A stretch of 64,000 nucleotides of DNA from Candidatus Borrarchaeum weybense (GTDB lineage Archaea; Asgardarchaeota; Sifarchaeia; Borrarchaeales; Borrarchaeaceae). Made by a program: the position numbers and the translations under genes. Positions 1 through 64,000 of this stretch are shown here, piece by piece. Within the stretch, counting starts at the first letter, position 1. Each line of letters opens with the position of its first letter. The stretch is taken from NCBI GenBank assembly GCA_019057385.1, contig JAHQJS010000007.1, positions 1-64,000 of the forward strand. Direction: 5' to 3'. The notes under the pieces are model-generated. The model did no database searches and had not been told where the DNA came from. It saw only the letters and a list, made by a program, of their open reading frames with translations.

Positions 1-578
1 TTGTAATCTCCTTCGGATCTCCTTAGCATTGGGTATGGTTCATCAATCATATTTGCCTTCTTGTGCCAAAACCCAATTAATCCATAAGAACAAGTACCGA
101 TAACTTCCCAACCAAGAAACATTTGCAAGAAATTGTCAGACATTACAAGAAGTATCATTCCGCCAATGAAAAGCTGCATGAAGAACCAATAGCGTGTACG
201 ATCGGGGTCATGTGACATATAGCCAAGACTGTAAATCATTATAAGAGCGCTTATGCATGCTGAAACATTTGCCACAAATACGGAAAGAGGATCTACCAGG
301 ACTCCTGCATTGAGATTGGCAAACGGAAGCCAAGGTACTATCCAATCAAAGGGGACATATTCGGGTGCTCCAGTTGTATTTAGTTTGAGGGGATCATAAT
401 TTACAATAGTTCCTGTTAGAATGTCAGGAATCATAGATATTGCAAACCCAGCAGCAACTAAAGAAAAGAAGACTGCCATATAGTCTCGTACTTTTTCGTT
501 AACTTTGGCAAAGCCAGGGGTGGCAACCGCGCCGATCATTGGAATTACCCAACAAAGCCATGGTGCATACGGAAGCAT
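1..578 (-). CDS. nuoL: Complex I-like subunit NuoL/FpoL, N-terminal part (cut by window edge)
   Basis: The minus-strand frame opens with ATG at 578 and runs off the left edge, giving about 192 N-terminal residues. It reads as the start of the large antiporter-like subunit of complex I: several hydrophobic helices, then the typical NuoL stretch SDNFLQMFLGWEVIGTCSYG near residues 144-163, in which the conserved Glu of the WE pair is part of the proton path. The start codon lies directly downstream of the stop of the preceding antiporter gene, so it is the last visible gene of the nuo operon. The C-terminal half, including the lateral helix that marks NuoL, is outside the window. A NuoN gene may follow there. 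Confidence 0.9.
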   Translation of the reverse strand, partial: MLPYAPWLCWVIPMIGAVATPGFAKVNEKVRDYMAVFFSLVAAGFAISMIPDILTGTIVNYDPLKLNTTGAPEYVPFDWIVPWLPFANLNAGVLVDPLSVFVANVSACISALIMIYSLGYMSHDPDRTRYWFFMQLFIGGMILLVMSDNFLQMFLGWEVIGTCSYGLIGFWHKKANMIDEPYPMLRRSEGDY

Positions 579-2159
579 TTAGACTCCTCCTATTAGGTTA
601 GATAATATTTCAGATACTGGATAAATCAGTTCCAGAACAAATGAAGGAAAAATCCCAAGGACTACTACTGAAATAGCAATTATTAGCATTGGAACAATCA
701 TCAGGGTTGGAGACTCGTGAACGTCCTCAAATTTTCTTGGAATCCCTTCATCAGGGATTTCAATCCCTTTTATATATCGGTCATACATAATATCTAATTC
801 CTTAGAATCTGGACCAAAGAACATCCTCTTCATAGTCCAAAGGTAATAACCCGCTGTAAGGGCAGTAGAACATACACCAAGTACGGCAATAATTGTGAAT
901 CCTGCTTGAAAAGTCCCAGCAAAGATCAAAAATTCACTAGGGAACGTAGCCAATGGTGGCGTTCCTGCAATTGCCAATGCACCGATTAGTGCAACTGTTG
1001 CAGTAATTGGCATTTTTCGTGCGACCCCACCCAACTTAGGAATATATTTTGTGCCAGCTGAATGCACCAAGCTACCAGCACAGTAGAGGAGAACACCTTT
1101 AGCTAATCCATGCGTTAGCATATGAAATAGTCCTCCAGCTATGCCTACTGTGGTTCCAGTACTTAAGCCCAACAAAATATATCCTACTTGATTTACAGAG
1201 CTGTACGCTAGAACCCTTTTGAAATCTACTTGGACTAATGCCATCCCAGCGCCCCACCACATCGTAATAAGTGCAAGTACTGCAAGAATGAAGGATGCAT
1301 CCAATACAACCTGTGGGAAGAAGAAATATGTTATTCTAACCAATCCATATGCACCGGTCTTAATCATTACCGCTGAGAGTAATGCATGGATCGGTACTGG
1401 TGCTTCTCCATGAAAGTCAGGCAGCCATGAGTGCACCGGAAACATTCCCATTTTTATTCCAAATCCCGTAGAAATTATTAAAGCAATCGTTCTAATTAAA
1501 TTAACGTTTTGATGATAAATAGGCAATTTCGCTGGAATATCATAAATCCCAAATGAATTAGTAAGACTGTAACACCACACAATTCCAGCTAACAAACATA
1601 ATGCCCCTGACACAACGTAAAGAATATATTTCATGGCAATAGTTTTCGCTTTTTTTGTCCCCCATCCGCTAACGAGGAAATAAGCTGGGATGTTCATTCC
1701 TTCAAAAAAGACATAGAATTGGATTAAATTAGTTGCAAGGGTGACTCCTAACATTCCAGTAGCAAATAGAAGTAAGAGGAAATAATACAATTCAAAATCA
1801 TGTTTGTGGCTGATATATTCTATTGAGTATACCGAAGATACAGTTGTAAGAAGAATGATAGCTAAAGAAAGTGGTAAGTTAAGAAAATCTGATAGAAGGC
1901 TAAATTCAATCGTAATATTTCCAATCGAAAACCAGTAATATTGCTCATAAACGGCACCTCCAGTTTCAATTGCTAGAAAGAGTACCCTTATGAGGAGCAG
2001 AGAGGATGTACCTAACACTATTGACGAAAAAACGCCTGCCCCTTTTAATCCAAGTTTTTTACCAGTTGCTAATGTTAATAATATGACTACAGCAGCACAT
2101 GGTGGGAGTAGCAATGCAAGAAGCATATATGGAAACTGTAATTGTGTCCCTGGTAGCAT
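579..2159 (-). CDS. nuoM: Antiporter-like proton-pumping subunit, NuoM/FpoM family (second copy)
   Basis: A 526-residue polytopic membrane protein of the NuoL/M/N-MrpD family. The core motif is present (FPVHSWLPDFHGEAPVPIHA, then a Lys in AVMIKTGAYG and the KRVLAYSSVNQVGYI segment), supplying the conserved Lys residues of the proton channel. The end of the antiporter core reads RMFFGP, as in NuoM proteins. The next gene upstream, at 2160-3647, is also NuoM-like, so this operon has two M-type subunits in a row; one may serve the NuoN role. Start and stop codons directly abut those of its neighbours, indicating co-transcription. Confidence is high for the family and lower for M versus N. Confidence 0.9.
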   Translation of the reverse strand: MLPGTQLQFPYMLLALLLPPCAAVVILLTLATGKKLGLKGAGVFSSIVLGTSSLLLIRVLFLAIETGGAVYEQYYWFSIGNITIEFSLLSDFLNLPLSLAIILLTTVSSVYSIEYISHKHDFELYYFLLLLFATGMLGVTLATNLIQFYVFFEGMNIPAYFLVSGWGTKKAKTIAMKYILYVVSGALCLLAGIVWCYSLTNSFGIYDIPAKLPIYHQNVNLIRTIALIISTGFGIKMGMFPVHSWLPDFHGEAPVPIHALLSAVMIKTGAYGLVRITYFFFPQVVLDASFILAVLALITMWWGAGMALVQVDFKRVLAYSSVNQVGYILLGLSTGTTVGIAGGLFHMLTHGLAKGVLLYCAGSLVHSAGTKYIPKLGGVARKMPITATVALIGALAIAGTPPLATFPSEFLIFAGTFQAGFTIIAVLGVCSTALTAGYYLWTMKRMFFGPDSKELDIMYDRYIKGIEIPDEGIPRKFEDVHESPTLMIVPMLIIAISVVVLGIFPSFVLELIYPVSEILSNLIGGV

Positions 2160-3647
2160 TTATGTTCCTCCTAAAGTTAGAGATTCAGACCATTTGTTCA
2201 AAAACATAAGAATACTATTTGGCCACAAACCAATGAGTAGAATTAAGATCGTAAGCAGAAGCATCGGAACAGTGAGGGAGGGAGGGGCTTCTTGAATATC
2301 TTCTATTGGCATCTGCGCTTTTGAAACAAAGATTCGATAAATAAGCCATAAAAAGTATGCAAATGTCAAGGCAACGCTTAAGACAGCGGGTACGGCGACG
2401 ATGATTATATTTAGATTGGTGAATGCACCTGCAAAAATTAGAACTTCACTATAAAAGCCGTTAAAGGGAGGTATTCCTGACAAGCTTAATGATGCTATAA
2501 GGATCGATCCGCTTGTTATGGGCATTTTCTTGGCAATTCCTCGTAAACTGTTCAAATTGTTTGAGCCAATTTGTTGAATATAACTACCCGCGCAGAGAAA
2601 TAATAGTGCCTTTATAATTGCGTGATTGACTATATGGAATGCGGCGCCAGTGAAACCAATGGCGCTAACACTGGCTACACCAAGTACAATATATCCTGAT
2701 TGACTAATACTCGAATAGGCTAAGAATCTCTTGATATCTTCTTGAGCAAGTGCCATGATGGCACCATAAACCATGCTTATGAGAGCAATGATCGCAATGA
2801 TTAATGAGTATGAAAAAATAACATCTGAAAGTGTAAGAGCTGCAAGTCTAACAATTCCGTAGGCACCAATTTTTGCCATTATCGCTGAAATCATTGCAGT
2901 AACAGGGAGAGGCGCATGTACATACATATCAGGAAGCCAATTGTGACCAGGAATGATACCAATCTTAACGAAGAAACCAATAAGCATACATATCATCGCA
3001 AGTCTGACGACATCCAAGATGGCTGAAGAAGGTTGCAATGTTCGAAGCGTTAACATATTGAGCGTTCCTGTAGTAGAGAAAAGGAGAATAATTCCAGCTA
3101 AGAGGAAAAGTGACGCAATATGGGTATACATGAATAACTTTATTGCTGTGTTTCTTACGGTTACATTTAATTCCTTAGATTCTGACCAAAAGAGCATCAA
3201 AAAGTACGCTGGTAGAAGTGTAAGCTCCCAAAATAGATACAGCTGAAATAAATTCGTTGCTAAGAAGACGCCCTGTGTACCGACATAAAGTAAGAGTAAA
3301 TTTCCATAATAGCCTCCCTGATTATCTCGTGTTGCCATATACTTAATACTATAGATAGCTAGTAAGAGAGTGATGAATGCTGAAATTATTGTAATTGGAA
3401 AACTCAGACCATCAAGGTATAAGCCAAATTCAGTTGCTGCAATGCTTGGAATCCATCTATATGTTTCCAGAAGCGATCCATAACTAAGAACATCAGTTAC
3501 ACCTAACATCAACATGAATAATGAAAGAATTAATGCCGCACCTGAGATTGTTGCAGCAACATAGGTTGAACAATTTCTTAGTGCAAATAACAGTCCTATA
3601 GAGATAAGAGCTGGAATTAATAATGCTAGCAGTAAATTTGGAATCAT
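2160..3647 (-). CDS. nuoM: Antiporter-like proton-pumping subunit NuoM/FpoM
   Basis: A 495-residue polytopic membrane protein with the hallmark sequences of NuoM. A conserved Glu lies in LYLFWELTLLPAYFLMLFW near residue 140, the loop reads PGHNWLPDMYVHAPLPVTA, a Lys sits in SAIMAKIGAYG, and DIKRFLAYSSISQSGYI follows. These residues line the half-channels that couple quinone reduction to proton translocation. It lies 8 bases downstream of nuoK and abuts the second M-type gene. Its length is normal for the family. The sequence does not show whether the subunit moves H+ or Na+. Confidence 0.92.
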   Translation of the reverse strand: MIPNLLLALLIPALISIGLLFALRNCSTYVAATISGAALILSLFMLMLGVTDVLSYGSLLETYRWIPSIAATEFGLYLDGLSFPITIISAFITLLLAIYSIKYMATRDNQGGYYGNLLLLYVGTQGVFLATNLFQLYLFWELTLLPAYFLMLFWSESKELNVTVRNTAIKLFMYTHIASLFLLAGIILLFSTTGTLNMLTLRTLQPSSAILDVVRLAMICMLIGFFVKIGIIPGHNWLPDMYVHAPLPVTAMISAIMAKIGAYGIVRLAALTLSDVIFSYSLIIAIIALISMVYGAIMALAQEDIKRFLAYSSISQSGYIVLGVASVSAIGFTGAAFHIVNHAIIKALLFLCAGSYIQQIGSNNLNSLRGIAKKMPITSGSILIASLSLSGIPPFNGFYSEVLIFAGAFTNLNIIIVAVPAVLSVALTFAYFLWLIYRIFVSKAQMPIEDIQEAPPSLTVPMLLLTILILLIGLWPNSILMFLNKWSESLTLGGT

Positions 3648-3655
3648 ATACTCTC

Positions 3656-3964
3656 CTATCCTTTCAGTTGTTTCAATTCGTGAAAGTCAATAGTTTTACT
3701 TGTCCTTGATATGACTTTAACGATCGCTAAAGCAACAGCCGCTTCAACTGCAGCGATTGTTATTGAAAAGAGAACAATAGGTTGTCCTTCGATCCCTGGA
3801 ACGTAAAGATACCTCGCAAATGCTAGAATATTTAAATTTGCGCTGTTCATAAGCATTTCAATCGAAAAAAGGAGTCGCATTGCATTCCTTTTAACAGAAA
3901 GCCCATATATGCCAATTCCAAACAAAATCATTGCAACGATTAAATAATAAATTAAAGGTATCAT
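3656..3964 (-). CDS. nuoK: Complex I-like subunit NuoK
   Basis: A 102-residue protein with three membrane helices, the normal NuoK size. The conserved acidic residue of helix two is seen in LFSIEMLMNSANL (Glu near residue 36) and a second Glu in AAVEAAVALAIV near residue 72; both belong to the central proton axis of complex I. Its ATG overlaps the nuoJ stop by four bases (ATGA), which indicates translational coupling. Confidence 0.93.
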   Translation of the reverse strand: MIPLIYYLIVAMILFGIGIYGLSVKRNAMRLLFSIEMLMNSANLNILAFARYLYVPGIEGQPIVLFSITIAAVEAAVALAIVKVISRTSKTIDFHELKQLKG

Positions 3965-4497
3965 TTTGCTTCCTCTTCTTTATCTTCGACTTTAGCTAAG
4001 GTTAGTGCTCCCAATAATCCAGTAAAAAGTACTAATGCTAGAATCTGAAGCGCAATTCCATATTCAATTACTATTGACTGGGCAATTCGGCTGACCGACC
4101 AATCAAAGGGTGCTTCAGAAGGTGTAAGACCCCATGCAGGAGTTAATAGATACAAGACACAGATGGAGACGATCAACATGAGTGAAGCAATAGCCCCCGC
4201 AATTAATTCTGGAGTTATTTTGAAAGCACGGTACATCCATCTCTCTCTTGGTACTACCATAATTGTAAAGAGAATTAGCACAACAACAGCACCTATATAT
4301 ACTGAGATCTGAAACATCGCTAAATACGTTGCATCTAAGAGGATGAAAAGCCCTGCTAGACCTAAAAACATCACTCCTAATGAGAATGCGCCATAAATAA
4401 TCTCATGTGATTCTAATGCAATGATTGCGCTAATGATCACCACGATTGAAATGACAATAAAAATGAATTCCGTCGTGAATAGATAACTAATCTGCAT
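3961..4497 (-). CDS. nuoJ: Complex I-like subunit NuoJ
   Basis: A membrane protein of about 178 residues with five predicted helices and the conserved NuoJ segment FQISVYIGAVVVLILFTIMV (helix 3, containing the pi-bulge glycine). An ATG nine bases further upstream (4506) is possible. The inner ATG is preferred because a GGGGTGTG stretch precedes it and it leaves only a short overlap with nuoI. The C-terminus ends in a charged tail rich in Lys and Glu. It is a single-length NuoJ, not split in two as in some methanogen fpo clusters. Confidence 0.9.
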   Translation of the reverse strand: MQISYLFTTEFIFIVISIVVIISAIIALESHEIIYGAFSLGVMFLGLAGLFILLDATYLAMFQISVYIGAVVVLILFTIMVVPRERWMYRAFKITPELIAGAIASLMLIVSICVLYLLTPAWGLTPSEAPFDWSVSRIAQSIVIEYGIALQILALVLFTGLLGALTLAKVEDKEEEAK

Positions 4498-4978
4498 GAG
4501 ACACACCCCTACGGGTAAAAACTATTTCATATCGCCCTTCTTCTTCAGATGGCTTTTTAGAAAGTTGTTCAGGTGTATAAACTAAGTTTTCTTTATCATA
4601 AACTGACAATTCGTATTTATGAGACATAGTTAAACAATTTGGAGGACATACATCTACACAAAAACCGCAAAAAATGCATCGTTTATAGGAGATTTGGGGA
4701 TATACCTCCTCCCGCTTTTTCTTTTTAGGAGTTTTTTCATCATTTCCTGCCTTTTCGGGAATTTCTTCTTGTTGTGCATTTTTGACAAGTAAAACCATTG
4801 TGATGGCTTTTGTGGGGCATATTCTAAAACATGCTCTGCAATGAATACAAGTTGGAATGTCAAGAATATGTCTTCCGAGAAAGCGCTCAGCCATTTTGAG
4901 TTTCTGGTCGGGATATTTCACCGTCATTCTGCTTTTAAAGAGATGTTTAAATCCTGAATAAATCGCTTTTATTACCAT
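4487..4978 (-). CDS. nuoI: Complex I-like subunit NuoI, 2x[4Fe-4S] ferredoxin-type
   Basis: The 163-residue peripheral-arm subunit carries two [4Fe-4S] clusters (N6a/N6b) that pass electrons to the N2 cluster in NuoB. Two full motifs are visible: C44, C47, C50, C54 in CIHCRACFRICP and C101, C104, C107, C111 in CIFCGFCVDVCP. Between them, residues 66-92 form a hydrophilic insertion rich in Lys and Glu (KKKKRE) that is longer than usual. The ORF starts right at the nuoH stop codon. Two shorter reading frames inside it are shadows. Confidence 0.94.
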   Translation of the reverse strand: MVIKAIYSGFKHLFKSRMTVKYPDQKLKMAERFLGRHILDIPTCIHCRACFRICPTKAITMVLLVKNAQQEEIPEKAGNDEKTPKKKKREEVYPQISYKRCIFCGFCVDVCPPNCLTMSHKYELSVYDKENLVYTPEQLSKKPSEEEGRYEIVFTRRGVSHAD

Positions 4979-6034
4979 CTAAAGTACCCCCAACAGAATC
5001 AATTTTACGGCTACAGCCCATATTATACTCACAAATGAAAGGATGAGAAGGCGTCTCCATCCAATTTCCAATAAATCGGACAACCTTACACGAGGTAAAA
5101 CTCCTCTTAGAGCTATAATGATTAAAGCAACAATAAGAGTTTTCGTTAAAAACCAAAAAGCAGGGTACATAAAAGAAGGACCTATCCAGCCTCCTAAAAA
5201 CAACGCGGTAAACATCGCTGAGGCAAAATACACTTTTGTGTACAAGGAAAGCATTATAAGTCCAAAAGTCATTCCAGAATACTCTGTCATCCACCCCATT
5301 ACAATCTCAGATTCCGCTTCTGGTAAATCAAAGGGAATTCTTTCCAATTCTGCTATCATTGAAATTATAAATACAAGCGCGCCTAGAGGCAGAAGTAGGA
5401 TAAACCAAAAGGTAGATTGAGCTTTTACAATGGAGACAAAGTTAAGTGATTCTGCTAAAAGCACAACTCCAAGTGTTGAAAACCATAGAGGTACTTCATA
5501 AGATATCTGTTGAAATAATGCGCGAATACCTCCCAAAAATGGATATTTTGAGTTTGATGCCCATCCTGCCAATAGTGTTAAAATGGGAAACATCGCTAAA
5601 ATCGCAAAGGTAAATAACAGAGAAACATCTAAGTTGGATATAACAGCAGTTTCGCTTAATGGGATAACAGTAAGCGTGGTTGCTGCTAGGACCACAAGTA
5701 TAATTGGCACGATTTGGAAGAATTTTTTATCTGCTTTTTCGGGAATGATGGTCTCTTTAAATAGCAACTTCACAAAGTCTGCAATAGGCTGAAGAATGCC
5801 TGCGATGCGACCTGCATATTGAGGACCAACTCGAAGCTGCATTTTTGCAAGAAACTTTCTTTCCAACCAAATAAGCTCGCTCACGGTTATGAGGATGGTA
5901 AAAATCCCTGGGAAAAGTAAAATTTTGAAAAATAATTCGGATTGTAGCACTCCGAAGATAAACATAAGTAATTGCCGAAGTTCGGCAATTTGAATACTAT
6001 TTATGATATTCTCGATATTATTTACGATATTCAT
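4979..6034 (-). CDS. nuoH: Complex I-like subunit NuoH
   Basis: A 351-residue membrane subunit that joins the peripheral and membrane arms and forms part of the quinone chamber. Family hallmarks are visible: ERKFLAKMQLRVGPQYAGR near residues 60-78, and the acidic loop ERIPFDLPEAESEIVMGW near residues 231-248, which carries the conserved Glu cluster at the quinone site entrance. About eight helices are predicted. It is separated by six bases from nuoD and abuts nuoI. Confidence 0.95.
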   Translation of the reverse strand: MNIVNNIENIINSIQIAELRQLLMFIFGVLQSELFFKILLFPGIFTILITVSELIWLERKFLAKMQLRVGPQYAGRIAGILQPIADFVKLLFKETIIPEKADKKFFQIVPIILVVLAATTLTVIPLSETAVISNLDVSLLFTFAILAMFPILTLLAGWASNSKYPFLGGIRALFQQISYEVPLWFSTLGVVLLAESLNFVSIVKAQSTFWFILLLPLGALVFIISMIAELERIPFDLPEAESEIVMGWMTEYSGMTFGLIMLSLYTKVYFASAMFTALFLGGWIGPSFMYPAFWFLTKTLIVALIIIALRGVLPRVRLSDLLEIGWRRLLILSFVSIIWAVAVKLILLGVL

Positions 6035-6040
6035 TATAAC

Positions 6041-7117
6041 CTACCTATCTGCATCTGGAGGCCAATAATCCAGACTCCAGTAAATAGTTGGCATATCTGC
6101 TAACATGGAACCTTTCATTAACGAAAAGCCTGGAAGATTTCGAAAAGAAGGTGTCGACATTTTAAGGCGATACGGTTTTGCACTTCCATCGCTGAGAATA
6201 TAGCAGCCTAATTCGCCTCGGGCAGCTTCTACTCGTGTAAACGCTTCTCCTTCTGGAACTTTTTTTCTTGCCTTAACTCGGAAATCTCCATCTGGTAAAT
6301 GTTCAAGCGCTTGCCTGATAATAGAGGAACTAATTTCCATTTCTTTAAATCTGATTATAGATCTTGCGTAAGAGTCTCCTTCGGTAAATACGGGAACCTC
6401 GAAATCTAATTGATTATATGATGAATAAGGTATATCCTTTCGTATATCTCCCCGTATGCCAGAGCCTCGAAGTGTAGGGCCAGTTACTCCTAGATTAATT
6501 GCATCAGCCCGACCAAGTACACCAATACCTTTAGTTCTTCTCTCGAAGATCGGATTTGAAAGAAAAATTGCATCATATTCCTTCAGGCGTCCTTGAAAGT
6601 AATCTAAGGTCTTCATTATTTGGTCATCAATTCCCTCCGGTAAGTCATCTCGAACGCCTCCAGGAATGATGTATGTATAACTCACTCTTGAGCCAGTAAT
6701 CTTTTCAGCGATATCTATGAATATATCACGGTCTCCAAACGGCCACATAAACATAGTCGAATGTCCAAGAAAAATGCCCATAATTGAAAGCCAATACAGA
6801 TGACTCATGATTCGCGACAATTCACACATGATAATTCGAATAAATTGTGCTCTAGGTGGAATCTCTATACCTAATAATTCTTCGATAGTCATCGCGTAAG
6901 CTAAAGTAACTGATGAAACATCTGGCAAGCATTGTCTTTCAATCATTGGTACATTTTGCAGATATTCTCTAGTTTCCGCAATTTTTTCAGCGCTTCGGTG
7001 AACAAATCCTGGATCAGGTTCTGCATTGAGTATAATATCTCCTTGCAATTCAATTTTCATGCGGAGATGTCCACTTCCCGAATGTTGCGGTCCTACGCTA
7101 AAGTAAAGAGATGACAT
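6041..7117 (-). CDS. nuoD: Complex I-like subunit NuoD/FpoD (49-kDa type)
   Basis: A 358-residue homologue of the large subunit of [NiFe] hydrogenases that forms most of the quinone pocket. Recognisable parts are the N-terminal GPQH motif (residues 9-12), GFVHRSAEKIAE, the GGVRDDLPEG loop and RVEAARGELGCYILSDGS. The first loop reads GPQHSGSGHLRM, one residue shorter than the usual GPQHP...LR and with Ser after His. The C-terminus, SLDYWPPDADR, keeps the final Asp-Arg but differs from the usual S-x-D...EVDR. There is no separate nickel-binding Cys set, so it is not a hydrogenase. NuoC is a separate gene, as in Fpo-type clusters. Confidence 0.93.
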   Translation of the reverse strand: MSSLYFSVGPQHSGSGHLRMKIELQGDIILNAEPDPGFVHRSAEKIAETREYLQNVPMIERQCLPDVSSVTLAYAMTIEELLGIEIPPRAQFIRIIMCELSRIMSHLYWLSIMGIFLGHSTMFMWPFGDRDIFIDIAEKITGSRVSYTYIIPGGVRDDLPEGIDDQIMKTLDYFQGRLKEYDAIFLSNPIFERRTKGIGVLGRADAINLGVTGPTLRGSGIRGDIRKDIPYSSYNQLDFEVPVFTEGDSYARSIIRFKEMEISSSIIRQALEHLPDGDFRVKARKKVPEGEAFTRVEAARGELGCYILSDGSAKPYRLKMSTPSFRNLPGFSLMKGSMLADMPTIYWSLDYWPPDADR

Positions 7118-7126
7118 TTTTGATCA

Positions 7127-7612
7127 TTATTCCTCCAATAGAAAATCTTTCCTTAAGGGATATTGATTTTCAGGCCACTCATCATAGAGAAGAAGCCGTT
7201 CAAGTTTTGGATGCCCCTCAAATTCGATACCAAATAATTCCCATGTTTCTCTCTCGTGCCACTCTGCACTTTTCCAAATTGAAATTAGAGAAGGAGTATG
7301 AGGCGTTTGCCGGTCAACTGGTATTTTAAGGATCAGCAGTAGAGGTAAATGTCCATCTTCGGATATTGAAGAAACATGGTACACTACTACAAATTTATTT
7401 TCTTCTGGATAATCTATACCCGAAACGGAAACGACGTAATTCAGGGCGTACCTTTCCTTCAAAAACTGGGCGATTTCTACTACGTTTTCTTTTTCGACGG
7501 TCATTAGAATCCTTTGCTGTCTTAATAGTTCCAATGTGCCGATTTTTCCACCAAATTTATTTTTAAGCTCGTCAACTATCTTCGTATTATTCGCCCTTTG
7601 TAATGTTAACAC
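7127..7612 (-). CDS. nuoC: Complex I-like subunit NuoC (30-kDa type)
   Basis: A 161-residue peripheral subunit that packs against NuoD and NuoB. The family signature is clear near the C-terminus: EWHERETWELFGIEFEGHP followed by LERLLLYDEWPE and YPLRKDF. Its start overlaps the nuoB end by 26 bases. It is not fused to NuoD. Confidence 0.93.
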   Translation of the reverse strand: MLTLQRANNTKIVDELKNKFGGKIGTLELLRQQRILMTVEKENVVEIAQFLKERYALNYVVSVSGIDYPEENKFVVVYHVSSISEDGHLPLLLILKIPVDRQTPHTPSLISIWKSAEWHERETWELFGIEFEGHPKLERLLLYDEWPENQYPLRKDFLLEE

Positions 7613-8102
7613 GCCCCTTTCGTATTTTATCTTGTAACATCAAAACTCCTTCGGCTAATGCTTCAGGTCTTGGCGGACAGCCTGGTACATATACGTCTAC
7701 TGGTAAAATTTCGTCTACACTCTTGATTATGTTATATGAATTGTAGAATAATCCACCACTGATAGCACATGCCCCCATCGCTATAACATAACGAGGACTA
7801 GCCATCTGGGAATAGATCTTCTTTACACGTTTAGCCATTTTTTTTGTAACAGTTCCTTCTATTATAAGCAGGTCGCATTGCCTTAGAGACCCGATAGGAA
7901 GCATTCCCATTCGTTCAACATCAAATCTTGGACACGATGCCGCACCAAATTCTACAGAACAACACGCGGTAGTCAGATGAACTGGCCAAAGCGAGTATAA
8001 GCGTGACCAGTTGACGAAATACCGAATTGGTTTTAGTCCATTTACTACTTTTTCCGCTACGCTGCGTAAGATTCCTACAAATGCATTTCCTACTTCAGAC
8101 AT
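7587..8102 (-). CDS. nuoB: Complex I-like subunit NuoB, cluster N2 carrier
   Basis: A 171-residue subunit that binds the terminal [4Fe-4S] cluster N2, next to the quinone site. The four ligands are visible: the tandem pair C47-C48 in TTACCSVEF, C112 in MGACAISGG and C142 in VPGCPPRPEA. Spacing and length are normal for the family. The gene begins directly after the nuoA stop. Confidence 0.96.
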   Translation of the reverse strand: MSEVGNAFVGILRSVAEKVVNGLKPIRYFVNWSRLYSLWPVHLTTACCSVEFGAASCPRFDVERMGMLPIGSLRQCDLLIIEGTVTKKMAKRVKKIYSQMASPRYVIAMGACAISGGLFYNSYNIIKSVDEILPVDVYVPGCPPRPEALAEGVLMLQDKIRKGRVNITKGE

Positions 8103-8474
8103 CTATTTCCAACTCTCTTTTTTAGCTGAATAGTATAAGGCATACCCAAGTAGAAAGGAGAGCACTAAAATGAATATAATAACTGGCAGATGATCTTCAA
8201 GAGTAAAAACGCTAAAGGCAGCTGCCCATGCAAACAAAAACATTGAGGTTACATCGAAAATAAGAAACATTAAGATATAGGGGTAATATTGCATAACAAA
8301 TTGTGCCCTCCCTTCCTCACCCCCAATTAACTCTTCTCCGCATTCAAAAGGAGCTGTTTTCATCGGATCAGGGTTTCGGGGACTTAATATCCGAGAAATA
8401 ATAAGGGCAAATATGAACATCAAAGCTACAATTACTTGAAAAATAAGGATGGGTATAAATTCTTCTACCGCCAT
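8103..8474 (-). CDS. nuoA: Complex I-like subunit NuoA
   Basis: The first gene of the nuo operon encodes a membrane protein of about 123 residues with three helices. NuoA hallmarks are visible: the cytoplasmic loop PFECGEE and a second helix with FLIFDVTSMFLFAWA carrying the conserved Asp. A TTG start 18 bases upstream (8492) would add six residues. The ATG at 8474 is preferred because the protein then begins MAVEEFIPILIF, like other NuoA proteins. No strong Shine-Dalgarno precedes it, so the message may have a very short leader. The promoter must lie in 8475-8710. Confidence 0.92.
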   Translation of the reverse strand: MAVEEFIPILIFQVIVALMFIFALIISRILSPRNPDPMKTAPFECGEELIGGEEGRAQFVMQYYPYILMFLIFDVTSMFLFAWAAAFSVFTLEDHLPVIIFILVLSFLLGYALYYSAKKESWK

Positions 8475-8710
8475 CTTTATACACACTTGCAATTTTACAG
8501 GGAGTGGCTGTAGAACAGATTAAGTGCCTTTATCTATTTTTGTCAAATAATTTGTGGGCGATAACGATAAACATTTGCAGAAAAGAGTGAATTATGCAAA
8601 AAAATTGCACGAGACTGAAATAAGTATATCGTGCGCGGAAATTTAAATAGAGATATTTATTTCCCTAAAGAAAATGTAAGATTGCTTCGTATTTGGAAGA
8701 TATCAAGAAC

Positions 8711-9193
8711 TTATTCTAAAAGTGTTTTAGAACTCCTTCCAGTTATCTCTTCAATTTCAACTGCACATACTAAAAACTCCATTTGTGATAAGATTTCCAA
8801 AGAGATGTCTTCCTCTTTCATGCCAATAAATGCCTCAAATGAAAGTGTACCCACGAAGTTCTCTAATATCTTCCAGCTTAATTCTGGGTCTTTAAAAAGT
8901 CTAGCGGTACCATAGACGATCACTGAACGCCAAGAGCCATCTTCTTCCCATTCATCTATAACGAAACAAATTTTTGGATTTTGTTTTAAGGCATCAATTT
9001 TTTTCCCAGGAGCGTTAAGGTTAAAATAAAGTTTCCCATTCATGTAAGAATAGCATATTGGGACTACGTATGGCATATTCTTGACAGAAAGAGCTAGATG
9101 CCCTATCATATTTAATTTTAGTACATCCAAAATCTCTTCCTTTGGCATCTCTGACATATAATCACTCACAATCTGCATGCAAAGTGGGCGCAA
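8711..9193 (-). CDS. Pyridoxamine 5'-phosphate oxidase-like flavoprotein
   Basis: A 160-residue single-domain protein. The N-terminal segment EEILDVLKLNMIGHLALSV, then PYVVPICYSYMNGKLYFNL and a later KICFVIDEW, match the split-barrel FMN-binding fold of PNPOx-related (NimA-like) proteins, which bind FMN, heme or F420. Several in-frame Met codons near the start leave its exact N-terminus open. It is the first of three genes with this fold in 2.6 kb. The substrate cannot be told from sequence. It reads in the same direction as the nuo operon but lies 237 bases upstream of nuoA. Confidence 0.8.
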   Translation of the reverse strand: MRPLCMQIVSDYMSEMPKEEILDVLKLNMIGHLALSVKNMPYVVPICYSYMNGKLYFNLNAPGKKIDALKQNPKICFVIDEWEEDGSWRSVIVYGTARLFKDPELSWKILENFVGTLSFEAFIGMKEEDISLEILSQMEFLVCAVEIEEITGRSSKTLLE

Positions 9194-9481
9194 GTAAGTA
9201 CTCCCACATTTTTAACTGTTTTTGGTCTCTTGAAATATTCGATAGATTTGTTTATGATTCTTTATTCCAATATTCCATCAAAGTAGGGAAGAAAATTTCT
9301 GTATCTTTATAAAAAATGCATTATTGTTGCATGAGTTATTTTAATGCTGAGAAATGGTGTCCCTACCCATATTTTTTTATTTTTAGACATATCTTTGTCA
9401 TTTACAAGATAAAGAGAACACTTTAGACCTATTCCACTAGAACATATTTTGCGCGTGTAGTAATAACACAGGGGCAAAAAC

Positions 9482-10717
9482 ATGATTCGAAATGAGAGAA
9501 AATGGACTTATGAATTAATTGTTGAAAAGATTCCTCCCTTCAAATGGTTGCCTCGTCACTTCGATGTCCTGGCACAATTAATAATCATGGCAATTGTTGG
9601 CACTATAATAAACATCATTTTTCGTTTATCAGCAACGGTGCTGTTTTACGGTCTATTGGTAATTTTTGTTGTAATTTTATGGAGTGCTATTGCAATTTAT
9701 TACGGTCCAGCCCTTAGAAAATTACATCCTCCTATCAACTCTATTGAGAAAACAACCTTTGAGAAATATCGACAGCAGATGTTTGACTCTAAGATAATAC
9801 TTACAATTGGCTTGCTTATCTTCGGTGGTGGAATATTCTATTTCTTAACCCCTAATTTTGGATTAAACTCGTTTAGTGGTTGGCTAGATGGTAATTTAAA
9901 TCCAGTTTTATTGATCTTTGTATTCATTCTTTGGTGGGATGCGGCTTATCGAGCCGGATTAGGTCTTTACACATCAAGCCTAACCTTTTTTAAGAGTATA
10001 CAGCTTTACAACGCAGCAAAATTAAGGGGACCTTTGGAATACATGCCTATGGTCAATATAAGGACCTTCATAAAGGTAAGTTTAGCAAATCAATTATTCG
10101 GAACAGTGGCACTTCTCCTTCTACCAATATTTAAGGATGATAGGCTACTCCTCTCCGTTACAATTGGTTATTTTATTTTGGTTATTATGTTAGGCACTCT
10201 AGCTATAGGAGTTGTGGACGCTATTCCAAAACTTCCTCCTCATGTTCTTAAGCTCCTAAGAAATTCAGATTTTGCATATGTTGGCACTGTCGTGCCATTT
10301 AAGTTCACCCATGTTACACCTGTGATCTACGTATTTGATGGTCGGTCGTTATATTTCGCTACGTCTAAAAAATCCCAAAAGCTTAAAGATTTGGAGAAAA
10401 ACACAAAGATCGCATTTTTAGTTGACCACAGAGATCCTAATGAGAGTTATAACAATCAAGCATTATTAATTCATGGACGAGGAAAAGTCTACAACTTTAT
10501 TGAAACATTGATTCAAGGCATTCGCATGTTAAGAGCTAGACATCTCTTTACAAAAAAATACCCGCGCTATATGAGTGCGTATAAGAAGAAAGACAAAGAG
10601 GTGCCTTTAGCGTGGAAAACAAAACCATTCATCAGTCGAAAATTAGTTAGAGTGGATCCCGATAGAATGGTTTACTGGCATGGAGTTAAAATGATTGATA
10701 TTAGTGCAGCATTATAA
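9482..10717 (+). CDS. Membrane protein with C-terminal split-barrel (PNPOx-like) domain
   Basis: A 411-residue protein. The first 255 residues hold about six hydrophobic helices (for example near residues 33-50, 55-75, 110-125 and 140-155), with a Trp/Asp pair in FILWWDAAYRAG. From about residue 257 a PNPOx-like barrel follows: HVLKLLRNSDFAYVGTVVPF, then TPVIYVFDGRSLYFATS and KIAFLVDHRDPNESYNNQAL. A flavin- or F420-linked domain tied to the membrane suggests a redox or sensing role, which is inference. A start ATG lies seven bases after an AGGGG element. The next gene, 12 bases downstream, encodes the same soluble domain alone, so the two probably work together. Confidence 0.78.
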   Translation: MIRNERKWTYELIVEKIPPFKWLPRHFDVLAQLIIMAIVGTIINIIFRLSATVLFYGLLVIFVVILWSAIAIYYGPALRKLHPPINSIEKTTFEKYRQQMFDSKIILTIGLLIFGGGIFYFLTPNFGLNSFSGWLDGNLNPVLLIFVFILWWDAAYRAGLGLYTSSLTFFKSIQLYNAAKLRGPLEYMPMVNIRTFIKVSLANQLFGTVALLLLPIFKDDRLLLSVTIGYFILVIMLGTLAIGVVDAIPKLPPHVLKLLRNSDFAYVGTVVPFKFTHVTPVIYVFDGRSLYFATSKKSQKLKDLEKNTKIAFLVDHRDPNESYNNQALLIHGRGKVYNFIETLIQGIRMLRARHLFTKKYPRYMSAYKKKDKEVPLAWKTKPFISRKLVRVDPDRMVYWHGVKMIDISAAL

Positions 10718-10729
10718 GAGGCGAAAAAC

Positions 10730-11326
10730 ATGGAAAACATGACCCAACAAAAAATTCCGAAAAACATGTTAGATTTATTGGAAAACGGCACCTTTGCATA
10801 TCTATGTACCACAGACAAAAATTGGATGCCCCACATCGCCACGATATTTTATATATTTGATCTAAAGACACATGCGATTTACTTCATTACTTCTCCCACA
10901 TCGAAAAAATATCGAAACTTGCTAAATTATCCAAGACTTTCTTTGACCGTAGATAGGAGAGATATTCAAAATCCGTTCAATAATGAAGGACTCCTTGTGA
11001 GAGGAAAAGCATTACCAGTATATCAATTTTGGTCGCCAGAGCTAAAATTTACTTTAAATGCGATAGAACAAGACCAAAGAGGTTCTAATTTGTTCACGAG
11101 TTATATTAAACGAAGATATATTTCCCGTGAAGATTATAAAGCGTCAGAAACTATTTTACGTATACTTTCATTATTCCAAGAAAAATATCCTCAATTCCTC
11201 GCATCTCCAGGTCGAGATGTGGAGGTAGTGGCAGGTGGCTTAGAAAGAGTAATGATAGAACTACACATGATAAGTATTTCTTACTGGCGAGGTCCGAAAT
11301 TTAAAAAATTTAAAATGTCATCTTGA
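10730..11326 (+). CDS. Split-barrel (PNPOx-like) flavoprotein
   Basis: A 198-residue protein homologous to the C-terminal domain of the preceding gene: NMLDLLENGTFAYLCTTDKN, PHIATIFYIFDLKTHAIYFI and LSLTVDRRDIQNPFNNEGLL align with it segment by segment, including the DRRD..NN pair. A flavin-dependent or flavin-storing function is likely from the family, but no substrate can be named. The 12-base gap from the preceding gene supports an operon. The downstream 250 bases before the moaD-like gene hold no supported gene. Confidence 0.78.
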   Translation: MENMTQQKIPKNMLDLLENGTFAYLCTTDKNWMPHIATIFYIFDLKTHAIYFITSPTSKKYRNLLNYPRLSLTVDRRDIQNPFNNEGLLVRGKALPVYQFWSPELKFTLNAIEQDQRGSNLFTSYIKRRYISREDYKASETILRILSLFQEKYPQFLASPGRDVEVVAGGLERVMIELHMISISYWRGPKFKKFKMSS

Positions 11327-11576
11327 TCGATAAGAGACTTAAACATTCTCAAGTCATCCCGTTATTATGTAATTCTCTATTATTTTAAACGAATTAATGA
11401 ATGCATAATGAAAGCATCTGGAAAAATAGTTGTTATAGAGCCATTTCTTCTTTTTCCTGCAATTTTTCTCTTGAGCCTTGATGATTTCATAGACTGTTTG
11501 AAATTCCTCAAACCTTGTATATGATGATTGATATAAGTTGAATTCGATATTTTCCAGGGTCTGAAACCCCTTATGA

Positions 11577-11867
11577 TTAACCTCCAGCAACTGGAGGAAA
11601 TATAAGGACTTCATCGCCGTTTTTAAGTGATGTATCAAGTTTTTGCAATGAATTAATGTTATTTCCGTTTACCATGACTACCCAATGATGTTTAAGCTGA
11701 TTAGAATTAGGATCCATAATTTTTTCGCGAAATCCATTTCCAAATTTTCTAAATAATGTTTCCAAGAGATTCTTAACTTTAGAATGTTCATCCAGTTCTA
11801 CTGATAACTCTTTTATTCCTAAAAAATCTCTTAGCATTGCCAACGGCTTAACATGAACAGCAATCAT
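11577..11867 (-). CDS. MoaD/ThiS-like ubiquitin-fold sulfur carrier
   Basis: A 96-residue beta-grasp protein ending exactly in FPPVAGG, the di-glycine tail that an E1-like enzyme adenylates and thiocarboxylates. The segment VKPLAMLRDFLGIKEL at the N-terminus and NGDEVLIFPPVAGG at the end match MoaD/SAMP-type proteins. It is the last gene of a minus-strand cassette with a TusA-like and a ThiF/MoeB-like gene, the natural partners. It could supply sulfur for molybdopterin, thiamine or tRNA, or be conjugated to proteins as an archaeal SAMP. No MoaE or ThiG is seen next to it, so the end product is open. Confidence 0.87.
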   Translation of the reverse strand: MIAVHVKPLAMLRDFLGIKELSVELDEHSKVKNLLETLFRKFGNGFREKIMDPNSNQLKHHWVVMVNGNNINSLQKLDTSLKNGDEVLIFPPVAGG

Positions 11868-11881
11868 ATTCTTTATCCCTC

Positions 11882-12121
11882 CTAAGATTTTTGAATTGTA
11901 ATTTTATACTTGTTCCCTTCAATACATTCAACGCTAATGATTTTCCCTAAGTTTTGTGCCATAACACTTTTTGGAACATTATCGACTGATGGAAGGTAAT
12001 CTACGATTACTTCTAATATTCCTGAATCCATTTCTTCCAAATATGTCTTGGTCAGAACAAAGGTAAATGGGCATTGATAGCCTTGTAAATCAATTACCTT
12101 TCGCATATTTTCTTGGTTCAT
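11882..12121 (-). CDS. TusA/SirA-like sulfur-transfer protein
   Basis: A 79-residue protein with the TusA fold. The sulfur-binding motif is at residues 16-19 of VIDLQGYQCPFTFVLTK, where the catalytic Cys is present but the usual CPxP reads CPFT. Members of the family carry persulfide sulfur between desulfurases and acceptors. It lies between the E1-like and MoaD-like genes, 18 and 14 bases from them, so it may hand sulfur to the adenylated carrier. That chain of transfer is inferred from gene order. Confidence 0.85.
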   Translation of the reverse strand: MNQENMRKVIDLQGYQCPFTFVLTKTYLEEMDSGILEVIVDYLPSVDNVPKSVMAQNLGKIISVECIEGNKYKITIQKS

Positions 12122-12139
12122 TAAAGCCCTCCTTTCAGA

Positions 12140-12973
12140 TTATCTGTCATTAGGTAATTCACACACATCATAAGATTCGTAATCATAGTTATTAACTAAA
12201 TCAACCGATAAATCACTGCAAGCCTTACAATTTCGATCTTTGGCTATATTCACAATAGTTGAAGACATTGAAAGCACATCAAAGATAAGCATGCGTCCAG
12301 TCAAAAGATCTCCTATACCCAATAAATATTTTAACGCTTCGCTAGCTTGTAAAGAACCAAATAATCCTGTTACCGCACCTAGAATACCCGCTTCTTGGCA
12401 TGATGGAATTAAACCTGGTGGTGGAGGATCTGGAAAAATACAACGATAACAATTTGAATTGCCTGGGACGACAGTTAATAATTGTCCTTCAAATCTCAAT
12501 ACTCCAGCAATCGTGAATGGCTTTCTTAAAGAGACACATGCATCATTTATTAAAAATTTCGTTGCAAAGTTATCAGATCCTTCTAATATGAAATCAAATT
12601 TGTCAATTATTTGATAAACATTTTTCTTTGTTATTCGATCTTGAATCGATGTTACTACCACATCTGGGTTAAGGGCTTCCAATTTTTCTGTTGCAGAAAC
12701 TGTTTTTGGCTTACCAACATCATTTGAAAAATGGAGAATCTGGCGTTGTAAATTTGAGATATCCACTTTGTCCATATCTACAATTCCAACCTCTCCAACG
12801 CCTGCTGCTACCAAATAGTATGCGGCGGGAGACCCTAATCCACCAGCACCGATAATCAGTACTTTAGACTCAAGTAGTTTTTTTTGTCCTTTTGCCCCTA
12901 CGTTTGGCAAAATGATTTGGCGGCTATACCTTTGTAATTGATCCATTGTAAACTCGAAGGGAAGCTGGGTCAA
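12140..12973 (-). CDS. E1-like adenylyltransferase, ThiF/MoeB/HesA family
   Basis: An enzyme of about 277 residues that adenylates the C-terminal Gly of a ubiquitin-fold carrier. Visible features are RYSRQIILPNVGAKGQKKL, the nucleotide-binding GAGGLGSPAA, the DxDxVDISNLQRQ motif, the zinc-site pairs CYRC and CKAC, and a likely catalytic Cys in PSCQEAGILG. A GTG at 12982 would add three residues. The TTG at 12973 is preferred because a GAGGTG Shine-Dalgarno lies six bases before it. It is the first gene of the cassette with the TusA-like and MoaD-like proteins, which are its expected substrates or partners. Confidence 0.9.
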   Translation of the reverse strand: MTQLPFEFTMDQLQRYSRQIILPNVGAKGQKKLLESKVLIIGAGGLGSPAAYYLVAAGVGEVGIVDMDKVDISNLQRQILHFSNDVGKPKTVSATEKLEALNPDVVVTSIQDRITKKNVYQIIDKFDFILEGSDNFATKFLINDACVSLRKPFTIAGVLRFEGQLLTVVPGNSNCYRCIFPDPPPPGLIPSCQEAGILGAVTGLFGSLQASEALKYLLGIGDLLTGRMLIFDVLSMSSTIVNIAKDRNCKACSDLSVDLVNNYDYESYDVCELPNDR

Positions 12974-13247
12974 ATTGCACACCTCAATTAATTATTCTTA
13001 TGACAGTGGCATATAAACCTTTGTATAGTGCTATTGTTGTTGCTGGACTTAATGTAAACGCAAACGTTATTTTAAAAAAGCAAATTTTAGGAATCATGAT
13101 AATGCTGAGAAATGTGCTCATCAGAGATATCTAAACTCATTACGTCAATCCTAAACTAAGAGCATGAACTATTAAGACTGCCAAATGTCCCTGCGTTAAA
13201 ATGTAAATCAAATAAGGCGCAAAAAAAATTTAAAGGGTTCTGATTCT

Positions 13248-14231
13248 TTAGACGTTGCTTTGTTCTTTTTTCACTTTCTGTTGATAGTATCTTACAATCT
13301 CCTGTGCATTCCTCTCTAATAAATACCTCTCATTACTTCTTATCGGATTATTCCTGAGATCCAGCACTTGGAGGTTACTGAGAAGCTCCAACTCTCTAAT
13401 CTCTTTAATCTTATTCCAACTAAGTACCAGTGTCAGAAGGTTAGTAAGAGGCTCTAATCCCCTAATTTCCTCTATTTGATTGCCTCCAAGATCTAGTATT
13501 TGGAGCTTAGTGAGATTTTCTAATCCACCAATTTCTTTTATTTGATTACCACTGAGCTCTAGCTCTCGGATGTTAGTAAGTGTCTCCAAAGCCTTGATCT
13601 CTTCTATCTGATTCATCTTAAGTGACAATATTTTTAGACTAGTGAGACGCTTCAATCCTCTAATCTCTTTAATCCTATTCCAACCAAGCGCTAGTGTTTG
13701 AAGATCAGTGAGGTATGCTAATCCTTTAATTTCTTCTATCTGATTTCGCTCGAGGTATAATTCCTTAAGGTTAATGAGGTGCTCCAAACCCTTAATTTCT
13801 TCTATCTGATTGCTAATAAGTTCTAGTGTTTGGAGTTCTGTAAGGTTCTCTAACCCCTCGATCTCTGCTATCCGATTTAAACTAATATGGAGTTTTTTTA
13901 GACTAGTGAGATGCTCCAATCCTTTAATCTCTTTTATCTGGTTGTCCCAAAGAAAAAGTTTTTCTAAGCGAGTAAGTGTCTCCAGTCCCTTGATTTCTGT
14001 AATCCGATTTTTCCAAAGGAACAATTTTTTTAGATGAGTAAGCTTTTCTAGCCCCGTGATCTCTTCTATCTGATTATGACTCAGATCTAGTTCTTGGAGA
14101 GATTTTAGATTCTCTAAACCCTTAATCTCACTGATATCAGTAATTTCTTTTCTACTAAGGTCGAGGATATTATCTCTTACATTATATTTTTCTCCTCTAA
14201 CTGTCACAAAATTTTTTGTCATAAGTTTCAT
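13248..14231 (-). CDS. Leucine-rich repeat protein, SDS22-like
   Basis: A 327-residue protein made almost wholly of about twelve 22-residue leucine-rich repeats with consensus LxxLxxLxLxxNxIxEIxGLE, the SDS22-like class typical of eukaryotic protein phosphatase regulators. Repeats start near residue 40. The C-terminal cap holds NPIRSNERYLL. There is no signal peptide or membrane helix, so it is probably cytoplasmic and acts by protein binding. The repeats are similar at DNA level but diverged. A second ATG three codons in (14222) could be the true start. It stands alone, with about 80 bases to the next gene. Its partner is unknown. Confidence 0.88.
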   Translation of the reverse strand: MKLMTKNFVTVRGEKYNVRDNILDLSRKEITDISEIKGLENLKSLQELDLSHNQIEEITGLEKLTHLKKLFLWKNRITEIKGLETLTRLEKLFLWDNQIKEIKGLEHLTSLKKLHISLNRIAEIEGLENLTELQTLELISNQIEEIKGLEHLINLKELYLERNQIEEIKGLAYLTDLQTLALGWNRIKEIRGLKRLTSLKILSLKMNQIEEIKALETLTNIRELELSGNQIKEIGGLENLTKLQILDLGGNQIEEIRGLEPLTNLLTLVLSWNKIKEIRELELLSNLQVLDLRNNPIRSNERYLLERNAQEIVRYYQQKVKKEQSNV

Positions 14232-14312
14232 CGCCTATTATAAAAGTATATAACAAATATGAGCTACCTCAAGCAAAATCATCGAGGCTTCCTGCTTAGA
14301 GCTGTTGCTAAT

Positions 14313-15539
14313 TTATGGTAATCTTCCCATTATTTCTTCCGTGACTATCTTTTTCTTGAGGAGGTATTCCATAGTTCCCATACTCGCATATTTTGGGCCA
14401 GAGATCACTTTAGAAAAAGCATCTATTATGCGATCTATTCCTGGCATATATATGAGTCGATGTAGTATATTTGGCGCTGCTTCTAAGTAACTTGGTATTT
14501 CGGAGCCGATTAATATAGCTTTGTCCTCTCCAATTGAAAGAATTGCCTTTGGAAAATCTGTTGTATATTGTATGACATGAGTAAAGGATGGTTTGTGACC
14601 ATAAGCGATCAAACCTATGTTTTTAGCAACAGTCTTAGCTTCTTCTAAGGCTTCAGCAGCCATTTTTTGGGCTATTGTTCCATTAATTTTTATAAAAGCA
14701 GCGTCTCCAATTGCAAAAGAGTCCGCACTTCCTTTTATCAATAATCTTTCATCAACCTCAATATAACCTTTATATAAGTTTGCGCCAATAATTTTGGAGG
14801 TAATTTCAGGGCTCTGAACTCCAGCAGCCCAAATTGTTATATCTGCTTCAACAGTGCTACCGTCTTCGAGAATGCATCTTTCTTTCTCTATTTCTTTTAC
14901 TCCTTTCCCTAATAGAAAGTTTGTGCCACGTGAAATGAAATATTCATGTGCGATCTTTCGAGCTAAATCGTTGTTGTACATGGGCATTATTGAGTTCATT
15001 TTGTCGACTACAGTAACTTTACCATTCCTATTTTTGATCTTGAAAAAATCGAGTAGTTCAGCCACAATTTCTAGACCTACAAATCCTGCTCCTACAACTA
15101 CAATGTTAGGGTTTTCCAAATCCAATTGTATCAGTTTTTCGTGAATATTTATAAAATCAGATAGAGTATGAGCTGGAAGCGCAAGATTTGCTCCTATAAC
15201 ATTAAAAAAGTTAGGTTTTACACCTACGACCACGACCAAGACATCATAAGTTTTTTCCTTTCCATTAACTTTTAACTTTTTTCTATTTAAGTCGATGCTT
15301 TCAACATTGCCCACTGTTAGCTCAAAATCCCATTGTCTAGAAGCATTTTTAAGATCATATGAAAGTTCTTCGACTTTTATTTTTTCACTTATGATCTCTG
15401 CGCATCCTATTATATTCTCAAAGTACTTTTTATTAGTTATTAGTTCAATTTCTATATTTTCAACCTTTCTAAGTATTAGCTGTCTTAAAGTCTCTGTCCC
15501 ACCATAGCCTCCGCCAATTATTACTATCTTCTTGTTCAT
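14313..15539 (-). CDS. NDH-2-like FAD/NAD(P) oxidoreductase
   Basis: A protein of about 408 residues of the pyridine nucleotide-disulfide oxidoreductase superfamily. It begins KKIVIIGGGYGGTETL (FAD Rossmann motif), has the NAD-binding motif VVVGAGFVGLEIVAEL near residue 155, and the second FAD motif FAIGDAAFI near residue 280. This layout fits type II NADH:quinone dehydrogenases and their sulfide:quinone relatives. No CxxC redox pair is seen, which argues against a disulfide reductase. The ATG at 15539 is chosen over 15551 because GGTGAT stands just before it. It might feed electrons to quinone alongside the nuo complex; this is inference. Confidence 0.85.
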   Translation of the reverse strand: MNKKIVIIGGGYGGTETLRQLILRKVENIEIELITNKKYFENIIGCAEIISEKIKVEELSYDLKNASRQWDFELTVGNVESIDLNRKKLKVNGKEKTYDVLVVVVGVKPNFFNVIGANLALPAHTLSDFINIHEKLIQLDLENPNIVVVGAGFVGLEIVAELLDFFKIKNRNGKVTVVDKMNSIMPMYNNDLARKIAHEYFISRGTNFLLGKGVKEIEKERCILEDGSTVEADITIWAAGVQSPEITSKIIGANLYKGYIEVDERLLIKGSADSFAIGDAAFIKINGTIAQKMAAEALEEAKTVAKNIGLIAYGHKPSFTHVIQYTTDFPKAILSIGEDKAILIGSEIPSYLEAAPNILHRLIYMPGIDRIIDAFSKVISGPKYASMGTMEYLLKKKIVTEEIMGRLP

Positions 15540-15819
15540 CCAATCACCCAAATAATTTTACGAAAATATATATTCTTTTTAAATTTTGATTTTAAAAAAT
15601 CCAAATACTTTTTGCTTTAATTCCAATTTGATTCTAGTGGTTTGTTTAAAGTGAGTTACTATGCTGTAATATGTGTCAAGTGGTTATTATGTGTCCTTTA
15701 TTTCAATTAGTCTTTGATTAATTCAAAAAAGGACGAATTCCTGTAAAATAAACTACGATATCATTCATTGCATGTATGCGTTATTTCATCGCCAACTCAG
15801 GACGATATTATCAATTCGT

Positions 15820-16008
15820 TTACTCGCTTCCTTTCCTAGGATAACTTTTAACAATTTTAGCTGCTATAATCTGCGCTTTAATAGCGTCTTCAACTGTTAA
15901 TGGCTTTTTTCCTTGAATAATGCATTCTATAAAGTATAAATCGTTTTATGTCATCTCAATAAAAGAATAACCGAAAATATCAAAGAACAGAGAATCACAA
16001 AAATGCAT
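15820..16008 (-). pseudogene. Broken C-terminal remnant of a Gfo/Idh/MocA-family dehydrogenase
   Basis: Between the larE stop and the NDH-2-like gene the minus strand keeps a coding-like stretch without a start. It reads DIFGYSFIEMT, then an in-frame TAA (15946-15948), then NDLYFIECIIQGKKPLTVED and AIKAQIIAAKIVKSY to a stop at 15820-15822. The FIECI..GKxP..x.EDAxxA..I pattern is the typical C-terminal end of Gfo/Idh/MocA sugar dehydrogenases. The catalytic and Rossmann parts are missing, and larE now occupies the upstream side. The internal stop could be a single change from CAA. It was not found as an ORF because it has no start and is interrupted. Confidence 0.7.
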
Positions 16009-16016
16009 CTAAGAAT

Positions 16017-16823
16017 CTATTTTTGTTTCCATTTTTGTGGTACCATCGGTTTATATCCCTCAAGATCTAAATACACGTGTTTATATCCTAGATCCTTTAG
16101 GTGTGTAACTATTTTATTTATTGTTTCGTTATCAAATAGTTTATCAAATTCATTATGTCCAATTTCTATTTTAGCAAAATCATCATAGTCACGCACACGT
16201 AAAACACGAACGTCCTTTAAAACTTCCCGAACAAACTTTTCTGCCTTCCCTACGCGAAATATTTTTTCTTCGGTAATTATTTGACCATAAGGTATTCTAG
16301 AGGAAAGACATGCTAAAGGAGGCTTGTTTGCAAAAGAAAACCCACGAGATTGTGCAATTTGTCTTATTTCTGGTTTTGTAATACCGGCCTCGGCTAAGGG
16401 GCTTCTGATGCCCAATTCTTTTAATGCAACATAACCAGGTCTATGTTCTTTCAATTCAGAGGCGTTAGTTCCATCAATAATAAGGTCTGCTCCTTCTTGA
16501 GCCCGAAACTCACTTAAAACTTCAAATAACGCTTTCTTACAGTAATAACACCTATTCTCTGGATTTTTTGCAAATTCTGGATGTGCTAATTCGTCAACTT
16601 CTATGATGATATGGGTGATACCCATTTCTTCTGCAATTCTCTTCGCATCTTCGATTTCGCCAAGTGGAACAGTTTGTGAGTTAGCAGTGATAGCTAAGAC
16701 TTTTTTAGCAACATCTTTTGCCAATAAAGCAATTGTCGAACTATCCACTCCTCCAGAAAACGCTACAACTACCGTCTTATCTCGCAAGATATCGTAAACA
16801 CGTTCAATCTTTTCTTCAAGCAT
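16017..16823 (-). CDS. larE: LarE-type ATP-dependent sacrificial sulfur transferase
   Basis: A 268-residue PP-loop ATPase. The motif SGGVDSS (residues 23-29) binds ATP. LarE proteins adenylate a pyridinium dicarboxylic acid mononucleotide and insert sulfur to build the nickel-pincer cofactor of lactate racemase-type enzymes. The conserved Cys of the PLACLSSRIPYG motif is C172, the sacrificial Cys position. C92 and C95 in RCYYCKK give three Cys in total, as in LarE variants reported to use a [4Fe-4S] cluster for sulfur transfer instead. No larA, larB or larC is adjacent. A GAGGTG element lies nine bases before the ATG. The nearby E1/TusA/MoaD cassette is another sulfur-transfer set but not in the same operon. 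Confidence 0.88.
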   Translation of the reverse strand: MLEEKIERVYDILRDKTVVVAFSGGVDSSTIALLAKDVAKKVLAITANSQTVPLGEIEDAKRIAEEMGITHIIIEVDELAHPEFAKNPENRCYYCKKALFEVLSEFRAQEGADLIIDGTNASELKEHRPGYVALKELGIRSPLAEAGITKPEIRQIAQSRGFSFANKPPLACLSSRIPYGQIITEEKIFRVGKAEKFVREVLKDVRVLRVRDYDDFAKIEIGHNEFDKLFDNETINKIVTHLKDLGYKHVYLDLEGYKPMVPQKWKQK

Positions 16824-17427
16824 CTTAAGTTACACCTCTCTACCATATATGACACTGGAATACAATATAAATAAGAGTTTCGACATAAGCAAATTTAGAA
16901 ATTCTAATAAAAATCTTAAAATCTTTCATAATTAGAAAGAACTCATTTACAGCACCGAAAATATCATTAAAAGACGATTGACTAAGGATAAACTTCATAA
17001 CTTAAATTACTCAGTCTGTTATTATTTTCCAATGTTTTCCACAGTTTTTTGCAGTACCTTCTTTAGAGAAATGCCCTACTTCCTTTAATCGATTCTTCTG
17101 AATATGGCTCATTAGTACTTAAAAGCCAACAAGATCTAGAAGAAAAATGTAAAAATATGTTGAAAGAATGAGTCCGAATTTGATTATCCATTCAGCATCC
17201 TACGATCTATTGAGTCTTATGAAGCCTTTGGAGAGATATCTTTCCAAGATTTCTTGTTATGTTAACATCTGCGTGAAAATTGTAATCTGTTATCTTTTAT
17301 TAAGGAGATAGAACATTCATAAGGCAACATGTTGCTTGAAATACAAATTCGAAAGAACATTTAGTTTGAAGTTCTAGTTATCAAAAAAGAGGAAGACAAA
17401 TTAGAAGATTCTACAAGACAACAAAAA
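16824..17427. other. 600-base stretch with no supported gene
   Basis: I see no conserved coding frame on either strand. The minus strand has a 33-codon open frame in the middle (from the ATG near 17114 to a TGA near 17013) with no recognisable domain, and other short frames are broken by stops. The base composition and the nearby dehydrogenase remnant suggest decayed sequence. Promoters for larE must lie at its left end. Confidence 0.4.
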
Positions 17428-17664
17428 TCATTTTGACTTCATTTGTTCAAATTCTATCTCTGCTTGGATTTCGTGAAGTTGAGCTCGCAACTTCGCCTCA
17501 TGTGCCTTTTCTTGTTCTATCAACAAAGAAAACAGCCTTTGAGTGTTCTCAGTTATTGCTTTCAGAAATGCTTCAGTGTAATAGCGCATAGAGGCTTGTT
17601 CACGAGCGATAGCAATTGTGATTATTTCCTTCATTTCTTCCAACTCTTTTATTTTACTAGACAT
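17428..17664 (-). CDS. Two-helix half-ferritin-like protein (copy 1)
   Basis: A protein of about 78 residues with two long helices. The first carries AREQASMRYYTEA and the second LIEQEKAHEAKLR, together an E...YY / E-x-x-H pattern like one half of a rubrerythrin or ferritin-like di-iron site. In encapsulated-ferritin-type proteins such two-helix chains pair to build the full metal centre. That arrangement is inferred here. The ATG at 17664 is chosen over the GTG six bases upstream because GAGGTG lies five bases before it. A close paralogue lies 74 bases upstream. No encapsulin shell gene is visible. Confidence 0.72.
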   Translation of the reverse strand: MSSKIKELEEMKEIITIAIAREQASMRYYTEAFLKAITENTQRLFSLLIEQEKAHEAKLRAQLHEIQAEIEFEQMKSK

Positions 17665-17738
17665 ACGCACACCTCATTTGTTATTACTTAAAGAATTAGT
17701 TCTCATATTAATGCAAGCAGATCCTCGATTTGCAATTT

Positions 17739-17975
17739 CTATTTCAGTTTCTTTCGTTCCGCTTCTATAATTGATTGGATTTCGTTAATATGACTTCTAA
17801 TCTTTATCACATGTCCTTTCTCTTCTTCTAACAAGGTCCAAATCATTTTTTGGGCCCTTTCGGTCGTCGCTTTTTGGTAGATTTCCGTATAATAGAGTAC
17901 AGTACTTTGTTCGCGGGCTAAGGCGATGGACAATATTTCAGCCATTTCTTCCAACTCTTTAATTCTTTTCGACAA
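17739..17975 (-). CDS. Two-helix half-ferritin-like protein (copy 2)
   Basis: A protein of about 78 residues that aligns end to end with the next downstream gene: KRIKELEEMAEILSIALARE, QSTVLYYTEIYQKA, then LLEEEKGHVIKIRSH. The E-x-x-H on the second helix and the Glu plus Tyr pair on the first are kept. The start is probably TTG at 17975, because a GGGGTG stretch stands six bases ahead of it; GTG at 17981 is the alternative. The two copies suggest a hetero- or homo-dimeric iron or oxygen-handling protein, close to the Fur/rubrerythrin genes. Function is inferred only from the ferritin-like pattern. Confidence 0.72.
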   Translation of the reverse strand: MSKRIKELEEMAEILSIALAREQSTVLYYTEIYQKATTERAQKMIWTLLEEEKGHVIKIRSHINEIQSIIEAERKKLK

Positions 17976-17999
17976 ATTCACACCCCTAATGTAATAACT

Positions 18000-18689
18000 C
18001 TAGGAATAGACTATTTTGCCTCCATAGTGACCAAGAATTGTAGCTATCGGCACTAAACTCCATATTAAAGCCAAGTAAATGTAACTTAAGTTAGTGATTG
18101 CCATTAGGATGTTCGGATTCAAAGTTCGCCATGTAAAACCTGCTGTGATGATTGAGATTAACAAAACAGTATATACTATTTTGCGAACAAAGGTTTTAGT
18201 CCTTCTCCCTTCGTAAGTGACTTTCCAACTGAAGACGCCCGAGAGTGCACACGGAGGACCAGTCAAGAATCCCACTATAAGCATATAATACGAGGCTGCT
18301 TCAAAAGTGGTTTCGCCTGTGAAAGCATAAAGAAGAGTTAATAAAGAAATAACGATAGAATATGCAATAGAAAAATGAACTACTATGGGATGAAGATGTA
18401 ATCCCTCCAGTCTTTGTACAAGTTTCTGCCTAGTTTGTCCCTCCACAGTTAACTCACCGACAATAGGAAATTGCACGAAAACCATTTCGTCGTGAGGAGC
18501 GTTTATCATTCCCGGAGTTAAATCATCTCCAGCGAAGTGGCGTCCTGCATGCTTTCCGTCTTTCCATAAGCTACTGTTTGAAACGTCATAGATTTTTCCT
18601 TTATAGGCTACATAAGAAGGTCTGCCTTCTTTGCCGTCAAATTGCTTCAATTCCGAGATTGTGAAGCGTCTTAATTCTTTTTCTATCAT
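18000..18689 (-). CDS. Cytochrome b5-like domain fused to DUF2231 membrane domain
   Basis: A 229-residue two-part protein. Residues 8-80 form a cytochrome b5-type heme/steroid-binding fold (FTISELKQFDGKEGRPSYVA, YKGKIYDVSNSSLWKDGKHA) with candidate heme ligands in GKHAGRHFAGDD and in APHDEM. From about residue 98 a membrane domain follows with four helices; it begins HPIVVHFSIAYS, the DUF2231 signature. The soluble domain probably faces the cytoplasm and may pass electrons to heme or quinone in the membrane. The combination is sensible for a small membrane redox carrier, but its role is unknown. GGTGG precedes the ATG. Confidence 0.83.
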   Translation of the reverse strand: MIEKELRRFTISELKQFDGKEGRPSYVAYKGKIYDVSNSSLWKDGKHAGRHFAGDDLTPGMINAPHDEMVFVQFPIVGELTVEGQTRQKLVQRLEGLHLHPIVVHFSIAYSIVISLLTLLYAFTGETTFEAASYYMLIVGFLTGPPCALSGVFSWKVTYEGRRTKTFVRKIVYTVLLISIITAGFTWRTLNPNILMAITNLSYIYLALIWSLVPIATILGHYGGKIVYS

Positions 18690-18988
18690 TTTTTAGCCAC
18701 CTAGCGTGGAGTTTTACCAAGGATATTTATTTAATTATTTGAATTCTCATATTACCCTATGCGGAATAAAAATGTTGACTTAATTACACTACTATTATGT
18801 TAGTTTGTTCGATCTATTAGGATTACAGTTAATTCAAAAAGAATTTAAAAAAGTAAATGAAAGGAAGGTGCATCAGTCCTTCATCAAATACTCATTGGTT
18901 CCTCCGGTCTGTTCAAGAAAAATATCTAGTCATTCACCAGTGAGTATATACTTAGCATGAAGGTTCTCATTTATTCTGATAGCAAGAG

Positions 18989-19222
18989 TCATAAGCGATG
19001 TTCCAGAAGTTTCTTCGTCATGTCAAGGAAGATTATGCTGGCTATAATCGGATAGACCCAGATCCATCTCGGAAATAGAAACAGTGCTAGATTGAACATA
19101 AATCTTCTCCCAATTAATATGGGGATCAATAGATCTGTCAATCCCAGGAATAATAGTCCTATAAAAATTAAAGCGCACAAACTGAAGTATGTTATACTGA
19201 AATAACTTCTAGGACTCTGCAA
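18989..19222 (-). CDS. Small membrane protein, unknown
   Basis: A 77-residue open frame with two hydrophobic helices (roughly residues 9-38 and 43-66), a short positive C-terminus and no recognised family. It would start with TTG and lacks a clear Shine-Dalgarno, so expression is uncertain. It lies downstream of the fur-like gene in the same direction, 54 bases from its stop, and could be the last gene of that transcript. Confidence 0.4.
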   Translation of the reverse strand: MQSPRSYFSITYFSLCALIFIGLLFLGLTDLLIPILIGRRFMFNLALFLFPRWIWVYPIIASIIFLDMTKKLLEHRL

Positions 19223-19276
19223 ATCTATAGAAGCAATGTTAGAAATTCCTTTGCGAAAACAAATATCTTGTTCAAA

Positions 19277-19831
19277 TTAAGTCGTAGCTGATCTACATTC
19301 TTTGCAAAGTCCATAAAATTCCGTTCTGTGATGAGTAACAATTAAACCAAGTTCTTCTGCAAGTTGTTGCTCTTTCGTTTTGTCAATTTGCTCTTCTATA
19401 TCTATGATCTTTCCGCATTGTTCACAAATAAAATGAGAATGATCTGCAGATCCTATCTCAAATTTTCCTGGCGATCCTCCAGTATGTTCTAATTCATAAA
19501 TAAGCCCTAATTTTTTTAAAAACTTCAGATTTCGGTAGATTGTGCCCATACTAATTTTTGTATGTCGTTCTCTAACTCTGATATAAATTTCGTTGGCACT
19601 GGGATGATCTGCCTTACGTAATTCCTCAAGAATAATTTCTCTTGGTTTCGTTAGGCGGAGGTTTTTTTCCTTAAACTGATTTTCTATATCGCGCCAGAAC
19701 TCAGATACTGAAGGATTATCATTCTTGTTCTTTTCCTTTTCCTTTTTCGACAATTGATATCTCCACACTTTGACAGCTAGTCGAGATTCATTTGAAATTT
19801 CATCAAGATACTCTAGAAGAGTTGAATACAT
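19277..19831 (-). CDS. Fur/PerR-family metal-dependent repressor
   Basis: A 184-residue protein. After an unusual charged N-terminal extension of about 55 residues comes the Fur winged helix (NLRLTKPREIILEEL, DHPSANEIYIRVRERH, ISMGTIYRNLKFLKKLGLI) and the dimer domain with the metal motif ADHSHFICEQCG. A second CxxC, CKEC, near the end completes a structural zinc site. The HSHF motif plus two CxxC pairs fits peroxide- or iron-sensing members. It is divergent from a transcript with rubrerythrin, and a palindrome in the shared region is its likely operator, so it probably controls oxidative-stress or iron genes. Confidence 0.88.
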   Translation of the reverse strand: MYSTLLEYLDEISNESRLAVKVWRYQLSKKEKEKNKNDNPSVSEFWRDIENQFKEKNLRLTKPREIILEELRKADHPSANEIYIRVRERHTKISMGTIYRNLKFLKKLGLIYELEHTGGSPGKFEIGSADHSHFICEQCGKIIDIEEQIDKTKEQQLAEELGLIVTHHRTEFYGLCKECRSATT

Positions 19832-19907
19832 TGCTAGACTTTTCTTTTAGAACATGATGATGTCATATCTTAATTTTCTTTTCCTTGATATTCCTCTAAG
19901 GATAAGG

Positions 19908-19942
19908 TTATATAGGTAATAGTAATAATAACTGTTACTATT
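19908..19942 (+). promoter_or_regulatory. TATA box and palindromic operator of the small ORF/rubrerythrin transcript
   Basis: A TATA box TTATATA (19908-19914) is followed at 19918-19942 by a perfect inverted repeat, AATAGTAA and TTACTATT, with nine bases between the arms. The expected transcription start falls about 25 bases after the TATA box, inside the repeat, so a bound repressor would block initiation. The divergent Fur-like gene starts 76 bases away, which makes it the best candidate to bind here. The site resembles AT-rich Fur/PerR boxes in size and symmetry. Binding itself is inference. Confidence 0.65.
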
Positions 19943-20041
19943 AAGGCTGAACACTAAACGTCACTTATATTGTAAGATAATCAATTGTAGAGTCGAATAA
20001 GGAGTTCAAGTTATTCAAAAACCAACATTGGAGGAATAAAA

Positions 20042-20143
20042 TTGAGTAAAGACCAAAAGAAAGCAGAAGAAGACGAAAAAAAACTGAAAAAAGCAGTAAA
20101 GGAGATTGACTGGGGAGAATTGTACGATGAAGATGCAGAATAA
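20042..20143 (+). CDS. 33-residue charged small protein
   Basis: A short open frame starting with TTG at 20042, six bases after a strong GGAGGA (20030-20035). The peptide is very hydrophilic, Lys- and Glu-rich, and ends with KEIDWGELYDEDAE. The strong ribosome site, the promoter with operator upstream and the absence of any other product in the leader make it likely to be translated. No family is recognised. It precedes rubrerythrin by 113 bases, with a hairpin between them, and may be an accessory protein of the same stress response. Confidence 0.6.
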   Translation: MSKDQKKAEEDEKKLKKAVKEIDWGELYDEDAE

Positions 20144-20171
20144 AGAACTTCATTCTTTATAGAAGTTCTTT
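20142..20171 (+). terminator. Hairpin followed by T-rich tract
   Basis: AAAGAACTTC (20142-20151) pairs perfectly with GAAGTTCTTT (20162-20171) around a ten-base loop and overlaps the stop codon of the small ORF. From about 20175 several T runs follow up to 20226. This looks like a partial terminator or a processing site between the small ORF and rubrerythrin. T-tracts alone can end archaeal transcripts, so rubrerythrin may depend on read-through. Confidence 0.5.
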
Positions 20172-20256
20172 CATGCTTTTCAAACATATTTTTTTTATTG
20201 TTTTTGTTTTTTCAAAAAATACGTTTTTTAAAAATCCATTAGAGGAGGAAAGAACA

Positions 20257-20802
20257 ATTAAAACCACCACGCAAGAAAATTTAATATCGGCTTTTGCAGG
20301 AGAGAGCCAAGCACATGTGAGATACTTGTACTTTGCGAATATCGCAGACAAAGAAGGTTTTCCAAATGTTGCAAGGCTGTTCAAGGCGGTTGCATATTCT
20401 GAACAAATTCATGCACATAAACATTTTATGAATTTAAAGCACTTGAACGATGGCTTTTTAACTGTAGCTCACGCGCCGTTTGGTCCTGGAAATACGTCTA
20501 AGGCATTGGAACATGGGATAATGGGTGAGGAGTACGAAATCTCAGAAATGTATCCCGCATTTCTAAAAATTGCAGAATTCCAAGAAGAAGAAGGCGCCCA
20601 GTTCACCTTTAATTGGGCACTGCAGAGCGAAAAAGAACATGCAAAACTGTTTAAAAGAGCAAAGGAATCAGTTGATAAAGGGAATGATGCTCCATTCGGT
20701 CCAATTTATGTCTGTGAAAGATGCGGCTTTACAGCTGAGGGAGAAGTACCAGATGTATGTCCTGTGTGTAATGCTCCGAAGGACGAATTCAAAGAGTTTT
20801 AG
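20257..20802 (+). CDS. rbr: Rubrerythrin, with apparent ATT start codon
   Basis: A rubrerythrin of 181 residues. The N-terminal ferritin-like domain has the di-iron ligands in LISAFAGESQAH, RLFKAVAYSEQIHAHKH, MGEEYE and LQSEKEHAKL. The C-terminal rubredoxin-like part has CERCG and CPVC. The enzyme reduces hydrogen peroxide with electrons from a rubredoxin. Homologues begin M-K-T-T-T-Q-E-N-L; here the frame gives KTTTQENL preceded by ATT (20257-20259), eight bases after GGAGG (20244-20248). An ATG at 20173 is in frame but would add 28 hydrophobic residues unlike the family and lacks a ribosome site. I therefore place the start at ATT. Confidence 0.9.
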   Translation: MKTTTQENLISAFAGESQAHVRYLYFANIADKEGFPNVARLFKAVAYSEQIHAHKHFMNLKHLNDGFLTVAHAPFGPGNTSKALEHGIMGEEYEISEMYPAFLKIAEFQEEEGAQFTFNWALQSEKEHAKLFKRAKESVDKGNDAPFGPIYVCERCGFTAEGEVPDVCPVCNAPKDEFKEF

Positions 20803-20860
20803 CAACTTTTTTTAATCTATTTTTTTCTATGTCGCTAAAAGAAGAAGAGATTTCCTCAGC

Positions 20861-21160
20861 TCAATATGCAAGGCAAGAGTTACAAAGATCTCTTTTAATT
20901 CTATCATTATCATTTACATGTTCAATTACTGCCTGTATAAGTGGATCTTGTGATACAACGTATGAGTTGCATAGGCTGAGTTCTAATATCCCGAACTCGA
21001 CAAGACGATCTAATCGAGATTTAACATCAGTTTGAAGGCTGAAAAATCTAGTTAAAGATTCCTCGGTGTGTATATGATAATCGTACCATACCATATGGTT
21101 TAAAAGACACAGATTTTGCTTGACACAACTTTCTAAATCAAAGATATTATGAATTGTCAT
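20861..21160 (-). CDS. Small winged-helix-like protein, paralogue of the gene at 49.8 kb
   Basis: A 99-residue protein of no named family. Its core aligns with the protein at 49766-50062: LLNHMVWYDYHIHTEESLTR against LINHLLWHTDKIHTKDSLAR, then LDRLVEFGIL against LDRLVDLDIL, and Y-V/M-VS followed by I-x-x-V/I-x-x-R/N-D-R near the end. The helix-turn pattern with a short LxRLVxxxIL helix and a YxVS strand suggests a winged-helix domain of the kind that reads DNA or proteins. It lies convergent with rubrerythrin, 58 bases from its stop, and nothing else is in the transcript. Confidence 0.62.
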   Translation of the reverse strand: MTIHNIFDLESCVKQNLCLLNHMVWYDYHIHTEESLTRFFSLQTDVKSRLDRLVEFGILELSLCNSYVVSQDPLIQAVIEHVNDNDRIKRDLCNSCLAY

Positions 21161-21386
21161 TGCAATCTGTTTGTATTATTCTTATCAACGTTTAAATAGT
21201 TTATGCATGTATTATTTTCGATAATGCCACTATATTGGTTTTCCATTAAAAAAAAATAATTTCCGTTGTAAAGTAAACTTCATTAGGAGAAAGTGACGTA
21301 ATGTTCGATTGTTATAATCACTTTTTCTTTTAATCGAACTAAGTCTTTTTTTTCATAGTACTTCTCAAGTACTTAATCTAGTAATC

Positions 21387-21935
21387 CTAGCCTTCTAGGA
21401 CACTCCTTAATCGTAAATTAGTGATGCGCCACCACAGATATATGAAGATTGTGACGACTAAGACTACTAGGAACGCAAAAACATGAGTTAATAGTGAAAA
21501 CACTATGAAAATGAAGATATCCATGAAAAATGTAGTAACACGAAGGATTCTAAACGCTTTATTGGAACGGATATAGAATAGAATTCGTTGATCAATCGGG
21601 ATATGTCTTTCAGTTATTTTGTCATGAATTTGCATTCGATTTATAACACAAAAGATATTTAAAACGCCAAGCATTGCAAACAGCATGACTATAATATCTG
21701 GATAGGGTGTAAAATTAAAAAGAAATGAGTTGATATCTTTGGCAGGGTAAAAGTCAGACCCAACAATTAAGGAATGCAACCCCATAAAACTAAATCCAGC
21801 AAACAAGCTGAAAAAAACTGTGTAAAGTCGCGCATCTTTACGTTCATCCTCTAAAAAAGCCTCTTTTTCAACGTCACTCCAAGTTTGATATTCTTGAGGA
21901 ATCATATCATATCTTTTCACATAAGAAGCCCCCAA
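21387..21935 (-). CDS. Four-helix membrane protein, unknown
   Basis: A 182-residue protein with an N-terminal hydrophilic part (MIPQEYQTWSDVEKEAFLED) and four hydrophobic helices. It starts directly after the stop of the sugar-phosphate isomerase gene, so the two are co-transcribed. The annotated TTG start lacks a ribosome site; GTG at 21920 follows a GGGGG run by eight bases and may be the true start. I recognise no family or active-site motif. Confidence 0.62.
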   Translation of the reverse strand: MGASYVKRYDMIPQEYQTWSDVEKEAFLEDERKDARLYTVFFSLFAGFSFMGLHSLIVGSDFYPAKDINSFLFNFTPYPDIIVMLFAMLGVLNIFCVINRMQIHDKITERHIPIDQRILFYIRSNKAFRILRVTTFFMDIFIFIVFSLLTHVFAFLVVLVVTIFIYLWWRITNLRLRSVLEG

Positions 21936-23099
21936 TTAAAGACTATCAAATTTAACTTGAATATCTTCTTTAAGCTTTGTTCTTTCGGCAAGTTGCGATT
22001 TTAACAATGAAATTGAATCGACAGGCGTTGGATCAGTTCCATAAAGAATTGCTAGATAAACACTTGTAAAGTCTCCTATATATGTAACTGAAAACATTTT
22101 TGCGAGTACTCCTTCACCTCGTGCCATGATTTCAATAACCTGCTTTTTCTTCTTTAATATAATCTGATCTCTTGAAATTTCTATTCTAGCTTTGATTGCT
22201 GGCGGTTCGTCGGGGTCACGAATGAGGATGGGATAAAACGGCTCTATCAGTTTCTCATCAGCAGCCTCCCAGCCCATGATCTCGTTATGGTTTAATTCCG
22301 AAAAGACCGCCGGAAATGCAAGGATTTTTGTATTCTCATTAAATTGGGATTTTAAGCGATATGCGACACCATCAAAGAATGTATGCCCATAAATTAGGGG
22401 GATCTTGTTATAAAGGCAAATAGCAATTCTTTTTGCAAGATTATCTATTATTAGAGTCTCAGGTTTTAATTCGTCTTTAAGTTCTTTAAGGACTTTAACA
22501 ACAGCTAAAGTTTCCTTTTCAAAACTAGGATGAATATTCAATTTTTCTAGAACTATTAGAAGTGGAAAGAATAAATAAGGAAGCGATGCTCTCGGTGGAA
22601 GGCCACTCGGAAGTTTTACATATGGCAGACCGAATTTTAAACAGAATGCCTCAAGTATGCCTCCAGAAGTAAGTGCTACAACTGGACATCCTTTTTCTAT
22701 TGCATCTAGAAAGCAGCTTAAAGTCTCTTCAGTATTACCAGAGTAACTAATTAAAACCACTAAAGTGTTTTCATCAGCATAAGGCGGCAAATTATAATCA
22801 CGATTTGATTCTACAGGAATCTTAACATTAGCGTATCGTAAGAATGATCTCAAGAAATCAAAAGAAATTGCAGAACCACCCATACCCACACCGATGATTT
22901 GAGAAAAATTATAGTATTTTAGCTTTTTACCTTTGATTTCTATATCTGATGGAACCACTAAATTGCGTGCTCTTTCAATCGCATCTTGAATAAATTCTGG
23001 GACTTTTTTCTGTAACTCTAACATACCAGATTTATCAATCTTCTTAATCTCATTAAGATTATCAAGTATATCCGCCTTTTTACCTAAATCATTGAGCAT
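21936..23099 (-). CDS. Bifunctional phosphoglucose/phosphomannose isomerase
   Basis: A 387-residue SIS-domain protein. The first SIS domain shows IGVGMGGSAISFDFLRSFL near residue 68 and the sugar-phosphate loop VVLISYSGNTEETL near residue 114. PSGLPPRASLPYLFFPLL is the diagnostic stretch of the archaeal/crenarchaeal-type PGI/PMI family. The second SIS domain follows, with a conserved FSELNHNEIMGWE motif near residue 265. It interconverts glucose-6-P or mannose-6-P with fructose-6-P, linking glycolysis and gluconeogenesis to glycan precursors. Confidence 0.9.
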   Translation of the reverse strand: MLNDLGKKADILDNLNEIKKIDKSGMLELQKKVPEFIQDAIERARNLVVPSDIEIKGKKLKYYNFSQIIGVGMGGSAISFDFLRSFLRYANVKIPVESNRDYNLPPYADENTLVVLISYSGNTEETLSCFLDAIEKGCPVVALTSGGILEAFCLKFGLPYVKLPSGLPPRASLPYLFFPLLIVLEKLNIHPSFEKETLAVVKVLKELKDELKPETLIIDNLAKRIAICLYNKIPLIYGHTFFDGVAYRLKSQFNENTKILAFPAVFSELNHNEIMGWEAADEKLIEPFYPILIRDPDEPPAIKARIEISRDQIILKKKKQVIEIMARGEGVLAKMFSVTYIGDFTSVYLAILYGTDPTPVDSISLLKSQLAERTKLKEDIQVKFDSL

Positions 23100-23263
23100 T
23101 TATAATCCTCCTAATGATGAATTGTTCAATCCTCAAAGAACATAAATGTTAGGTTCTAATTACCTCGTAATTTCTTTATGAAACTTAAGAGATATTAGTA
23201 TTATATTATCTAAGAAATGAATTACATGTGTTCTCTGTTTAGAACGGTAAACTGGTGATGTTG

Positions 23264-23941
23264 ATGCATACTACAAAAGCTATTGACTTTTCTGAAATCA
23301 AACTAATCATCTTTGATCTTGATGGTACAATCATACCACTTCATAAGCGGTTTTATGCCGTCTGGACTGATACTTTGACTAAGTTCAATCTTCCAAACAT
23401 TTCGTGGGACGATTTTATGCAACGAATCGAAGCAGACTCGTTAGAGGAAACTATTGATCAATCACTACACAAAGCGTTTCAGAAAACCTTCTTAAGTGAA
23501 TATTCGCAATACTGGTCTCCAGACGATACAATAATCCCTGGAGCTAAAGAAGTTCTTATCCAATTAAAAAACAAAGGTTTTTCATTGGCATTAGCAACGG
23601 GCAGGATTTCAAGCACAGCGGAACTTGTTAATGAGATGAAACATTATGAATTAGATCACTTTTTTGAGGTATTGACCCCTCAGAAAGCTGAAGATTTCAG
23701 GTTAGGAGCTTTAGTTCCAAAAGAAAACCAGATTAAATATATTCTTGAAAAATTGAATATTTCTCCCTCACAAGCAGTTATGGTGGGAGATTATGTCACT
23801 GATATTCGTTCTGGAAAAGCAATGGGACTAAAGACGATTGCCTTACTTTCAAGTAGAGTTTCAGTAGAGATCATTGAAAAGGAAGAGCCAGATGTCATCC
23901 TTGAGAGTATTAATGATCTACCAGAAGTCATTTTTGACTGA
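23264..23941 (+). CDS. HAD-superfamily phosphatase (phosphoglycolate phosphatase-like)
   Basis: A protein of about 225 residues with the four HAD motifs: FDLDGTI (motif I, nucleophile Asp), ALATGRISS (motif II), a conserved Lys in PKENQIKY and the motif IV VGDYVTDIRSG. The cap is of the helical C1 type, which suggests small phosphorylated substrates such as phosphoglycolate or sugar phosphates. ATG at 23264 is taken as the start, since GGTGAT precedes it by four bases; GTG at 23255 overlaps that ribosome site. It is followed after 62 bases by the DsrE-like gene. Confidence 0.85.
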   Translation: MHTTKAIDFSEIKLIIFDLDGTIIPLHKRFYAVWTDTLTKFNLPNISWDDFMQRIEADSLEETIDQSLHKAFQKTFLSEYSQYWSPDDTIIPGAKEVLIQLKNKGFSLALATGRISSTAELVNEMKHYELDHFFEVLTPQKAEDFRLGALVPKENQIKYILEKLNISPSQAVMVGDYVTDIRSGKAMGLKTIALLSSRVSVEIIEKEEPDVILESINDLPEVIFD

Positions 23942-24003
23942 ACCCTATTCCATATAATATAATCATAAAGGACTCGAATGGAAAAAACAAGGAGGTAAAA
24001 TAT

Positions 24004-24354
24004 ATGGTAAAGAAAATTGCTCTGTTTGCTTTTAATGGAGAGCCAATGTGTTTTGCACATGCTTTGCTAAATACATTAGACATGAAAGAAAAAGGATACG
24101 CCATAAAACTGATCATAGAGGGGACAGCTACAAAGCAGATTAAAGAACTCTCGGATCCAAACAAGTTATTTGCAAATCTATATGAAAAAGTAAAGAAACT
24201 GGGATTAGTTGACTGCGTCTGCAAGGCGTGTTCAAACAAGATGGGATCTCTAGAAAGTGCTGAGGAACAAGGATTGCCTCTATGTGATGAAATGTCAGGT
24301 CACCCGCCCATGTCCAAATATATAGAACAAGGATACGAAGTCATTGCACTATAG
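24004..24354 (+). CDS. DsrE-family-like protein
   Basis: A 116-residue protein with the DsrE-like Rossmann-type fold: KIALFAFNGEPMCFAHALLN, IKLIIEGTATKQIKEL, then LGLVDCVCKACSNKMGS with three Cys, and the ending MSGHPPMSKYIEQGYEVIAL. Related small proteins take part in sulfur handling or are of unknown function. The CVCKAC cluster could hold persulfide or a metal. A GGAGG site precedes the ATG. No partner from the dsr system is nearby. Confidence 0.78.
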   Translation: MVKKIALFAFNGEPMCFAHALLNTLDMKEKGYAIKLIIEGTATKQIKELSDPNKLFANLYEKVKKLGLVDCVCKACSNKMGSLESAEEQGLPLCDEMSGHPPMSKYIEQGYEVIAL

Positions 24355-24537
24355 TGAAATAGTTCCATAATCTAATGAATGAATAGTTGATACATTTACC
24401 ACAAGTTTTAATTTAATTTGGACTACAAGATAAAAAGAAGACTTTTTTATTCAATTATTATAATTATATAGGTAAAGGATCTCAAATAGTAGAACAAACG
24501 TCTGATAGAAATTCCAAATATTCTGCGGTGGGTTTTT

Positions 24538-26100
24538 ATGACTATTCCAAACGAAAGTAAGGAAGAAAAACTTAAGGAAAAAACAGAAACCGAAGAAGAA
24601 CTGAAAGTTCCTATTCTAGAGGAAAGTTATCCTTTAATTCCTCCTTTTGCTTACGCACAAATTAAGACCGACCCTAAAACTCGCCGAACTATATATCATG
24701 TTATTGAGGTGCCCTTGAAGAAAAAAGAGAGCACTGTTGTTAATATTATCAAACAGAAAATGATTGAAAATATTGATGTCATTTTCGGAACATTAGAAGA
24801 AGACAACGAAAAAATGGAATATCTCCGAGAAAAAATAGAGGCCATTTGGAAAAAAGAAAAAATTGACATAGATTATGATGAAAGTTTTGACAAAGTGTTG
24901 TACTATGTTTCACGAGATTTTATTGGTTTTGGCAGACTTGAACCGCTTCTAAGAGATCAGACGATTGAGGATATTAGTTGTGATGGCGTTGAAATCCCTA
25001 TCTACATTTGGCATCGAAAATATGAATCGATTCCAACAAACCTCATATTCAGAAACGAGGAAGAACTTAATGGCACAATCACTAAAATAGCTCAAAGATC
25101 TGGTCGCCATATTTCCATTGCAAACCCTATACTTGATGCTAGTCTTCCTGACGGATCAAGAGTTCAGTTAACTTATGGAAAAGAAGTTACTCAAAGAGGT
25201 TCAACGTTTACTATTAGAAAGTTTCGACTCGATCCTCTAACGATTACTGATTTACTCCAGTTTAATACACTGAACACGGAGATGGCAGCTTACTTATGGT
25301 ATTTGATCGAGAATCGTCACTCCGCTCTCATCGCAGGTGGGATCGCCTCAGGAAAGACAACGCTTCTAAATACCCTATCTATGTTTATCAGGCCGGGTTT
25401 AAAAATTGTTACTATAGAAGACACAGCTGAACTGAACATTCCGCACGAGAACGTTATTCCCAGCATCGCACGGACTGGATTGGGCTTAGAGGAAGAAGGT
25501 CGCAAACGAGGCTCTGTTACATTATTCGACCTATTAAAAGCATCTCTTAGACAAAGACCTGATTATATCATTGTAGGAGAAATAAGAGGCGCGGAAGCAT
25601 ATTTTCTCTTCCAAGCAATGGCTACAGGACACTTAGGTATGGCCACTATTCATGGAGATTCGGTGTCTTCCGTAATTCATAGACTTGAATCAAAACCTAT
25701 GAATATTCCACGAACAATGTTGACGTCTCTCGATACGGTGTGTGTCCAACGAAAGGTGCGTTATGGCGGAGTTCACATTCGAAGGAGCATTGATATTCAA
25801 GAAATGGTTGGCATGGATGCTGTAACTAACGAACTCCTGACAAACAAGGTGTACACTTGGAATGCAAAAAATGATAGCTTTGATTATCTTGGCAGATCTG
25901 TAAAGTTAGAACAAATAGCGGAACATTCTGGTATGACTTTAGATGATCTTTGGCATGAAATCGACAAACGGAAGGTTGTACTTGGTTATATGTTGAAAAA
26001 GGGAATTAGGTACTATCAGGATGTAGCTTCAACTATCCGTGGATTCTATAATAACCCCGATCGTATGTATCGGAAAGCTAAACGCGGAATGGGAATGTAA
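24538..26100 (+). CDS. Secretion-type ATPase (GspE/PilT/FlaI superfamily), orphan
   Basis: A 520-residue protein. The N-terminal part is charged and lacks a signal. The ATPase core has the Walker A motif GGIASGKTTLLN near residue 266, an Asp box in IVTIEDTAELNIPHENVIPS, a Walker B-like stretch YIIVGEIRGAEA and the His box TGHLGMATIHGD. This is the layout of archaeal type IV pilus/archaellum ATPases. The membrane platform protein (FlaJ/TadC) that such ATPases need and any pilin genes are absent; the flanking genes are unrelated. It may power a pilus encoded elsewhere. Confidence 0.88.
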   Translation: MTIPNESKEEKLKEKTETEEELKVPILEESYPLIPPFAYAQIKTDPKTRRTIYHVIEVPLKKKESTVVNIIKQKMIENIDVIFGTLEEDNEKMEYLREKIEAIWKKEKIDIDYDESFDKVLYYVSRDFIGFGRLEPLLRDQTIEDISCDGVEIPIYIWHRKYESIPTNLIFRNEEELNGTITKIAQRSGRHISIANPILDASLPDGSRVQLTYGKEVTQRGSTFTIRKFRLDPLTITDLLQFNTLNTEMAAYLWYLIENRHSALIAGGIASGKTTLLNTLSMFIRPGLKIVTIEDTAELNIPHENVIPSIARTGLGLEEEGRKRGSVTLFDLLKASLRQRPDYIIVGEIRGAEAYFLFQAMATGHLGMATIHGDSVSSVIHRLESKPMNIPRTMLTSLDTVCVQRKVRYGGVHIRRSIDIQEMVGMDAVTNELLTNKVYTWNAKNDSFDYLGRSVKLEQIAEHSGMTLDDLWHEIDKRKVVLGYMLKKGIRYYQDVASTIRGFYNNPDRMYRKAKRGMGM

Positions 26101-26109
26101 TTTTCCCCT

Positions 26110-26466
26110 TTATTTACTAATTTTAATTCTTGTCGAATTGTCAGATGATTTATGATCTACATCCAGAGCGAACTGATTGATTGTCTGAAATAACTCTTCT
26201 TTTATATAGCGTCCACAGCTATAGGCTTCAACAGCGATCTGCAATATCTCAACTTTTACCATAATATCCTCATTCTCACAAAATATTCCACCGTTATCTT
26301 CAACTCTTTCCCAATATCGATAAAAACAGTTTTGCGCCGCAGATAATGATATATCACCTTGAATAAACCTAAGTAGTTCTCTAATCAATTCAGGATAATT
26401 CATTTCTTTTTTCATTCTCGCTTTTTGGTTTTTTAATGAAAAAGATAGATAATTTTCGAGATTCAC
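26110..26466 (-). CDS. Small helical protein, unknown
   Basis: A 118-residue soluble, mostly helical protein, convergent with the secretion ATPase and ending ten bases from it. Segments MNYPELIRELLRFIQGDISL and ENEDIMVKVEILQIAVEAYS suggest an all-alpha fold. The annotated GTG overlaps its own GAGGTG ribosome site, so the exact start is not certain. I recognise no family. Confidence 0.5.
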   Translation of the reverse strand: MNLENYLSFSLKNQKARMKKEMNYPELIRELLRFIQGDISLSAAQNCFYRYWERVEDNGGIFCENEDIMVKVEILQIAVEAYSCGRYIKEELFQTINQFALDVDHKSSDNSTRIKISK

Positions 26467-26681
26467 CTCTGAAGTATCTTATAATAGTTTTAATATTATT
26501 CAGGTACTTTCTGTAATATTACTTGAATTCAATTTTATGTCGCTGTCACTCATGCAAATGCTGTTTCTGTCGTTTGTTGTTTTAGGATTTTAGTTTTACA
26601 GAGGGGTCTCCCTTGCAATAAAAGTCGCCATAACAATTGTTTGAATGTGAATATGAAAATAATTTGGAAGTGATGCCGTTG

Positions 26682-26939
26682 ATGTCTTTGCAAGAATCTT
26701 TTGAAACTATTGATCGTCAAAACAGTCTTTTCAGTCCTGTTGGAATCTATGAATCTACATTTCAGGAAAAAGAAAAGATAGTCTACATTGAAATCAAAGA
26801 TCTTCAAGAGCTGAGAATAATTTCTAAAAGTTTAGAAAAACCAATATTTTACGATAAACACTATTATTATGTTATTTTCGATGATATCCATTATCGAACA
26901 AGAAGGATTGACAAAATACATCAAAAATATGGTATCTGA
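26682..26939 (+). CDS. Small protein, unknown
   Basis: A protein of about 85 residues with alternating beta and alpha pattern: VYIEIKDLQELRIISKSLE then YYYVIFDDIHYRTRRIDK. It lacks cysteines and membrane helices. Three Met codons compete as start; the one at 26682 follows AGTGAT by seven bases. The open frame reaches back to 26637. No family is recognised. It reads in the same direction as the next two small genes, which may form one transcript. Confidence 0.5.
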   Translation: MSLQESFETIDRQNSLFSPVGIYESTFQEKEKIVYIEIKDLQELRIISKSLEKPIFYDKHYYYVIFDDIHYRTRRIDKIHQKYGI

Positions 26940-27022
26940 CTCAAAATTTTAAAAAAAGGTCGGTTAAAAAATAATCTTTGATTCATTTAATAATGAATAG
27001 GTTAATTGGAGTGCACCAGCAG

Positions 27023-27292
27023 ATGTCCGTTCTTAAAAAAACCAAAATATCGCAGCCTTTTGATCCATTGAGAAAAGAGGATCGAATTGAGGCTTTACTA
27101 TCGTCATATACATCTAAAGAACCAGAATGTCCATTTTATAAATGTGATAACCCAGATGTGAGATCAAAGTGCCTCCTTGATCCAACTACATGGCGTATCT
27201 GGGATTGTAAAGGCTTAACGTTTTTTCAAGGGCTTTGTTGTGGTTATGTTCTTAATGCCATAGAAACGAATTCGACTACACATCTCGATTAA
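27023..27292 (+). CDS. Small cysteine-rich protein
   Basis: An 89-residue protein from the ATG at 27023 (frame open from 26978). It contains ECPFYKC, RSKCLLD, IWDCKG and GLCCGY, six Cys in total, plus a Trp-rich core. The spacing could hold zinc or an iron-sulfur cluster. GGAG lies about 13 bases before the start. I know no family with this pattern; a metal-binding role is inference. Confidence 0.5.
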   Translation: MSVLKKTKISQPFDPLRKEDRIEALLSSYTSKEPECPFYKCDNPDVRSKCLLDPTTWRIWDCKGLTFFQGLCCGYVLNAIETNSTTHLD

Positions 27293-27353
27293 CATAAGCA
27301 TAAATCGATTTAATTTTCATAAGAGAAGTTTAAATATGATTTGAGGCAAAAAA

Positions 27354-27581
27354 ATGCGTGATTATGCTCTAAATGTTTGCTGTAAATGTAAAAGAAAGGA
27401 TTGGGTGCCTGTCACACAAGAGGATAGAGACTATGCCTCTAAAAATGGTGGTCTGTTTATTCGGATTGTTGATCATGGTGATCATTTTTTGGAATTACAT
27501 ATTGATTGTAATGGAGCAGTACGACGGGAGTACCTATCTGAGAAGGCACCAGCAAAAATCCCGGCTAGTATCACTTCTTAA
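27354..27581 (+). CDS. Small zinc-ribbon-like protein
   Basis: A 75-residue protein. It starts with a CCKCK pair near residue 9, followed by WVPVTQEDRDYASKNGGLFI and VDHGDHFLELHIDCNGAVRR. The half-ribbon plus two beta strands and the ID.NG.VR turn resemble small domains found in Asgard proteins next to longin or roadblock modules, which I recall but cannot check. GAGG lies before the ATG. The first Cys pair is complete, but the second pair needed for a full ribbon has only one Cys. Confidence 0.5.
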   Translation: MRDYALNVCCKCKRKDWVPVTQEDRDYASKNGGLFIRIVDHGDHFLELHIDCNGAVRREYLSEKAPAKIPASITS

Positions 27582-27582
27582 G

Positions 27583-27619
27583 TCAATTACCCCACCCTAA
27601 AGGATAGGGGCTTCCAGAG
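27583..27619 (-). mobile_element. Solo right end of an IS200/IS605-type element
   Basis: On the minus strand this stretch reads GGAAGCC (27615-27609), then a hairpin with arms CCCC and GGGG (27610-27607 and 27593-27590), then TAATTGAC. The same order, GGAAGCC, a CC-rich hairpin and TT-AC, marks the right end of the element at 58.6 kb. Such ends close tnpB-type IS605 elements and form the 3' part of omega-RNA. No transposase or tnpB is beside it, so it is a remnant. The body would have lain at higher coordinates, where only AT-rich sequence remains. Confidence 0.5.
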
Positions 27620-27719
27620 GCGGGAGACGTGATATATATTTTTCTTTTATCACCTTAAAATTACAAAAAGTTTTTAATAAAGCTTTAAAGCTTCAACTCT
27701 AATTAAACAAAAAAGGAAA

Positions 27720-29507
27720 TTATTGTAATTTAACTAATCGTTCCTTCCATAGGCGAAGTCGATTTAATAATTCCGGTTGATCAGCAAAACGTACTTTTTG
27801 TCGTGTACGTCTTATTTCATATGTTACTGGACTTTGAATACGTGTTTCTAAAATTGCAATTAATTCATCTAGGTGCTTTTGTATTTCTTCTTCAGAAGTT
27901 GCTGAAGAGATTTGTAACATGCACTGATCCATAAGCTCTTCTAGCGTTAGTTGCTTCCACTGATCTCTCTTGACAGGTGTCTTACCTGTAAGAAGAACTT
28001 GTCCGGATTTCATAGAAACCATCCCCTCATGGATTAATTCATCGACAAAAGACTGTATCTCTGTTTCAGAATGTTCTGTCATTCGAGCGAGCGACTTCAC
28101 AGTAGCTGATCCTATATCTCTCAATGCGAGTGGTATTTTAACTACCGGAAATTCACTTGTTAACAGCAATTCCAGTTTTTCCTTATTGGGTGTTTGCCTA
28201 GTTGTTTCTAATAAGAAATGGGTCGTTGCAAATGATAGAGTCTTCTCGTGTGCACGGTTCTCACTTAATTCAATCTCACGTTGATTTAAGGATTCGTTTA
28301 TCTGAACTAGTTCAGTTTCTTTTTCCTTCAAATCCTTTGCTAAATCATTTAAATTATCACGCATTGTCTTTACATCTAAGTTTAATGCTTCCACATCTAC
28401 TTCAAGGTCCTTTATTTTATTTTCTTTTACAGAAATCGATTTTTGTGCATCCTCGTATTTTTTAGTTAGTTCATCCAGATTTAGCTCGAGGGCAGAAGCT
28501 TTGTTTTCAAGTTCGCCTATTTTATTCTCGTTTTGGCTTATTTCATTCTGTAGCTGCGAAGCTTGTTCATCCTTCTGATTAACGGTATTTTGTAGTTCTT
28601 CTAAATTCGTCGTTTTAGTATCTATTTCTTTTTGTGCTTCTGCTAGTTCTGCTTCCAGTTTGGTGACTGTATCGGCTTTTTCCTGCGTTATACGATTCAA
28701 ATCATTAATTTTTTCTTCTTTAGTATTGATAGAATCTCTTAATTCATTCATTTGGGTTTCTAAAGTGTTTAACTGGTTATCTTTTGTCTCTGCATTTCCT
28801 TTCAATTCATCAATTATTTTTTCTTTGGCAGTAACTTGTCCCTGCAACTCTTCATAGGTCGTTTCCTTACTCTGAAGTGCGTTTTTTAAATCAGTTACTT
28901 GATTTTCTAAGGTAGTTAGTTGTTCATTGCTACTTGTTGTCCTTGTTTCTAAATCTGTAATTGTTTGATCTTTGTCTGCAATTTGAGATTTTAACTCTTC
29001 AATAGTACCATTTAAAGCTCTATTCTGCTCATTTAAAGTGATAATCTCAGTCTGTAAAGTTGAAATATCATCACTCAACTGTGATTGTTTCTCCCCCTGA
29101 AACTTCAGATCAGTCACTTGATTTTGTAACTCTTTAATATTGTTTTGTGCTTCGCGCACTTCTCCTATACGTAATTCAAGTTTTATTTGTAAATCGTTTA
29201 TTTTTTCTTCAAGCGCAGTAATTGCACTCGCTTTTTGTGATACTTCTTTTTCTATTGCTTTAAGCATCGTCTCCTTTTCTGTAAGTTTGTTGTTTAATTC
29301 GCTGGATTCTTTTTCTTTCTCAGATAATCTAACAATTAAAGTATCAATTTTTGATTGCAAATTAGAAAATTCTATTTCCTGCCCGTTAATAAAAGCTTGT
29401 TTTTCTTCTATTTCCCTCTTCAGCTTGGAAATGGTTTCTTCTAACTCTTTTATTCTCTCTTGAGAGGCTGTAACTTTTGATTCAAGTTCATCTTCCATCT
29501 TCGTCAC
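27720..29507 (-). CDS. Long coiled-coil protein with C-terminal winged-helix-like domain
   Basis: A 595-residue protein. Residues 1 to about 425 form an almost unbroken coiled coil with heptads of Leu, Ile, Val and many Glu, Lys and Gln. The last 170 residues are globular: VKIPLALRDIGSATVKSLAR, MTEHSETEIQSFVDELIHEG and MVSMKSGQVLLTG look like a winged helix, followed by a helical end. It has no signal or membrane helix. It resembles no bacterial SMC (no ATPase heads). It could be a structural or chromatin/cytoskeletal organiser, which is inference. Its neighbours do not inform on its role. Confidence 0.72.
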   Translation of the reverse strand: MTKMEDELESKVTASQERIKELEETISKLKREIEEKQAFINGQEIEFSNLQSKIDTLIVRLSEKEKESSELNNKLTEKETMLKAIEKEVSQKASAITALEEKINDLQIKLELRIGEVREAQNNIKELQNQVTDLKFQGEKQSQLSDDISTLQTEIITLNEQNRALNGTIEELKSQIADKDQTITDLETRTTSSNEQLTTLENQVTDLKNALQSKETTYEELQGQVTAKEKIIDELKGNAETKDNQLNTLETQMNELRDSINTKEEKINDLNRITQEKADTVTKLEAELAEAQKEIDTKTTNLEELQNTVNQKDEQASQLQNEISQNENKIGELENKASALELNLDELTKKYEDAQKSISVKENKIKDLEVDVEALNLDVKTMRDNLNDLAKDLKEKETELVQINESLNQREIELSENRAHEKTLSFATTHFLLETTRQTPNKEKLELLLTSEFPVVKIPLALRDIGSATVKSLARMTEHSETEIQSFVDELIHEGMVSMKSGQVLLTGKTPVKRDQWKQLTLEELMDQCMLQISSATSEEEIQKHLDELIAILETRIQSPVTYEIRRTRQKVRFADQPELLNRLRLWKERLVKLQ

Positions 29508-29779
29508 TTGCCATGATTTTTGGTTTAATTACACAGAATAATAATAACTAATGGATATACTAGAATACTCTCAAATAAAGGTTTTGAGCATCTTACTTAA
29601 AATCTTCTAGTGAATTCTTCCGCTTCTTAATAGCAGATCAGATTTAACTGCCGATTTAAATTAGAAATCTCTTAAGAAAGTACGAATATGTTCAAAATAG
29701 AAAACCTAAGAAAAAATAATTGCATAAGCAGTTTACATTAATGATTACAAGGAATTTAACAAAAGGAATAAAGAAGAGT

Positions 29780-30637
29780 TTATTTTGTAATTTCTATTGC
29801 TGCATAGCCTACTACTTGTCCGTAATTACCAGAAGTGTCACCACTTGTTGTATATGATAATAATTTGGCATCTTTTGAACCAAGGAGTTTTGTTGCAGTA
29901 AGCATCGCCATTACCGGCCCGTAGCCACACATACTGATACTTAATGATGATACTGTGTCATACAGTTTTTCTTCATTCAACTCTAATATTGCATCGATTG
30001 CCTTTCTATCCTTTTCTTGTGCCGTTTCATGGGGCTCATAGTGAGAGAAGTCAGTTGAAGCGATAATAACCGCGTTAAGTCCTGAGTTCTTTACCCCCTG
30101 AGCTATCGCTTGCCCTACTTCTTTTGCAGTTCTTACGTCTTGGAGCATCATACTGATGGGCACAAACTTAAATTCATCTTTATAAAGGAACTGCAGGAAA
30201 GGCAGTTGGACCTCAATTGAATGCTCCGCTTGATGACCCGTAGACTCTGCATCGATTATTTCGCCCTCATCTGCCTCTAAAATTGCTTCGGCAACACTAG
30301 AATCTATTGGAACATCGCCTAGCGGTGTTTTCCATATACCAGATTTCATGAGTGAAATGCCTGAGCCTAAAGGTGTATGGTTAGGGCCTAAAATGATGAA
30401 TACGTCAGGTTTTTTCTCTAATGAAAGTTTAAAATAACTATGAGCTGCTGTAGCTCCAGAATAAATATATCCGGCATGAGGAACTACTAAACCAAGAACT
30501 ATGGGCGTTAAGTTGCCGATCTCTTCTGGGAGTTTTCCTGGGCCTAATTTGTGTAAGAAACATTTCTTTATGTTTTCTTTTAATCTGTTAGGATCAAGTT
30601 CGTAAAACATACCAGCTACTGTAGGTCTACGGATCAT
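29780..30637 (-). CDS. MEMO1-family protein (AmmeMemoRadiSam system protein B)
   Basis: A 285-residue protein with the MEMO fold. VVPHAGYIYSGATAAHSYFK near residue 51 carries the conserved His, FIILGPNHTPLG follows, then ESTGHQAEHSIEVQLPFLQ near residue 128 and STDFSHYEP near residue 192. These His residues form the metal-like site of MEMO proteins. In bacteria and archaea it often stands with AMMECR1 and a radical SAM gene; neither is here. A GGGGG run stands before the ATG. The reaction it supports is not established. Confidence 0.9.
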   Translation of the reverse strand: MIRRPTVAGMFYELDPNRLKENIKKCFLHKLGPGKLPEEIGNLTPIVLGLVVPHAGYIYSGATAAHSYFKLSLEKKPDVFIILGPNHTPLGSGISLMKSGIWKTPLGDVPIDSSVAEAILEADEGEIIDAESTGHQAEHSIEVQLPFLQFLYKDEFKFVPISMMLQDVRTAKEVGQAIAQGVKNSGLNAVIIASTDFSHYEPHETAQEKDRKAIDAILELNEEKLYDTVSSLSISMCGYGPVMAMLTATKLLGSKDAKLLSYTTSGDTSGNYGQVVGYAAIEITK

Positions 30638-30801
30638 TTTCTGTCCCCCTTTTTAGCTTTAATCAAAGTTGATCTGTTTTTTACTTAATTCTCTTAATTT
30701 AATATATCATTTGCTCCATATAAACTTAATAGTTCTTCAAAGTCGTGTTTTACCGGTTAGTAATAATAAAAAAAGGTGAAAAGGTATTATGTGGTAGATA
30801 C

Positions 30802-33800
30802 TCACCCCGCTTGAGTTGATCGCCCCGCTCGATGGCGCTCGAGGGCAGGAATATTCAATTCGATACCCTTTGGAACAAATTGATCCATTTGATGCGCTAA
30901 ATACCCTTGTTCATCTGGCCATTCAACTAATAACGTTTCAATGAGGTGTTTTACCCAGTTCTCATTGCATTCTTCTTTTTCAGTAACGACTACGAGCAGA
31001 TTTTGCACTATTGTTTCTCCTTGACTGCCTGTATCTTCTGCTGACACTGTTACCAGTCTAACATAGATGTTCTCACTGGGTTCTTCCAATTTGAACTGGT
31101 CTCTGGTTACTGCCATAGTGTAAAAACTTGTAAGCTTTGTCGGATCCATTATCACACTGCTAAATTCTGTTTGCTCATTGAATACACGAAACTCCTTTAT
31201 TATTGGCCCCATAATGATATCGAACTCAACCAAGAAAATGGCCTTTACGCCAAATTCGGTGGGGTCCACCATTTCAGATACTAAGAAACCTGGCCGCTGG
31301 TATGCTAAACCTAAATCTACCATCTGTGTGACACCTTCAATTTCACTATCTGATTGCAGTTCAGATAATGATGATAGGGGATCGGGTTGAGGAGTACGAA
31401 TAAAGAAGTAGTACATTAGTCCACTGATAGCGCCACATACACCAATTACCGTCACAATACTGAACAATAGTGACATGTCTGAAAGACTTGCTATCAAAGG
31501 CAGATTTAATCCTCCTTGTTGCGCCACTGTAGCCTGGATTTCAATTTCTACTGATTCTTTGATATCGCTTCTGTAAAATATAATACGTATTAGATAATCA
31601 CCATTATCAAATTCTTTCATTGAGAATGTGGCTACACCATATTCATCTGTCTGTATCGTTGTGTAATAGTCACTTTGAGAGAAACTTTGTAATAGCTCTG
31701 AATTTGCATTAACGTTGTTCTCACCGTAACCGTCGATATAAAGATCAACGGAAGTGTTCGACAGCGCTGTACCATCTGTATATTGGAATACAATGGTTAT
31801 AGTGCTATCAGGATTTTCCTGAACATCAATATTTAAGCGTTCACCGACCCTTACCGTTTTTTCAATGGTTTCGACTATAGCATCGGGGATAGAATCAATT
31901 TTGATCTTTAGTTCGTATTCACCCACTTCGTCTGGTGTTATGCTTGTTTGGATAGAGCCATCTTCATCTGTTTTTTCGCTTATCAGCAATACGCCATCGA
32001 AATAAACCCAGACTTTAATTTGAATTGGTTCACCATCGTAGTCCTTAATGGTGACTCTAATATCTAGTGTATCTCCAAGTTCGATTCCAGTATCCACATC
32101 TACGTCAATTTCAGGCGTGTATTTTACCTTCAAAGTTTCAGTCTTTGTCTTATCGTCTGTTACAATCTTAATCTTTTGACTACCTAGTTCATCTTGAACT
32201 CTCAAATTGAGTTCAACTTCGCCATCAATATCTGTTGTATCTTCATCTTGTAATTCCCAGTTTCCATCGATCTCAGCATAGAGTTTTACGTTTATATTGA
32301 CTTGTGGTTCGCCATCATTTGATATTTTCACCTTTACTGTGTGATCTTTACCTTTTTCAACGGTTAAATCGTTTAAGATCTCGATTATAGTTCCCTGTGG
32401 TTCTTCTGGTTCATCTAAAATAGTAGTGCCGTGTTCCACTATGCTTATTCTGACAACACCTTGTCCGTCGTCTTTAGTGGCAACAATCTTGATAATACCT
32501 GCACCAATTTGTGCGTCAGAAGGAATGACGCAGTTTATTGTGACATCACCCGCTTGGATACCAGTTAGTGTAATTCCTTCACCGATCAGCACATCATTAA
32601 GGTACACTTGAACTACAGCATTACCAACACCAAAAAGGGGATTGTCTTTGTCTTTAACTTGGATATAAAGATCAACAACCTCGTTTTGACTATAGGAGTC
32701 ATCTATGTTTGCAATGATATCCATATCGTCTACATACACAGACAATTGAACCGTATCCGAAACACAGTTATGATAATACAGAAACCCTTCAAAGTCTGCA
32801 TAGACCGTTTGCACTTCACTTAATTCGTAGTTAAAGGTAAACTGTAATTCCGCGATCCCCTGAGCATTAGTAATTGTTGATCCTACGATGGTGTCATTAA
32901 GATAGAACACAACAGATTGTCCTGAGATTGGATTTCCTGCCTCATCAAGCAAAGTGGTCTTGAATTTTACAGTATCGCCCTGTGTTACCGATGTTATAGG
33001 ATTGTCCTGTGTATCTGTTACTTCTATGGTTAACGAAGGATTAGAATATACCGTGACGGTTTGTGTGTCAGTATTGGGATCATAGAACCCACTTCCAGAA
33101 AATTCTGCTCGTACACTAACATCTCCAAGTAGATCATTAGTGATTGTCCAATCATAGGTTGCAAATCCGGAACTATTGGTCAATGAACTACCTAGTAATT
33201 GGCTATTAATATAGAAGTATATGGTATAACCTTCTAATGGTAAACCTGCATCGGTTAGCTCTGCAACTAATGTTACCACATCACCCCTATCTCCTTTGGT
33301 TGGTGTGCTTAGTGATAGGGAAGGAGTGGTATAGACCTCTAAATTAGTTGTTCCTGATTGACTAGCATAATAGTAACCAGATCCTGCGAATTCGGCATAG
33401 AACACATGAGTTCCTAATTGATCAGCCGTCCAAATGAACTCACCCATACCAGACGCATCGGTTGTAACAGTAGTCAAGATTGAACCGTTCAAGTAAATCA
33501 CAACGTCGTATCCTACCATTGCGCCATTTTCATCGGTCAATGTCACCGTTATGGTAACGGTATCGCCCTTATCTACGGTTGAATCTGATAACTGAATACT
33601 GACAGAAGTATTTGAATAGACCGTTGTAAAGACATCATTTGAAATATAACCAAAGGCAGGACATTCAACATGAAGAGTCTGCACGCCAAGTAAATCATTT
33701 GTTATTGTCCAGTCGTATGTGGCGAATCCTGAACTGTCTGTCATTGAACTTCCTAAGAGTGTTCCGTTTAGATAGAAGAATATTTCCTCTCCTTCGATGC

Positions 33801-35760
33801 CAATACCAAATGAGTCGGTTAGGGTCGCACTTAGTGTAAGCAGGTCTCCACGATCAGCTGTTTCAGGTGCGTCTATATAGAATGTTTGAACCTCTATTTG
33901 TTCCACTTGTGTAATAGCAGCATGATAATATCCCGTCTCATTGAATTGAGCATAGACGTTATACAAATTCGCACTGCCTGGAATCCATGTATATTCAGCT
34001 ATTCCAGTACTATTTGTTACAGCAGTCCCTAGTGGTACATCGTCTAGATAAAACTCGATTGTATACCCTTCTAATGGTAAACCACTTTCATCGGTCAAGA
34101 TTGCCTGAATTAGTACATTTTCACCAATCCGAGCATGGGGCTGCAATGTCAAATCTAATGAAGGATTAGAATAAACATCAAGGTCTTCCGTGTTAGAAGT
34201 GCTGGAATGATAATATCCGCTTGCGATGAACTCTGCACGAATTTGTTGTTGTCCTAGCATCGAATTATCGACCAGCCACTGAAATGTGGCCACTCCACTG
34301 GAATTTGTAACCTCAGAGCCAAGCAATGTCGTACCAGCATAGAATAGAACTGTGTAGCCATCCAAACCATTCAATAGATTATCGGTCAATGTAGCGATTA
34401 TCTCTACTGTATCTCCTCTGTCAGCTTCCATTACTTGAAGCTCGATGTGAAGATCTGTATTTGCATAGACTTCAAGTATATTCTGTGATTCGGTAAATCT
34501 AATGTACTGGGATATATTGACCAATCGAACTATTAGGTCGTGAGGTCCCACAGGTGAATCGACAGGAATACCGTAAATAAGTTCTACGTAGCCAGTTCCA
34601 TCAGTAACTCCACTATCAACTACCTGATCAATAGTTGCATCATATAATTCAACCGTATAATCTGACAAACTATTTCCTAATCCATCAGTTAGTGTAATAC
34701 TTACTGTGATTGATTCTTCTCTCGTAACCATCGAAGAACTTAACGTTGCATCAATTGTGACATTCATGTACACTTCCAGAGTGTCTGATTCCTCTGAAAA
34801 ATTGATGTCCCCTTCATAAACAGTAGCATTTATCGTATGCTCACCGTATACCGCATCTAGTGGAACAGTGTAGTCGTAAGAAGCGAGCCCTTGGTCATCT
34901 GTAATTGCTGTGCCTAGTAAGGTGTTATTATCATAGAATTTTACTTCTGTGCCAATTTCAGGTGTTGATGTAATAGAATCTGTGACCGTTGCATTTATTG
35001 TTACAGTTTCTCCTCTATTGATTTCTGTAGCAGATAGTTCTAAATCTATAGTGTACGGATTAACAAACTCAACAGTTGCATGGTCTACAAGCACTTCACC
35101 ACTTAAAGGAACTATTACAGTTGCATTAATCATATGAACTCCAACAGGACGGCTTTGGGTGATTTGCCAATCGTAAATTGCAATACCATCATTATCAGTA
35201 GATATCGACTGAATCCAATAATTCTCAGTGGGTGTTTCATCATAAAAATCAACAATTACGTCAGGGAAAGGATTACTTTCGTTATCAAGTACCGTAGCTT
35301 TAAGTTCCACTGTTGATCCTTTAAGTTGTCTATCAGGCGTTATTTCTAATGTAATTTCTAATTGATTTCCAAGAACTTGAATTGTTGTGGTGTCATTGTA
35401 TTCTGGAGATCCTGATAATTCAGCTCTAATGACATGACTACCCAAGGTAGCATCTGAAGGAATTGTATAATCATATATAGCGTATCCTTGATCATCTAAG
35501 ATCGCTGTACCAATATAAATATCATCATCATAAAAGTCAACAGGTTCGTTGATATATGGAATAGAGAATTCATCAGTTACTATCGCAGTTAGCTCACAGC
35601 TCTGATCTCTTTGTAATACTGATGGATTTGCCTCTAATGTTACGTTATATGTTTCAGCTCTAGCATTATCACCGTTTATTGCGACAAATATCATTATTAC
35701 TGCCAAAAAAAGGATTATGAATAGCCTCGTCTTTTTACTCCGTAATTTCTCAAATATCAT
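30802..35760 (-). CDS. Giant surface protein: about 14 Ig-like repeats, one membrane span, longin-like cytoplasmic domain
   Basis: A protein of about 1653 residues. A signal/anchor helix sits at residues 13-31 (LFIILFLAVIMIFVAIN). Then come about 14 tandem repeats of 90-100 residues with the pattern DRGD.V.L.A.LTD, GYT..FY.., LLGS..TNSSG.A and a final VYSNPSL, an Ig-like fold like invasin/Big-type domains. A single membrane helix is near residues 1430-1455. The last 190 residues are cytoplasmic; AIFLVEFDIIMGPIIKEFRV near residue 1507 fits a longin-type strand-helix start, as in GTPase-linked proteins. It could sense or bind outside and signal inside. The frame opens at GTG 35778; the ATG at 35760 gives a cleaner signal. 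Confidence 0.8.
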   Translation of the reverse strand: MIFEKLRSKKTRLFIILFLAVIMIFVAINGDNARAETYNVTLEANPSVLQRDQSCELTAIVTDEFSIPYINEPVDFYDDDIYIGTAILDDQGYAIYDYTIPSDATLGSHVIRAELSGSPEYNDTTTIQVLGNQLEITLEITPDRQLKGSTVELKATVLDNESNPFPDVIVDFYDETPTENYWIQSISTDNDGIAIYDWQITQSRPVGVHMINATVIVPLSGEVLVDHATVEFVNPYTIDLELSATEINRGETVTINATVTDSITSTPEIGTEVKFYDNNTLLGTAITDDQGLASYDYTVPLDAVYGEHTINATVYEGDINFSEESDTLEVYMNVTIDATLSSSMVTREESITVSITLTDGLGNSLSDYTVELYDATIDQVVDSGVTDGTGYVELIYGIPVDSPVGPHDLIVRLVNISQYIRFTESQNILEVYANTDLHIELQVMEADRGDTVEIIATLTDNLLNGLDGYTVLFYAGTTLLGSEVTNSSGVATFQWLVDNSMLGQQQIRAEFIASGYYHSSTSNTEDLDVYSNPSLDLTLQPHARIGENVLIQAILTDESGLPLEGYTIEFYLDDVPLGTAVTNSTGIAEYTWIPGSANLYNVYAQFNETGYYHAAITQVEQIEVQTFYIDAPETADRGDLLTLSATLTDSFGIGIEGEEIFFYLNGTLLGSSMTDSSGFATYDWTITNDLLGVQTLHVECPAFGYISNDVFTTVYSNTSVSIQLSDSTVDKGDTVTITVTLTDENGAMVGYDVVIYLNGSILTTVTTDASGMGEFIWTADQLGTHVFYAEFAGSGYYYASQSGTTNLEVYTTPSLSLSTPTKGDRGDVVTLVAELTDAGLPLEGYTIYFYINSQLLGSSLTNSSGFATYDWTITNDLLGDVSVRAEFSGSGFYDPNTDTQTVTVYSNPSLTIEVTDTQDNPITSVTQGDTVKFKTTLLDEAGNPISGQSVVFYLNDTIVGSTITNAQGIAELQFTFNYELSEVQTVYADFEGFLYYHNCVSDTVQLSVYVDDMDIIANIDDSYSQNEVVDLYIQVKDKDNPLFGVGNAVVQVYLNDVLIGEGITLTGIQAGDVTINCVIPSDAQIGAGIIKIVATKDDGQGVVRISIVEHGTTILDEPEEPQGTIIEILNDLTVEKGKDHTVKVKISNDGEPQVNINVKLYAEIDGNWELQDEDTTDIDGEVELNLRVQDELGSQKIKIVTDDKTKTETLKVKYTPEIDVDVDTGIELGDTLDIRVTIKDYDGEPIQIKVWVYFDGVLLISEKTDEDGSIQTSITPDEVGEYELKIKIDSIPDAIVETIEKTVRVGERLNIDVQENPDSTITIVFQYTDGTALSNTSVDLYIDGYGENNVNANSELLQSFSQSDYYTTIQTDEYGVATFSMKEFDNGDYLIRIIFYRSDIKESVEIEIQATVAQQGGLNLPLIASLSDMSLLFSIVTVIGVCGAISGLMYYFFIRTPQPDPLSSLSELQSDSEIEGVTQMVDLGLAYQRPGFLVSEMVDPTEFGVKAIFLVEFDIIMGPIIKEFRVFNEQTEFSSVIMDPTKLTSFYTMAVTRDQFKLEEPSENIYVRLVTVSAEDTGSQGETIVQNLLVVVTEKEECNENWVKHLIETLLVEWPDEQGYLAHQMDQFVPKGIELNIPALERHRAGRSTQAG

Positions 35761-35996
35761 TTGTGCTGCACCAATCACCCATTTTATTTTAATTTTTTTT
35801 CAAATAAAGACTCTCAATTAAAATAAACGAAACCTGCTTTATAAAGAAATAAACCTCCTTTTTAAACAAAGTCTAGCCTTAATAACTCAGAGAATTTAGA
35901 TGAATAGTTTTGTAACTTTGATGAACTAATTGAATTAATTTATGCACATTAGGTGTTTGCTCGGCATTTCAATAGAGGGGAACAGAGGTTAAGGTT

Positions 35997-37592
35997 TTGA
36001 AAAACGCACTTCCTGTAAACTACATTTCCCATCCCTTGCTTACAGAAAACTGTATTGAGAGTCGAATCTATCAACAGAAAATACTAGCCAGAGCAATTCA
36101 TAACAACACTATCATTGTACTTCCTGCCGGAATGGGGAAGACCATAATAGCTACTCTGATTATAGCCTACCATTTGAACAAGAACGTTGGGAAGAATGGA
36201 ACAATCAATACTCAGTGCATTTTTTTAACTCCAACGAAACCGTTAGTTCTCAAATACATTGTCATGCTGCAAGAAAAATTGACGATCCCTGAGCATATCA
36301 ATTACATTATTGGAAATATTTCAAATGATAAAAGAGCCAAGTTATTTAAGAAGTCTAAAATTGTAGTAATGACGCCCAATGTGTTATATACTGATATAAT
36401 TAACGATCGCTACGATTTTGGGAACGTTTCGCTTATTGTTTTTGATGAATGTCATCGTGCTGCTGGGAAACATGCTTACGTTAAAGTTGCAGATCAATAT
36501 TTTCTACAAAAGAGTAAAGGAAGAGTATTAGGAATAACAACTTCTTTAGGGAATAAAAGAATAACAGAAGAAGTCTGTCGCAATCTGCGAATCACATCAG
36601 TAGATAGTAGAACAACAAGCGATTACGATATATCCTCATATGTTTCTCAAAAAAGAATTGAATGGCACATGATCCCTCTTCCAAAATTGTTCCAGGACAT
36701 CAGAACAGTACTCGAAAAGCAACTATATAGATTCATAGAGGGTTTAGCAAAAAAGAGTGTTAATGTTCCAGACGATCCTAGAAAGATCACCTTAAAGCAG
36801 TTAGTTGAGTTACAAGGTGAGTATCAGAATAAACTCTCATCAATACCCTTAAGAACTAAATTATCAGCGAATTTGAAGCTTTTAATTGCACAAATAGCAT
36901 CCTGTATTCGCTTATTCCATTTGATTGAAAGAATTGAGACTCAGGGGCTCAGCTCAGCAAAACACTTCATAGAAAAAATAAAGGAAAAAGCACTCCAAGA
37001 CAAAAAGGGATATACAAAAAGGGAGATGTTACGACGATTTTATCGTTTAAAATCTATTAAAACAGTTGAAAAAATGCTTGAAGAGGGATTAAGAGAGGGT
37101 TATGAGCATCCTAAGATCATTGAAACGGTCGAGATAGTTAAAAAACAAATAACCGAAAAGCCCGATTCTAGGATTCTTATATTTGCAAATTATAGAGCGT
37201 CAATTAATATCATTGTTGACGAACTTAATAAGATGAATTTAGAAGCAAAGAAAGTCTGTGCAGCTGGTCTTGTCGGGCATAAGCATAAAGGAACAATTGG
37301 TGGTCTATCATCAAAACAGCAAATGACGTTACTTAAACACTTTAAAGAGGGTATCATTAATGTGCTTGTTGCTACGAGCGTGGCTGAACAAGGGCTAGAT
37401 ATAATAGACTCTGATCTCGTTTTATTTTACGATTGTGTGCCGGATCAAATCAGGGCTCACCAAAGACGGAACAGAACAGTTAAACAAAGGCTTGGTAATG
37501 TGATTATTCTAATTACAAAAGGTACTGCTGATGAAAGATATTATTGGGTTGTTAGAGAGGCTGAAAAGAGACAAAAAAGTGATACAAACTAA
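35997..37592 (+). CDS. Hef/FANCM-like helicase without nuclease domain
   Basis: A 531-residue superfamily 2 helicase. It starts with TTG after an AGAGGTT stretch. Motif I is VLPAGMGKT near residue 42, motif II DECH near residue 149, motif III TTS, and the helical insertion typical of Hef/FANCM lies between the two RecA-like domains. The end carries VIILITKGTADERYYW, the usual Hef helicase ending. The Q-box normally reading QRxGRTGR is QRRNRTVKQR here. The XPF-type nuclease half found in euryarchaeal Hef is missing; a stop follows directly. The role may be stalled-fork remodelling. It is convergent with the next operon. Confidence 0.82.
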   Translation: MKNALPVNYISHPLLTENCIESRIYQQKILARAIHNNTIIVLPAGMGKTIIATLIIAYHLNKNVGKNGTINTQCIFLTPTKPLVLKYIVMLQEKLTIPEHINYIIGNISNDKRAKLFKKSKIVVMTPNVLYTDIINDRYDFGNVSLIVFDECHRAAGKHAYVKVADQYFLQKSKGRVLGITTSLGNKRITEEVCRNLRITSVDSRTTSDYDISSYVSQKRIEWHMIPLPKLFQDIRTVLEKQLYRFIEGLAKKSVNVPDDPRKITLKQLVELQGEYQNKLSSIPLRTKLSANLKLLIAQIASCIRLFHLIERIETQGLSSAKHFIEKIKEKALQDKKGYTKREMLRRFYRLKSIKTVEKMLEEGLREGYEHPKIIETVEIVKKQITEKPDSRILIFANYRASINIIVDELNKMNLEAKKVCAAGLVGHKHKGTIGGLSSKQQMTLLKHFKEGIINVLVATSVAEQGLDIIDSDLVLFYDCVPDQIRAHQRRNRTVKQRLGNVIILITKGTADERYYWVVREAEKRQKSDTN

Positions 37593-37609
37593 TCTGTCCA
37601 GATTTGTTG

Positions 37610-38803
37610 TTAAGAAGTTTCTTCTCTTATTCTGAGTGTTTTTATCTTCCCAGAGTCATTTGCATCAACATAAGATAATACTTGAACTTTTGTTTCCTTA
37701 GCAAAACTTCGTTTGTACTTCAAAGTAAAGAACAAGAATGATGGAACGAAGATCAAGAGAGCTACCACTAAACTGAATGAAAGAATGTTCGGTATATCTA
37801 CTGTTGAGATTTCACTATTGCCTTCATTGTTAAAATTGCTATTAGAGAATGAAATCTTTGAATTATCACCGATTTTAAGGACAAAGGTATAGGGTGTTTC
37901 TCCTCCATTTCCAGCAACTCGATATGAATTTATGAGTATTTGAAATCGAATTGAGTTTCTTCCAGCGTTAAGAGTAGTTGGTGTTACTTGTATTTTACCT
38001 TCTTCAAATATCTTTTCTTCTTCGTATAATGCTTTATCATTAACATAGACATTGTACGTCACTTCACAATCGCTAGGAACATCTTTGTGAAACATGACGT
38101 CAAGTTGTGTATTAACCGAAGTCAAATTCCTTTGTAAGAAGAATTCTACTTGAGGTTCAAACTTACAGCTATAAAATCCACCGATAGCGCCTGTGCCCAC
38201 TATCTTATCTTCATAATTGTTACTAGGTAACACTACCAAATCGTTTAATGAATAGTCTCCTGTAGATTTTATGACATTTATTCCGGTGATTTCAAAATAG
38301 GATTCCCCAAAGAGCGTGAACGTAGAGATTGCAGTAGAGAGTGATTTAAACGAAATGGTAATAGTTATTGCATTCGTTCCGTCTTTCATATATTCATAGG
38401 GAATTTCAATATGCCGCCACTGTTTGGTGCCACGTTCGATGAATCTAAAAATCGAACTTTTTACGACATGGTCATCGTTAACGGTAACTGCTATGTCAAA
38501 ATCACTAGAAGGACGACTTCCGCCTGCCAGATAATTCAAATGGAGAGAATAGCGGTTGTGAGAATTATCATCTATGTCTACATTGAATTCTATGGTTTCT
38601 TCGCATTCATTTCCATTCTCTGAACTAAAGACTCGTGTATTAATTCCTAAAGAATTAAACGTGAGCATGTCAGAGTCACTTTGCGCTTCAATAGCAATCG
38701 CATTTGATACAAAAAGCGATGTAATAACGGTCAAGAAAAGTAAAATAAACAAAACGATCAGGAATTTTGATCGAATAGACCTTTTGGCTAAGTAAACCCT
38801 CAT
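37610..38803 (-). CDS. Membrane-anchored extracellular protein, last gene of the envelope operon
   Basis: A 397-residue protein with an N-terminal hydrophobic helix (FLIVLFILLFLTVITSLFVS, residues 14-33), a beta-rich extracellular region of about 300 residues, and a second helix near residue 345-365 (FSLVVALLIFVPSFLFF) followed by a basic tail. Two Cys in ECEE and YSCKF regions could pair outside. Motifs such as EIPYEYMKDGTNAITITISF suggest jelly-roll or galactose-binding-like folds. The ATG overlaps the stop of the upstream nuclease-like gene by four bases, so they are co-translated. No function can be named. Confidence 0.65.
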   Translation of the reverse strand: MRVYLAKRSIRSKFLIVLFILLFLTVITSLFVSNAIAIEAQSDSDMLTFNSLGINTRVFSSENGNECEETIEFNVDIDDNSHNRYSLHLNYLAGGSRPSSDFDIAVTVNDDHVVKSSIFRFIERGTKQWRHIEIPYEYMKDGTNAITITISFKSLSTAISTFTLFGESYFEITGINVIKSTGDYSLNDLVVLPSNNYEDKIVGTGAIGGFYSCKFEPQVEFFLQRNLTSVNTQLDVMFHKDVPSDCEVTYNVYVNDKALYEEEKIFEEGKIQVTPTTLNAGRNSIRFQILINSYRVAGNGGETPYTFVLKIGDNSKISFSNSNFNNEGNSEISTVDIPNILSFSLVVALLIFVPSFLFFTLKYKRSFAKETKVQVLSYVDANDSGKIKTLRIREETS

Positions 38804-39675
38804 AATACCACCACAACTGGAGTTATATCAAGACTAACTCCTAATCTTTTCAGAGAATCTTCTAGACTCTTGGTTATGCTGTAGATTTCAATAGGTTCCT
38901 TTGATGAAAGTGAAATTTTATCCATGTGTCTCTTTATTGGCAGCCACCTTGGACGTGATTTTAGCGTTTGGCTGTACTTTTTCAGTGAATCATATAACTC
39001 ATCGATTGAGGTGTCAATAGACGGCAGTTCACGCAGCATTTGTGCATATCTTGCCTTTAATGCGAATACTAGTGCCAGTTTCCCCTCTTTATAAAACTCA
39101 GAATCTAGTCCACCACCTTCTAGTAAACTACAAGCTTTATCCCAATGCTTTCTGCTTTTTTCGTACATGAATTTGTAGAACTCAATCAATTCTATCCTAA
39201 TTTCCTTTTGTATTCTCTTCTCAGATAATCTCATAAGTTCGTCTTTCATATTCTCTGGAAGCTTTCTTGTAGCTGGACCTACCAAAGTTTTTACAGCCTT
39301 TCTTGATACGCTTAAAAGTCCGATCCCGCTATCTATTGATCGCCTCAGTTCAGCAGTGAAAAAACGAACTATATGTTCTTTTTTAAGAGAAGAGGCTGGA
39401 AATGCTAAGTATGTAATGTTTGATATTTCCCTAAACACTTCTGGATGTTCGACAAAAGGCTCATTTTCAACCTCTATTGCCACTATGTTCGAAAATGGAT
39501 CTATGAGTAACAAATCAGGTCTTCTTTGTTTTAGGTATCCAGGAAAAGTTATTGTAGTGTCATCTTCAGTTATTTGCAGTTCCAACAGTACTTTATAACC
39601 CCGATTCGTAAAATGTTTCTTTAATACTTCTGCAACTTCTCTTTCATTCAATTTTTTACCCTCTAATTCACACAT
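38800..39675 (-). CDS. PD-(D/E)xK-like protein with altered catalytic lysine
   Basis: A protein of about 291 residues; the open frame begins at 39708, but the ATG at 39675 overlaps the stop of the preceding gene by eight bases and gives the more usual start. The N-terminal domain has RRPDLLLID, then IVAIEVENEP, the spacing of a PD-(D/E)xK restriction-type fold. In the 302-residue numbering the Asp is D65 and the (D/E)xK triad reads E79-V-E81, so the Lys is replaced by Glu. The C-terminal two thirds are helical (KSRKHWDKACSLLEGGG). Activity is doubtful; a DNA-binding or structural role in the operon is possible. Confidence 0.6.
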   Translation of the reverse strand: MCELEGKKLNEREVAEVLKKHFTNRGYKVLLELQITEDDTTITFPGYLKQRRPDLLLIDPFSNIVAIEVENEPFVEHPEVFREISNITYLAFPASSLKKEHIVRFFTAELRRSIDSGIGLLSVSRKAVKTLVGPATRKLPENMKDELMRLSEKRIQKEIRIELIEFYKFMYEKSRKHWDKACSLLEGGGLDSEFYKEGKLALVFALKARYAQMLRELPSIDTSIDELYDSLKKYSQTLKSRPRWLPIKRHMDKISLSSKEPIEIYSITKSLEDSLKRLGVSLDITPVVVVL

Positions 39676-42600
39676 TTTCTGTAAAACCACATCTTTGCAG
39701 AAATCCATCAGATTCCCTTAACAGTCCTCTATTTATCATTGCATTGATTGCCCTTTCAATTCCAAGATTATCATAAGTATGAGCTGACTTAAGTATGAGT
39801 TGGTTTTTTATTACAGATTTAAGACCACCTTCTCGCCCTATTATATCCCAAATATCTTTTAAGAGTCCATTCAATTTCAAATCATCATGAAAACTAATAT
39901 TATTAACTGGTAACGCTTCAACAACGTTTTCTGATGGAAAAATATTGTCTATAAAATTCTCTGCAGAATCAATTTGTTCTCTTTTGATATTCTTAATTTC
40001 TTGTTCTTCAAATGATTCTTCTGAAGAATTATTCAACAGTTGTTTAATTACGCGTATACGGTCTCTAACCTTAAGTTTGAATTTCTCTAATTCAGCTATG
40101 ATAAGTTCAGTATCCCCAATTATTGAGTCGATATCTGCTTGTTCGAGCATAATTCCTTTAACTATTGCCAGTTTATGTTTCTGGATAACGTTTTGCAGGC
40201 CTGAATAGTCAATAGGAAGAACTATTTCACAAGTAATTAAGGCTCGTACAATTTGATCTAATTCTATTTTTGCATCTGTATCAATCTCAAGTAATCGTAG
40301 GAGCGCTATCTTTATTGCATCATAACAAAAGACTATTGAAGACGTTGCTGCTTGAGGATAATTGTTCCTTAATTCATGTGCCTGTCTTAATAGGTTTCTT
40401 GCATCATTTGGGGAAGCCTTTTCTTCTATTGATTTAAGATAGCCTTCAATTCCAGGTTGATCATCGATTAATGGTGTATTTGGAAGCACAGGTTTTTCAA
40501 TCTCAATATTTTTGTCAGAAATATTATTATTGCCTGTAAAGGATTCATTAGCATCAATCGATTGCTGTATCTTTAGAGTTTTCTTCATTTCATACTCTTC
40601 AATGGCTTGAAGCCCTTTTGGACTTATACTGATAGTTGTAAGAGGTTTAAATGAATCTCTCGGAGTATATTCTTTCCGAAAAACATATCGTTGCTTGATC
40701 AAATTTATTGTTGCCTTAGCAAGTTGTTTTTCATCAGTAGTATCATGTAACATTTCTGAAAGTGCAGAATACATTACACCCCGATCGCCCATATCTCTTA
40801 ATGTATGCAAGATATTGTAATACAGATCAATTTCACTATCGAAATCTTTTTCTAGAACTGTTTGCTTTAATTTTCCATTATTCCATATCGGTGACATTGG
40901 AACTGACTTAGTTTTTTGATCATCATCCCTCTCAGTAGAACTAGTATATGTTTGCACGTCCTCTACTTTCAGAGGAACATACTGTGCTGCTTCTCCTTTT
41001 TTCTGCAAGAATAATATGGCGTGATTACTCTTCATTGTTCTCAAATACGTCTCCTGAAGGGGATTCGGAGACCGAGAATCGATACCTCTTTCTTTCAAAC
41101 CTAGTGTGTCACTTACTAATTGTATATCTGTGGCTGTGGTGACGCGTCCTATAATCTTGGTACGAGGAAGGTTAAATAAATAAGGAGTTTCACTTGGCGA
41201 TTCCATAGAGACAATAAGTGAGGTATTTCGCAAACTTTCCAAAGCAAAGAATTTCTCTACTCTCGACCTATAACGATAAGAAACGAGATAAGAGGCCTCA
41301 GGAAAGATCATATCGGAATTTTCTATGATTAATACGGTGTTTTGAGAAGCTGAAGGGTTATATCTTCGGTAAGTGTGTATCGAGTGAATCAGAAGTTGAA
41401 GGAGGAATGATAGGAAATTCCTATCGCTAAAGTCTGATAGATCGATAACGGTTAAACCTTCAGTGTTGAACAGCATGTGAAATGGATGTGAAGTTGTAGA
41501 ACCAATGGCAGCGATTCTTTTTCGATCTGATAAAATTCTTTCCAACACATCTTTTAACTCTTCAAGTGCAGGAGTACCAAATTCGATGAATTCTTCATCC
41601 TCTGAAAACTCTAAATTTTCTAATAACTCAATTAAAGTAGGAGGATCATTCTCACCATTATTCATTTTTGATTCATAGAGTTCTTTTAATTTCTTGGTCA
41701 CAAATTGCCAGCGACTGAGATCTCCCTTGCCATAAATTTTCTGTAATATTGTTAGAAAGCCATCAATGAAGTCCCCTATGTTTCCACCCATTCGATCAAG
41801 TGGATTGAAACAAAAATCAGTTCCTAATTTTAATGAGTGTGCAGGAAGATCAAAATAATTTGGTTCATTTCTTTTTGCTCTTTCTGAATATTGTGGATCG
41901 ATTAAAATCACATTATGTTGTCTTTTACACAACTCGTGGATTATACGTCTTATTGTAGTAATCCGATCTACTCCATAGACACCTATGTTAGTTTTCAAAT
42001 GCTGTATATCAAAACCTACCTCACGAGTTGTAACGGTATCTGATGTCGTATCAACCGCGTATCCCAAGAAGATGGTATTCTCTGTCTTTGCGGGAATTGC
42101 GAATTGCGCTGGTTGATATCTCTTTGCGACACCAGAAACGACCTCGAAGAATCCTTGGCTTTGTCTCTTTGAAAAGTAACAGCTATCTGCTTCTAAGGGT
42201 CTTTTGAAGACTCCTACTTTGATCTCCGAATCTTTTTGTGATTGGTCTAGTTTCACAGTTTCAATTGAATACGAGGAATAGAGTTGGGATAAGAGATATT
42301 CAAAACTTAACGAGATCTTCGTTGGATTTGAGGGAATAAACTTCAGAGTTGGAAATGCATTCTTAATAGAAACTTTCAATTGTTGATTTACTTCATCAAA
42401 TTTAGCTAAGATATCATTAAGTTTCTCTTGTCCATCGTACACAAACGGCTGAGTTACTACGAAATATGGTGTAATTGCGAAATATGGCTCGGGATTGTAA
42501 TGCATTCTTCTGCCGTCCAAAATTTCTTCATCAACTAATTCAACATTTGTGTTAGCTATGCGACCTTTCGCATGAACAAATGACCTTAAATTCGATCTGT

Positions 42601-43921
42601 TTATGGAAAGTGTCCTGAATAGTTTTTGCAAGCCATCGGTTTTTGTTATAGGACTTTCTTGAGAATATGAGCTGCTGCTAACCGTTCGGGGTATTCCTTC
42701 ACCAATTTGATGAATTGCTAGTGCGTGGACTATGTTCCCTCTTTTTTGGATAAAGGCATAATTTCCGCTTATCCAGACGTTTTCAAAAACAGGGACAATT
42801 CTTTTGAGTCTTACAGTAGCACTAGGTTCATTTTTATTGCTTAATTCTTTTACTAGAGTCCAAATCGCAAGTAATATCACTGCTATTACCAGAAACGCTA
42901 AATAATTCTGGAATTGCATAGCCATAGCTGCCAGTAAGAATGGTGTGACATTAAGATCGCCTTCTGTCATGTCATAATAATACAAATCATTAGTTCGTGC
43001 AATAGTTCCGTATCTATTTCTGAGTTGCTTAGGTAAGAAAAACGCCCTAACAGATTGTATTTCGACTTTATTGTATTCTAATTCTGTCTCAATATCTTTC
43101 TTTTTTGCAGTAAGTGCCGTGATTTCAGATTGTGATTCAAAGTCTACAAGAGCTCCGAATAAATGACTTATCAGTGCTTTATCGATAAGCTGCCGTATTT
43201 CGCAACCTGGAAACTCTGTGATGAATGCATCATAAACTAGTAGAAAATCTTCCAACAATTCAGCAATCAAGACATTTGCAGCGGCAGGAAATGTAGAGGT
43301 GATTGGCCTTTCTTTTATTACTCGAATGTAGGCATGATCTAGATCAGTTACATATGAAATTGAGAATGTTTTTCCAACCATATGATCAAGTAAGGCGGTT
43401 ATGTTATCTTGCGTATGACTTTGTATATGTGTGAATCTTTCGATTTTAAATGCCATAATACCGCATATCCATTCTGGAAGAGAATTAGGGTTTTTAGTGA
43501 CGAGCATAACAGTCTCTTCCTTTCCCTTTAAGTCTAGAAAAACTTCAAAGAACTCTAATTCATTGAAAGTGTCGATAATGAAGAGACTCTCATCATTCAT
43601 CAAGTCGGGAATTTGTAGTTGAATATTTCCATTCCCCACTCTATTCTTTTCTTTGTGATTGACTGATTGGAGGATATTTGTGGATTCGATATTATAGGAT
43701 GGAATCTTAGTTGTTCGATTTGCTCGTTCATTTTTTATTTGGTTTCTTGCCCTTTTTCTGATGCCAAGAAATGCGATACAGAATAATTCAATGACAGCAA
43801 CCAGGAGGAAAATACTAAATGAACTTAATAAGAAGAAGAAAAGAACCGGAGCTGCCATCATTATGCCTGTGATGAGTATAACTTCGATTTTTTTTCCCCT
43901 TAAGTCGTTGATCATCTTCAT
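39668..43921 (-). CDS. Giant membrane HerA/VirB4-like protein with degenerate Walker motifs
   Basis: A 1417-residue protein. Two helices near residues 12-52, one near 325-350, then a large region, and near residue 640 the start of an ATPase core. There HLKTNIGVYGVDRITTIRR replaces the HerA pattern H....G.TGSGKT: Gly, Lys and Ser of Walker A became Asp, Arg and Ile. VILIDPQYSE follows as in HerA/VirB4. The Walker B position reads VLIIENSDMIFPE near residue 860, where Asp-Glu became Glu-Asn. After the core come a winged helix (about 1025-1100), a HEPN-like helical bundle (about 1170-1280) and a last winged helix (about 1355-1410). It overlaps the nuclease-like gene. ATP hydrolysis is unlikely. 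Confidence 0.7.
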   Translation of the reverse strand: MKMINDLRGKKIEVILITGIMMAAPVLFFFLLSSFSIFLLVAVIELFCIAFLGIRKRARNQIKNERANRTTKIPSYNIESTNILQSVNHKEKNRVGNGNIQLQIPDLMNDESLFIIDTFNELEFFEVFLDLKGKEETVMLVTKNPNSLPEWICGIMAFKIERFTHIQSHTQDNITALLDHMVGKTFSISYVTDLDHAYIRVIKERPITSTFPAAANVLIAELLEDFLLVYDAFITEFPGCEIRQLIDKALISHLFGALVDFESQSEITALTAKKKDIETELEYNKVEIQSVRAFFLPKQLRNRYGTIARTNDLYYYDMTEGDLNVTPFLLAAMAMQFQNYLAFLVIAVILLAIWTLVKELSNKNEPSATVRLKRIVPVFENVWISGNYAFIQKRGNIVHALAIHQIGEGIPRTVSSSSYSQESPITKTDGLQKLFRTLSINRSNLRSFVHAKGRIANTNVELVDEEILDGRRMHYNPEPYFAITPYFVVTQPFVYDGQEKLNDILAKFDEVNQQLKVSIKNAFPTLKFIPSNPTKISLSFEYLLSQLYSSYSIETVKLDQSQKDSEIKVGVFKRPLEADSCYFSKRQSQGFFEVVSGVAKRYQPAQFAIPAKTENTIFLGYAVDTTSDTVTTREVGFDIQHLKTNIGVYGVDRITTIRRIIHELCKRQHNVILIDPQYSERAKRNEPNYFDLPAHSLKLGTDFCFNPLDRMGGNIGDFIDGFLTILQKIYGKGDLSRWQFVTKKLKELYESKMNNGENDPPTLIELLENLEFSEDEEFIEFGTPALEELKDVLERILSDRKRIAAIGSTTSHPFHMLFNTEGLTVIDLSDFSDRNFLSFLLQLLIHSIHTYRRYNPSASQNTVLIIENSDMIFPEASYLVSYRYRSRVEKFFALESLRNTSLIVSMESPSETPYLFNLPRTKIIGRVTTATDIQLVSDTLGLKERGIDSRSPNPLQETYLRTMKSNHAILFLQKKGEAAQYVPLKVEDVQTYTSSTERDDDQKTKSVPMSPIWNNGKLKQTVLEKDFDSEIDLYYNILHTLRDMGDRGVMYSALSEMLHDTTDEKQLAKATINLIKQRYVFRKEYTPRDSFKPLTTISISPKGLQAIEEYEMKKTLKIQQSIDANESFTGNNNISDKNIEIEKPVLPNTPLIDDQPGIEGYLKSIEEKASPNDARNLLRQAHELRNNYPQAATSSIVFCYDAIKIALLRLLEIDTDAKIELDQIVRALITCEIVLPIDYSGLQNVIQKHKLAIVKGIMLEQADIDSIIGDTELIIAELEKFKLKVRDRIRVIKQLLNNSSEESFEEQEIKNIKREQIDSAENFIDNIFPSENVVEALPVNNISFHDDLKLNGLLKDIWDIIGREGGLKSVIKNQLILKSAHTYDNLGIERAINAMINRGLLRESDGFLQRCGFTENV

Positions 43922-43937
43922 TCACTTTTTCATATTT

Positions 43938-44948
43938 TCATAATATAAAGAACAGGATAATGAATCCAATTCCAATGAAGGAACAGATTAGCAATATTAA
44001 CAGTTTAAGTCCAGTTATAACTAACCTTTTCGCGGTAAAACGGTTTTTAGAAACAATCGGCTGTTCTTCAGCATTTTTAAGTGGAGAATACCATTGACGT
44101 CCATGCTTTAGCTTCCACAGATACACAGTATTAAGCCAAGCATTATCAGCAATTTGCTTACTTTTTCCAGAGACTTTTCTGAAGTTGAAATGTGCAATGA
44201 CTAACACAATGCTCAAGGTTATGAAAGCAATGCTTACAAGGAATCCAAAGGTACCAGGGCTAAAAGGTGTATAGGTGACTATGGCTGATGCAATTGAAGG
44301 ATAATTCCAGAGTTGCGTGCCAAACAGAATAACAAAGACTATTCCGCAAGCGCCAGCAAATCCTAATAGGAGGGAACCTATATGTCGCGTCAACAGGGCG
44401 TTATAGATTGAAATGAGATCTTCATCGTCAGGAAGCAAATGCCACGCTAAGCTACAGTGCACCCAAAAATATACAAGTTTAAATTGAGATAGACCAGTTG
44501 CATCAACTATAGTTGAAAAGAGGACGAAAGTTACTCCCATTAGTAAAATAATGAAAGGAAAGGGCATCAATACTACTGTTGTAGTACGCCTTAAATTAAG
44601 GAACATAGAAGATGCTTGTACGTCTTCTTTTGTTACGTTACTCTTTGATATTGTTTGTTTTTGATATGTTGCCGGAACTAAATAACCCGCAGCATATGAA
44701 TAATTAGGATGTGCACGATACACCATACGGAAATCTTGACTAACTAAATAACCACCTATAATATGGCCGGTGTAATGAGCGACATTTCCAATGAATGTAA
44801 GGATATCAAGGACCCGTTTACCGATACGTCCTAAAATTGGCACGATCCAGTATGCAACTCTGACTAGCCACCCAAAAGCCATAGCTATAATTGTCATTGC
44901 CATTAGAAACGGGATTTGCTCGCTCGGTATTAACATCGAATGTCTCAC
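43938..44948 (-). CDS. Polytopic membrane protein, M50-metalloprotease-like with HYxxH
   Basis: A 336-residue protein with about six hydrophobic helices. Residues 55-66 read NVAHYTGHIIGG, so His58 and His62 keep the spacing of the HExxH motif of intramembrane M50 proteases, but Tyr59 replaces Glu. Near residues 166-177 SLAWHLLPDDED resembles the third-ligand segment (often S-x-A-x-HA-x-PS-x-x-D) I recall from archaeal M50-like proteins. Without the Glu, proteolysis is unlikely. The gene lies 16 bases before the HerA-like gene, with which it is surely co-expressed. The family link is by pattern only and needs a profile search. Confidence 0.55.
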   Translation of the reverse strand: MRHSMLIPSEQIPFLMAMTIIAMAFGWLVRVAYWIVPILGRIGKRVLDILTFIGNVAHYTGHIIGGYLVSQDFRMVYRAHPNYSYAAGYLVPATYQKQTISKSNVTKEDVQASSMFLNLRRTTTVVLMPFPFIILLMGVTFVLFSTIVDATGLSQFKLVYFWVHCSLAWHLLPDDEDLISIYNALLTRHIGSLLLGFAGACGIVFVILFGTQLWNYPSIASAIVTYTPFSPGTFGFLVSIAFITLSIVLVIAHFNFRKVSGKSKQIADNAWLNTVYLWKLKHGRQWYSPLKNAEEQPIVSKNRFTAKRLVITGLKLLILLICSFIGIGFIILFFIL

Positions 44949-44969
44949 AACTTTGTTCTTATAAACTAT

Positions 44970-45398
44970 TTAACGATGTTGAAATCTGTCTTTGTCCTCA
45001 ACATTACCTATCTGTTTTTTAAACGAGAGGATCAGTACTCCAATCAATATAGAGCACATCTCTTTACGACTGATTCTATATTTTTGCTTGAAGTGGGAAA
45101 TAAGTTCTATTAATGAAATTCGTAGTAATTCGAAGGTTTTATGAGTGAGAACATAAGGGTACAGGATGGAGTCCCATTCGATATTTCCGTAAACCAGTTT
45201 GCTACCCGTTGAATCAGACAACTCTTCTAAACTTTTTCTTTTTTCTTTTCCATCAAGATCAATTTTCATTTGGTCTAATATGTGTTGAAGGTCATATGGC
45301 GTCACAAGGCCAACTTTTTGAAGAATTGCTTGCAATGCCGAACGTATAGCCAGGTTAAAATCATCTAAACTCGCAACTTTCAAGTTTCTGGACTCCAT
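44970..45398 (-). CDS. Small helical protein, first gene of the envelope operon
   Basis: A 142-residue soluble protein, mostly helical: AIRSALQAILQKVGLVTPYD, LQHILDQMKIDLDG, then HKTFELLRISLIELISHF. It has no membrane helix and no recognised family. It begins the operon and lies 21 bases before the membrane-protease-like gene, so it probably belongs to the same machine. It might be an adaptor or regulator; that is inference. Confidence 0.55.
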   Translation of the reverse strand: MESRNLKVASLDDFNLAIRSALQAILQKVGLVTPYDLQHILDQMKIDLDGKEKRKSLEELSDSTGSKLVYGNIEWDSILYPYVLTHKTFELLRISLIELISHFKQKYRISRKEMCSILIGVLILSFKKQIGNVEDKDRFQHR

Positions 45399-45600
45399 AG
45401 TTCTCTATGGATATCTGGCACATCCTAATTTATAAAGAAGTCTAAATTAAAATATTTTTAAAAACAAAAAGAAACATAGACTTTCAAGTTGTTAAACAAT
45501 GCAAATAAGTTCTCTTTCCTTAAGAATCAATATAAAAAGAAATATCCTATGCTTAGAACTGAGAAAATAAATGAAAAAGACTAAAAAATAAATAAAGAAA

Positions 45601-46158
45601 TTAGATTTCCTTTAGGTTGATCATCTTTGAGAATTGACTTACTAAGTTGTTAAATTCCTCGTGGGCAAGTTCTAACGAATCGTCAAATTTTGTAGAAATA
45701 TCTGAGAACGATACAGTACCTGCAAGTGCTGGGCTCTCTGCCAATGTTTTATTAGCTGCCTCTGCATTCGCTTTCAATTGCTGCAATTCAAGTTCAGTCC
45801 TTCGGGAATTTAAAATCTGTGCGTATTTTAGTGCTATTCGTAAGAATACATAAGTCTCATCTATTATCGTTGGGACATACTCCCTTGAATCTCTAAGAGA
45901 TGCACCTTCTTTTTTTAGCAAACCTGCATCAAATAACTTTTTAGCATGCAAGGCAATTTGTGCACTATTTTTCTCGCCTAATTCCGTAGCTAGATCCTTC
46001 AAACGAGTGATATCCTCAGCTATTGTCGTTTTCAGAATATCGAGTCTTTTCTCGTTAGCTAGCACACTGAATAGGCTAGTCAAAATTCGAACATCATCAT
46101 CAGAAAAGTTTGATATGCTTATTCCTGTTGGTTGCGATTTCTTACCTTTTTTAGGCAT
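45601..46158 (-). CDS. ArsR-like winged-helix regulator with coiled-coil tail
   Basis: A 185-residue protein. The N-terminus is Lys-rich (PKKGKKSQP). Residues 22-85 form a winged helix: FSVLANEKRLDILKTTIAED, LKDLATELGEKNSAQIALHA and KKLFDAGLLKKEG. The rest is helical with Glu- and Gln-rich heptads, suitable for dimerisation. It lies about 200 bases upstream of the envelope operon in the same direction and is divergent from the TFB-like gene, so it may control either. There are no metal-binding Cys as in classic ArsR. Confidence 0.75.
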   Translation of the reverse strand: MPKKGKKSQPTGISISNFSDDDVRILTSLFSVLANEKRLDILKTTIAEDITRLKDLATELGEKNSAQIALHAKKLFDAGLLKKEGASLRDSREYVPTIIDETYVFLRIALKYAQILNSRRTELELQQLKANAEAANKTLAESPALAGTVSFSDISTKFDDSLELAHEEFNNLVSQFSKMINLKEI

Positions 46159-46759
46159 TTCTTACATCCTTCTTTACGTCTTTTCATCTTACATATAAAG
46201 ATATAGTAAAGAAACCCGTGAGAGTTTAAAAATTAAATATAGCTTCCGCATAATATAGAACCTGATGATATATTTAAGTTTTTCTAAAAACATAACCTAT
46301 CGCTTGCTCGATGTTCATAATTTCAGATATTATTAAACAACTATTCAAGATGATTTTTTGATACAAAAAAAATCTTTTCACTTCTTTTACTCCTAAAAAT
46401 AGCATACTCGGTTTGAATGGTTTTGTCGAAGTATTTGGTTTGAAAGATCTTTTGTTTTTTAAAAAATTTTAAAACAAAAAACTTTATAAAATAAAAGAAC
46501 TATAAAAAGACAGTTAGTCAGTTTAATCGGAAATCAATATACCCCGAAAATACAATCATCCTTAGGTGATTGGCGAAAGTAAACTGAATAACACAATTCA
46601 AAGAAAAAACAAAGTTATTGCAAAGGAAATAAACATAGAGCATAGATTTAGAGCACTTGAAATAAAGAATGACCTTGACAAAAATCTCGTAACATACCCC
46701 ATACTAAAAGTCGTTCTTTTGTTATCTAAGTCTTGCAAAAAGTTGTTGGAGGACATAAA
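46159..46759. promoter_or_regulatory. 600-base divergent region with promoter for the TFB-like gene
   Basis: The region between the ArsR-like gene and the TFB-like gene is very AT-rich. A TATA-like stretch CTTTATAAAATAAAAG lies at about 46481-46496, which would give the TFB transcript a leader of some 240 bases. Inside the leader a GTG at 46566 opens a 68-codon frame rich in Lys, Glu and Ile that overlaps the TFB start; no ribosome site or family supports it. No other gene is seen. Confidence 0.45.
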
Positions 46760-48091
46760 ATGGAAATTTTAACAACCACAGTTCCAGAAACATACTACAA
46801 AGAATGCTGTACAGAATGTGGCTCATCCTTAGTTAATTTTAGGAACATGGAACTTGTCTGTGAGCATTGTGGCATAGTTGCTGAAGACAGGCCATTTGAT
46901 TTCAATGAAACGAGAACTAATTACAAATGGAGACAGAAGGACAAAGATAAGAAACTTTCGTTTAATAAAAAGCCTGTATCAATTCAAAGTTACATGAAAT
47001 ACAGAATTTTACATAAGAAAATAAAAAGATCATATCAACGTGATGCACGAGAAAAACTCTTTACCAGCGAAATAGCGCGCATATGTGCACAATTAGAACT
47101 TCCGTCAGTAATTCTTCGAGATGCAGAACAATATAGCAAAAAAATACTACAAGAAATACCCCAGTATACACATCTTGATAGTATTATGGCTGCTGCAACT
47201 GCTCTAGTGTGGGGAGTCAGTTTCATCTATTCACCACGAACTCTTCAAGAAATAATGTCTGTTACTCACCCACTAGTCTCCCGAAGTAAGGTTCTTCAAG
47301 CAGCTAACCGAATTGTTTTTACACAACTTGTGAAGTCATCTCCCCGAATGCTGGAGAACAAACAGTTCATTAATCTTGTAAATTACTATCTCGAACACTT
47401 CGGCGCGGTTCTAGGCATTCCATTCAATGTCATTCTGACGGCAAAAGGGCTTTTCAAGCGTTTAGGGTATAAAAAATACATCATAAAGCCAGACGTACAA
47501 TCAGTTGCACTATTATTGTATGCATGGACCAAGGAGTCTACAACGGAGGAATTTATTTCTTTAAATAAATGCCCTAATTCTCAAAATCAGAACAAAGAAA
47601 AAAATAGGCGAGTTCTTCCCTTAGATGAAATTAAAGAAAATATTAGATCATTTTCTGGCTATGAAAAAGGATATGGTTTGCGTTGCCAGATACTTCAGCT
47701 CTTATATGATCAGGGTCGTCTCAGCGTTAAAACGATTGCCGATCAATTACAGAAATCTTATCACTCAGTTTATTACCATATCCAAAAACTTAAAGAGCTA
47801 GGTCTTCTGTCAGAAGAAAAAAGGAAGAACATGAAAGATCAGAAGAAACCAAGAATCGTCTTCACTATCAAAGCACAAAAACTCATCGAAAATGCGACTC
47901 AAATTGATTCTGAAACTAAACTAAGTGATAGAGAAGATGTTAAAGATACTCTATCAAAGCCAAACCTCTCTCAATTGAACTGGGAACGAATAACCAGAGA
48001 CTGCTATATATCAAAAACAAGTGCTAGAAAAGTAATCAGAGCAATCCAAAAGGATATTAAAAAGGAAATGAGCGCAATATTATTTAACTAA
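46760..48091 (+). CDS. TFB/TFIIB-like factor with C-terminal winged helix
   Basis: A protein of about 443 residues. The N-terminal zinc ribbon has C17-x2-C20 and C34-x2-C37 (CCTECG and CEHCG). A long basic linker follows, then a divergent cyclin-fold core (SEIARICAQLELPSVILRDA, DSIMAAATALVWG). Near residue 310 an ArsR/MarR-type winged helix begins: LRCQILQLLYDQGRLSVKTI, ADQLQKSYHSVYYHIQKLKE. Ordinary TFB ends after the second cyclin fold, so this is an unusual fusion. The last 60 residues are again helix-turn-helix-like. The ATG at 46760 is chosen since GGAGG lies seven bases before it; an in-frame upstream start would add nine residues. Confidence 0.82.
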   Translation: MEILTTTVPETYYKECCTECGSSLVNFRNMELVCEHCGIVAEDRPFDFNETRTNYKWRQKDKDKKLSFNKKPVSIQSYMKYRILHKKIKRSYQRDAREKLFTSEIARICAQLELPSVILRDAEQYSKKILQEIPQYTHLDSIMAAATALVWGVSFIYSPRTLQEIMSVTHPLVSRSKVLQAANRIVFTQLVKSSPRMLENKQFINLVNYYLEHFGAVLGIPFNVILTAKGLFKRLGYKKYIIKPDVQSVALLLYAWTKESTTEEFISLNKCPNSQNQNKEKNRRVLPLDEIKENIRSFSGYEKGYGLRCQILQLLYDQGRLSVKTIADQLQKSYHSVYYHIQKLKELGLLSEEKRKNMKDQKKPRIVFTIKAQKLIENATQIDSETKLSDREDVKDTLSKPNLSQLNWERITRDCYISKTSARKVIRAIQKDIKKEMSAILFN

Positions 48092-48125
48092 CTTTTGAGT
48101 AATCATCGCTGACCAGTAATGGTCA

Positions 48126-48563
48126 CTATCTCTGAAAAAAATGTAACCGTTTTTTCTTTGTAAAACGTGGTAGCGGATAATCCAATAGCAAGTGGCTAAG
48201 GTATCCAAGAATCATTGATGATAGGAGAACGGAAAGTATTTTTGTTGCTAAATCGGAAGTTATTATTGCACCAAGAAAAATCAAGAGGATCAGCAGACCT
48301 GAAATAGCTAAAATGAATTGACTATGAAAGAATCCTCGGTGATATTTCGAGGTAGCTGGTTCTAGGAAATCCGGGAAAATACTTGCAACCGTTGCAATAG
48401 CTATTTGCATAAAAACCAGTGTACCAAGACCTATAAATGACAAAATCATTAATTTAGAATTGCTGAACACCGCTTCATCGATTTTAATTAGATAAAGTGA
48501 GAGTATAACATTAAAACAACCAAATATGAATCCAAAAGATAAATGCAACTTACGACCTGGCAT
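48126..48563 (-). CDS. YdjM/DUF457-like membrane protein
   Basis: A 145-residue membrane protein with four helices and the conserved sequence set of the YdjM/DUF457 family: PGRKLHLSFGF at the start, IFPDFLEPATSKYHRGFFHS in the middle (Asp, His and second His as likely metal ligands) and GYLSHLLLDYPLP near the end. The family is annotated as membrane-bound metal-dependent hydrolases of unknown substrate. It ends 35 bases from the convergent TFB-like gene. Confidence 0.85.
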   Translation of the reverse strand: MPGRKLHLSFGFIFGCFNVILSLYLIKIDEAVFSNSKLMILSFIGLGTLVFMQIAIATVASIFPDFLEPATSKYHRGFFHSQFILAISGLLILLIFLGAIITSDLATKILSVLLSSMILGYLSHLLLDYPLPRFTKKKRLHFFQR

Positions 48564-48684
48564 ACTCTATCAAAGAGAATATTTTAAATTAAGTATAAAA
48601 TCCCACCAATTTTTAAATCAATTTTTAAAATAGAAAATGAAAAATCAAGCTTAAAAAAAGGCTCAAGAGATAAAAATTTCTGTT

Positions 48685-49161
48685 CTAATCAAAGAAGGAT
48701 TCCTTTTCAGCATCTTTCCGTTGTGAAAAATGAAGGTCTTCTATATTATCTTCAGATGGCGTGTCAATATCCTCTGGCTCTTCCTCTTGTATTTGTTTTT
48801 CCTTTGATCGTTTTAGCTTGCGCACAAATTCTCCTAATGATGGGTATTCATAGCACATACTTGCTTCAGATTTTAAATCAATCTTCTGTTTACGAGCAAA
48901 TCCTTCGATAGACTCTGAAAAGCCCATCTTGCCAACTAAAATGAATTTTAAATCGCTTTCAATGCCTTCTTTCTTTACAAGCTGTTGGAGACGTGCTACT
49001 TGGTAACCTTGATTAACCCCGATTATTCTTTTCCAATCTTTAAGAATCACTATCCCATAAGGCTTATCGTTAGAATCTTTTAAAAATAGAGCATTCTTAC
49101 ACATCATCTTCTTAATTGAAAGCTTATTATAATGTTGCCAATGTGAAATATCGAGTGCCAC
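48685..49161 (-). CDS. Restriction-endonuclease-like (Mrr-type) domain protein
   Basis: A 158-residue protein. Its middle reads KPYGIVILKDWKRIIGVNQG, then RLQQLVKKEG, LKFILVGKMGFSESIEGFAR and KQKIDL. The order, a strand with charged residues, helix, strand and FSxxxxxxA, matches the second half of Mrr-type PD-(D/E)xK folds. The catalytic set is not complete: only Lys-Asp-Trp-Lys stands where (D/E)xK is expected. The C-terminal 45 residues are acidic and disordered. I would call it a likely non-catalytic or strongly diverged relative. Confidence 0.45.
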   Translation of the reverse strand: MALDISHWQHYNKLSIKKMMCKNALFLKDSNDKPYGIVILKDWKRIIGVNQGYQVARLQQLVKKEGIESDLKFILVGKMGFSESIEGFARKQKIDLKSEASMCYEYPSLGEFVRKLKRSKEKQIQEEEPEDIDTPSEDNIEDLHFSQRKDAEKESFFD

Positions 49162-49765
49162 AAGCCCTTTCCTTTTGTAATATCGCTTAGTAAGCCATCT
49201 AAGGTTAAAAATCGTTTCTTGCGTAATTTATCTCATGCCCCTGCCTTAAACTTAAAGTTTATGAAATAACACCTCAGATGTAACATCTTATAAACTTACC
49301 TATTTCCTTTTAAATCACTATTCGATTTATACGAGCGCGAAGGCGCGTCTCTTTATAAACTTTAAATAGGTTCTACTACATTAGACTTTATTTAAATACT
49401 TCTTATGTTAATTGCCTATCGTTCATAAGAATGCTATTCTAATGCGAATAGATGGTTTAAAGAGATTATTGCTATTTATCTTGTGTTTAGTATTGGCAGA
49501 AATTTTCGATATATTCTTCGTTTTATTAAACGCAATAGTCGTGGTATTAAACGAAATGTATGTTTGATTGATGATCAATGTTTTTCTTGAATTAAAGCGA
49601 AATTAAAGCTATTTTAGAAAACTTTATATTTTTGTAAAAGAAGAGTTATTTCTACATAGGGAATTAATAGTGCTGCCCTTAAATAAAGCTCTGCATAACT
49701 ATAAGAGCTCATCTAAAAACTATCATAACCACTATATATTCTATTTAATGGGAGGAGTATTCTTG
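49162..49765. other. 600-base region with a GC-rich hairpin, TATA-like stretch and one small frame
   Basis: Near 49330-49350 the strand has GAGCGCGAAGGCGCGTCTC, a short GC-rich hairpin unusual for this DNA. It is followed by TTTATAAAC and TTTAAATAGG at about 49351-49370, which look like promoter elements for the plus strand. A 41-codon frame at 49442 lies downstream. Nothing else is supported. Confidence 0.35.
49442..49567 (+). CDS. Possible 41-residue membrane peptide
   Basis: A short frame from ATG 49442 reads MRIDGLKRLLLFILCLVLAE, followed by a second hydrophobic stretch (FDIFFVLLNAIVVVLNE) and stop. It looks like a small one- or two-helix membrane peptide with a positive start. There is a TATA-like TTTAAATA about 75 bases upstream, but no clear Shine-Dalgarno. 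AT-rich DNA can produce such frames by chance, so support is modest. Confidence 0.3.
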   Translation: MRIDGLKRLLLFILCLVLAEIFDIFFVLLNAIVVVLNEMYV

Positions 49766-50062
49766 GGTGCTTTTTGGGCGATCGAGCGAGAAGTAAGGCA
49801 ATGTCAACGCCTTATTAATCATCTTTTATGGCATACTGACAAAATACACACAAAGGATTCTCTGGCTCGATTTTTCCGATATCATGATGATGTAGAATTG
49901 CGATTAGATCGTCTTGTAGATCTGGATATCTTACAAAGAAGTGGATCCGGAGCATACATGGTATCAAAGAACCAACTGGTTCATGAAGCAATAAAACGTA
50001 TTAATGAAAGAGATAGGACAGCTCGAAATCTCGTTAACTCTGTACTATCTCATTTTTTTTGA
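49766..50062 (+). CDS. Small winged-helix-like protein, paralogue of the gene at 21 kb
   Basis: A protein of about 98 residues. TTG at 49766 is taken as start, since GGAGG lies seven bases before it; the open frame extends back to 49670. The core (LINHLLWHTDKIHTKDSLAR, FFRYHDDVELRLDRLVDLDI, AYMVSKNQLVHEAIKRI) aligns well with the protein at 20861-21160. A predicted helix-turn-helix and a YMVSK strand suggest a winged helix. The family is not one I can name. It precedes the RadB-like gene by about 130 bases on the same strand. Confidence 0.65.
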   Translation, partial: GAFWAIEREVRQCQRLINHLLWHTDKIHTKDSLARFFRYHDDVELRLDRLVDLDILQRSGSGAYMVSKNQLVHEAIKRINERDRTARNLVNSVLSHFF

Positions 50063-50190
50063 AGCATGGATTTTCATAATTCAATAACATAATGAATTAT
50101 ATTCACCGCTACTCAAGATTTAGATGAGTATAGGTCTTCACTTCTTTTTAAGCAAATTTTATCTCAATATATTAAGGATTGAGAAGTGGA

Positions 50191-50892
50191 ATGGACCAAA
50201 AACCTATTCTTCCAACGGCAGCGCTACCTATCGATAGATTATTAGAGGGTGGTTTGCATACTGGTGAAGTTACAACGGTTTTCGGAGAAGCGGCAACTGG
50301 AAAATCAACACTGGCGTATCAGAGTCTTATTAATGTAGCGAAGATGGAACACTCTACCATTTATATTGATACAGAACATAAGTTTAATACTCGAAGAATA
50401 GCTCAAATTGATGATAAAACTGATGTTTCAGATTTTATTGCACTATTCCAACCAGAGACTTTCACTCAACAGATACAATATCTAAAAAATCTGAAGGCTC
50501 TATTAAATGAAAGACCGTTTAAACTTCTAATTATAGACACAATTTCTAATTTGTACCGCTTAGAATCATGTTCCATAGAGAAAAGCATAGCTCTAAGAAG
50601 ATTACTGGAACAACATCTGGCCCGAATATACTGTGAGACGCGCCGATATAGTTTATTTACTCTTATTCTCAGTCAAGTAAGAAGTTTTAAAGGCAAGACT
50701 ACCCCCATAGGAGAAGATTGTCTTTATGCATACTCTAGAAAATTAGTAGAATTAAGGAAAGGATTGATTAACAATAAACGATTTGCGATTCTAAGAAAAG
50801 GAAGAAGTAATATGATTGATGAGAGCTTACCATATGTTATAACAGAAAAAGGATTTAGTTCAATAAATGAAATAAGGCTTTTGTCTTTTTAA
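50191..50892 (+). CDS. radB: RadB-like RecA-superfamily ATPase
   Basis: A protein of about 233 residues. Its Walker A is GEAATGKSTLAYQS near residue 30, preceded by PIDRLLEGGLHTGEVTTVFG as in RadA/RadB/KaiC-type proteins. Walker B is LLIIDTISNLYRLE near residue 115. The length and absence of the N-terminal HhH domain of RadA fit RadB, the archaeal recombination mediator. TTG at 50179 would add four residues; the ATG at 50191 is preferred. Confidence 0.85.
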   Translation: MDQKPILPTAALPIDRLLEGGLHTGEVTTVFGEAATGKSTLAYQSLINVAKMEHSTIYIDTEHKFNTRRIAQIDDKTDVSDFIALFQPETFTQQIQYLKNLKALLNERPFKLLIIDTISNLYRLESCSIEKSIALRRLLEQHLARIYCETRRYSLFTLILSQVRSFKGKTTPIGEDCLYAYSRKLVELRKGLINNKRFAILRKGRSNMIDESLPYVITEKGFSSINEIRLLSF

Positions 50893-51049
50893 TATTATGA
50901 GTAAGGTGATCAGTGCAATATAGATTGTTTTATTCATCTATTGACAAGTCTCTCAGGATATATTGACTCAATCTTTGAAAAACCTCTAATTTTAAAAGTA
51001 GAAAAAGTAAGATATACTCTAAATCAGTTTCGCTTATAGGAGGATTCTT

Positions 51050-52453
51050 ATTATAAACCGTCAATTAATAAAAACTTCAGTATGGATTGCTCTACTAACG
51101 GGTATAATTCTTTTATCTCCTCTATCAACATTTTCTGCTGATTTTCCAGAGGAACATCCTAATCCTATATCTGGAGTAACATATCGAATAGATTTCTATA
51201 ATCCTGATTATATTCAGTTAGACAAAGATTTAGACATGATGAAAGCGTGTGGTTTTACTATTTTGCGAATTGATGCTCCTTGGGTAGTTGTAGAACCTGA
51301 AAAAGGGGAGTTACATTTTGACGTCGTAGATGAGTTTATTGAGCGTGTGAACAATAAAGGATTTAAGATTTTACTTATTCTGGCGACTGGAGAGCCAGAA
51401 TGGGCAGGACAACTAATTTCTAGCGAGTTCAATGATAATGCTGAAGCATTTATTCGAAAAATTGTTGAACGATATAAAGTCTATGTTGATTATTGGCAAA
51501 TTGAAAACGAGTTAAATATGAGAGTATTTCCTACAAGATGGAACGATATATTTCGCTTCTATGAAAGAATGTGCAACACCGTCAGAGAACTCGATTCAGG
51601 TGCAAAAATCGTTTTAAATCTGAACTGTGACGTACCCTTGTGGTCTCATTTCATTAATTTGATTCGAAGTCTTGATTTTGACATTATTGGATTAGATTCA
51701 TATCCTGGAACTTATTCCGGTGCGCATCCGAGCATATGGGCTACTTATATCCGAGAAGCAGAACTTTCAGGTAAAGAAGTTATGATTACTGAAGCAGGTT
51801 ATTCAACATTTGATTCTCTCCATACTGAAAAAAAGCAAGACCAGTACGTTAAGGCATTATTATCAACAGTATCAGATTTCGACCTTGCTGGAATCTTATG
51901 GTTTGAATTCAACGATGAAACCTCAGTTCCAGTTTGGACATCAACTTCTATACAATTTGGTGCATTCAGTCCGCTTTTTGGAGAAATTGAACTTCATTTT
52001 GGATTGGTTAGGCTAGACCGAACACCAAAACCTGCCTTTACTACTATTAGCGAGTGGATATTGACTTCTAAAGAATATAATTCAAATTTAGCAATGCCAA
52101 CGATATTAATGATACTTTCATTTACATCCATTCTGGGAAGTAATGTACATTTTCCCTTCGGCTTAACTGCCTTTCTGTTTTTTATTATCCGTTCTGGAAT
52201 GGCAGCAGCTATGAAGTGGCGTGGAGCCAAATTAAGACCAACTCGCACATTTCCTTATATAATTATAGCTGCTCTTTTGACTATCCACTTGGGACTTTAT
52301 GCTGGTATTGGAATCTTACCTGCATGGTTTGTAACGCTTCCTTGGTGTGGTTTATTAATTTTAGGATATTTCTTAGGAATTAAAAATATTGACTGGATCT
52401 ACAATTTAGAGTTTAATGATACCTCATCGAGCTTAAAAGAGCCAAGTGAATAA
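51050..52453 (+). CDS. Secreted, membrane-anchored glycoside hydrolase with apparent ATT/ATA start
   Basis: About 467 residues. A clear signal peptide (NRQLIKTSVWIALLTGIILL, then SPLSTFSA) begins right after an AGGAGG site (51038-51043). Then a TIM-barrel hydrolase domain: FTILRIDAPWVVVEPEKGEL, WQIENELNM with the acid/base Glu at about 154, and MITEAGYSTF with the nucleophile Glu at about 248, as in clan GH-A enzymes. Four membrane helices follow from about residue 345. The first ATG in frame is at 51236, inside the barrel. The only start candidates near the ribosome site are ATT at 51050 and ATA at 51053. It probably cleaves an external polysaccharide. Confidence 0.82.
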   Translation: MINRQLIKTSVWIALLTGIILLSPLSTFSADFPEEHPNPISGVTYRIDFYNPDYIQLDKDLDMMKACGFTILRIDAPWVVVEPEKGELHFDVVDEFIERVNNKGFKILLILATGEPEWAGQLISSEFNDNAEAFIRKIVERYKVYVDYWQIENELNMRVFPTRWNDIFRFYERMCNTVRELDSGAKIVLNLNCDVPLWSHFINLIRSLDFDIIGLDSYPGTYSGAHPSIWATYIREAELSGKEVMITEAGYSTFDSLHTEKKQDQYVKALLSTVSDFDLAGILWFEFNDETSVPVWTSTSIQFGAFSPLFGEIELHFGLVRLDRTPKPAFTTISEWILTSKEYNSNLAMPTILMILSFTSILGSNVHFPFGLTAFLFFIIRSGMAAAMKWRGAKLRPTRTFPYIIIAALLTIHLGLYAGIGILPAWFVTLPWCGLLILGYFLGIKNIDWIYNLEFNDTSSSLKEPSE

Positions 52454-52585
52454 TGTTTATTTTGTACTCATTTTAAGACCATCTTAATCTCTTCTTTTTT
52501 ATAAATATATTTTGAAATATTTTTTATTTTGATAAATACATTAATTTTATATATTTGAAGAAATGTAATAGATAGTGGGATTACT

Positions 52586-53626
52586 ATGCATAAGAACTTC
52601 TACCTTTATACTATCACGAAAACTCAAGTTAGAATTGCATTATTAATAGCAATTATTAATCTAATGCTCGTTATGGGATCTTATACCTTAATTGGAATAC
52701 ATTGGACAGAAATCTTCATTATAACCTCCCCCCCAAGTCCTTCACTTTCCTATGTTGGACCTAATCTTGCTACCCCACTCTATTTTCTAGCAATAGTAGG
52801 AGGTCTGCTTCTTATTCAGAAAATAAGACAATGTGCAGCTACTGCAACCGAAAAAATTCCAGTACGTGAACTTAGAGCAACTGCAACTAATCAGATGAGT
52901 TTTGTTTATAATTCTTTAATTCCGGTCCTTTTTGGGATTATCTTCAGTGCAGGACACATTTTCTATAATTTATCAATAACTGGAGTCACTGTTACTAATT
53001 TCATATTTTATAATGTTTATAGTATCTTTCCTGACTTCATTCTAGGATATCTTGCTTGGTTTTGTGTAAGTAGTGTGTATTCCATTTTTTATCTTGGAAA
53101 TTTGTATATTAGCGAAAAAAAACCACTAGCGTCAGATGAAGCATTTGGATTTAGTCCACTTATACGCTTTGGGCTAACATCAGCTACTGCATGGGGTTTT
53201 GTGGGAATCATTATCTTACCTTTAATGGTCTATCTGCCAAAAGATCCGCTTTCAACTCTGCTTGTTTTTTCAGGAGTTAGTTTGTATGGTATCTCAGTCG
53301 CATTATTCTACTTTCTTCCTCTCCTAGGTGTAAATCGAAAGTTAATAGCATTGAAAAATGAGAAAACAGATATATTAACACAAGCATTATATGAAAGAAT
53401 TGATGCGGTCATGCGAGGACTGGATATGCGAATAAATATCCCAACAGATTATTTTCTTGAAGTTCTTGGACTAAATGTCATAAGCAACAGGGCTGAAGCA
53501 ATAAACGTATGGGGAATAAACTTAAAAAACGCAGGACGACTTGTTAGTATGGCAATTTTACCCATCTTATCTTATGTTTTGAAATATTTGATACAATTTT
53601 ATTTTCCTGGAATTCCGTTGCTTTAA
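52586..53626 (+). CDS. Polytopic membrane protein, unknown
   Basis: A 346-residue protein with about seven hydrophobic helices, with a cytoplasmic stretch between residues 250 and 290 (KTDILTQALYERIDAVMRGL). It has no catalytic motif I know. It follows the secreted glycosidase gene by 132 bases, in the same direction, and may belong with it in surface or glycan handling; this is a guess from proximity. Confidence 0.6.
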   Translation: MHKNFYLYTITKTQVRIALLIAIINLMLVMGSYTLIGIHWTEIFIITSPPSPSLSYVGPNLATPLYFLAIVGGLLLIQKIRQCAATATEKIPVRELRATATNQMSFVYNSLIPVLFGIIFSAGHIFYNLSITGVTVTNFIFYNVYSIFPDFILGYLAWFCVSSVYSIFYLGNLYISEKKPLASDEAFGFSPLIRFGLTSATAWGFVGIIILPLMVYLPKDPLSTLLVFSGVSLYGISVALFYFLPLLGVNRKLIALKNEKTDILTQALYERIDAVMRGLDMRINIPTDYFLEVLGLNVISNRAEAINVWGINLKNAGRLVSMAILPILSYVLKYLIQFYFPGIPLL

Positions 53627-53849
53627 TTCAGCCAAGTGATATTTTATGCTCTAGTCTATTTTTATTCGAAATTAGGACTATTGCTTATTTTTTCATTGAT
53701 ATATATTTAGAGGTTCTGTCGAAAAAAAATGTCATTATTTGAGGGGAGATTTTTGTCGCCTTATTCTCCAGAGAAATTTCCTGTATTTAACAGTTTTAGC
53801 TAATTTTGACACAATAATATTAATTTAAATTATCATAAAAATAGTAATT

Positions 53850-53993
53850 TTTATAAATATGAAGTTACCTTGTAATATACTGAGTTCATTTAATTTAACG
53901 AACTCACCTAAGACACATCTCCAAAAGTATTCTTTTGGAAAACACATAGTGGGTGAAACCCCCCGCATGGGGGGGAAATGGGGTAAATACAAA
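53850..53993 (+). promoter_or_regulatory. TATA box and structured 5' leader with three hairpins
   Basis: TTTATAAATA (53850-53859) is a good TATA box. From the expected start near 53880 the leader holds three perfect hairpins: TGAGTTC/GAACTCA (53881-53887 and 53900-53906), TCCAAAAG/CTTTTGGA (53920-53927 and 53932-53939, four-base loop) and CCCCCC/GGGGGG (53959-53964 and 53969-53974, loop GCAT). The last ends about 20 bases before the ATG of the methyltransferase at 53994. This order suggests a cis-acting regulatory RNA or riboswitch-like element controlling the methyltransferase pair. The ATG at 53859 lies in the TATA region and cannot be transcribed from this promoter. Confidence 0.55.
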
Positions 53994-55190
53994 ATGACTA
54001 TTCAAGAATTAGAAAGAAAACAAGACAAAGTTTTAGAAAAAACAAAGTCTTCTCTTGAAGGAATCTATGAAATACCAAAGCCAACTGAAGAACAATTGCA
54101 GCAGATGCCTACAGATCTGCATCGTAAGTACGCAGAAGAAGCTACACTCTACTCAGAGCATTTGTTTCCCTTAGCGTATACGACAAATGCTGTACTTATT
54201 GCTTTTAAAGTGGGAATTTTTGACGCCATGTCTAAGCCAATGACAATTGCTGAACTTGCAGAATATCTCGTTGATAGCGACAAGATCGAGTTAGATCCTC
54301 TCAATTTGGAACAGGAAATCGAAGTATGTAAGCAAAAGATAGGAGCATTGTTTGAGTTATTTTCTGCACCACAGCTTAAGATAGTACAGCAAGTTAATGG
54401 TGGACAGTGGGAACTAACTAGATTAGGGAGTTATCTACGAACCGACTCATCTGTAGGTATCGCAGTGGCTATGATGAACCTCACTGAGTATTACTCAAAG
54501 CCGTCGTTTGGTGACTATCCTCGCCATGTTTTTGGAACTAAGGCTTACGATGACATCGGTTCTCCAGAGGAGGGAGCCGTTTATACTGAACGTGTCCCTC
54601 AAAAAGTGAGAGCCGGATTGTTAATGTCGTTACCAAAATTTGGGGTAAACCTTGATGAAGGCGATCCGTTAGTACTCGACCTTGGATGTGGTGTAGGTGA
54701 TTGGCTCATCGAAATCGCCAAGAAACATCCTAATACTAAAGGAATAGGCTTAGATTACAACCTAGGAAGCTGCGAAATGGGAGCTGCGAAAGCCGAAACT
54801 GCTGGACTTGGTAGTCGCCTGGAATACAGACAAGTAGATCTAGCTACCGATAGAATTCCTCTAAGCGATTCTTCTGTCGATTTAGTGACTGCAATAAACT
54901 TTCACCACTTCTTTCCGAGATACGGCGATCAAAACGTTACGGATGAGATTTTTCGTGTATTAAAACCTGGAGGTAAATTCCTCTCAATTGTGCCATTATG
55001 TGATGGTGCAGACGACACGCTCATGCTCTCTACGCAAACAATGTTTCAATTTCTATTCAGCGGATTTACAGGCTGGCGTACAAAAGAACATCTCACCGAT
55101 ATCGCGCAGAAGGCAGGATTTAAAATCACAAAGTTAGTTCCTATGATTTTCCGAAGCCGTCAAGCAGTATTCTTTGCAGTTAAAACCTAA
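53994..55190 (+). CDS. SAM-dependent methyltransferase with O-methyltransferase-type dimer domain
   Basis: A protein of about 398 residues. The N-terminal part has HLFPLAYTTNAVLIAFKVGI and FDAMSKPMTIAELAEYL, the winged-helix dimerisation domain of small-molecule O-methyltransferases. The Rossmann domain carries the SAM motif VLDLGCGVGDWLIEIAKKHP near residue 228, GIGLDYN, and later FRVLKPGGKFLSI. The substrate is unknown. An open frame extends to 53859, but that ATG is at the promoter. It is followed 47 bases later by a related gene. Confidence 0.86.
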   Translation: MTIQELERKQDKVLEKTKSSLEGIYEIPKPTEEQLQQMPTDLHRKYAEEATLYSEHLFPLAYTTNAVLIAFKVGIFDAMSKPMTIAELAEYLVDSDKIELDPLNLEQEIEVCKQKIGALFELFSAPQLKIVQQVNGGQWELTRLGSYLRTDSSVGIAVAMMNLTEYYSKPSFGDYPRHVFGTKAYDDIGSPEEGAVYTERVPQKVRAGLLMSLPKFGVNLDEGDPLVLDLGCGVGDWLIEIAKKHPNTKGIGLDYNLGSCEMGAAKAETAGLGSRLEYRQVDLATDRIPLSDSSVDLVTAINFHHFFPRYGDQNVTDEIFRVLKPGGKFLSIVPLCDGADDTLMLSTQTMFQFLFSGFTGWRTKEHLTDIAQKAGFKITKLVPMIFRSRQAVFFAVKT

Positions 55191-55237
55191 ACAGGAATCA
55201 CGTTTTTTTTATTTAAAGTCTAGTGTGGTGATAATAA

Positions 55238-56407
55238 ATGGCACAAAAAACTAGAAGACGTAAAATACAAACTAAAAGAGAGGACGAAAACAAAAGCAAT
55301 CATGTTCGTGTAACAGAAGGCTTAGGCAACGGCCTTGCAATCAGTTTTCTGAAAGAGTACATAGAACCTTTCATTGTTACAGCCGAAATTGCTAATGGAT
55401 TAAAATGTGGTTTTTTCGATGCGTTTCAAAATAGTGGAGACCAATACGTTGCAACCAAAGAGGACATCATTGAATATACAACTAATGGTAATGGTATCGT
55501 AACGATAGACGACAAGGATAGTGTTTATGACCTAGAACAGTTCGCAAAGAAATTAGATGCATGGCTGGAATTAATGGAAACCTCGGATTTAATCTATCGT
55601 AATAACGGTTTCTACTGTTTACAGCCTCTTGCAGTTCATTTCAGAAACGACAAGAACGGGGTAATAAGGTCATTACTCAACGAATCATTTTATTGGACGA
55701 AAACACTGGATGAACGCCATCTTTCAAATATATGGAGTAGACATTGCGTAGATTCATTAATCGGGACACAGAAGTACGATTTTATCGAAAATCATCTCGA
55801 AGCATGTAGTAGCGTGCTATGTCGAGATATTCCACTGTATCTCGAAGAGTTCGATATACATCTAAAGAAAAATTCTATTGTATTGGATATTGGTTGTGGA
55901 ACTGGCTATTTTCTTGAAGAGCTTGCTCGCCTTTATAAAATCAGAGGCGTGGGACTTGATTTCAACTGGAAAGTAGTGGAAAATGGCAACAAAAGGCTTA
56001 AGAAGTTAGGTCTAGGTCGTATAATTAACCTGCGCTACATGGATGTAGCTAAGCAGAAATTGCCAGCCAATGACGATCTTGTGGACTTAGTATTGACCAT
56101 AAACTTGCATCAATATTTCAAACCTGAGCATTATGAGCATTTAACAAATGAGATCTATCGGATCCTCAAACCAGGTGGTACATACTTTTCTATAGTCGCT
56201 GTTGAGTTACCTGAGGAACATCCTTCCAAGAGATTATCGATAGGTATGCATTCGCAATTGTCAAAGATATTCACAGACTTTACAGAATTCGTAGATATGG
56301 CTCATATCAGAGAACTTTATGAGAATGCCGGATTCAATTTCAAAACCTTTGAGACTCTTCCGTTGTATGGGGGACATCAGGAGATTATTGTCGTCAAAAA
56401 ACCTTGA
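55238..56407 (+). CDS. SAM-dependent methyltransferase, paralogue of the preceding gene
   Basis: A 389-residue protein with a basic N-terminus and the same two-domain plan as its neighbour: FIVTAEIANGLKCGFFDAFQ in the N-terminal domain, then LDIGCGTGYFLEELARLYKI near residue 215, GVGLDFNWK, and YRILKPGGTYFSIVAVELP. The motifs match one by one, but overall identity is modest. A GGTGAT site precedes the ATG. The two probably act in one pathway or as a heterodimer, since the first domain serves dimerisation. Confidence 0.85.
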   Translation: MAQKTRRRKIQTKREDENKSNHVRVTEGLGNGLAISFLKEYIEPFIVTAEIANGLKCGFFDAFQNSGDQYVATKEDIIEYTTNGNGIVTIDDKDSVYDLEQFAKKLDAWLELMETSDLIYRNNGFYCLQPLAVHFRNDKNGVIRSLLNESFYWTKTLDERHLSNIWSRHCVDSLIGTQKYDFIENHLEACSSVLCRDIPLYLEEFDIHLKKNSIVLDIGCGTGYFLEELARLYKIRGVGLDFNWKVVENGNKRLKKLGLGRIINLRYMDVAKQKLPANDDLVDLVLTINLHQYFKPEHYEHLTNEIYRILKPGGTYFSIVAVELPEEHPSKRLSIGMHSQLSKIFTDFTEFVDMAHIRELYENAGFNFKTFETLPLYGGHQEIIVVKKP

Positions 56408-56487
56408 ACTTCACCTTATTTTTTTGTCTAGCACATTTTTTTGTGCATAAAAGCTACCGTCATTCTTTCTTTTCATTGTAATCAGAG

Positions 56488-57255
56488 TCATTTTGCATTT
56501 TTTTCATTTAAAAGCTCAGGGATAAGTTCTTCCAGTTTCTTAATATCTTTAAGTTCTATTAGATAATCTGGGATTAAGATTTTTTCTTTAAAATGCGTTT
56601 TGTCTGGCGTAAGGATGATTGTTTTCATTCCCAATTCCTTAGCTCCTAAAATGTCAACTTGTGGGTTATCTCCGACGTGAACGCAATTCTCAGGGGCTAC
56701 TCCAAGAGCTGCGCATATCTTAATAAACGGCTGTGTGCTTGGCTTCGTGTCTTTGGTATCTTCCCCAGGAATAATAATCGCATCAAAATATTCGACTAAC
56801 CCAGCGTCTTCGATTCTTTTAGCCTTCATACCCTCCAATCCATCAGTATCACTCATTAAACCAAGCTTAATGCCTTTCTGCCAGAGAGATGCCAGCAGAT
56901 CCTCTACTCCCGGAAAAATCTTGGATTCATCACTCACGGTCTGCCAATAGATAGTAGTTAGTTCATTAAGAGTGGATTCCGAAATTGATTCCGAAATATC
57001 TTTACTAAAATATCGTTTTACAGCTTCTTTCCACCAAATATTGCGGTTGTAAATGTGCTTTTCATTCATTTCACGTTCCATCAGTTCAATTAAGTTTAAT
57101 AGTACCTTTTCTTGAATCTCTCCTTGAATATTCAGGTACTTTAATAAAAAATCACAAACCTTTGAATGAGCAATATTTCTACGTGGATGCGACTCAACTA
57201 AAGTGCCGTCAAAATCAAAAATAGCAGCATATCTTTTTTCTGTGTTACTTGTCAT
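56488..57255 (-). CDS. HAD-superfamily hydrolase
   Basis: A protein of about 255 residues. Motif I is AAIFDFDGTLVES, motif II LGLMSDTDGL, the Lys in KPSTQPFIKICAAL and motif IV HVGDNPQVDILGAK. A helical cap follows motif I. The pattern fits phosphatases acting on small phosphorylated metabolites. ATG at 57255 is taken since GGGAG lies six bases before it; the upstream ATG at 57270 is also in frame. Confidence 0.85.
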   Translation of the reverse strand: MTSNTEKRYAAIFDFDGTLVESHPRRNIAHSKVCDFLLKYLNIQGEIQEKVLLNLIELMEREMNEKHIYNRNIWWKEAVKRYFSKDISESISESTLNELTTIYWQTVSDESKIFPGVEDLLASLWQKGIKLGLMSDTDGLEGMKAKRIEDAGLVEYFDAIIIPGEDTKDTKPSTQPFIKICAALGVAPENCVHVGDNPQVDILGAKELGMKTIILTPDKTHFKEKILIPDYLIELKDIKKLEELIPELLNEKNAK

Positions 57256-57344
57256 CAAGATCTCCCTCATTTAAGATTAGTTAATTTCCATTTTATAGTT
57301 TCTCTGTAGTAGAGACTAATATTCTATTTTGAAAAACCGTCAAC

Positions 57345-57408
57345 TTTTTATAGGCTTACGACATACTATGTAGACGTCAATATATATAGTAGTCTAAATA
57401 TATGGAGG
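57345..57408 (+). promoter_or_regulatory. Promoter, inverted repeat and ribosome site of the PadR gene
   Basis: A TATA-like TTTTTATA (57345-57352) is followed by inverted half-sites TAGAC (57371-57375) and GTCTA (57392-57396) around the expected transcription start. PadR proteins often repress their own gene through such repeats, so autoregulation is likely. GGAGG at 57404-57408 is the ribosome site. A further palindrome, TCTCT/AGAGA at 57301-57315, lies just upstream. Confidence 0.5.
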
Positions 57409-57416
57409 TCTACCGT

Positions 57417-58109
57417 TTGGTATGGTTCGGTAAAGGATTTACGAAAACTTCACACGGACGGATTAGTCCAGTCCAATTTATGATTCTCTTAATGGCGGAA
57501 AGAAAAAAAGAGGCTTACGGTTATGAACTTCTACAAGAGCTATCTGGAATCTTTAGCGATGTGTGGAAGCCAAAAAGTGGTACTGTTTACCCTGCATTGA
57601 ATTCACTTGAAGAAAGGGGCTTTCTTAAAAGCGAGAAGGTTGAACAGGAAGACAAGCCTGATAAAAAAATGTATAAGATTACACAAGAAGGCAGAGACAT
57701 CTTAAACGAAGTTTTTGATAGTTTTGAAGAAGAAGTTACATATTCAGAAGAATATGGTGCAAAAATGTTTGAGTATTTAGGGCAACATTTTGGCAGAAAA
57801 TTAGGTTCTTTATTTTCAAAGTTGTTTTTACATGAAGATATGGACGAAATCGATCACTGGAAAGGAAGAAAGCAGAAAATCAAAGAGAGAATGAGACATG
57901 AGATGGATCATAGACATCATCATATTGGTCCTTGGATGTGGATGATGCCTTGGATGAAATATCTTTTTTCGGGGGATGAGCTTCAAGATGATGACCGAAA
58001 GGAGATGTTAGAGCACTATAAAGCACGATTACAGAAAGAACTTGAGAAGATCAACAAAGAATTAGAAAAAATGGAAACTGAAGAAAACAAAGAAGAGGAG
58101 GTGGAATAA
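57417..58109 (+). CDS. PadR-family transcriptional regulator
   Basis: A protein of about 230 residues. The winged helix is PVQFMILLMAERKKEAYGYE, LLQELSGIFSDVWKPKSGTV, YPALNSLEERGFLKSE, with the signature Y-x-A-L-x-x-L-E of PadR. The C-terminal part is a long helix pair with a His- and Met-rich segment (MDHRHHHIGPWMWMMPWM) which could bind metal. TTG at 57417 lies eight bases after GGAGG (57404-57408); the ATG at 57402 overlaps that site. It is coupled to a 66-residue partner. Confidence 0.87.
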   Translation: MVWFGKGFTKTSHGRISPVQFMILLMAERKKEAYGYELLQELSGIFSDVWKPKSGTVYPALNSLEERGFLKSEKVEQEDKPDKKMYKITQEGRDILNEVFDSFEEEVTYSEEYGAKMFEYLGQHFGRKLGSLFSKLFLHEDMDEIDHWKGRKQKIKERMRHEMDHRHHHIGPWMWMMPWMKYLFSGDELQDDDRKEMLEHYKARLQKELEKINKELEKMETEENKEEEVE

Positions 58110-58110
58110 C

Positions 58111-58311
58111 ATGTTTGGGATGGAACATATATTTCCAATATTCTTGAAGCATTTTCACTGTATGCCAGAAATAATGGAAAAGGAAGATTTTCCAGAACTA
58201 AAAAAAGATTTCTTAGAATTATATAAAAAACTCTTAGAGGCTCAGATTAAGCATATTGACAGAAAACTAGAAAAGATAGAAGAAGTAGCAGAAGAAAAGA
58301 ATGAAGCATAA
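58111..58311 (+). CDS. Small helical partner of the PadR regulator
   Basis: A 66-residue protein that starts one base after the PadR stop, with its own GGAGG. It has a hydrophobic, His/Met-containing start (FGMEHIFPIFLKHFHCMPEI) and a charged helix (ELYKKLLEAQIKHIDRKLEK). The tail resembles the C-terminal helix of the PadR protein (ELEKINKELEKMETEENKEE), which suggests they pair. Possibly it modulates PadR; this is inference. Confidence 0.6.
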   Translation: MFGMEHIFPIFLKHFHCMPEIMEKEDFPELKKDFLELYKKLLEAQIKHIDRKLEKIEEVAEEKNEA

Positions 58312-58349
58312 GCCTTTTCTCATCACTATTTTTTAACTGCATTTTTTTA

Positions 58350-58610
58350 TTATTTCTCCACAAGAAGACCCCTTCAACGTGTTGGGGGGATGAATTGCGT
58401 GTGTTACTTGTTTCACTTTCACGATACTCCCTAATCTTTAAATACGGTTTTGCAGAGATTCTAAGTAGAATTGAGCTGAGGTAACACTCGCCAGTTCTCA
58501 CATTCATATCACGTTCAGGGCAGGGACTGCCCGTAGAGCCTGTTTGACATGTCCTGCTGGGGAATGGATGATTCAGGAAGCCAGCCTACTTGTAGGGTGG
58601 TAGTTCACTA
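58350..58610 (+). mobile_element. tnpB-less IS200/IS605-type element with omega-RNA-like transcript
   Basis: Left hairpin: CCCCTTCAAC and GTTGGGGGG at 58369-58389 (loop GT, with T-G wobbles), followed by GATGAATTGCG. Right end: GGAAGCC (58577-58583), hairpin CCTAC-TT-GTAGG (58585-58596), then GGTAGTTCAC. Such ends are those of tnpB-type IS605 elements, and the right end is the 3' part of the guide RNA. Inside, TTTAAATA (58437-58444) is a strong TATA box, and the RNA predicted from about 58470 has a hairpin GGGCAG-GGA-CTGCCC (58518-58532). No transposase or tnpB is present. It may be a non-autonomous element or a stand-alone RNA gene. Confidence 0.5.
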
Positions 58611-58612
58611 AA

Positions 58613-59209
58613 TTAGATAATCTCAAGAAGATAATACAAAGCATTTCGCACATTCAATCCAGTGACTGCACTACAAGGTATAATTTTATCCTCTTCAATG
58701 TCTAAATACTCGCTGATATTTTCTAGGACTTTTGTATTACAATTTGAAAGGTCGATTTTGTTAAGACAGACTACGAAAGGAAGAGATAAAGCATCATGTA
58801 TTAATTCTATGATATCTCGGACTTTTGCTAAGTAACTCTCCGTCATAACTGTAGAATCAATTACCACAAAAACACCCTTAGCGCCTTTCCACCAAATACT
58901 CCATAGCGGCTGATAGTGTGTTTGCCCCCCTAATTCCCATAACATATATGACTGAGAATCGTCTTGCATAAAAACTCTGTAAAAGTCAATTCCAGGTGTA
59001 GGTATGTAGGATTCGCAGATAGTATCAAGATTAGCTGTGTTCTTCTTCTTTTTGACGCCATTAAATGCCGCTTCAATTTTTTTTCCAAAAACTGTTTTAC
59101 CTGCATTGGCAGGTCCCATAAGGAGCAGTTTTGTAACACTCATACGATTAAGTAATTTTGTCGGCTTATTTACCGTTTTGATCTCTGTTGTAAATGACAT
59201 AAAGCTCAC
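58613..59209 (-). CDS. Arf-like small GTPase
   Basis: A 198-residue GTP-binding protein with all five boxes: G1 GPANAGKT (residues 32-39), switch I Thr in YIPTPGIDF (T71), G3 WELGGQ (91-96), G4 NKID (150-153) and G5 SAV (180-182). The GGQ and following HYQPLW match the Arf/SRbeta class. The G3 Asp that contacts the Mg water is Glu here. The N-terminal 24 residues might be an amphipathic or regulatory extension. It lies alone between the omega-RNA-like element and the Ski2-like helicase. In Asgard archaea such GTPases are numerous; membrane-trafficking-like functions are inferred. Confidence 0.88.
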   Translation of the reverse strand: MSFMSFTTEIKTVNKPTKLLNRMSVTKLLLMGPANAGKTVFGKKIEAAFNGVKKKKNTANLDTICESYIPTPGIDFYRVFMQDDSQSYMLWELGGQTHYQPLWSIWWKGAKGVFVVIDSTVMTESYLAKVRDIIELIHDALSLPFVVCLNKIDLSNCNTKVLENISEYLDIEEDKIIPCSAVTGLNVRNALYYLLEII

Positions 59210-59393
59210 ACACCTTTGTCAATTAAATTGATTTAACGTCATTTAAAAAGAGGTCAAGGTTCTGACGACAACGGAGAGAATTAACATTGATTTTTCGTCG
59301 ATGATGCTTTTGAAAAATAAAAGACTTATGTGATCTGTTCTTCGTTAGAAATTTTCAAAACTTTACCTAGAATCTTATATCGCTGAAAAGTCT

Positions 59394-62348
59394 CTATTCT
59401 TTGCCACTATACTCACAGGATGGATTTAAACACCTTATCTTGCTTTTAGATTTAAAGAGAGGGAGACCACATTGACATTTTTCATCGTGCAATATTGCGT
59501 AGTTGGGCAGCACAAAAGCAGTTTTACAGGGATTCTCATCATTATAATAATTACTACAACCGACAGCCAAACCGATTCTCCGAAGAAAGATAAGCGGCTC
59601 ACCGCATTTTGGACATGAATATTTTTCTTTTTCAAATTTCTCCTTCACAATCATGTCAGGATTCTGACACTGCCGATCGATACAGCAGGTAATATCATAC
59701 CCGCCATAAATATGGTGCATTTTGGGAAGTCCACATCTTTCACATCTTTCAGTCAACAATTTAGCGGTCTTTGGAACTCTATATGATATACCGCAAAGTG
59801 AGCAAATAATCTCATCTTTTTTCTTTACTAAATCGTGTCCACAATTCTTGCAGACACCAATTTTCTTTGAAGAAATATCCACTATTTTTTCTTTTTTTGG
59901 TTTTTTCTCTATTTTATTAATTTCTAAGGTTTTTTTGGGACGAGGCTTTATCACCTTGATTTTTTTCTTGTTAATTATCGGTAAGCTCTCAAAATCGATG
60001 AATGAAACAATTGATTCACATAGAATAGTTTGTTGTATTGGAGACGTAATATAAACAGGAAAAATCCAGTCTTCTTCTTTATTTAGAAATAAAGCCTGTT
60101 CTATTAATTTCTTTTTGTTTAACAACAGTGTTGCATTGATACGTACAGGAAAACTCCAATTTTTTAATCTGAAAAGTGCTTCTTGAGATTCATCAATGTT
60201 CATTCTTTCTCTAATATCCCATTCAGCAGTGATAATAGGCATTTCGTTGATTTTTTTTCGGATCTTTTCTGCATTAGCCTTTTTGATACCAAGTTTAATC
60301 ATTTCTTCTACACTGAGTTGTATCAAGTCCTTTAATCCCATAACATTTGCACTCGCTAACAATGTCGCTATTCTTGCGCCTATACCTCTAACTTGTATTA
60401 ATTCCGAAAATTCCTCAGGTAGTGAATATTCTAGTAAAACACTAAGCCTTTTGATCTTTTCACGAATTAGAATGGATTCAGAGAATTCATCACAGAAACG
60501 TTCCAAAGCCGACAATAGTCTATTAGCGTTTTGTTTTATAACGCGTGCGTCTGTCTGAAACTCAATATCAATTTTTACACCGCCTTTAAGAGATGCAAGC
60601 AAGACTGCGAATACCTTTTCTTGATGTTTTTTCAGATCTTTTACATAACCAGATGCCGAATAACTCTCAATGACATCTCGAAAGACCCCCCGTTCATTTT
60701 TTCTAACTACCATATCGTCAAATTCGCTGGCTTTTGACACAAGTGCAAGGATTTCTTCATCATCAATGATTTCATGAGAGTGAACTGCAACTGCATCAAA
60801 AAAAAGTTTTCCAGTATCTAAACGCAAATAGAACTTTGAGGTGAGGCTTCCTAAAGGTGTGGAAACAAGCCCCAGCTCTGTTTTATTTATAAATCCATCT
60901 GTGATAAGCCGTTCGATACATTCATTTGTAGTATCCATTATTTCTTGTATCTTTAGTTCATCCTTTTGAGAACTATACAAGAACGTGCTTTTCAACCAAT
61001 CACTTATTTCAGCTTCTGTTTTAATAAAATTCAAACTAATCTCTGCATTGAGATGCTCTTCTAATGTTTCGGTTAATCTTGATTCTATTTCTTTCCCAGT
61101 TAATAGTCCCCGATAGTATTCAACGTTTCTTTTTTCTGTAATGATGATCCCATATCCTAGCGCATCAAATTGAGGTCTACCTGCTCTTCCAAGCATCTGA
61201 AGTAGATCTAAAGGGCTTATTTCCTTTTTACCTTTCAAGGGGTCATAGACCGTTGTGTCTTGTACTACAACCACACGAGCAGGCAAGTTCACTCCCCATG
61301 CCAGCGTTGAGGTGGACGCAAGCACCTTTAGAAGTCTATTCTTGAAAGCGGATTCAACAATCTCACGATCATTTCTACTCAAACCCGCATGGTGAAAGGC
61401 TATTCCGTCGACAAAACAGGTACGTAAAATATCATTAACGATCTCTTTTGACATCTTCCCCAATAATTCAGCCTCTTTATTTCCTAAAAGCAATTTTTCG
61501 TTTTCTGAAAAGTTTTGTAATAATTTTTGCGCAGTATCTACAGCCCCGCGTCTACTTGAGACAAAAACTAATGCTTGACCACCAGCATCAATGTGTGGGA
61601 CGATTAAATCGTAACTGAGTTGAATTTTCAGATGCTTATTATTCCATCTATTCTTCGTATCTGGTTTATACCCACAAACGGTCGCTTCTAGATTTACAGG
61701 TCTGTAAATGTCATCAAAAACAAAGGTGCCCGATTTCTTTGCACCTAACCATGCTGCTACGTCTTCAATATTCTTCATTGTAGCACTCAAAGCTACTATT
61801 CGTAAAGCTTCATTAAGTTTTTTTAAACGTGATATCAGTACCTCTAAAGCTCCTCCTCTTTCGGGTGAGTCTAAAAGATGTACTTCATCGATTATAATAG
61901 TATCTATACGGTTGATAAACTCGTATGTAGTGCTCATGAATTTTCTACTAGCACTATCAACTTTTTCAGGTGTAGATATTATTATATGTGCTTTAGCGGC
62001 TTTTCTAGGCTCAATCTCAGTTTCTCCAGTTGTAACATACACGTTATAGCCTAAAGGTTCGAATTTATTGGTCCACTCATCAAGTTTTTCGTAACTTAGG
62101 GCTTTGTATGGTGCTATGTAAACGACTTTTTTAGTGGAATCATTTTGATGCTTTATTAAAGCCCTTAAAATAGCAAGTTCACCGATAACTGTTTTGCCGG
62201 AAGCTGTGGGAGCTGCAACAACCACATTCTCTTCCCGGTTAAAAGTGATATCAAAAACAGCCGATTGCATCTTATTAAAACGTTCAAAGGGAAATACACT
62301 TTTTAATGTTTCAGGAATCACTTCTGTTACTTTTAGTTCAACAGCCAC
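59394..62348 (-). CDS. Ski2/Hel308-like helicase with C-terminal zinc fingers
   Basis: A 984-residue helicase. Motif I APTASGKT (46-53), motif II DEVH (154-157), motif III SAT, motif V STLAWGVNLPA and motif VI LLQMLGRAGRPQFD near residue 390. Then come a winged helix, a Sec63-like helical region, an HhH stretch (LIQVRGIGARIATLLASANV near residue 660) and a beta-sandwich-like part. From about residue 815 four zinc modules follow: CKNCG/CSLCG, CERCGLP with CCIDRQC, CPKCGEP with GCSNYY and a CQCG/CLNPSC pair, of the topoisomerase-I type. The Hel308/Brr2-like core fits DNA or RNA remodelling. The zinc tail is unusual. Confidence 0.86.
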   Translation of the reverse strand: MAVELKVTEVIPETLKSVFPFERFNKMQSAVFDITFNREENVVVAAPTASGKTVIGELAILRALIKHQNDSTKKVVYIAPYKALSYEKLDEWTNKFEPLGYNVYVTTGETEIEPRKAAKAHIIISTPEKVDSASRKFMSTTYEFINRIDTIIIDEVHLLDSPERGGALEVLISRLKKLNEALRIVALSATMKNIEDVAAWLGAKKSGTFVFDDIYRPVNLEATVCGYKPDTKNRWNNKHLKIQLSYDLIVPHIDAGGQALVFVSSRRGAVDTAQKLLQNFSENEKLLLGNKEAELLGKMSKEIVNDILRTCFVDGIAFHHAGLSRNDREIVESAFKNRLLKVLASTSTLAWGVNLPARVVVVQDTTVYDPLKGKKEISPLDLLQMLGRAGRPQFDALGYGIIITEKRNVEYYRGLLTGKEIESRLTETLEEHLNAEISLNFIKTEAEISDWLKSTFLYSSQKDELKIQEIMDTTNECIERLITDGFINKTELGLVSTPLGSLTSKFYLRLDTGKLFFDAVAVHSHEIIDDEEILALVSKASEFDDMVVRKNERGVFRDVIESYSASGYVKDLKKHQEKVFAVLLASLKGGVKIDIEFQTDARVIKQNANRLLSALERFCDEFSESILIREKIKRLSVLLEYSLPEEFSELIQVRGIGARIATLLASANVMGLKDLIQLSVEEMIKLGIKKANAEKIRKKINEMPIITAEWDIRERMNIDESQEALFRLKNWSFPVRINATLLLNKKKLIEQALFLNKEEDWIFPVYITSPIQQTILCESIVSFIDFESLPIINKKKIKVIKPRPKKTLEINKIEKKPKKEKIVDISSKKIGVCKNCGHDLVKKKDEIICSLCGISYRVPKTAKLLTERCERCGLPKMHHIYGGYDITCCIDRQCQNPDMIVKEKFEKEKYSCPKCGEPLIFLRRIGLAVGCSNYYNDENPCKTAFVLPNYAILHDEKCQCGLPLFKSKSKIRCLNPSCEYSGKE

Positions 62349-62853
62349 TACAATTCCTCAAAAATATTTGGAGTAACCAGTTCATGAATAACGCACAGGT
62401 CATTTATTGATTGAACATTCAGTAATAAACGTTTTCCATACTTCATTTTTTAATAACAAATTAAAGAAAATATCTAACGTCAGTTCTAATACTATTGCAT
62501 TGTTTTCGAATTTTGCTTCAAATATAATACACCTTAAGAAATTCATCTATTAGCATTTAAATTAAAAAATAAGGGGGGGAGATTTTGAGAATACTTAGGA
62601 GGGATCCAGGCGTTTGTTAAATCTCAAAATCTCTCTACTATCATTTGAATGCACCTCATTTAAAAACAAATGAATCCTACATGAATTTTTAAATTTATAG
62701 AATAACGCATTTCCTAAGATTTCAACAACTTCTTTTAGTAGAAATCATATCTTGACTTTTTACAACCCTTTAGCATGATTTCTGCTTTATAAACGAACTC
62801 CAAAGATAGTATATGACTATCCAGTTTACTAGGAGTGTATTGAAATAACAATT
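62349..62853. other. 500-base region between helicase genes with a long hairpin
   Basis: It separates the divergent Ski2-like and XPD-like helicase genes. The region holds a perfect 12-base inverted repeat at 62579-62633 (reported separately), a G-run just before it and no supported open frame. Promoters for both genes must lie here; the AT-rich stretches on both sides have TATA-like words, but no single choice stands out. Confidence 0.4.
62579..62633 (+). repeat. Perfect 12-base inverted repeat with 31-base loop
   Basis: GAGATTTTGAGA (62579-62590) and TCTCAAAATCTC (62622-62633) are exact reverse complements; wobble pairs with the G-run extend the stem to about 15. The loop contains AGGAGGGATCC. 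It lies between divergent helicase genes, about 220 bases before the XPD-like start. It could be a leader structure, a small RNA, or a protein-binding site. Confidence 0.6.
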
Positions 62854-64000
62854 ATGAGTTCATCGCTACTAACATACTTTCCGTATTCAAATTTGAGACC
62901 TCATCAAGACAAATTAATTCTCCTTTCAAAAAATGTCATTAAAAACGGACTTAATGCCATCATAGAGGCACCAACTGGTATCGGCAAGACTTTAGGTATA
63001 TTAGCAGGAGTTCTTCCTGAATTAATTACGCATGATATGAAATTGCTGTATGTTTGCAGAACTCACACACAAATGACCCGAGTAATTGAAGAACTAAGAG
63101 CAATCGTTGCCAAAAGAGGTCATCACATCAAAGGTATCTCAATTGGTGGTAAGCATGTAATGTGTTTAAAATCGAATGTACGCAATATTCCTGACGCTGA
63201 GATCTTAAACGATACTTGCAATGCAATTAAGAAGAAATGTCACTTTTTTCAAAGAACAAAAGGATTCAATATTGAATCTTTGCTCGATGAACTTAATAAA
63301 TGCCCAATGACTAGCCAAGATGTTTACAAATTTTCAAAAATGCATGGATTATGCCCATTTGAACTACAGAAGAAATTATTGCCAAATATGGATGTTATAA
63401 CATTATCTTATCAATATTTTTTTAACCCAATACTACGATACTACGTTATTGAGAGATTTATTGAGTTGGCAAATTGTTTTATCATCTTAGACGAGGCCCA
63501 TAACCTGCCCAGTATCGTTAAATCCATTATATCACTAAAACTTAAATTATCAAGCATCAAGAACGCTCTTGAAGAAGTACAAACTTACCCTCATATAGTA
63601 CAACTTAAAAACCCTGAAACAATCAGTGACTTCTTATCGAATATCTATGTGAAAACAATTGAATATGCACGTTCGAAAAGGAGAGAGAACAAAGAGGTCA
63701 AAATTACATCTAGAAAGGAAAAAGATACTTTTCGAAGCCATATTTCCTTATGTACGGACCTTGATAAACAAGGAATTAACTTTTTAATCGATCGGATAAT
63801 CGCATGGGGCGAAAGAATTAGAGAATATCGAGCAAAAAGCGAGAATGTTGCGCGGTCATCGCTTTATAGGGTCGGAAAGTTTCTAAAATCAATGGAAAAG
63901 GCAGTTACAGATCCCGTTTTTGAAGTGATTTTAAAAAAACAAAAACTCCCTTCTAAAGAAACATATCTTTTAGAACTTATATCATTCGATCCAAGACCTA
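62854..64000 (+). CDS. XPD/Rad3-like helicase, N-terminal part (cut by window edge)
   Basis: 382 residues are visible before the edge. Motif I is APTGIGKT (39-46), with RPHQDKLILL before it. Four Cys, C104, C122, C129 and C167 (the last in LCPFE), fit the [4Fe-4S] cluster of XPD-type helicases. The DEAH box is at residues 213-216 (ILDEAHNLPS). Family members unwind DNA 5' to 3' in repair. ATG at 62854 is used; an AGGAG element stands 18 bases before it, unusually far, and ATA at 62845 would fit better by distance. Confidence 0.9.
   Translation, partial: MSSSLLTYFPYSNLRPHQDKLILLSKNVIKNGLNAIIEAPTGIGKTLGILAGVLPELITHDMKLLYVCRTHTQMTRVIEELRAIVAKRGHHIKGISIGGKHVMCLKSNVRNIPDAEILNDTCNAIKKKCHFFQRTKGFNIESLLDELNKCPMTSQDVYKFSKMHGLCPFELQKKLLPNMDVITLSYQYFFNPILRYYVIERFIELANCFIILDEAHNLPSIVKSIISLKLKLSSIKNALEEVQTYPHIVQLKNPETISDFLSNIYVKTIEYARSKRRENKEVKITSRKEKDTFRSHISLCTDLDKQGINFLIDRIIAWGERIREYRAKSENVARSSLYRVGKFLKSMEKAVTDPVFEVILKKQKLPSKETYLLELISFDPRP

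What the first reader, a model, noticed from the sequence alone, without database searches (positions are those of the whole stretch)
37610..45398. Undescribed envelope operon built from enzyme folds with altered active sites
Five minus-strand genes are tightly packed: gaps of 21 and 16 bases, then overlaps of 8 and 4 bases. They encode a small helical protein, a polytopic M50-protease-like protein (HYxxH for HExxH), a giant membrane HerA/VirB4-like protein with both Walker motifs changed, a PD-(D/E)xK-like protein with ExE for ExK, and an anchored extracellular protein. Three neighbouring genes having each lost the key residue of a known catalytic fold suggests a structural or sensing machine across the membrane, with a DNA link through winged helices and a nuclease-like fold. 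Superficially it resembles Ced-type DNA import (HerA-like ATPase plus polytopic membrane protein), but the ATPase is not intact. Linkage and altered motifs are seen; the common function is inference.
Basis: partly seen in the sequence, partly recalled or inferred. Interest (0 to 1): 0.85.

Follow-up and report, generated by a model that had tools for sequence, protein, structure and literature searches.

The report
Asgard membrane complex with dead HerA motor
A five-gene cluster in an Asgard archaeon belongs to a widespread, undescribed Asgard gene system in which a membrane-anchored relative of the DNA-pumping motor HerA has lost its ATP-binding site, while in relatives its neighbours are intact DNA helicases, recombinases and nucleases, pointing to a DNA-handling machine at the cell membrane.

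Summary
In detail: five tightly packed minus-strand genes at 37610-45398. Their nearest relatives are in the Asgard archaeon Borrarchaeum yapensis (same order, dN/dS 0.10-0.19).

The 1417-aa protein belongs to an undescribed family of membrane-anchored HerA-like proteins in at least 17 of 29 Asgard family codes. Every member whose Walker A region could be aligned lacks GxxxxGK[ST]; most carry a GGxxxxR-type replacement. The best non-Asgard relatives, and the paralogues in this same genome, have intact motifs. A tree fits a single loss.

The setting is DNA work. In the sister family (G179) the same module sits in one operon with a RadA and an XPD paralogue. In family f28 it forms a fixed ~15-gene operon with XPD, Ski2-like helicase, RecA-like and FEN1-like genes.

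The M50-like partner is dead here but has intact relatives. The ExE nuclease-like motif is conserved but does not prove loss of catalysis, and its fold is unproven.

Best guess (about 0.4): a membrane DNA-transfer/processing machine in which the dead HerA ring is a passive pore or scaffold and separate helicases are the motors. That mechanism is inference.

The parts
44970..45398 (-). 142-aa small helical protein, first gene of the operon, no known family
   Evidence: no Pfam/NCBIfam hit; 94% identical and in order in B. yapensis
43938..44948 (-). 336-aa polytopic membrane protein, degenerate M50-like (HYTGH for HExxH; P-x-x-x-D motif kept)
   Evidence: hhalign to intact M50-like partners of the same system P=93%, E=2.9e-7; those partners match Pfam M50 at 1e-4 to 4e-4
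39668..43921 (-). 1417-aa membrane-anchored HerA-like pseudo-ATPase with degenerate Walker A and B, conserved NPLD motif, winged-helix segment after the ATPase-like domain and extended C-terminal helical region
   Evidence: motifs; PDB HerA E 9e-11; wHTH/DUF87 in family members; distribution; tree
38800..39708 (-). nuclease-like protein with RPD...E-x-E-N motif (likely start at 39675); orthologues sit beside the pseudo-HerA in f2 and f7
   Evidence: fold not confirmed
37610..38803 (-). 397-aa surface protein: signal/anchor, beta-sandwich with CBM-like domain (PF14683), C-terminal transmembrane helix
   Evidence: E 2.1e-6, above the curated cut-off
45601..46158 (-). 185-aa ArsR-like winged-helix protein directly upstream on the same strand; possible regulator
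   Evidence: 91% identical and in order in B. yapensis
62854..64000 (+). XPD paralogue (continues past the window end); orthologue of the XPD that lies in the pseudo-HerA operon of G179; about 18 kb from the operon here
   Evidence: 100/100 support for the pair; the other XPD of this genome, on C4, falls elsewhere
50179..50892 (+). short RadA/RecA-like ATPase, intact Walker A; kinship to the module's RadA paralogues unresolved

Best explanation
The operon is the Borrarchaeum version of an Asgard-wide, membrane-anchored DNA-handling complex. Shown: an ancient HerA-like pseudo-ATPase family anchored by N-terminal transmembrane helices, mostly with winged-helix segments, co-encoded with membrane proteins and, in many families, with dedicated intact RadA, XPD, Ski2-like and FEN1-like proteins. 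Inferred mechanism: the pseudo-HerA forms a ring or scaffold at the inner face of the membrane that holds or guides DNA but does not pump it. The polytopic partner forms or supports the membrane passage, and the surface protein contacts the outside (envelope, glycan or partner cell). The nuclease-like protein and the helicases trim and pull the strand, and the RadA paralogue loads it for recombination. So it would work like a DNA uptake/exchange machine in which the motor is the helicases, or an intact HerA paralogue, rather than the HerA ring itself.
For: Family-wide absence of GxxxxGK[ST], one clean split from intact paralogues, and full-length matches only in Asgard among 393 relatives searched. 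Dedicated operons: f2 G179 = M50-M50-HerA-PDX-92aa-RadA-XPD; f28 = a fixed ~15-gene operon with XPD, Ski2-like, RecA-like and FEN1-like genes; f7 = PDX-HerA-SF2-RecA; f4, f5, f15 and f18 variants. The operon RadA and XPD are paralogues additional to copies elsewhere in the same genomes, and partner catalytic motifs are largely intact. The window's own XPD at 62854 is the orthologue of the G179 operon XPD. Large anchored surface proteins recur. Precedents: Ced/Ted DNA import uses membrane HerA/VirB4-like proteins, Ted loci carry recombination genes (PMC9905601), and CedB/CedD are paired membrane HerA-like paralogues (PMC11868833).
Against: No VirB6/CedA-like channel or VirB2/CedA1-like pilin was identified (Pfam null for the small membrane proteins). 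In the window itself the RadA, XPD and helicase genes are not in the operon, and the Ski2-like orthologue lies far away. f21 (giant form) operons mostly lack the helicase/RadA set. No evidence on direction of DNA movement, or that DNA crosses the membrane at all. Nothing shows that the pseudo-HerA binds DNA or forms a ring.
Confidence: 0.4

Rival explanations
1. Membrane-tethered recombination/repair or chromosome-anchoring complex: DNA never crosses the membrane; the pseudo-HerA is a membrane anchor and platform on which RadA, XPD, Ski2-like and FEN1-like enzymes process chromosomal DNA (for example at replication forks or division sites).
For: The partner set (RadA, XPD, FEN1-like, Ski2-like) looks like a repair toolkit; FtsK, a HerA-superfamily relative, works at the division site (own knowledge); mostly vertical, chromosome-borne distribution.
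Against: Dedicated surface-exposed proteins (CBM-like, M28 peptidase, toroid domains) and M50-like membrane proteins are hard to place in an internal repair complex; housekeeping RadA and XPD exist separately.
Confidence: 0.28
2. Defence against viruses or plasmids: a membrane-posted HerA/FtsK-type capture complex that intercepts incoming DNA and hands it to helicases and nucleases.
For: HerA/FtsK anti-invader capture systems with nucleases and wHTH proteins are described (PMC12839542); nuclease-like and FEN1-like partners are present.
Against: Those systems use an active translocase; no specific PADLOC match for the five window proteins or the f28 pseudo-HerA, only generic helicase-family matches; inheritance looks mostly vertical with fixed gene order rather than patchy; RadA and XPD are atypical for defence.
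Confidence: 0.14
3. Trans-membrane sensing or proteolysis machine: the M50-like protein and the anchored protein signal to a DNA-binding pseudo-HerA.
For: M50 proteins act in regulated intramembrane proteolysis; winged helices and, in one f28 locus, a histidine kinase next to the operon.
Against: The M50-like protein is degenerate here and absent from most other families' operons; helicases, RadA and FEN1-like proteins are not needed for signalling.
Confidence: 0.1
4. Alternative ATPase: the HerA-like domain still binds nucleotide through the conserved GGxxxxR-type loop and is a divergent, not dead, motor.
For: The replacement loop is conserved across many families and Walker B keeps acidic residues in several (L015 LLLDEC, L014 IILDEP).
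Against: No lysine at the P-loop position and no known P-loop NTPase works with this loop (own knowledge); Walker B is also lost in Borrarchaeum and f21.
Confidence: 0.06
5. Local pseudogenisation or coincidental neighbours.
For: None beyond the motif changes themselves.
Against: dN/dS 0.10-0.19, synteny, changes shared by distant families.
Confidence: 0.02

Closest known systems
Ced / Ted DNA import systems (CedB, CedD, CedA; PMC9905601, PMC11868833)
   Same: Membrane-anchored HerA/VirB4-like protein encoded with polytopic membrane proteins; recombination-related genes linked to Ted loci; paralogous HerA-like pairs (CedB/CedD).
   Different: The HerA-like protein here has no Walker A; no CedA/VirB6-like or pilin component identified; dedicated RadA, XPD, Ski2-like and FEN1-like genes; M50-like and nuclease-like partners; Asgard-only in the genomes searched.
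HerA-NurA end-resection complex
   Same: Same ATPase superfamily (profile match to HerA structures) and recombination context.
   Different: Soluble, active HerA with NurA; here membrane-anchored, motif-less, no NurA in the operons. A canonical HerA with an intact motif is present separately in this genome.
VirB4/VirD4 type IV secretion ATPases
   Same: Membrane-associated HerA-FtsK clan protein in a multi-protein envelope operon.
   Different: No other T4SS component recognised; ATP site lost.
HerA/FtsK anti-invader capture systems (including BRC, DndFGH; PMC12839542)
   Same: HerA-like protein with winged helices and nucleases.
   Different: Active translocase and cytosolic there; different partner set.
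M50 / site-2-type membrane metalloproteases
   Same: Polytopic fold with HxxxH and P-x-x-x-D region; hhalign 93% to intact relatives.
   Different: Catalytic Glu missing in Borrarchaeum; second His also missing in the G179 copy.

Membership tests
HerA-like ATPase (DUF87/HerA) | Homology to the HerA RecA-like domain | tested here: met
   profile vs PDB HerA 8xau E 9e-11; DUF87/HerA_C in several members
HerA-like ATPase (DUF87/HerA) | Intact Walker A GxxxxGK[ST] | tested here: not met
   absent in all family members whose region could be aligned
Ced/Ted DNA import | Active VirB4/HerA-like ATPase (CedB/TedB) | tested here: not met
   same as above; intact membrane HerA-like paralogues exist elsewhere in the genome
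Ced/Ted DNA import | CedA/VirB6-like channel | tested here: inconclusive
   polytopic protein is M50-like; other membrane proteins give no family match
Ced/Ted DNA import | CedA1/TedC/VirB2-like pilin | tested here: inconclusive
   no pilin-like gene in the window operon; small two- to three-helix membrane proteins in f4, f5 and f18 without Pfam match
Ced/Ted DNA import | DNA import activity | not testable with these tools
   needs cells
HerA-NurA | NurA nuclease encoded with HerA | tested here: not met
   no NurA annotation among the operon neighbours examined
M50 metalloprotease | Homology to M50 | tested here: met
   (P 93%, E 2.9e-7) via relatives that match PF02163, below the curated cut-off
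M50 metalloprotease | HExxH active site | tested here: not met
   HYTGH in the window; HHWSR in the G179 second copy
PD-(D/E)xK nuclease | Fold homology | tested here: inconclusive
   NERD E 0.03 only; no PDB/Pfam match for the family; AlphaFold model pLDDT 43
PD-(D/E)xK nuclease | ExK catalytic lysine | tested here: not met
   E-x-E-N in all six members; an active ExE nuclease (BamHI) is known, own knowledge
Known defence systems (PADLOC) | Match to a system-specific component | tested here: not met
   generic helicase matches only

The most novel reading that the evidence does not exclude
Asgard archaea share an ancestral, previously undescribed membrane DNA-exchange machine built around a HerA ring that lost its ATPase and was re-used as a passive pore or scaffold. 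DNA is moved instead by dedicated helicases and loaded on a dedicated RadA, giving the archaeal relatives of eukaryotes their own route of DNA exchange and recombination.
Probability: 0.3. Interest if true: 0.93.

Novelty: categorically new. Interest (0 to 1): 0.82.

Why it matters
No description of this gene system was found in the open-access library searched. It is found across the Asgard phylum, the closest known relatives of eukaryotes, for which no DNA-exchange machinery was found described. A motor protein family kept across the phylum, under purifying selection where that was measured, after losing its ATP site is unusual for HerA/FtsK-type proteins. The dedicated RadA, XPD and FEN1-like paralogues make concrete predictions that can be tested in cultured Asgard archaea.

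Tried and rejected
AlphaFold2 of the nuclease-like and polytopic proteins with the two-sequence alignments allowed gave unusable models (pLDDT 43), so no fold search was run. The idea that window genes 50179 (RadA-like) and 59394-62348 (Ski2-like helicase) are the module's own helicase and RadA was not supported: the module helicase orthologue is at C7:401804, full-length RadA orthologues are at C7:360493 and C5:107475, and 50179 stays unresolved. The XPD at 62854 did hold up. A separate intact ExK nuclease-like gene in G167 (L011) is not homologous to the ExE protein (hhalign probability 0.9%). No relatives in viral contigs for the window protein or in plasmids for an f28 member, so no sign of a mobile origin, though both were close-relative searches. 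Local decay was rejected by dN/dS and conservation. Searching viral contigs with the broad profile was not possible.

Full report
OBSERVATION. Spacing is 21 and 16 bases, then overlaps of 8 (start at ATG 39675) or 41 (first ATG 39708) and of 4 bases. The window is the first 64 kb of contig C7 of a 4.18-Mb genome; its nearest named relative is Candidatus Borrarchaeum yapensis, where the same five genes are syntenic at 67-95% identity. dN/dS between the two is 0.10-0.19 for every gene: they are selected, not decaying.

THE PSEUDO-HERA FAMILY. A profile from the first relatives finds HerA structures in the PDB (8xau, E 9e-11), so HerA kinship is firm, although no Pfam or NCBIfam model claims the protein at its cut-off. 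Searching 228 Asgard genomes gave matches in 85. A broader 19-member profile over 393 relatives (228 Asgard, about 165 other archaea) gave matches of E <= 1e-30 in 17 Asgard family codes (f1, f2, f3, f4, f5, f7, f10, f13, f14, f15, f17, f18, f20, f21, f22, f25, f28). Every member of these families whose Walker A position could be aligned lacks GxxxxGK[ST]; most have a GG-x-x-x-[ED/x]-R loop, while a GxxxNPLD-type motif is well conserved. In contrast, the best-scoring non-Asgard matches examined (G368, G242, G263) and Asgard paralogues have intact motifs such as GSTGSGKS or GQTGSGKT. The window's own genome also carries two intact membrane-anchored HerA-like proteins (GLIGSGKT) and a canonical HerA. 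In a tree built without the Walker A columns, all 58 motif-less proteins fall on one side of one branch (SH-aLRT 90) and families f28, f21+f10, f15 and f13 group together. This fits one ancient loss and mostly vertical descent. Cautions: several long branches, and the profile itself was built from motif-less members.

THE PARTNERS. Operon tables (gene content) show the following. f1 (window): 142aa - degenerate M50-like - pseudo-HerA - ExE protein - surface protein. f2 (G179, same class): intact M50-like (HELSH) and degenerate M50-like (HHWSR) - pseudo-HerA - ExE protein - 92aa - RadA (Rad51 domain E 6e-76) - XPD (DEAD_2, HBB and Helicase_C_2 domains). f7: ExE protein - pseudo-HerA - SF2 helicase - RecA-like - 1739-aa surface protein. 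f28: a nearly invariant ~15-gene operon: ~250aa, ~155aa, RadA-like, zinc-ribbon protein, ~205aa, XPD-like, membrane ~200aa, ~96aa, pseudo-HerA, Ski2-like SWIM helicase, membrane ~530aa, RecA-like, membrane ~320aa, RecA-like, FEN1/XPG-like (PF00867 E 4e-18). f4, f5, f13, f15 and f18 have shorter versions, often with the pseudo-HerA split into two genes; f21/f10 have 'giant' forms with an HhH-domain membrane protein (PF14520 E 9e-11).

The RadA and XPD copies are dedicated: other copies exist elsewhere in the same genomes. The f7, f15 and f28 module RadAs group together apart from the others (86/90). The window's XPD at 62854 is the orthologue of the G179 operon XPD with full support, while the other XPD of this genome falls elsewhere. 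Partner catalytic motifs are largely intact; one RecA-like copy in f28 is degenerate.

THE OTHER TWO 'ALTERED' ENZYMES. The polytopic protein is M50-related by profile comparison with intact partners from f2, f21 and f25 (hhalign 93%, E 2.9e-7; HYTGH opposite HELSH, PDDED opposite PSFVD), and these match Pfam M50 at 1e-4 to 4e-4 in f25 and f2. So the loss is real in Borrarchaeum but not universal. The ExE protein is a distinct small family (f1, f2, f7) with invariant R-x-D-L and E-x-E-N. Its PD-(D/E)xK assignment rests on that motif and a NERD match at 0.03; PDB, Pfam and AlphaFold gave nothing. ExE alone does not mean inactive: BamHI uses Asp-Glu-x-Glu (own knowledge).

MECHANISM. Shown: a conserved membrane-anchored pseudo-HerA co-encoded with membrane and surface proteins and, in many lineages outside f21, with dedicated DNA-processing enzymes. 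Inferred: the pseudo-HerA is a ring or scaffold for DNA at the membrane; motion comes from the helicases or an intact paralogue; RadA receives the strand. DNA exchange (Ced/Ted-like in task, not in parts) is favoured over internal repair or anchoring because surface proteins recur, but the margin is small. Ced/Ted features were checked: active ATPase not met; channel and pilin not identified (PMC9905601, PMC11868833). Defence is less likely: no system-specific PADLOC match, mostly vertical inheritance, though HerA/FtsK capture systems are a real comparison (PMC12839542).

NOVELTY. Five searches of the open-access library found no description of such an Asgard system; many subscription papers and all preprints are outside it. 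As a system it matches no known kind in parts; if it proves to be a DNA importer it would become a highly divergent variant of HerA/VirB4-type DNA transfer.

LIMITS. Families are represented unevenly. The f28 XPD forms its own long branch, so XPD may have been recruited more than once. No structure, binding or activity data exist.

Noticed in passing
window 35997-37592 and L001 16334-16888: The DEAD/Hef-like helicase next to the operon is full length (531 aa) in the window, but its B. yapensis counterpart is a 185-aa fragment.
   Followed up: no
window 30802-35778: Giant 1658-aa Ig-like repeat surface protein with a cytosolic tail; only about 1054 aa in B. yapensis, so repeat number varies.
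   Followed up: no
window 24538-26100: 520-aa protein corresponds to the two ends of a 1064-aa protein in B. yapensis: a large internal insertion or deletion.
   Followed up: no
G000:C7:360493-361413 and C5:107475-108395: The genome holds two very similar full-length RadA genes.
   Followed up: partly
L015 4626-8728 (G002, f4): Directly downstream of the pseudo-HerA are a NifH/BchL-like ATPase and two NifD-like genes, an unexpected neighbour set.
   Followed up: no
L066 5489-8395 (G158, f21): An intact HerA/VirB4-like ATPase (GMPKTGKT, LDEAH) lies beside an intact M50-like protein and the giant pseudo-HerA: a possible active/inactive pair.
   Followed up: partly
L015 15282-18527; L010 11911-14961; L060 4290-6938: Surface proteins of the system carry different domains by lineage: prenyltransferase-type alpha-alpha toroid (f4) and M28 peptidase (f13, f15).
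   Followed up: partly
L010 7875-8810: Downstream of the pseudo-HerA in f13 is a protein with a phospholipase-D-like motif and a helical N-terminus.
   Followed up: no
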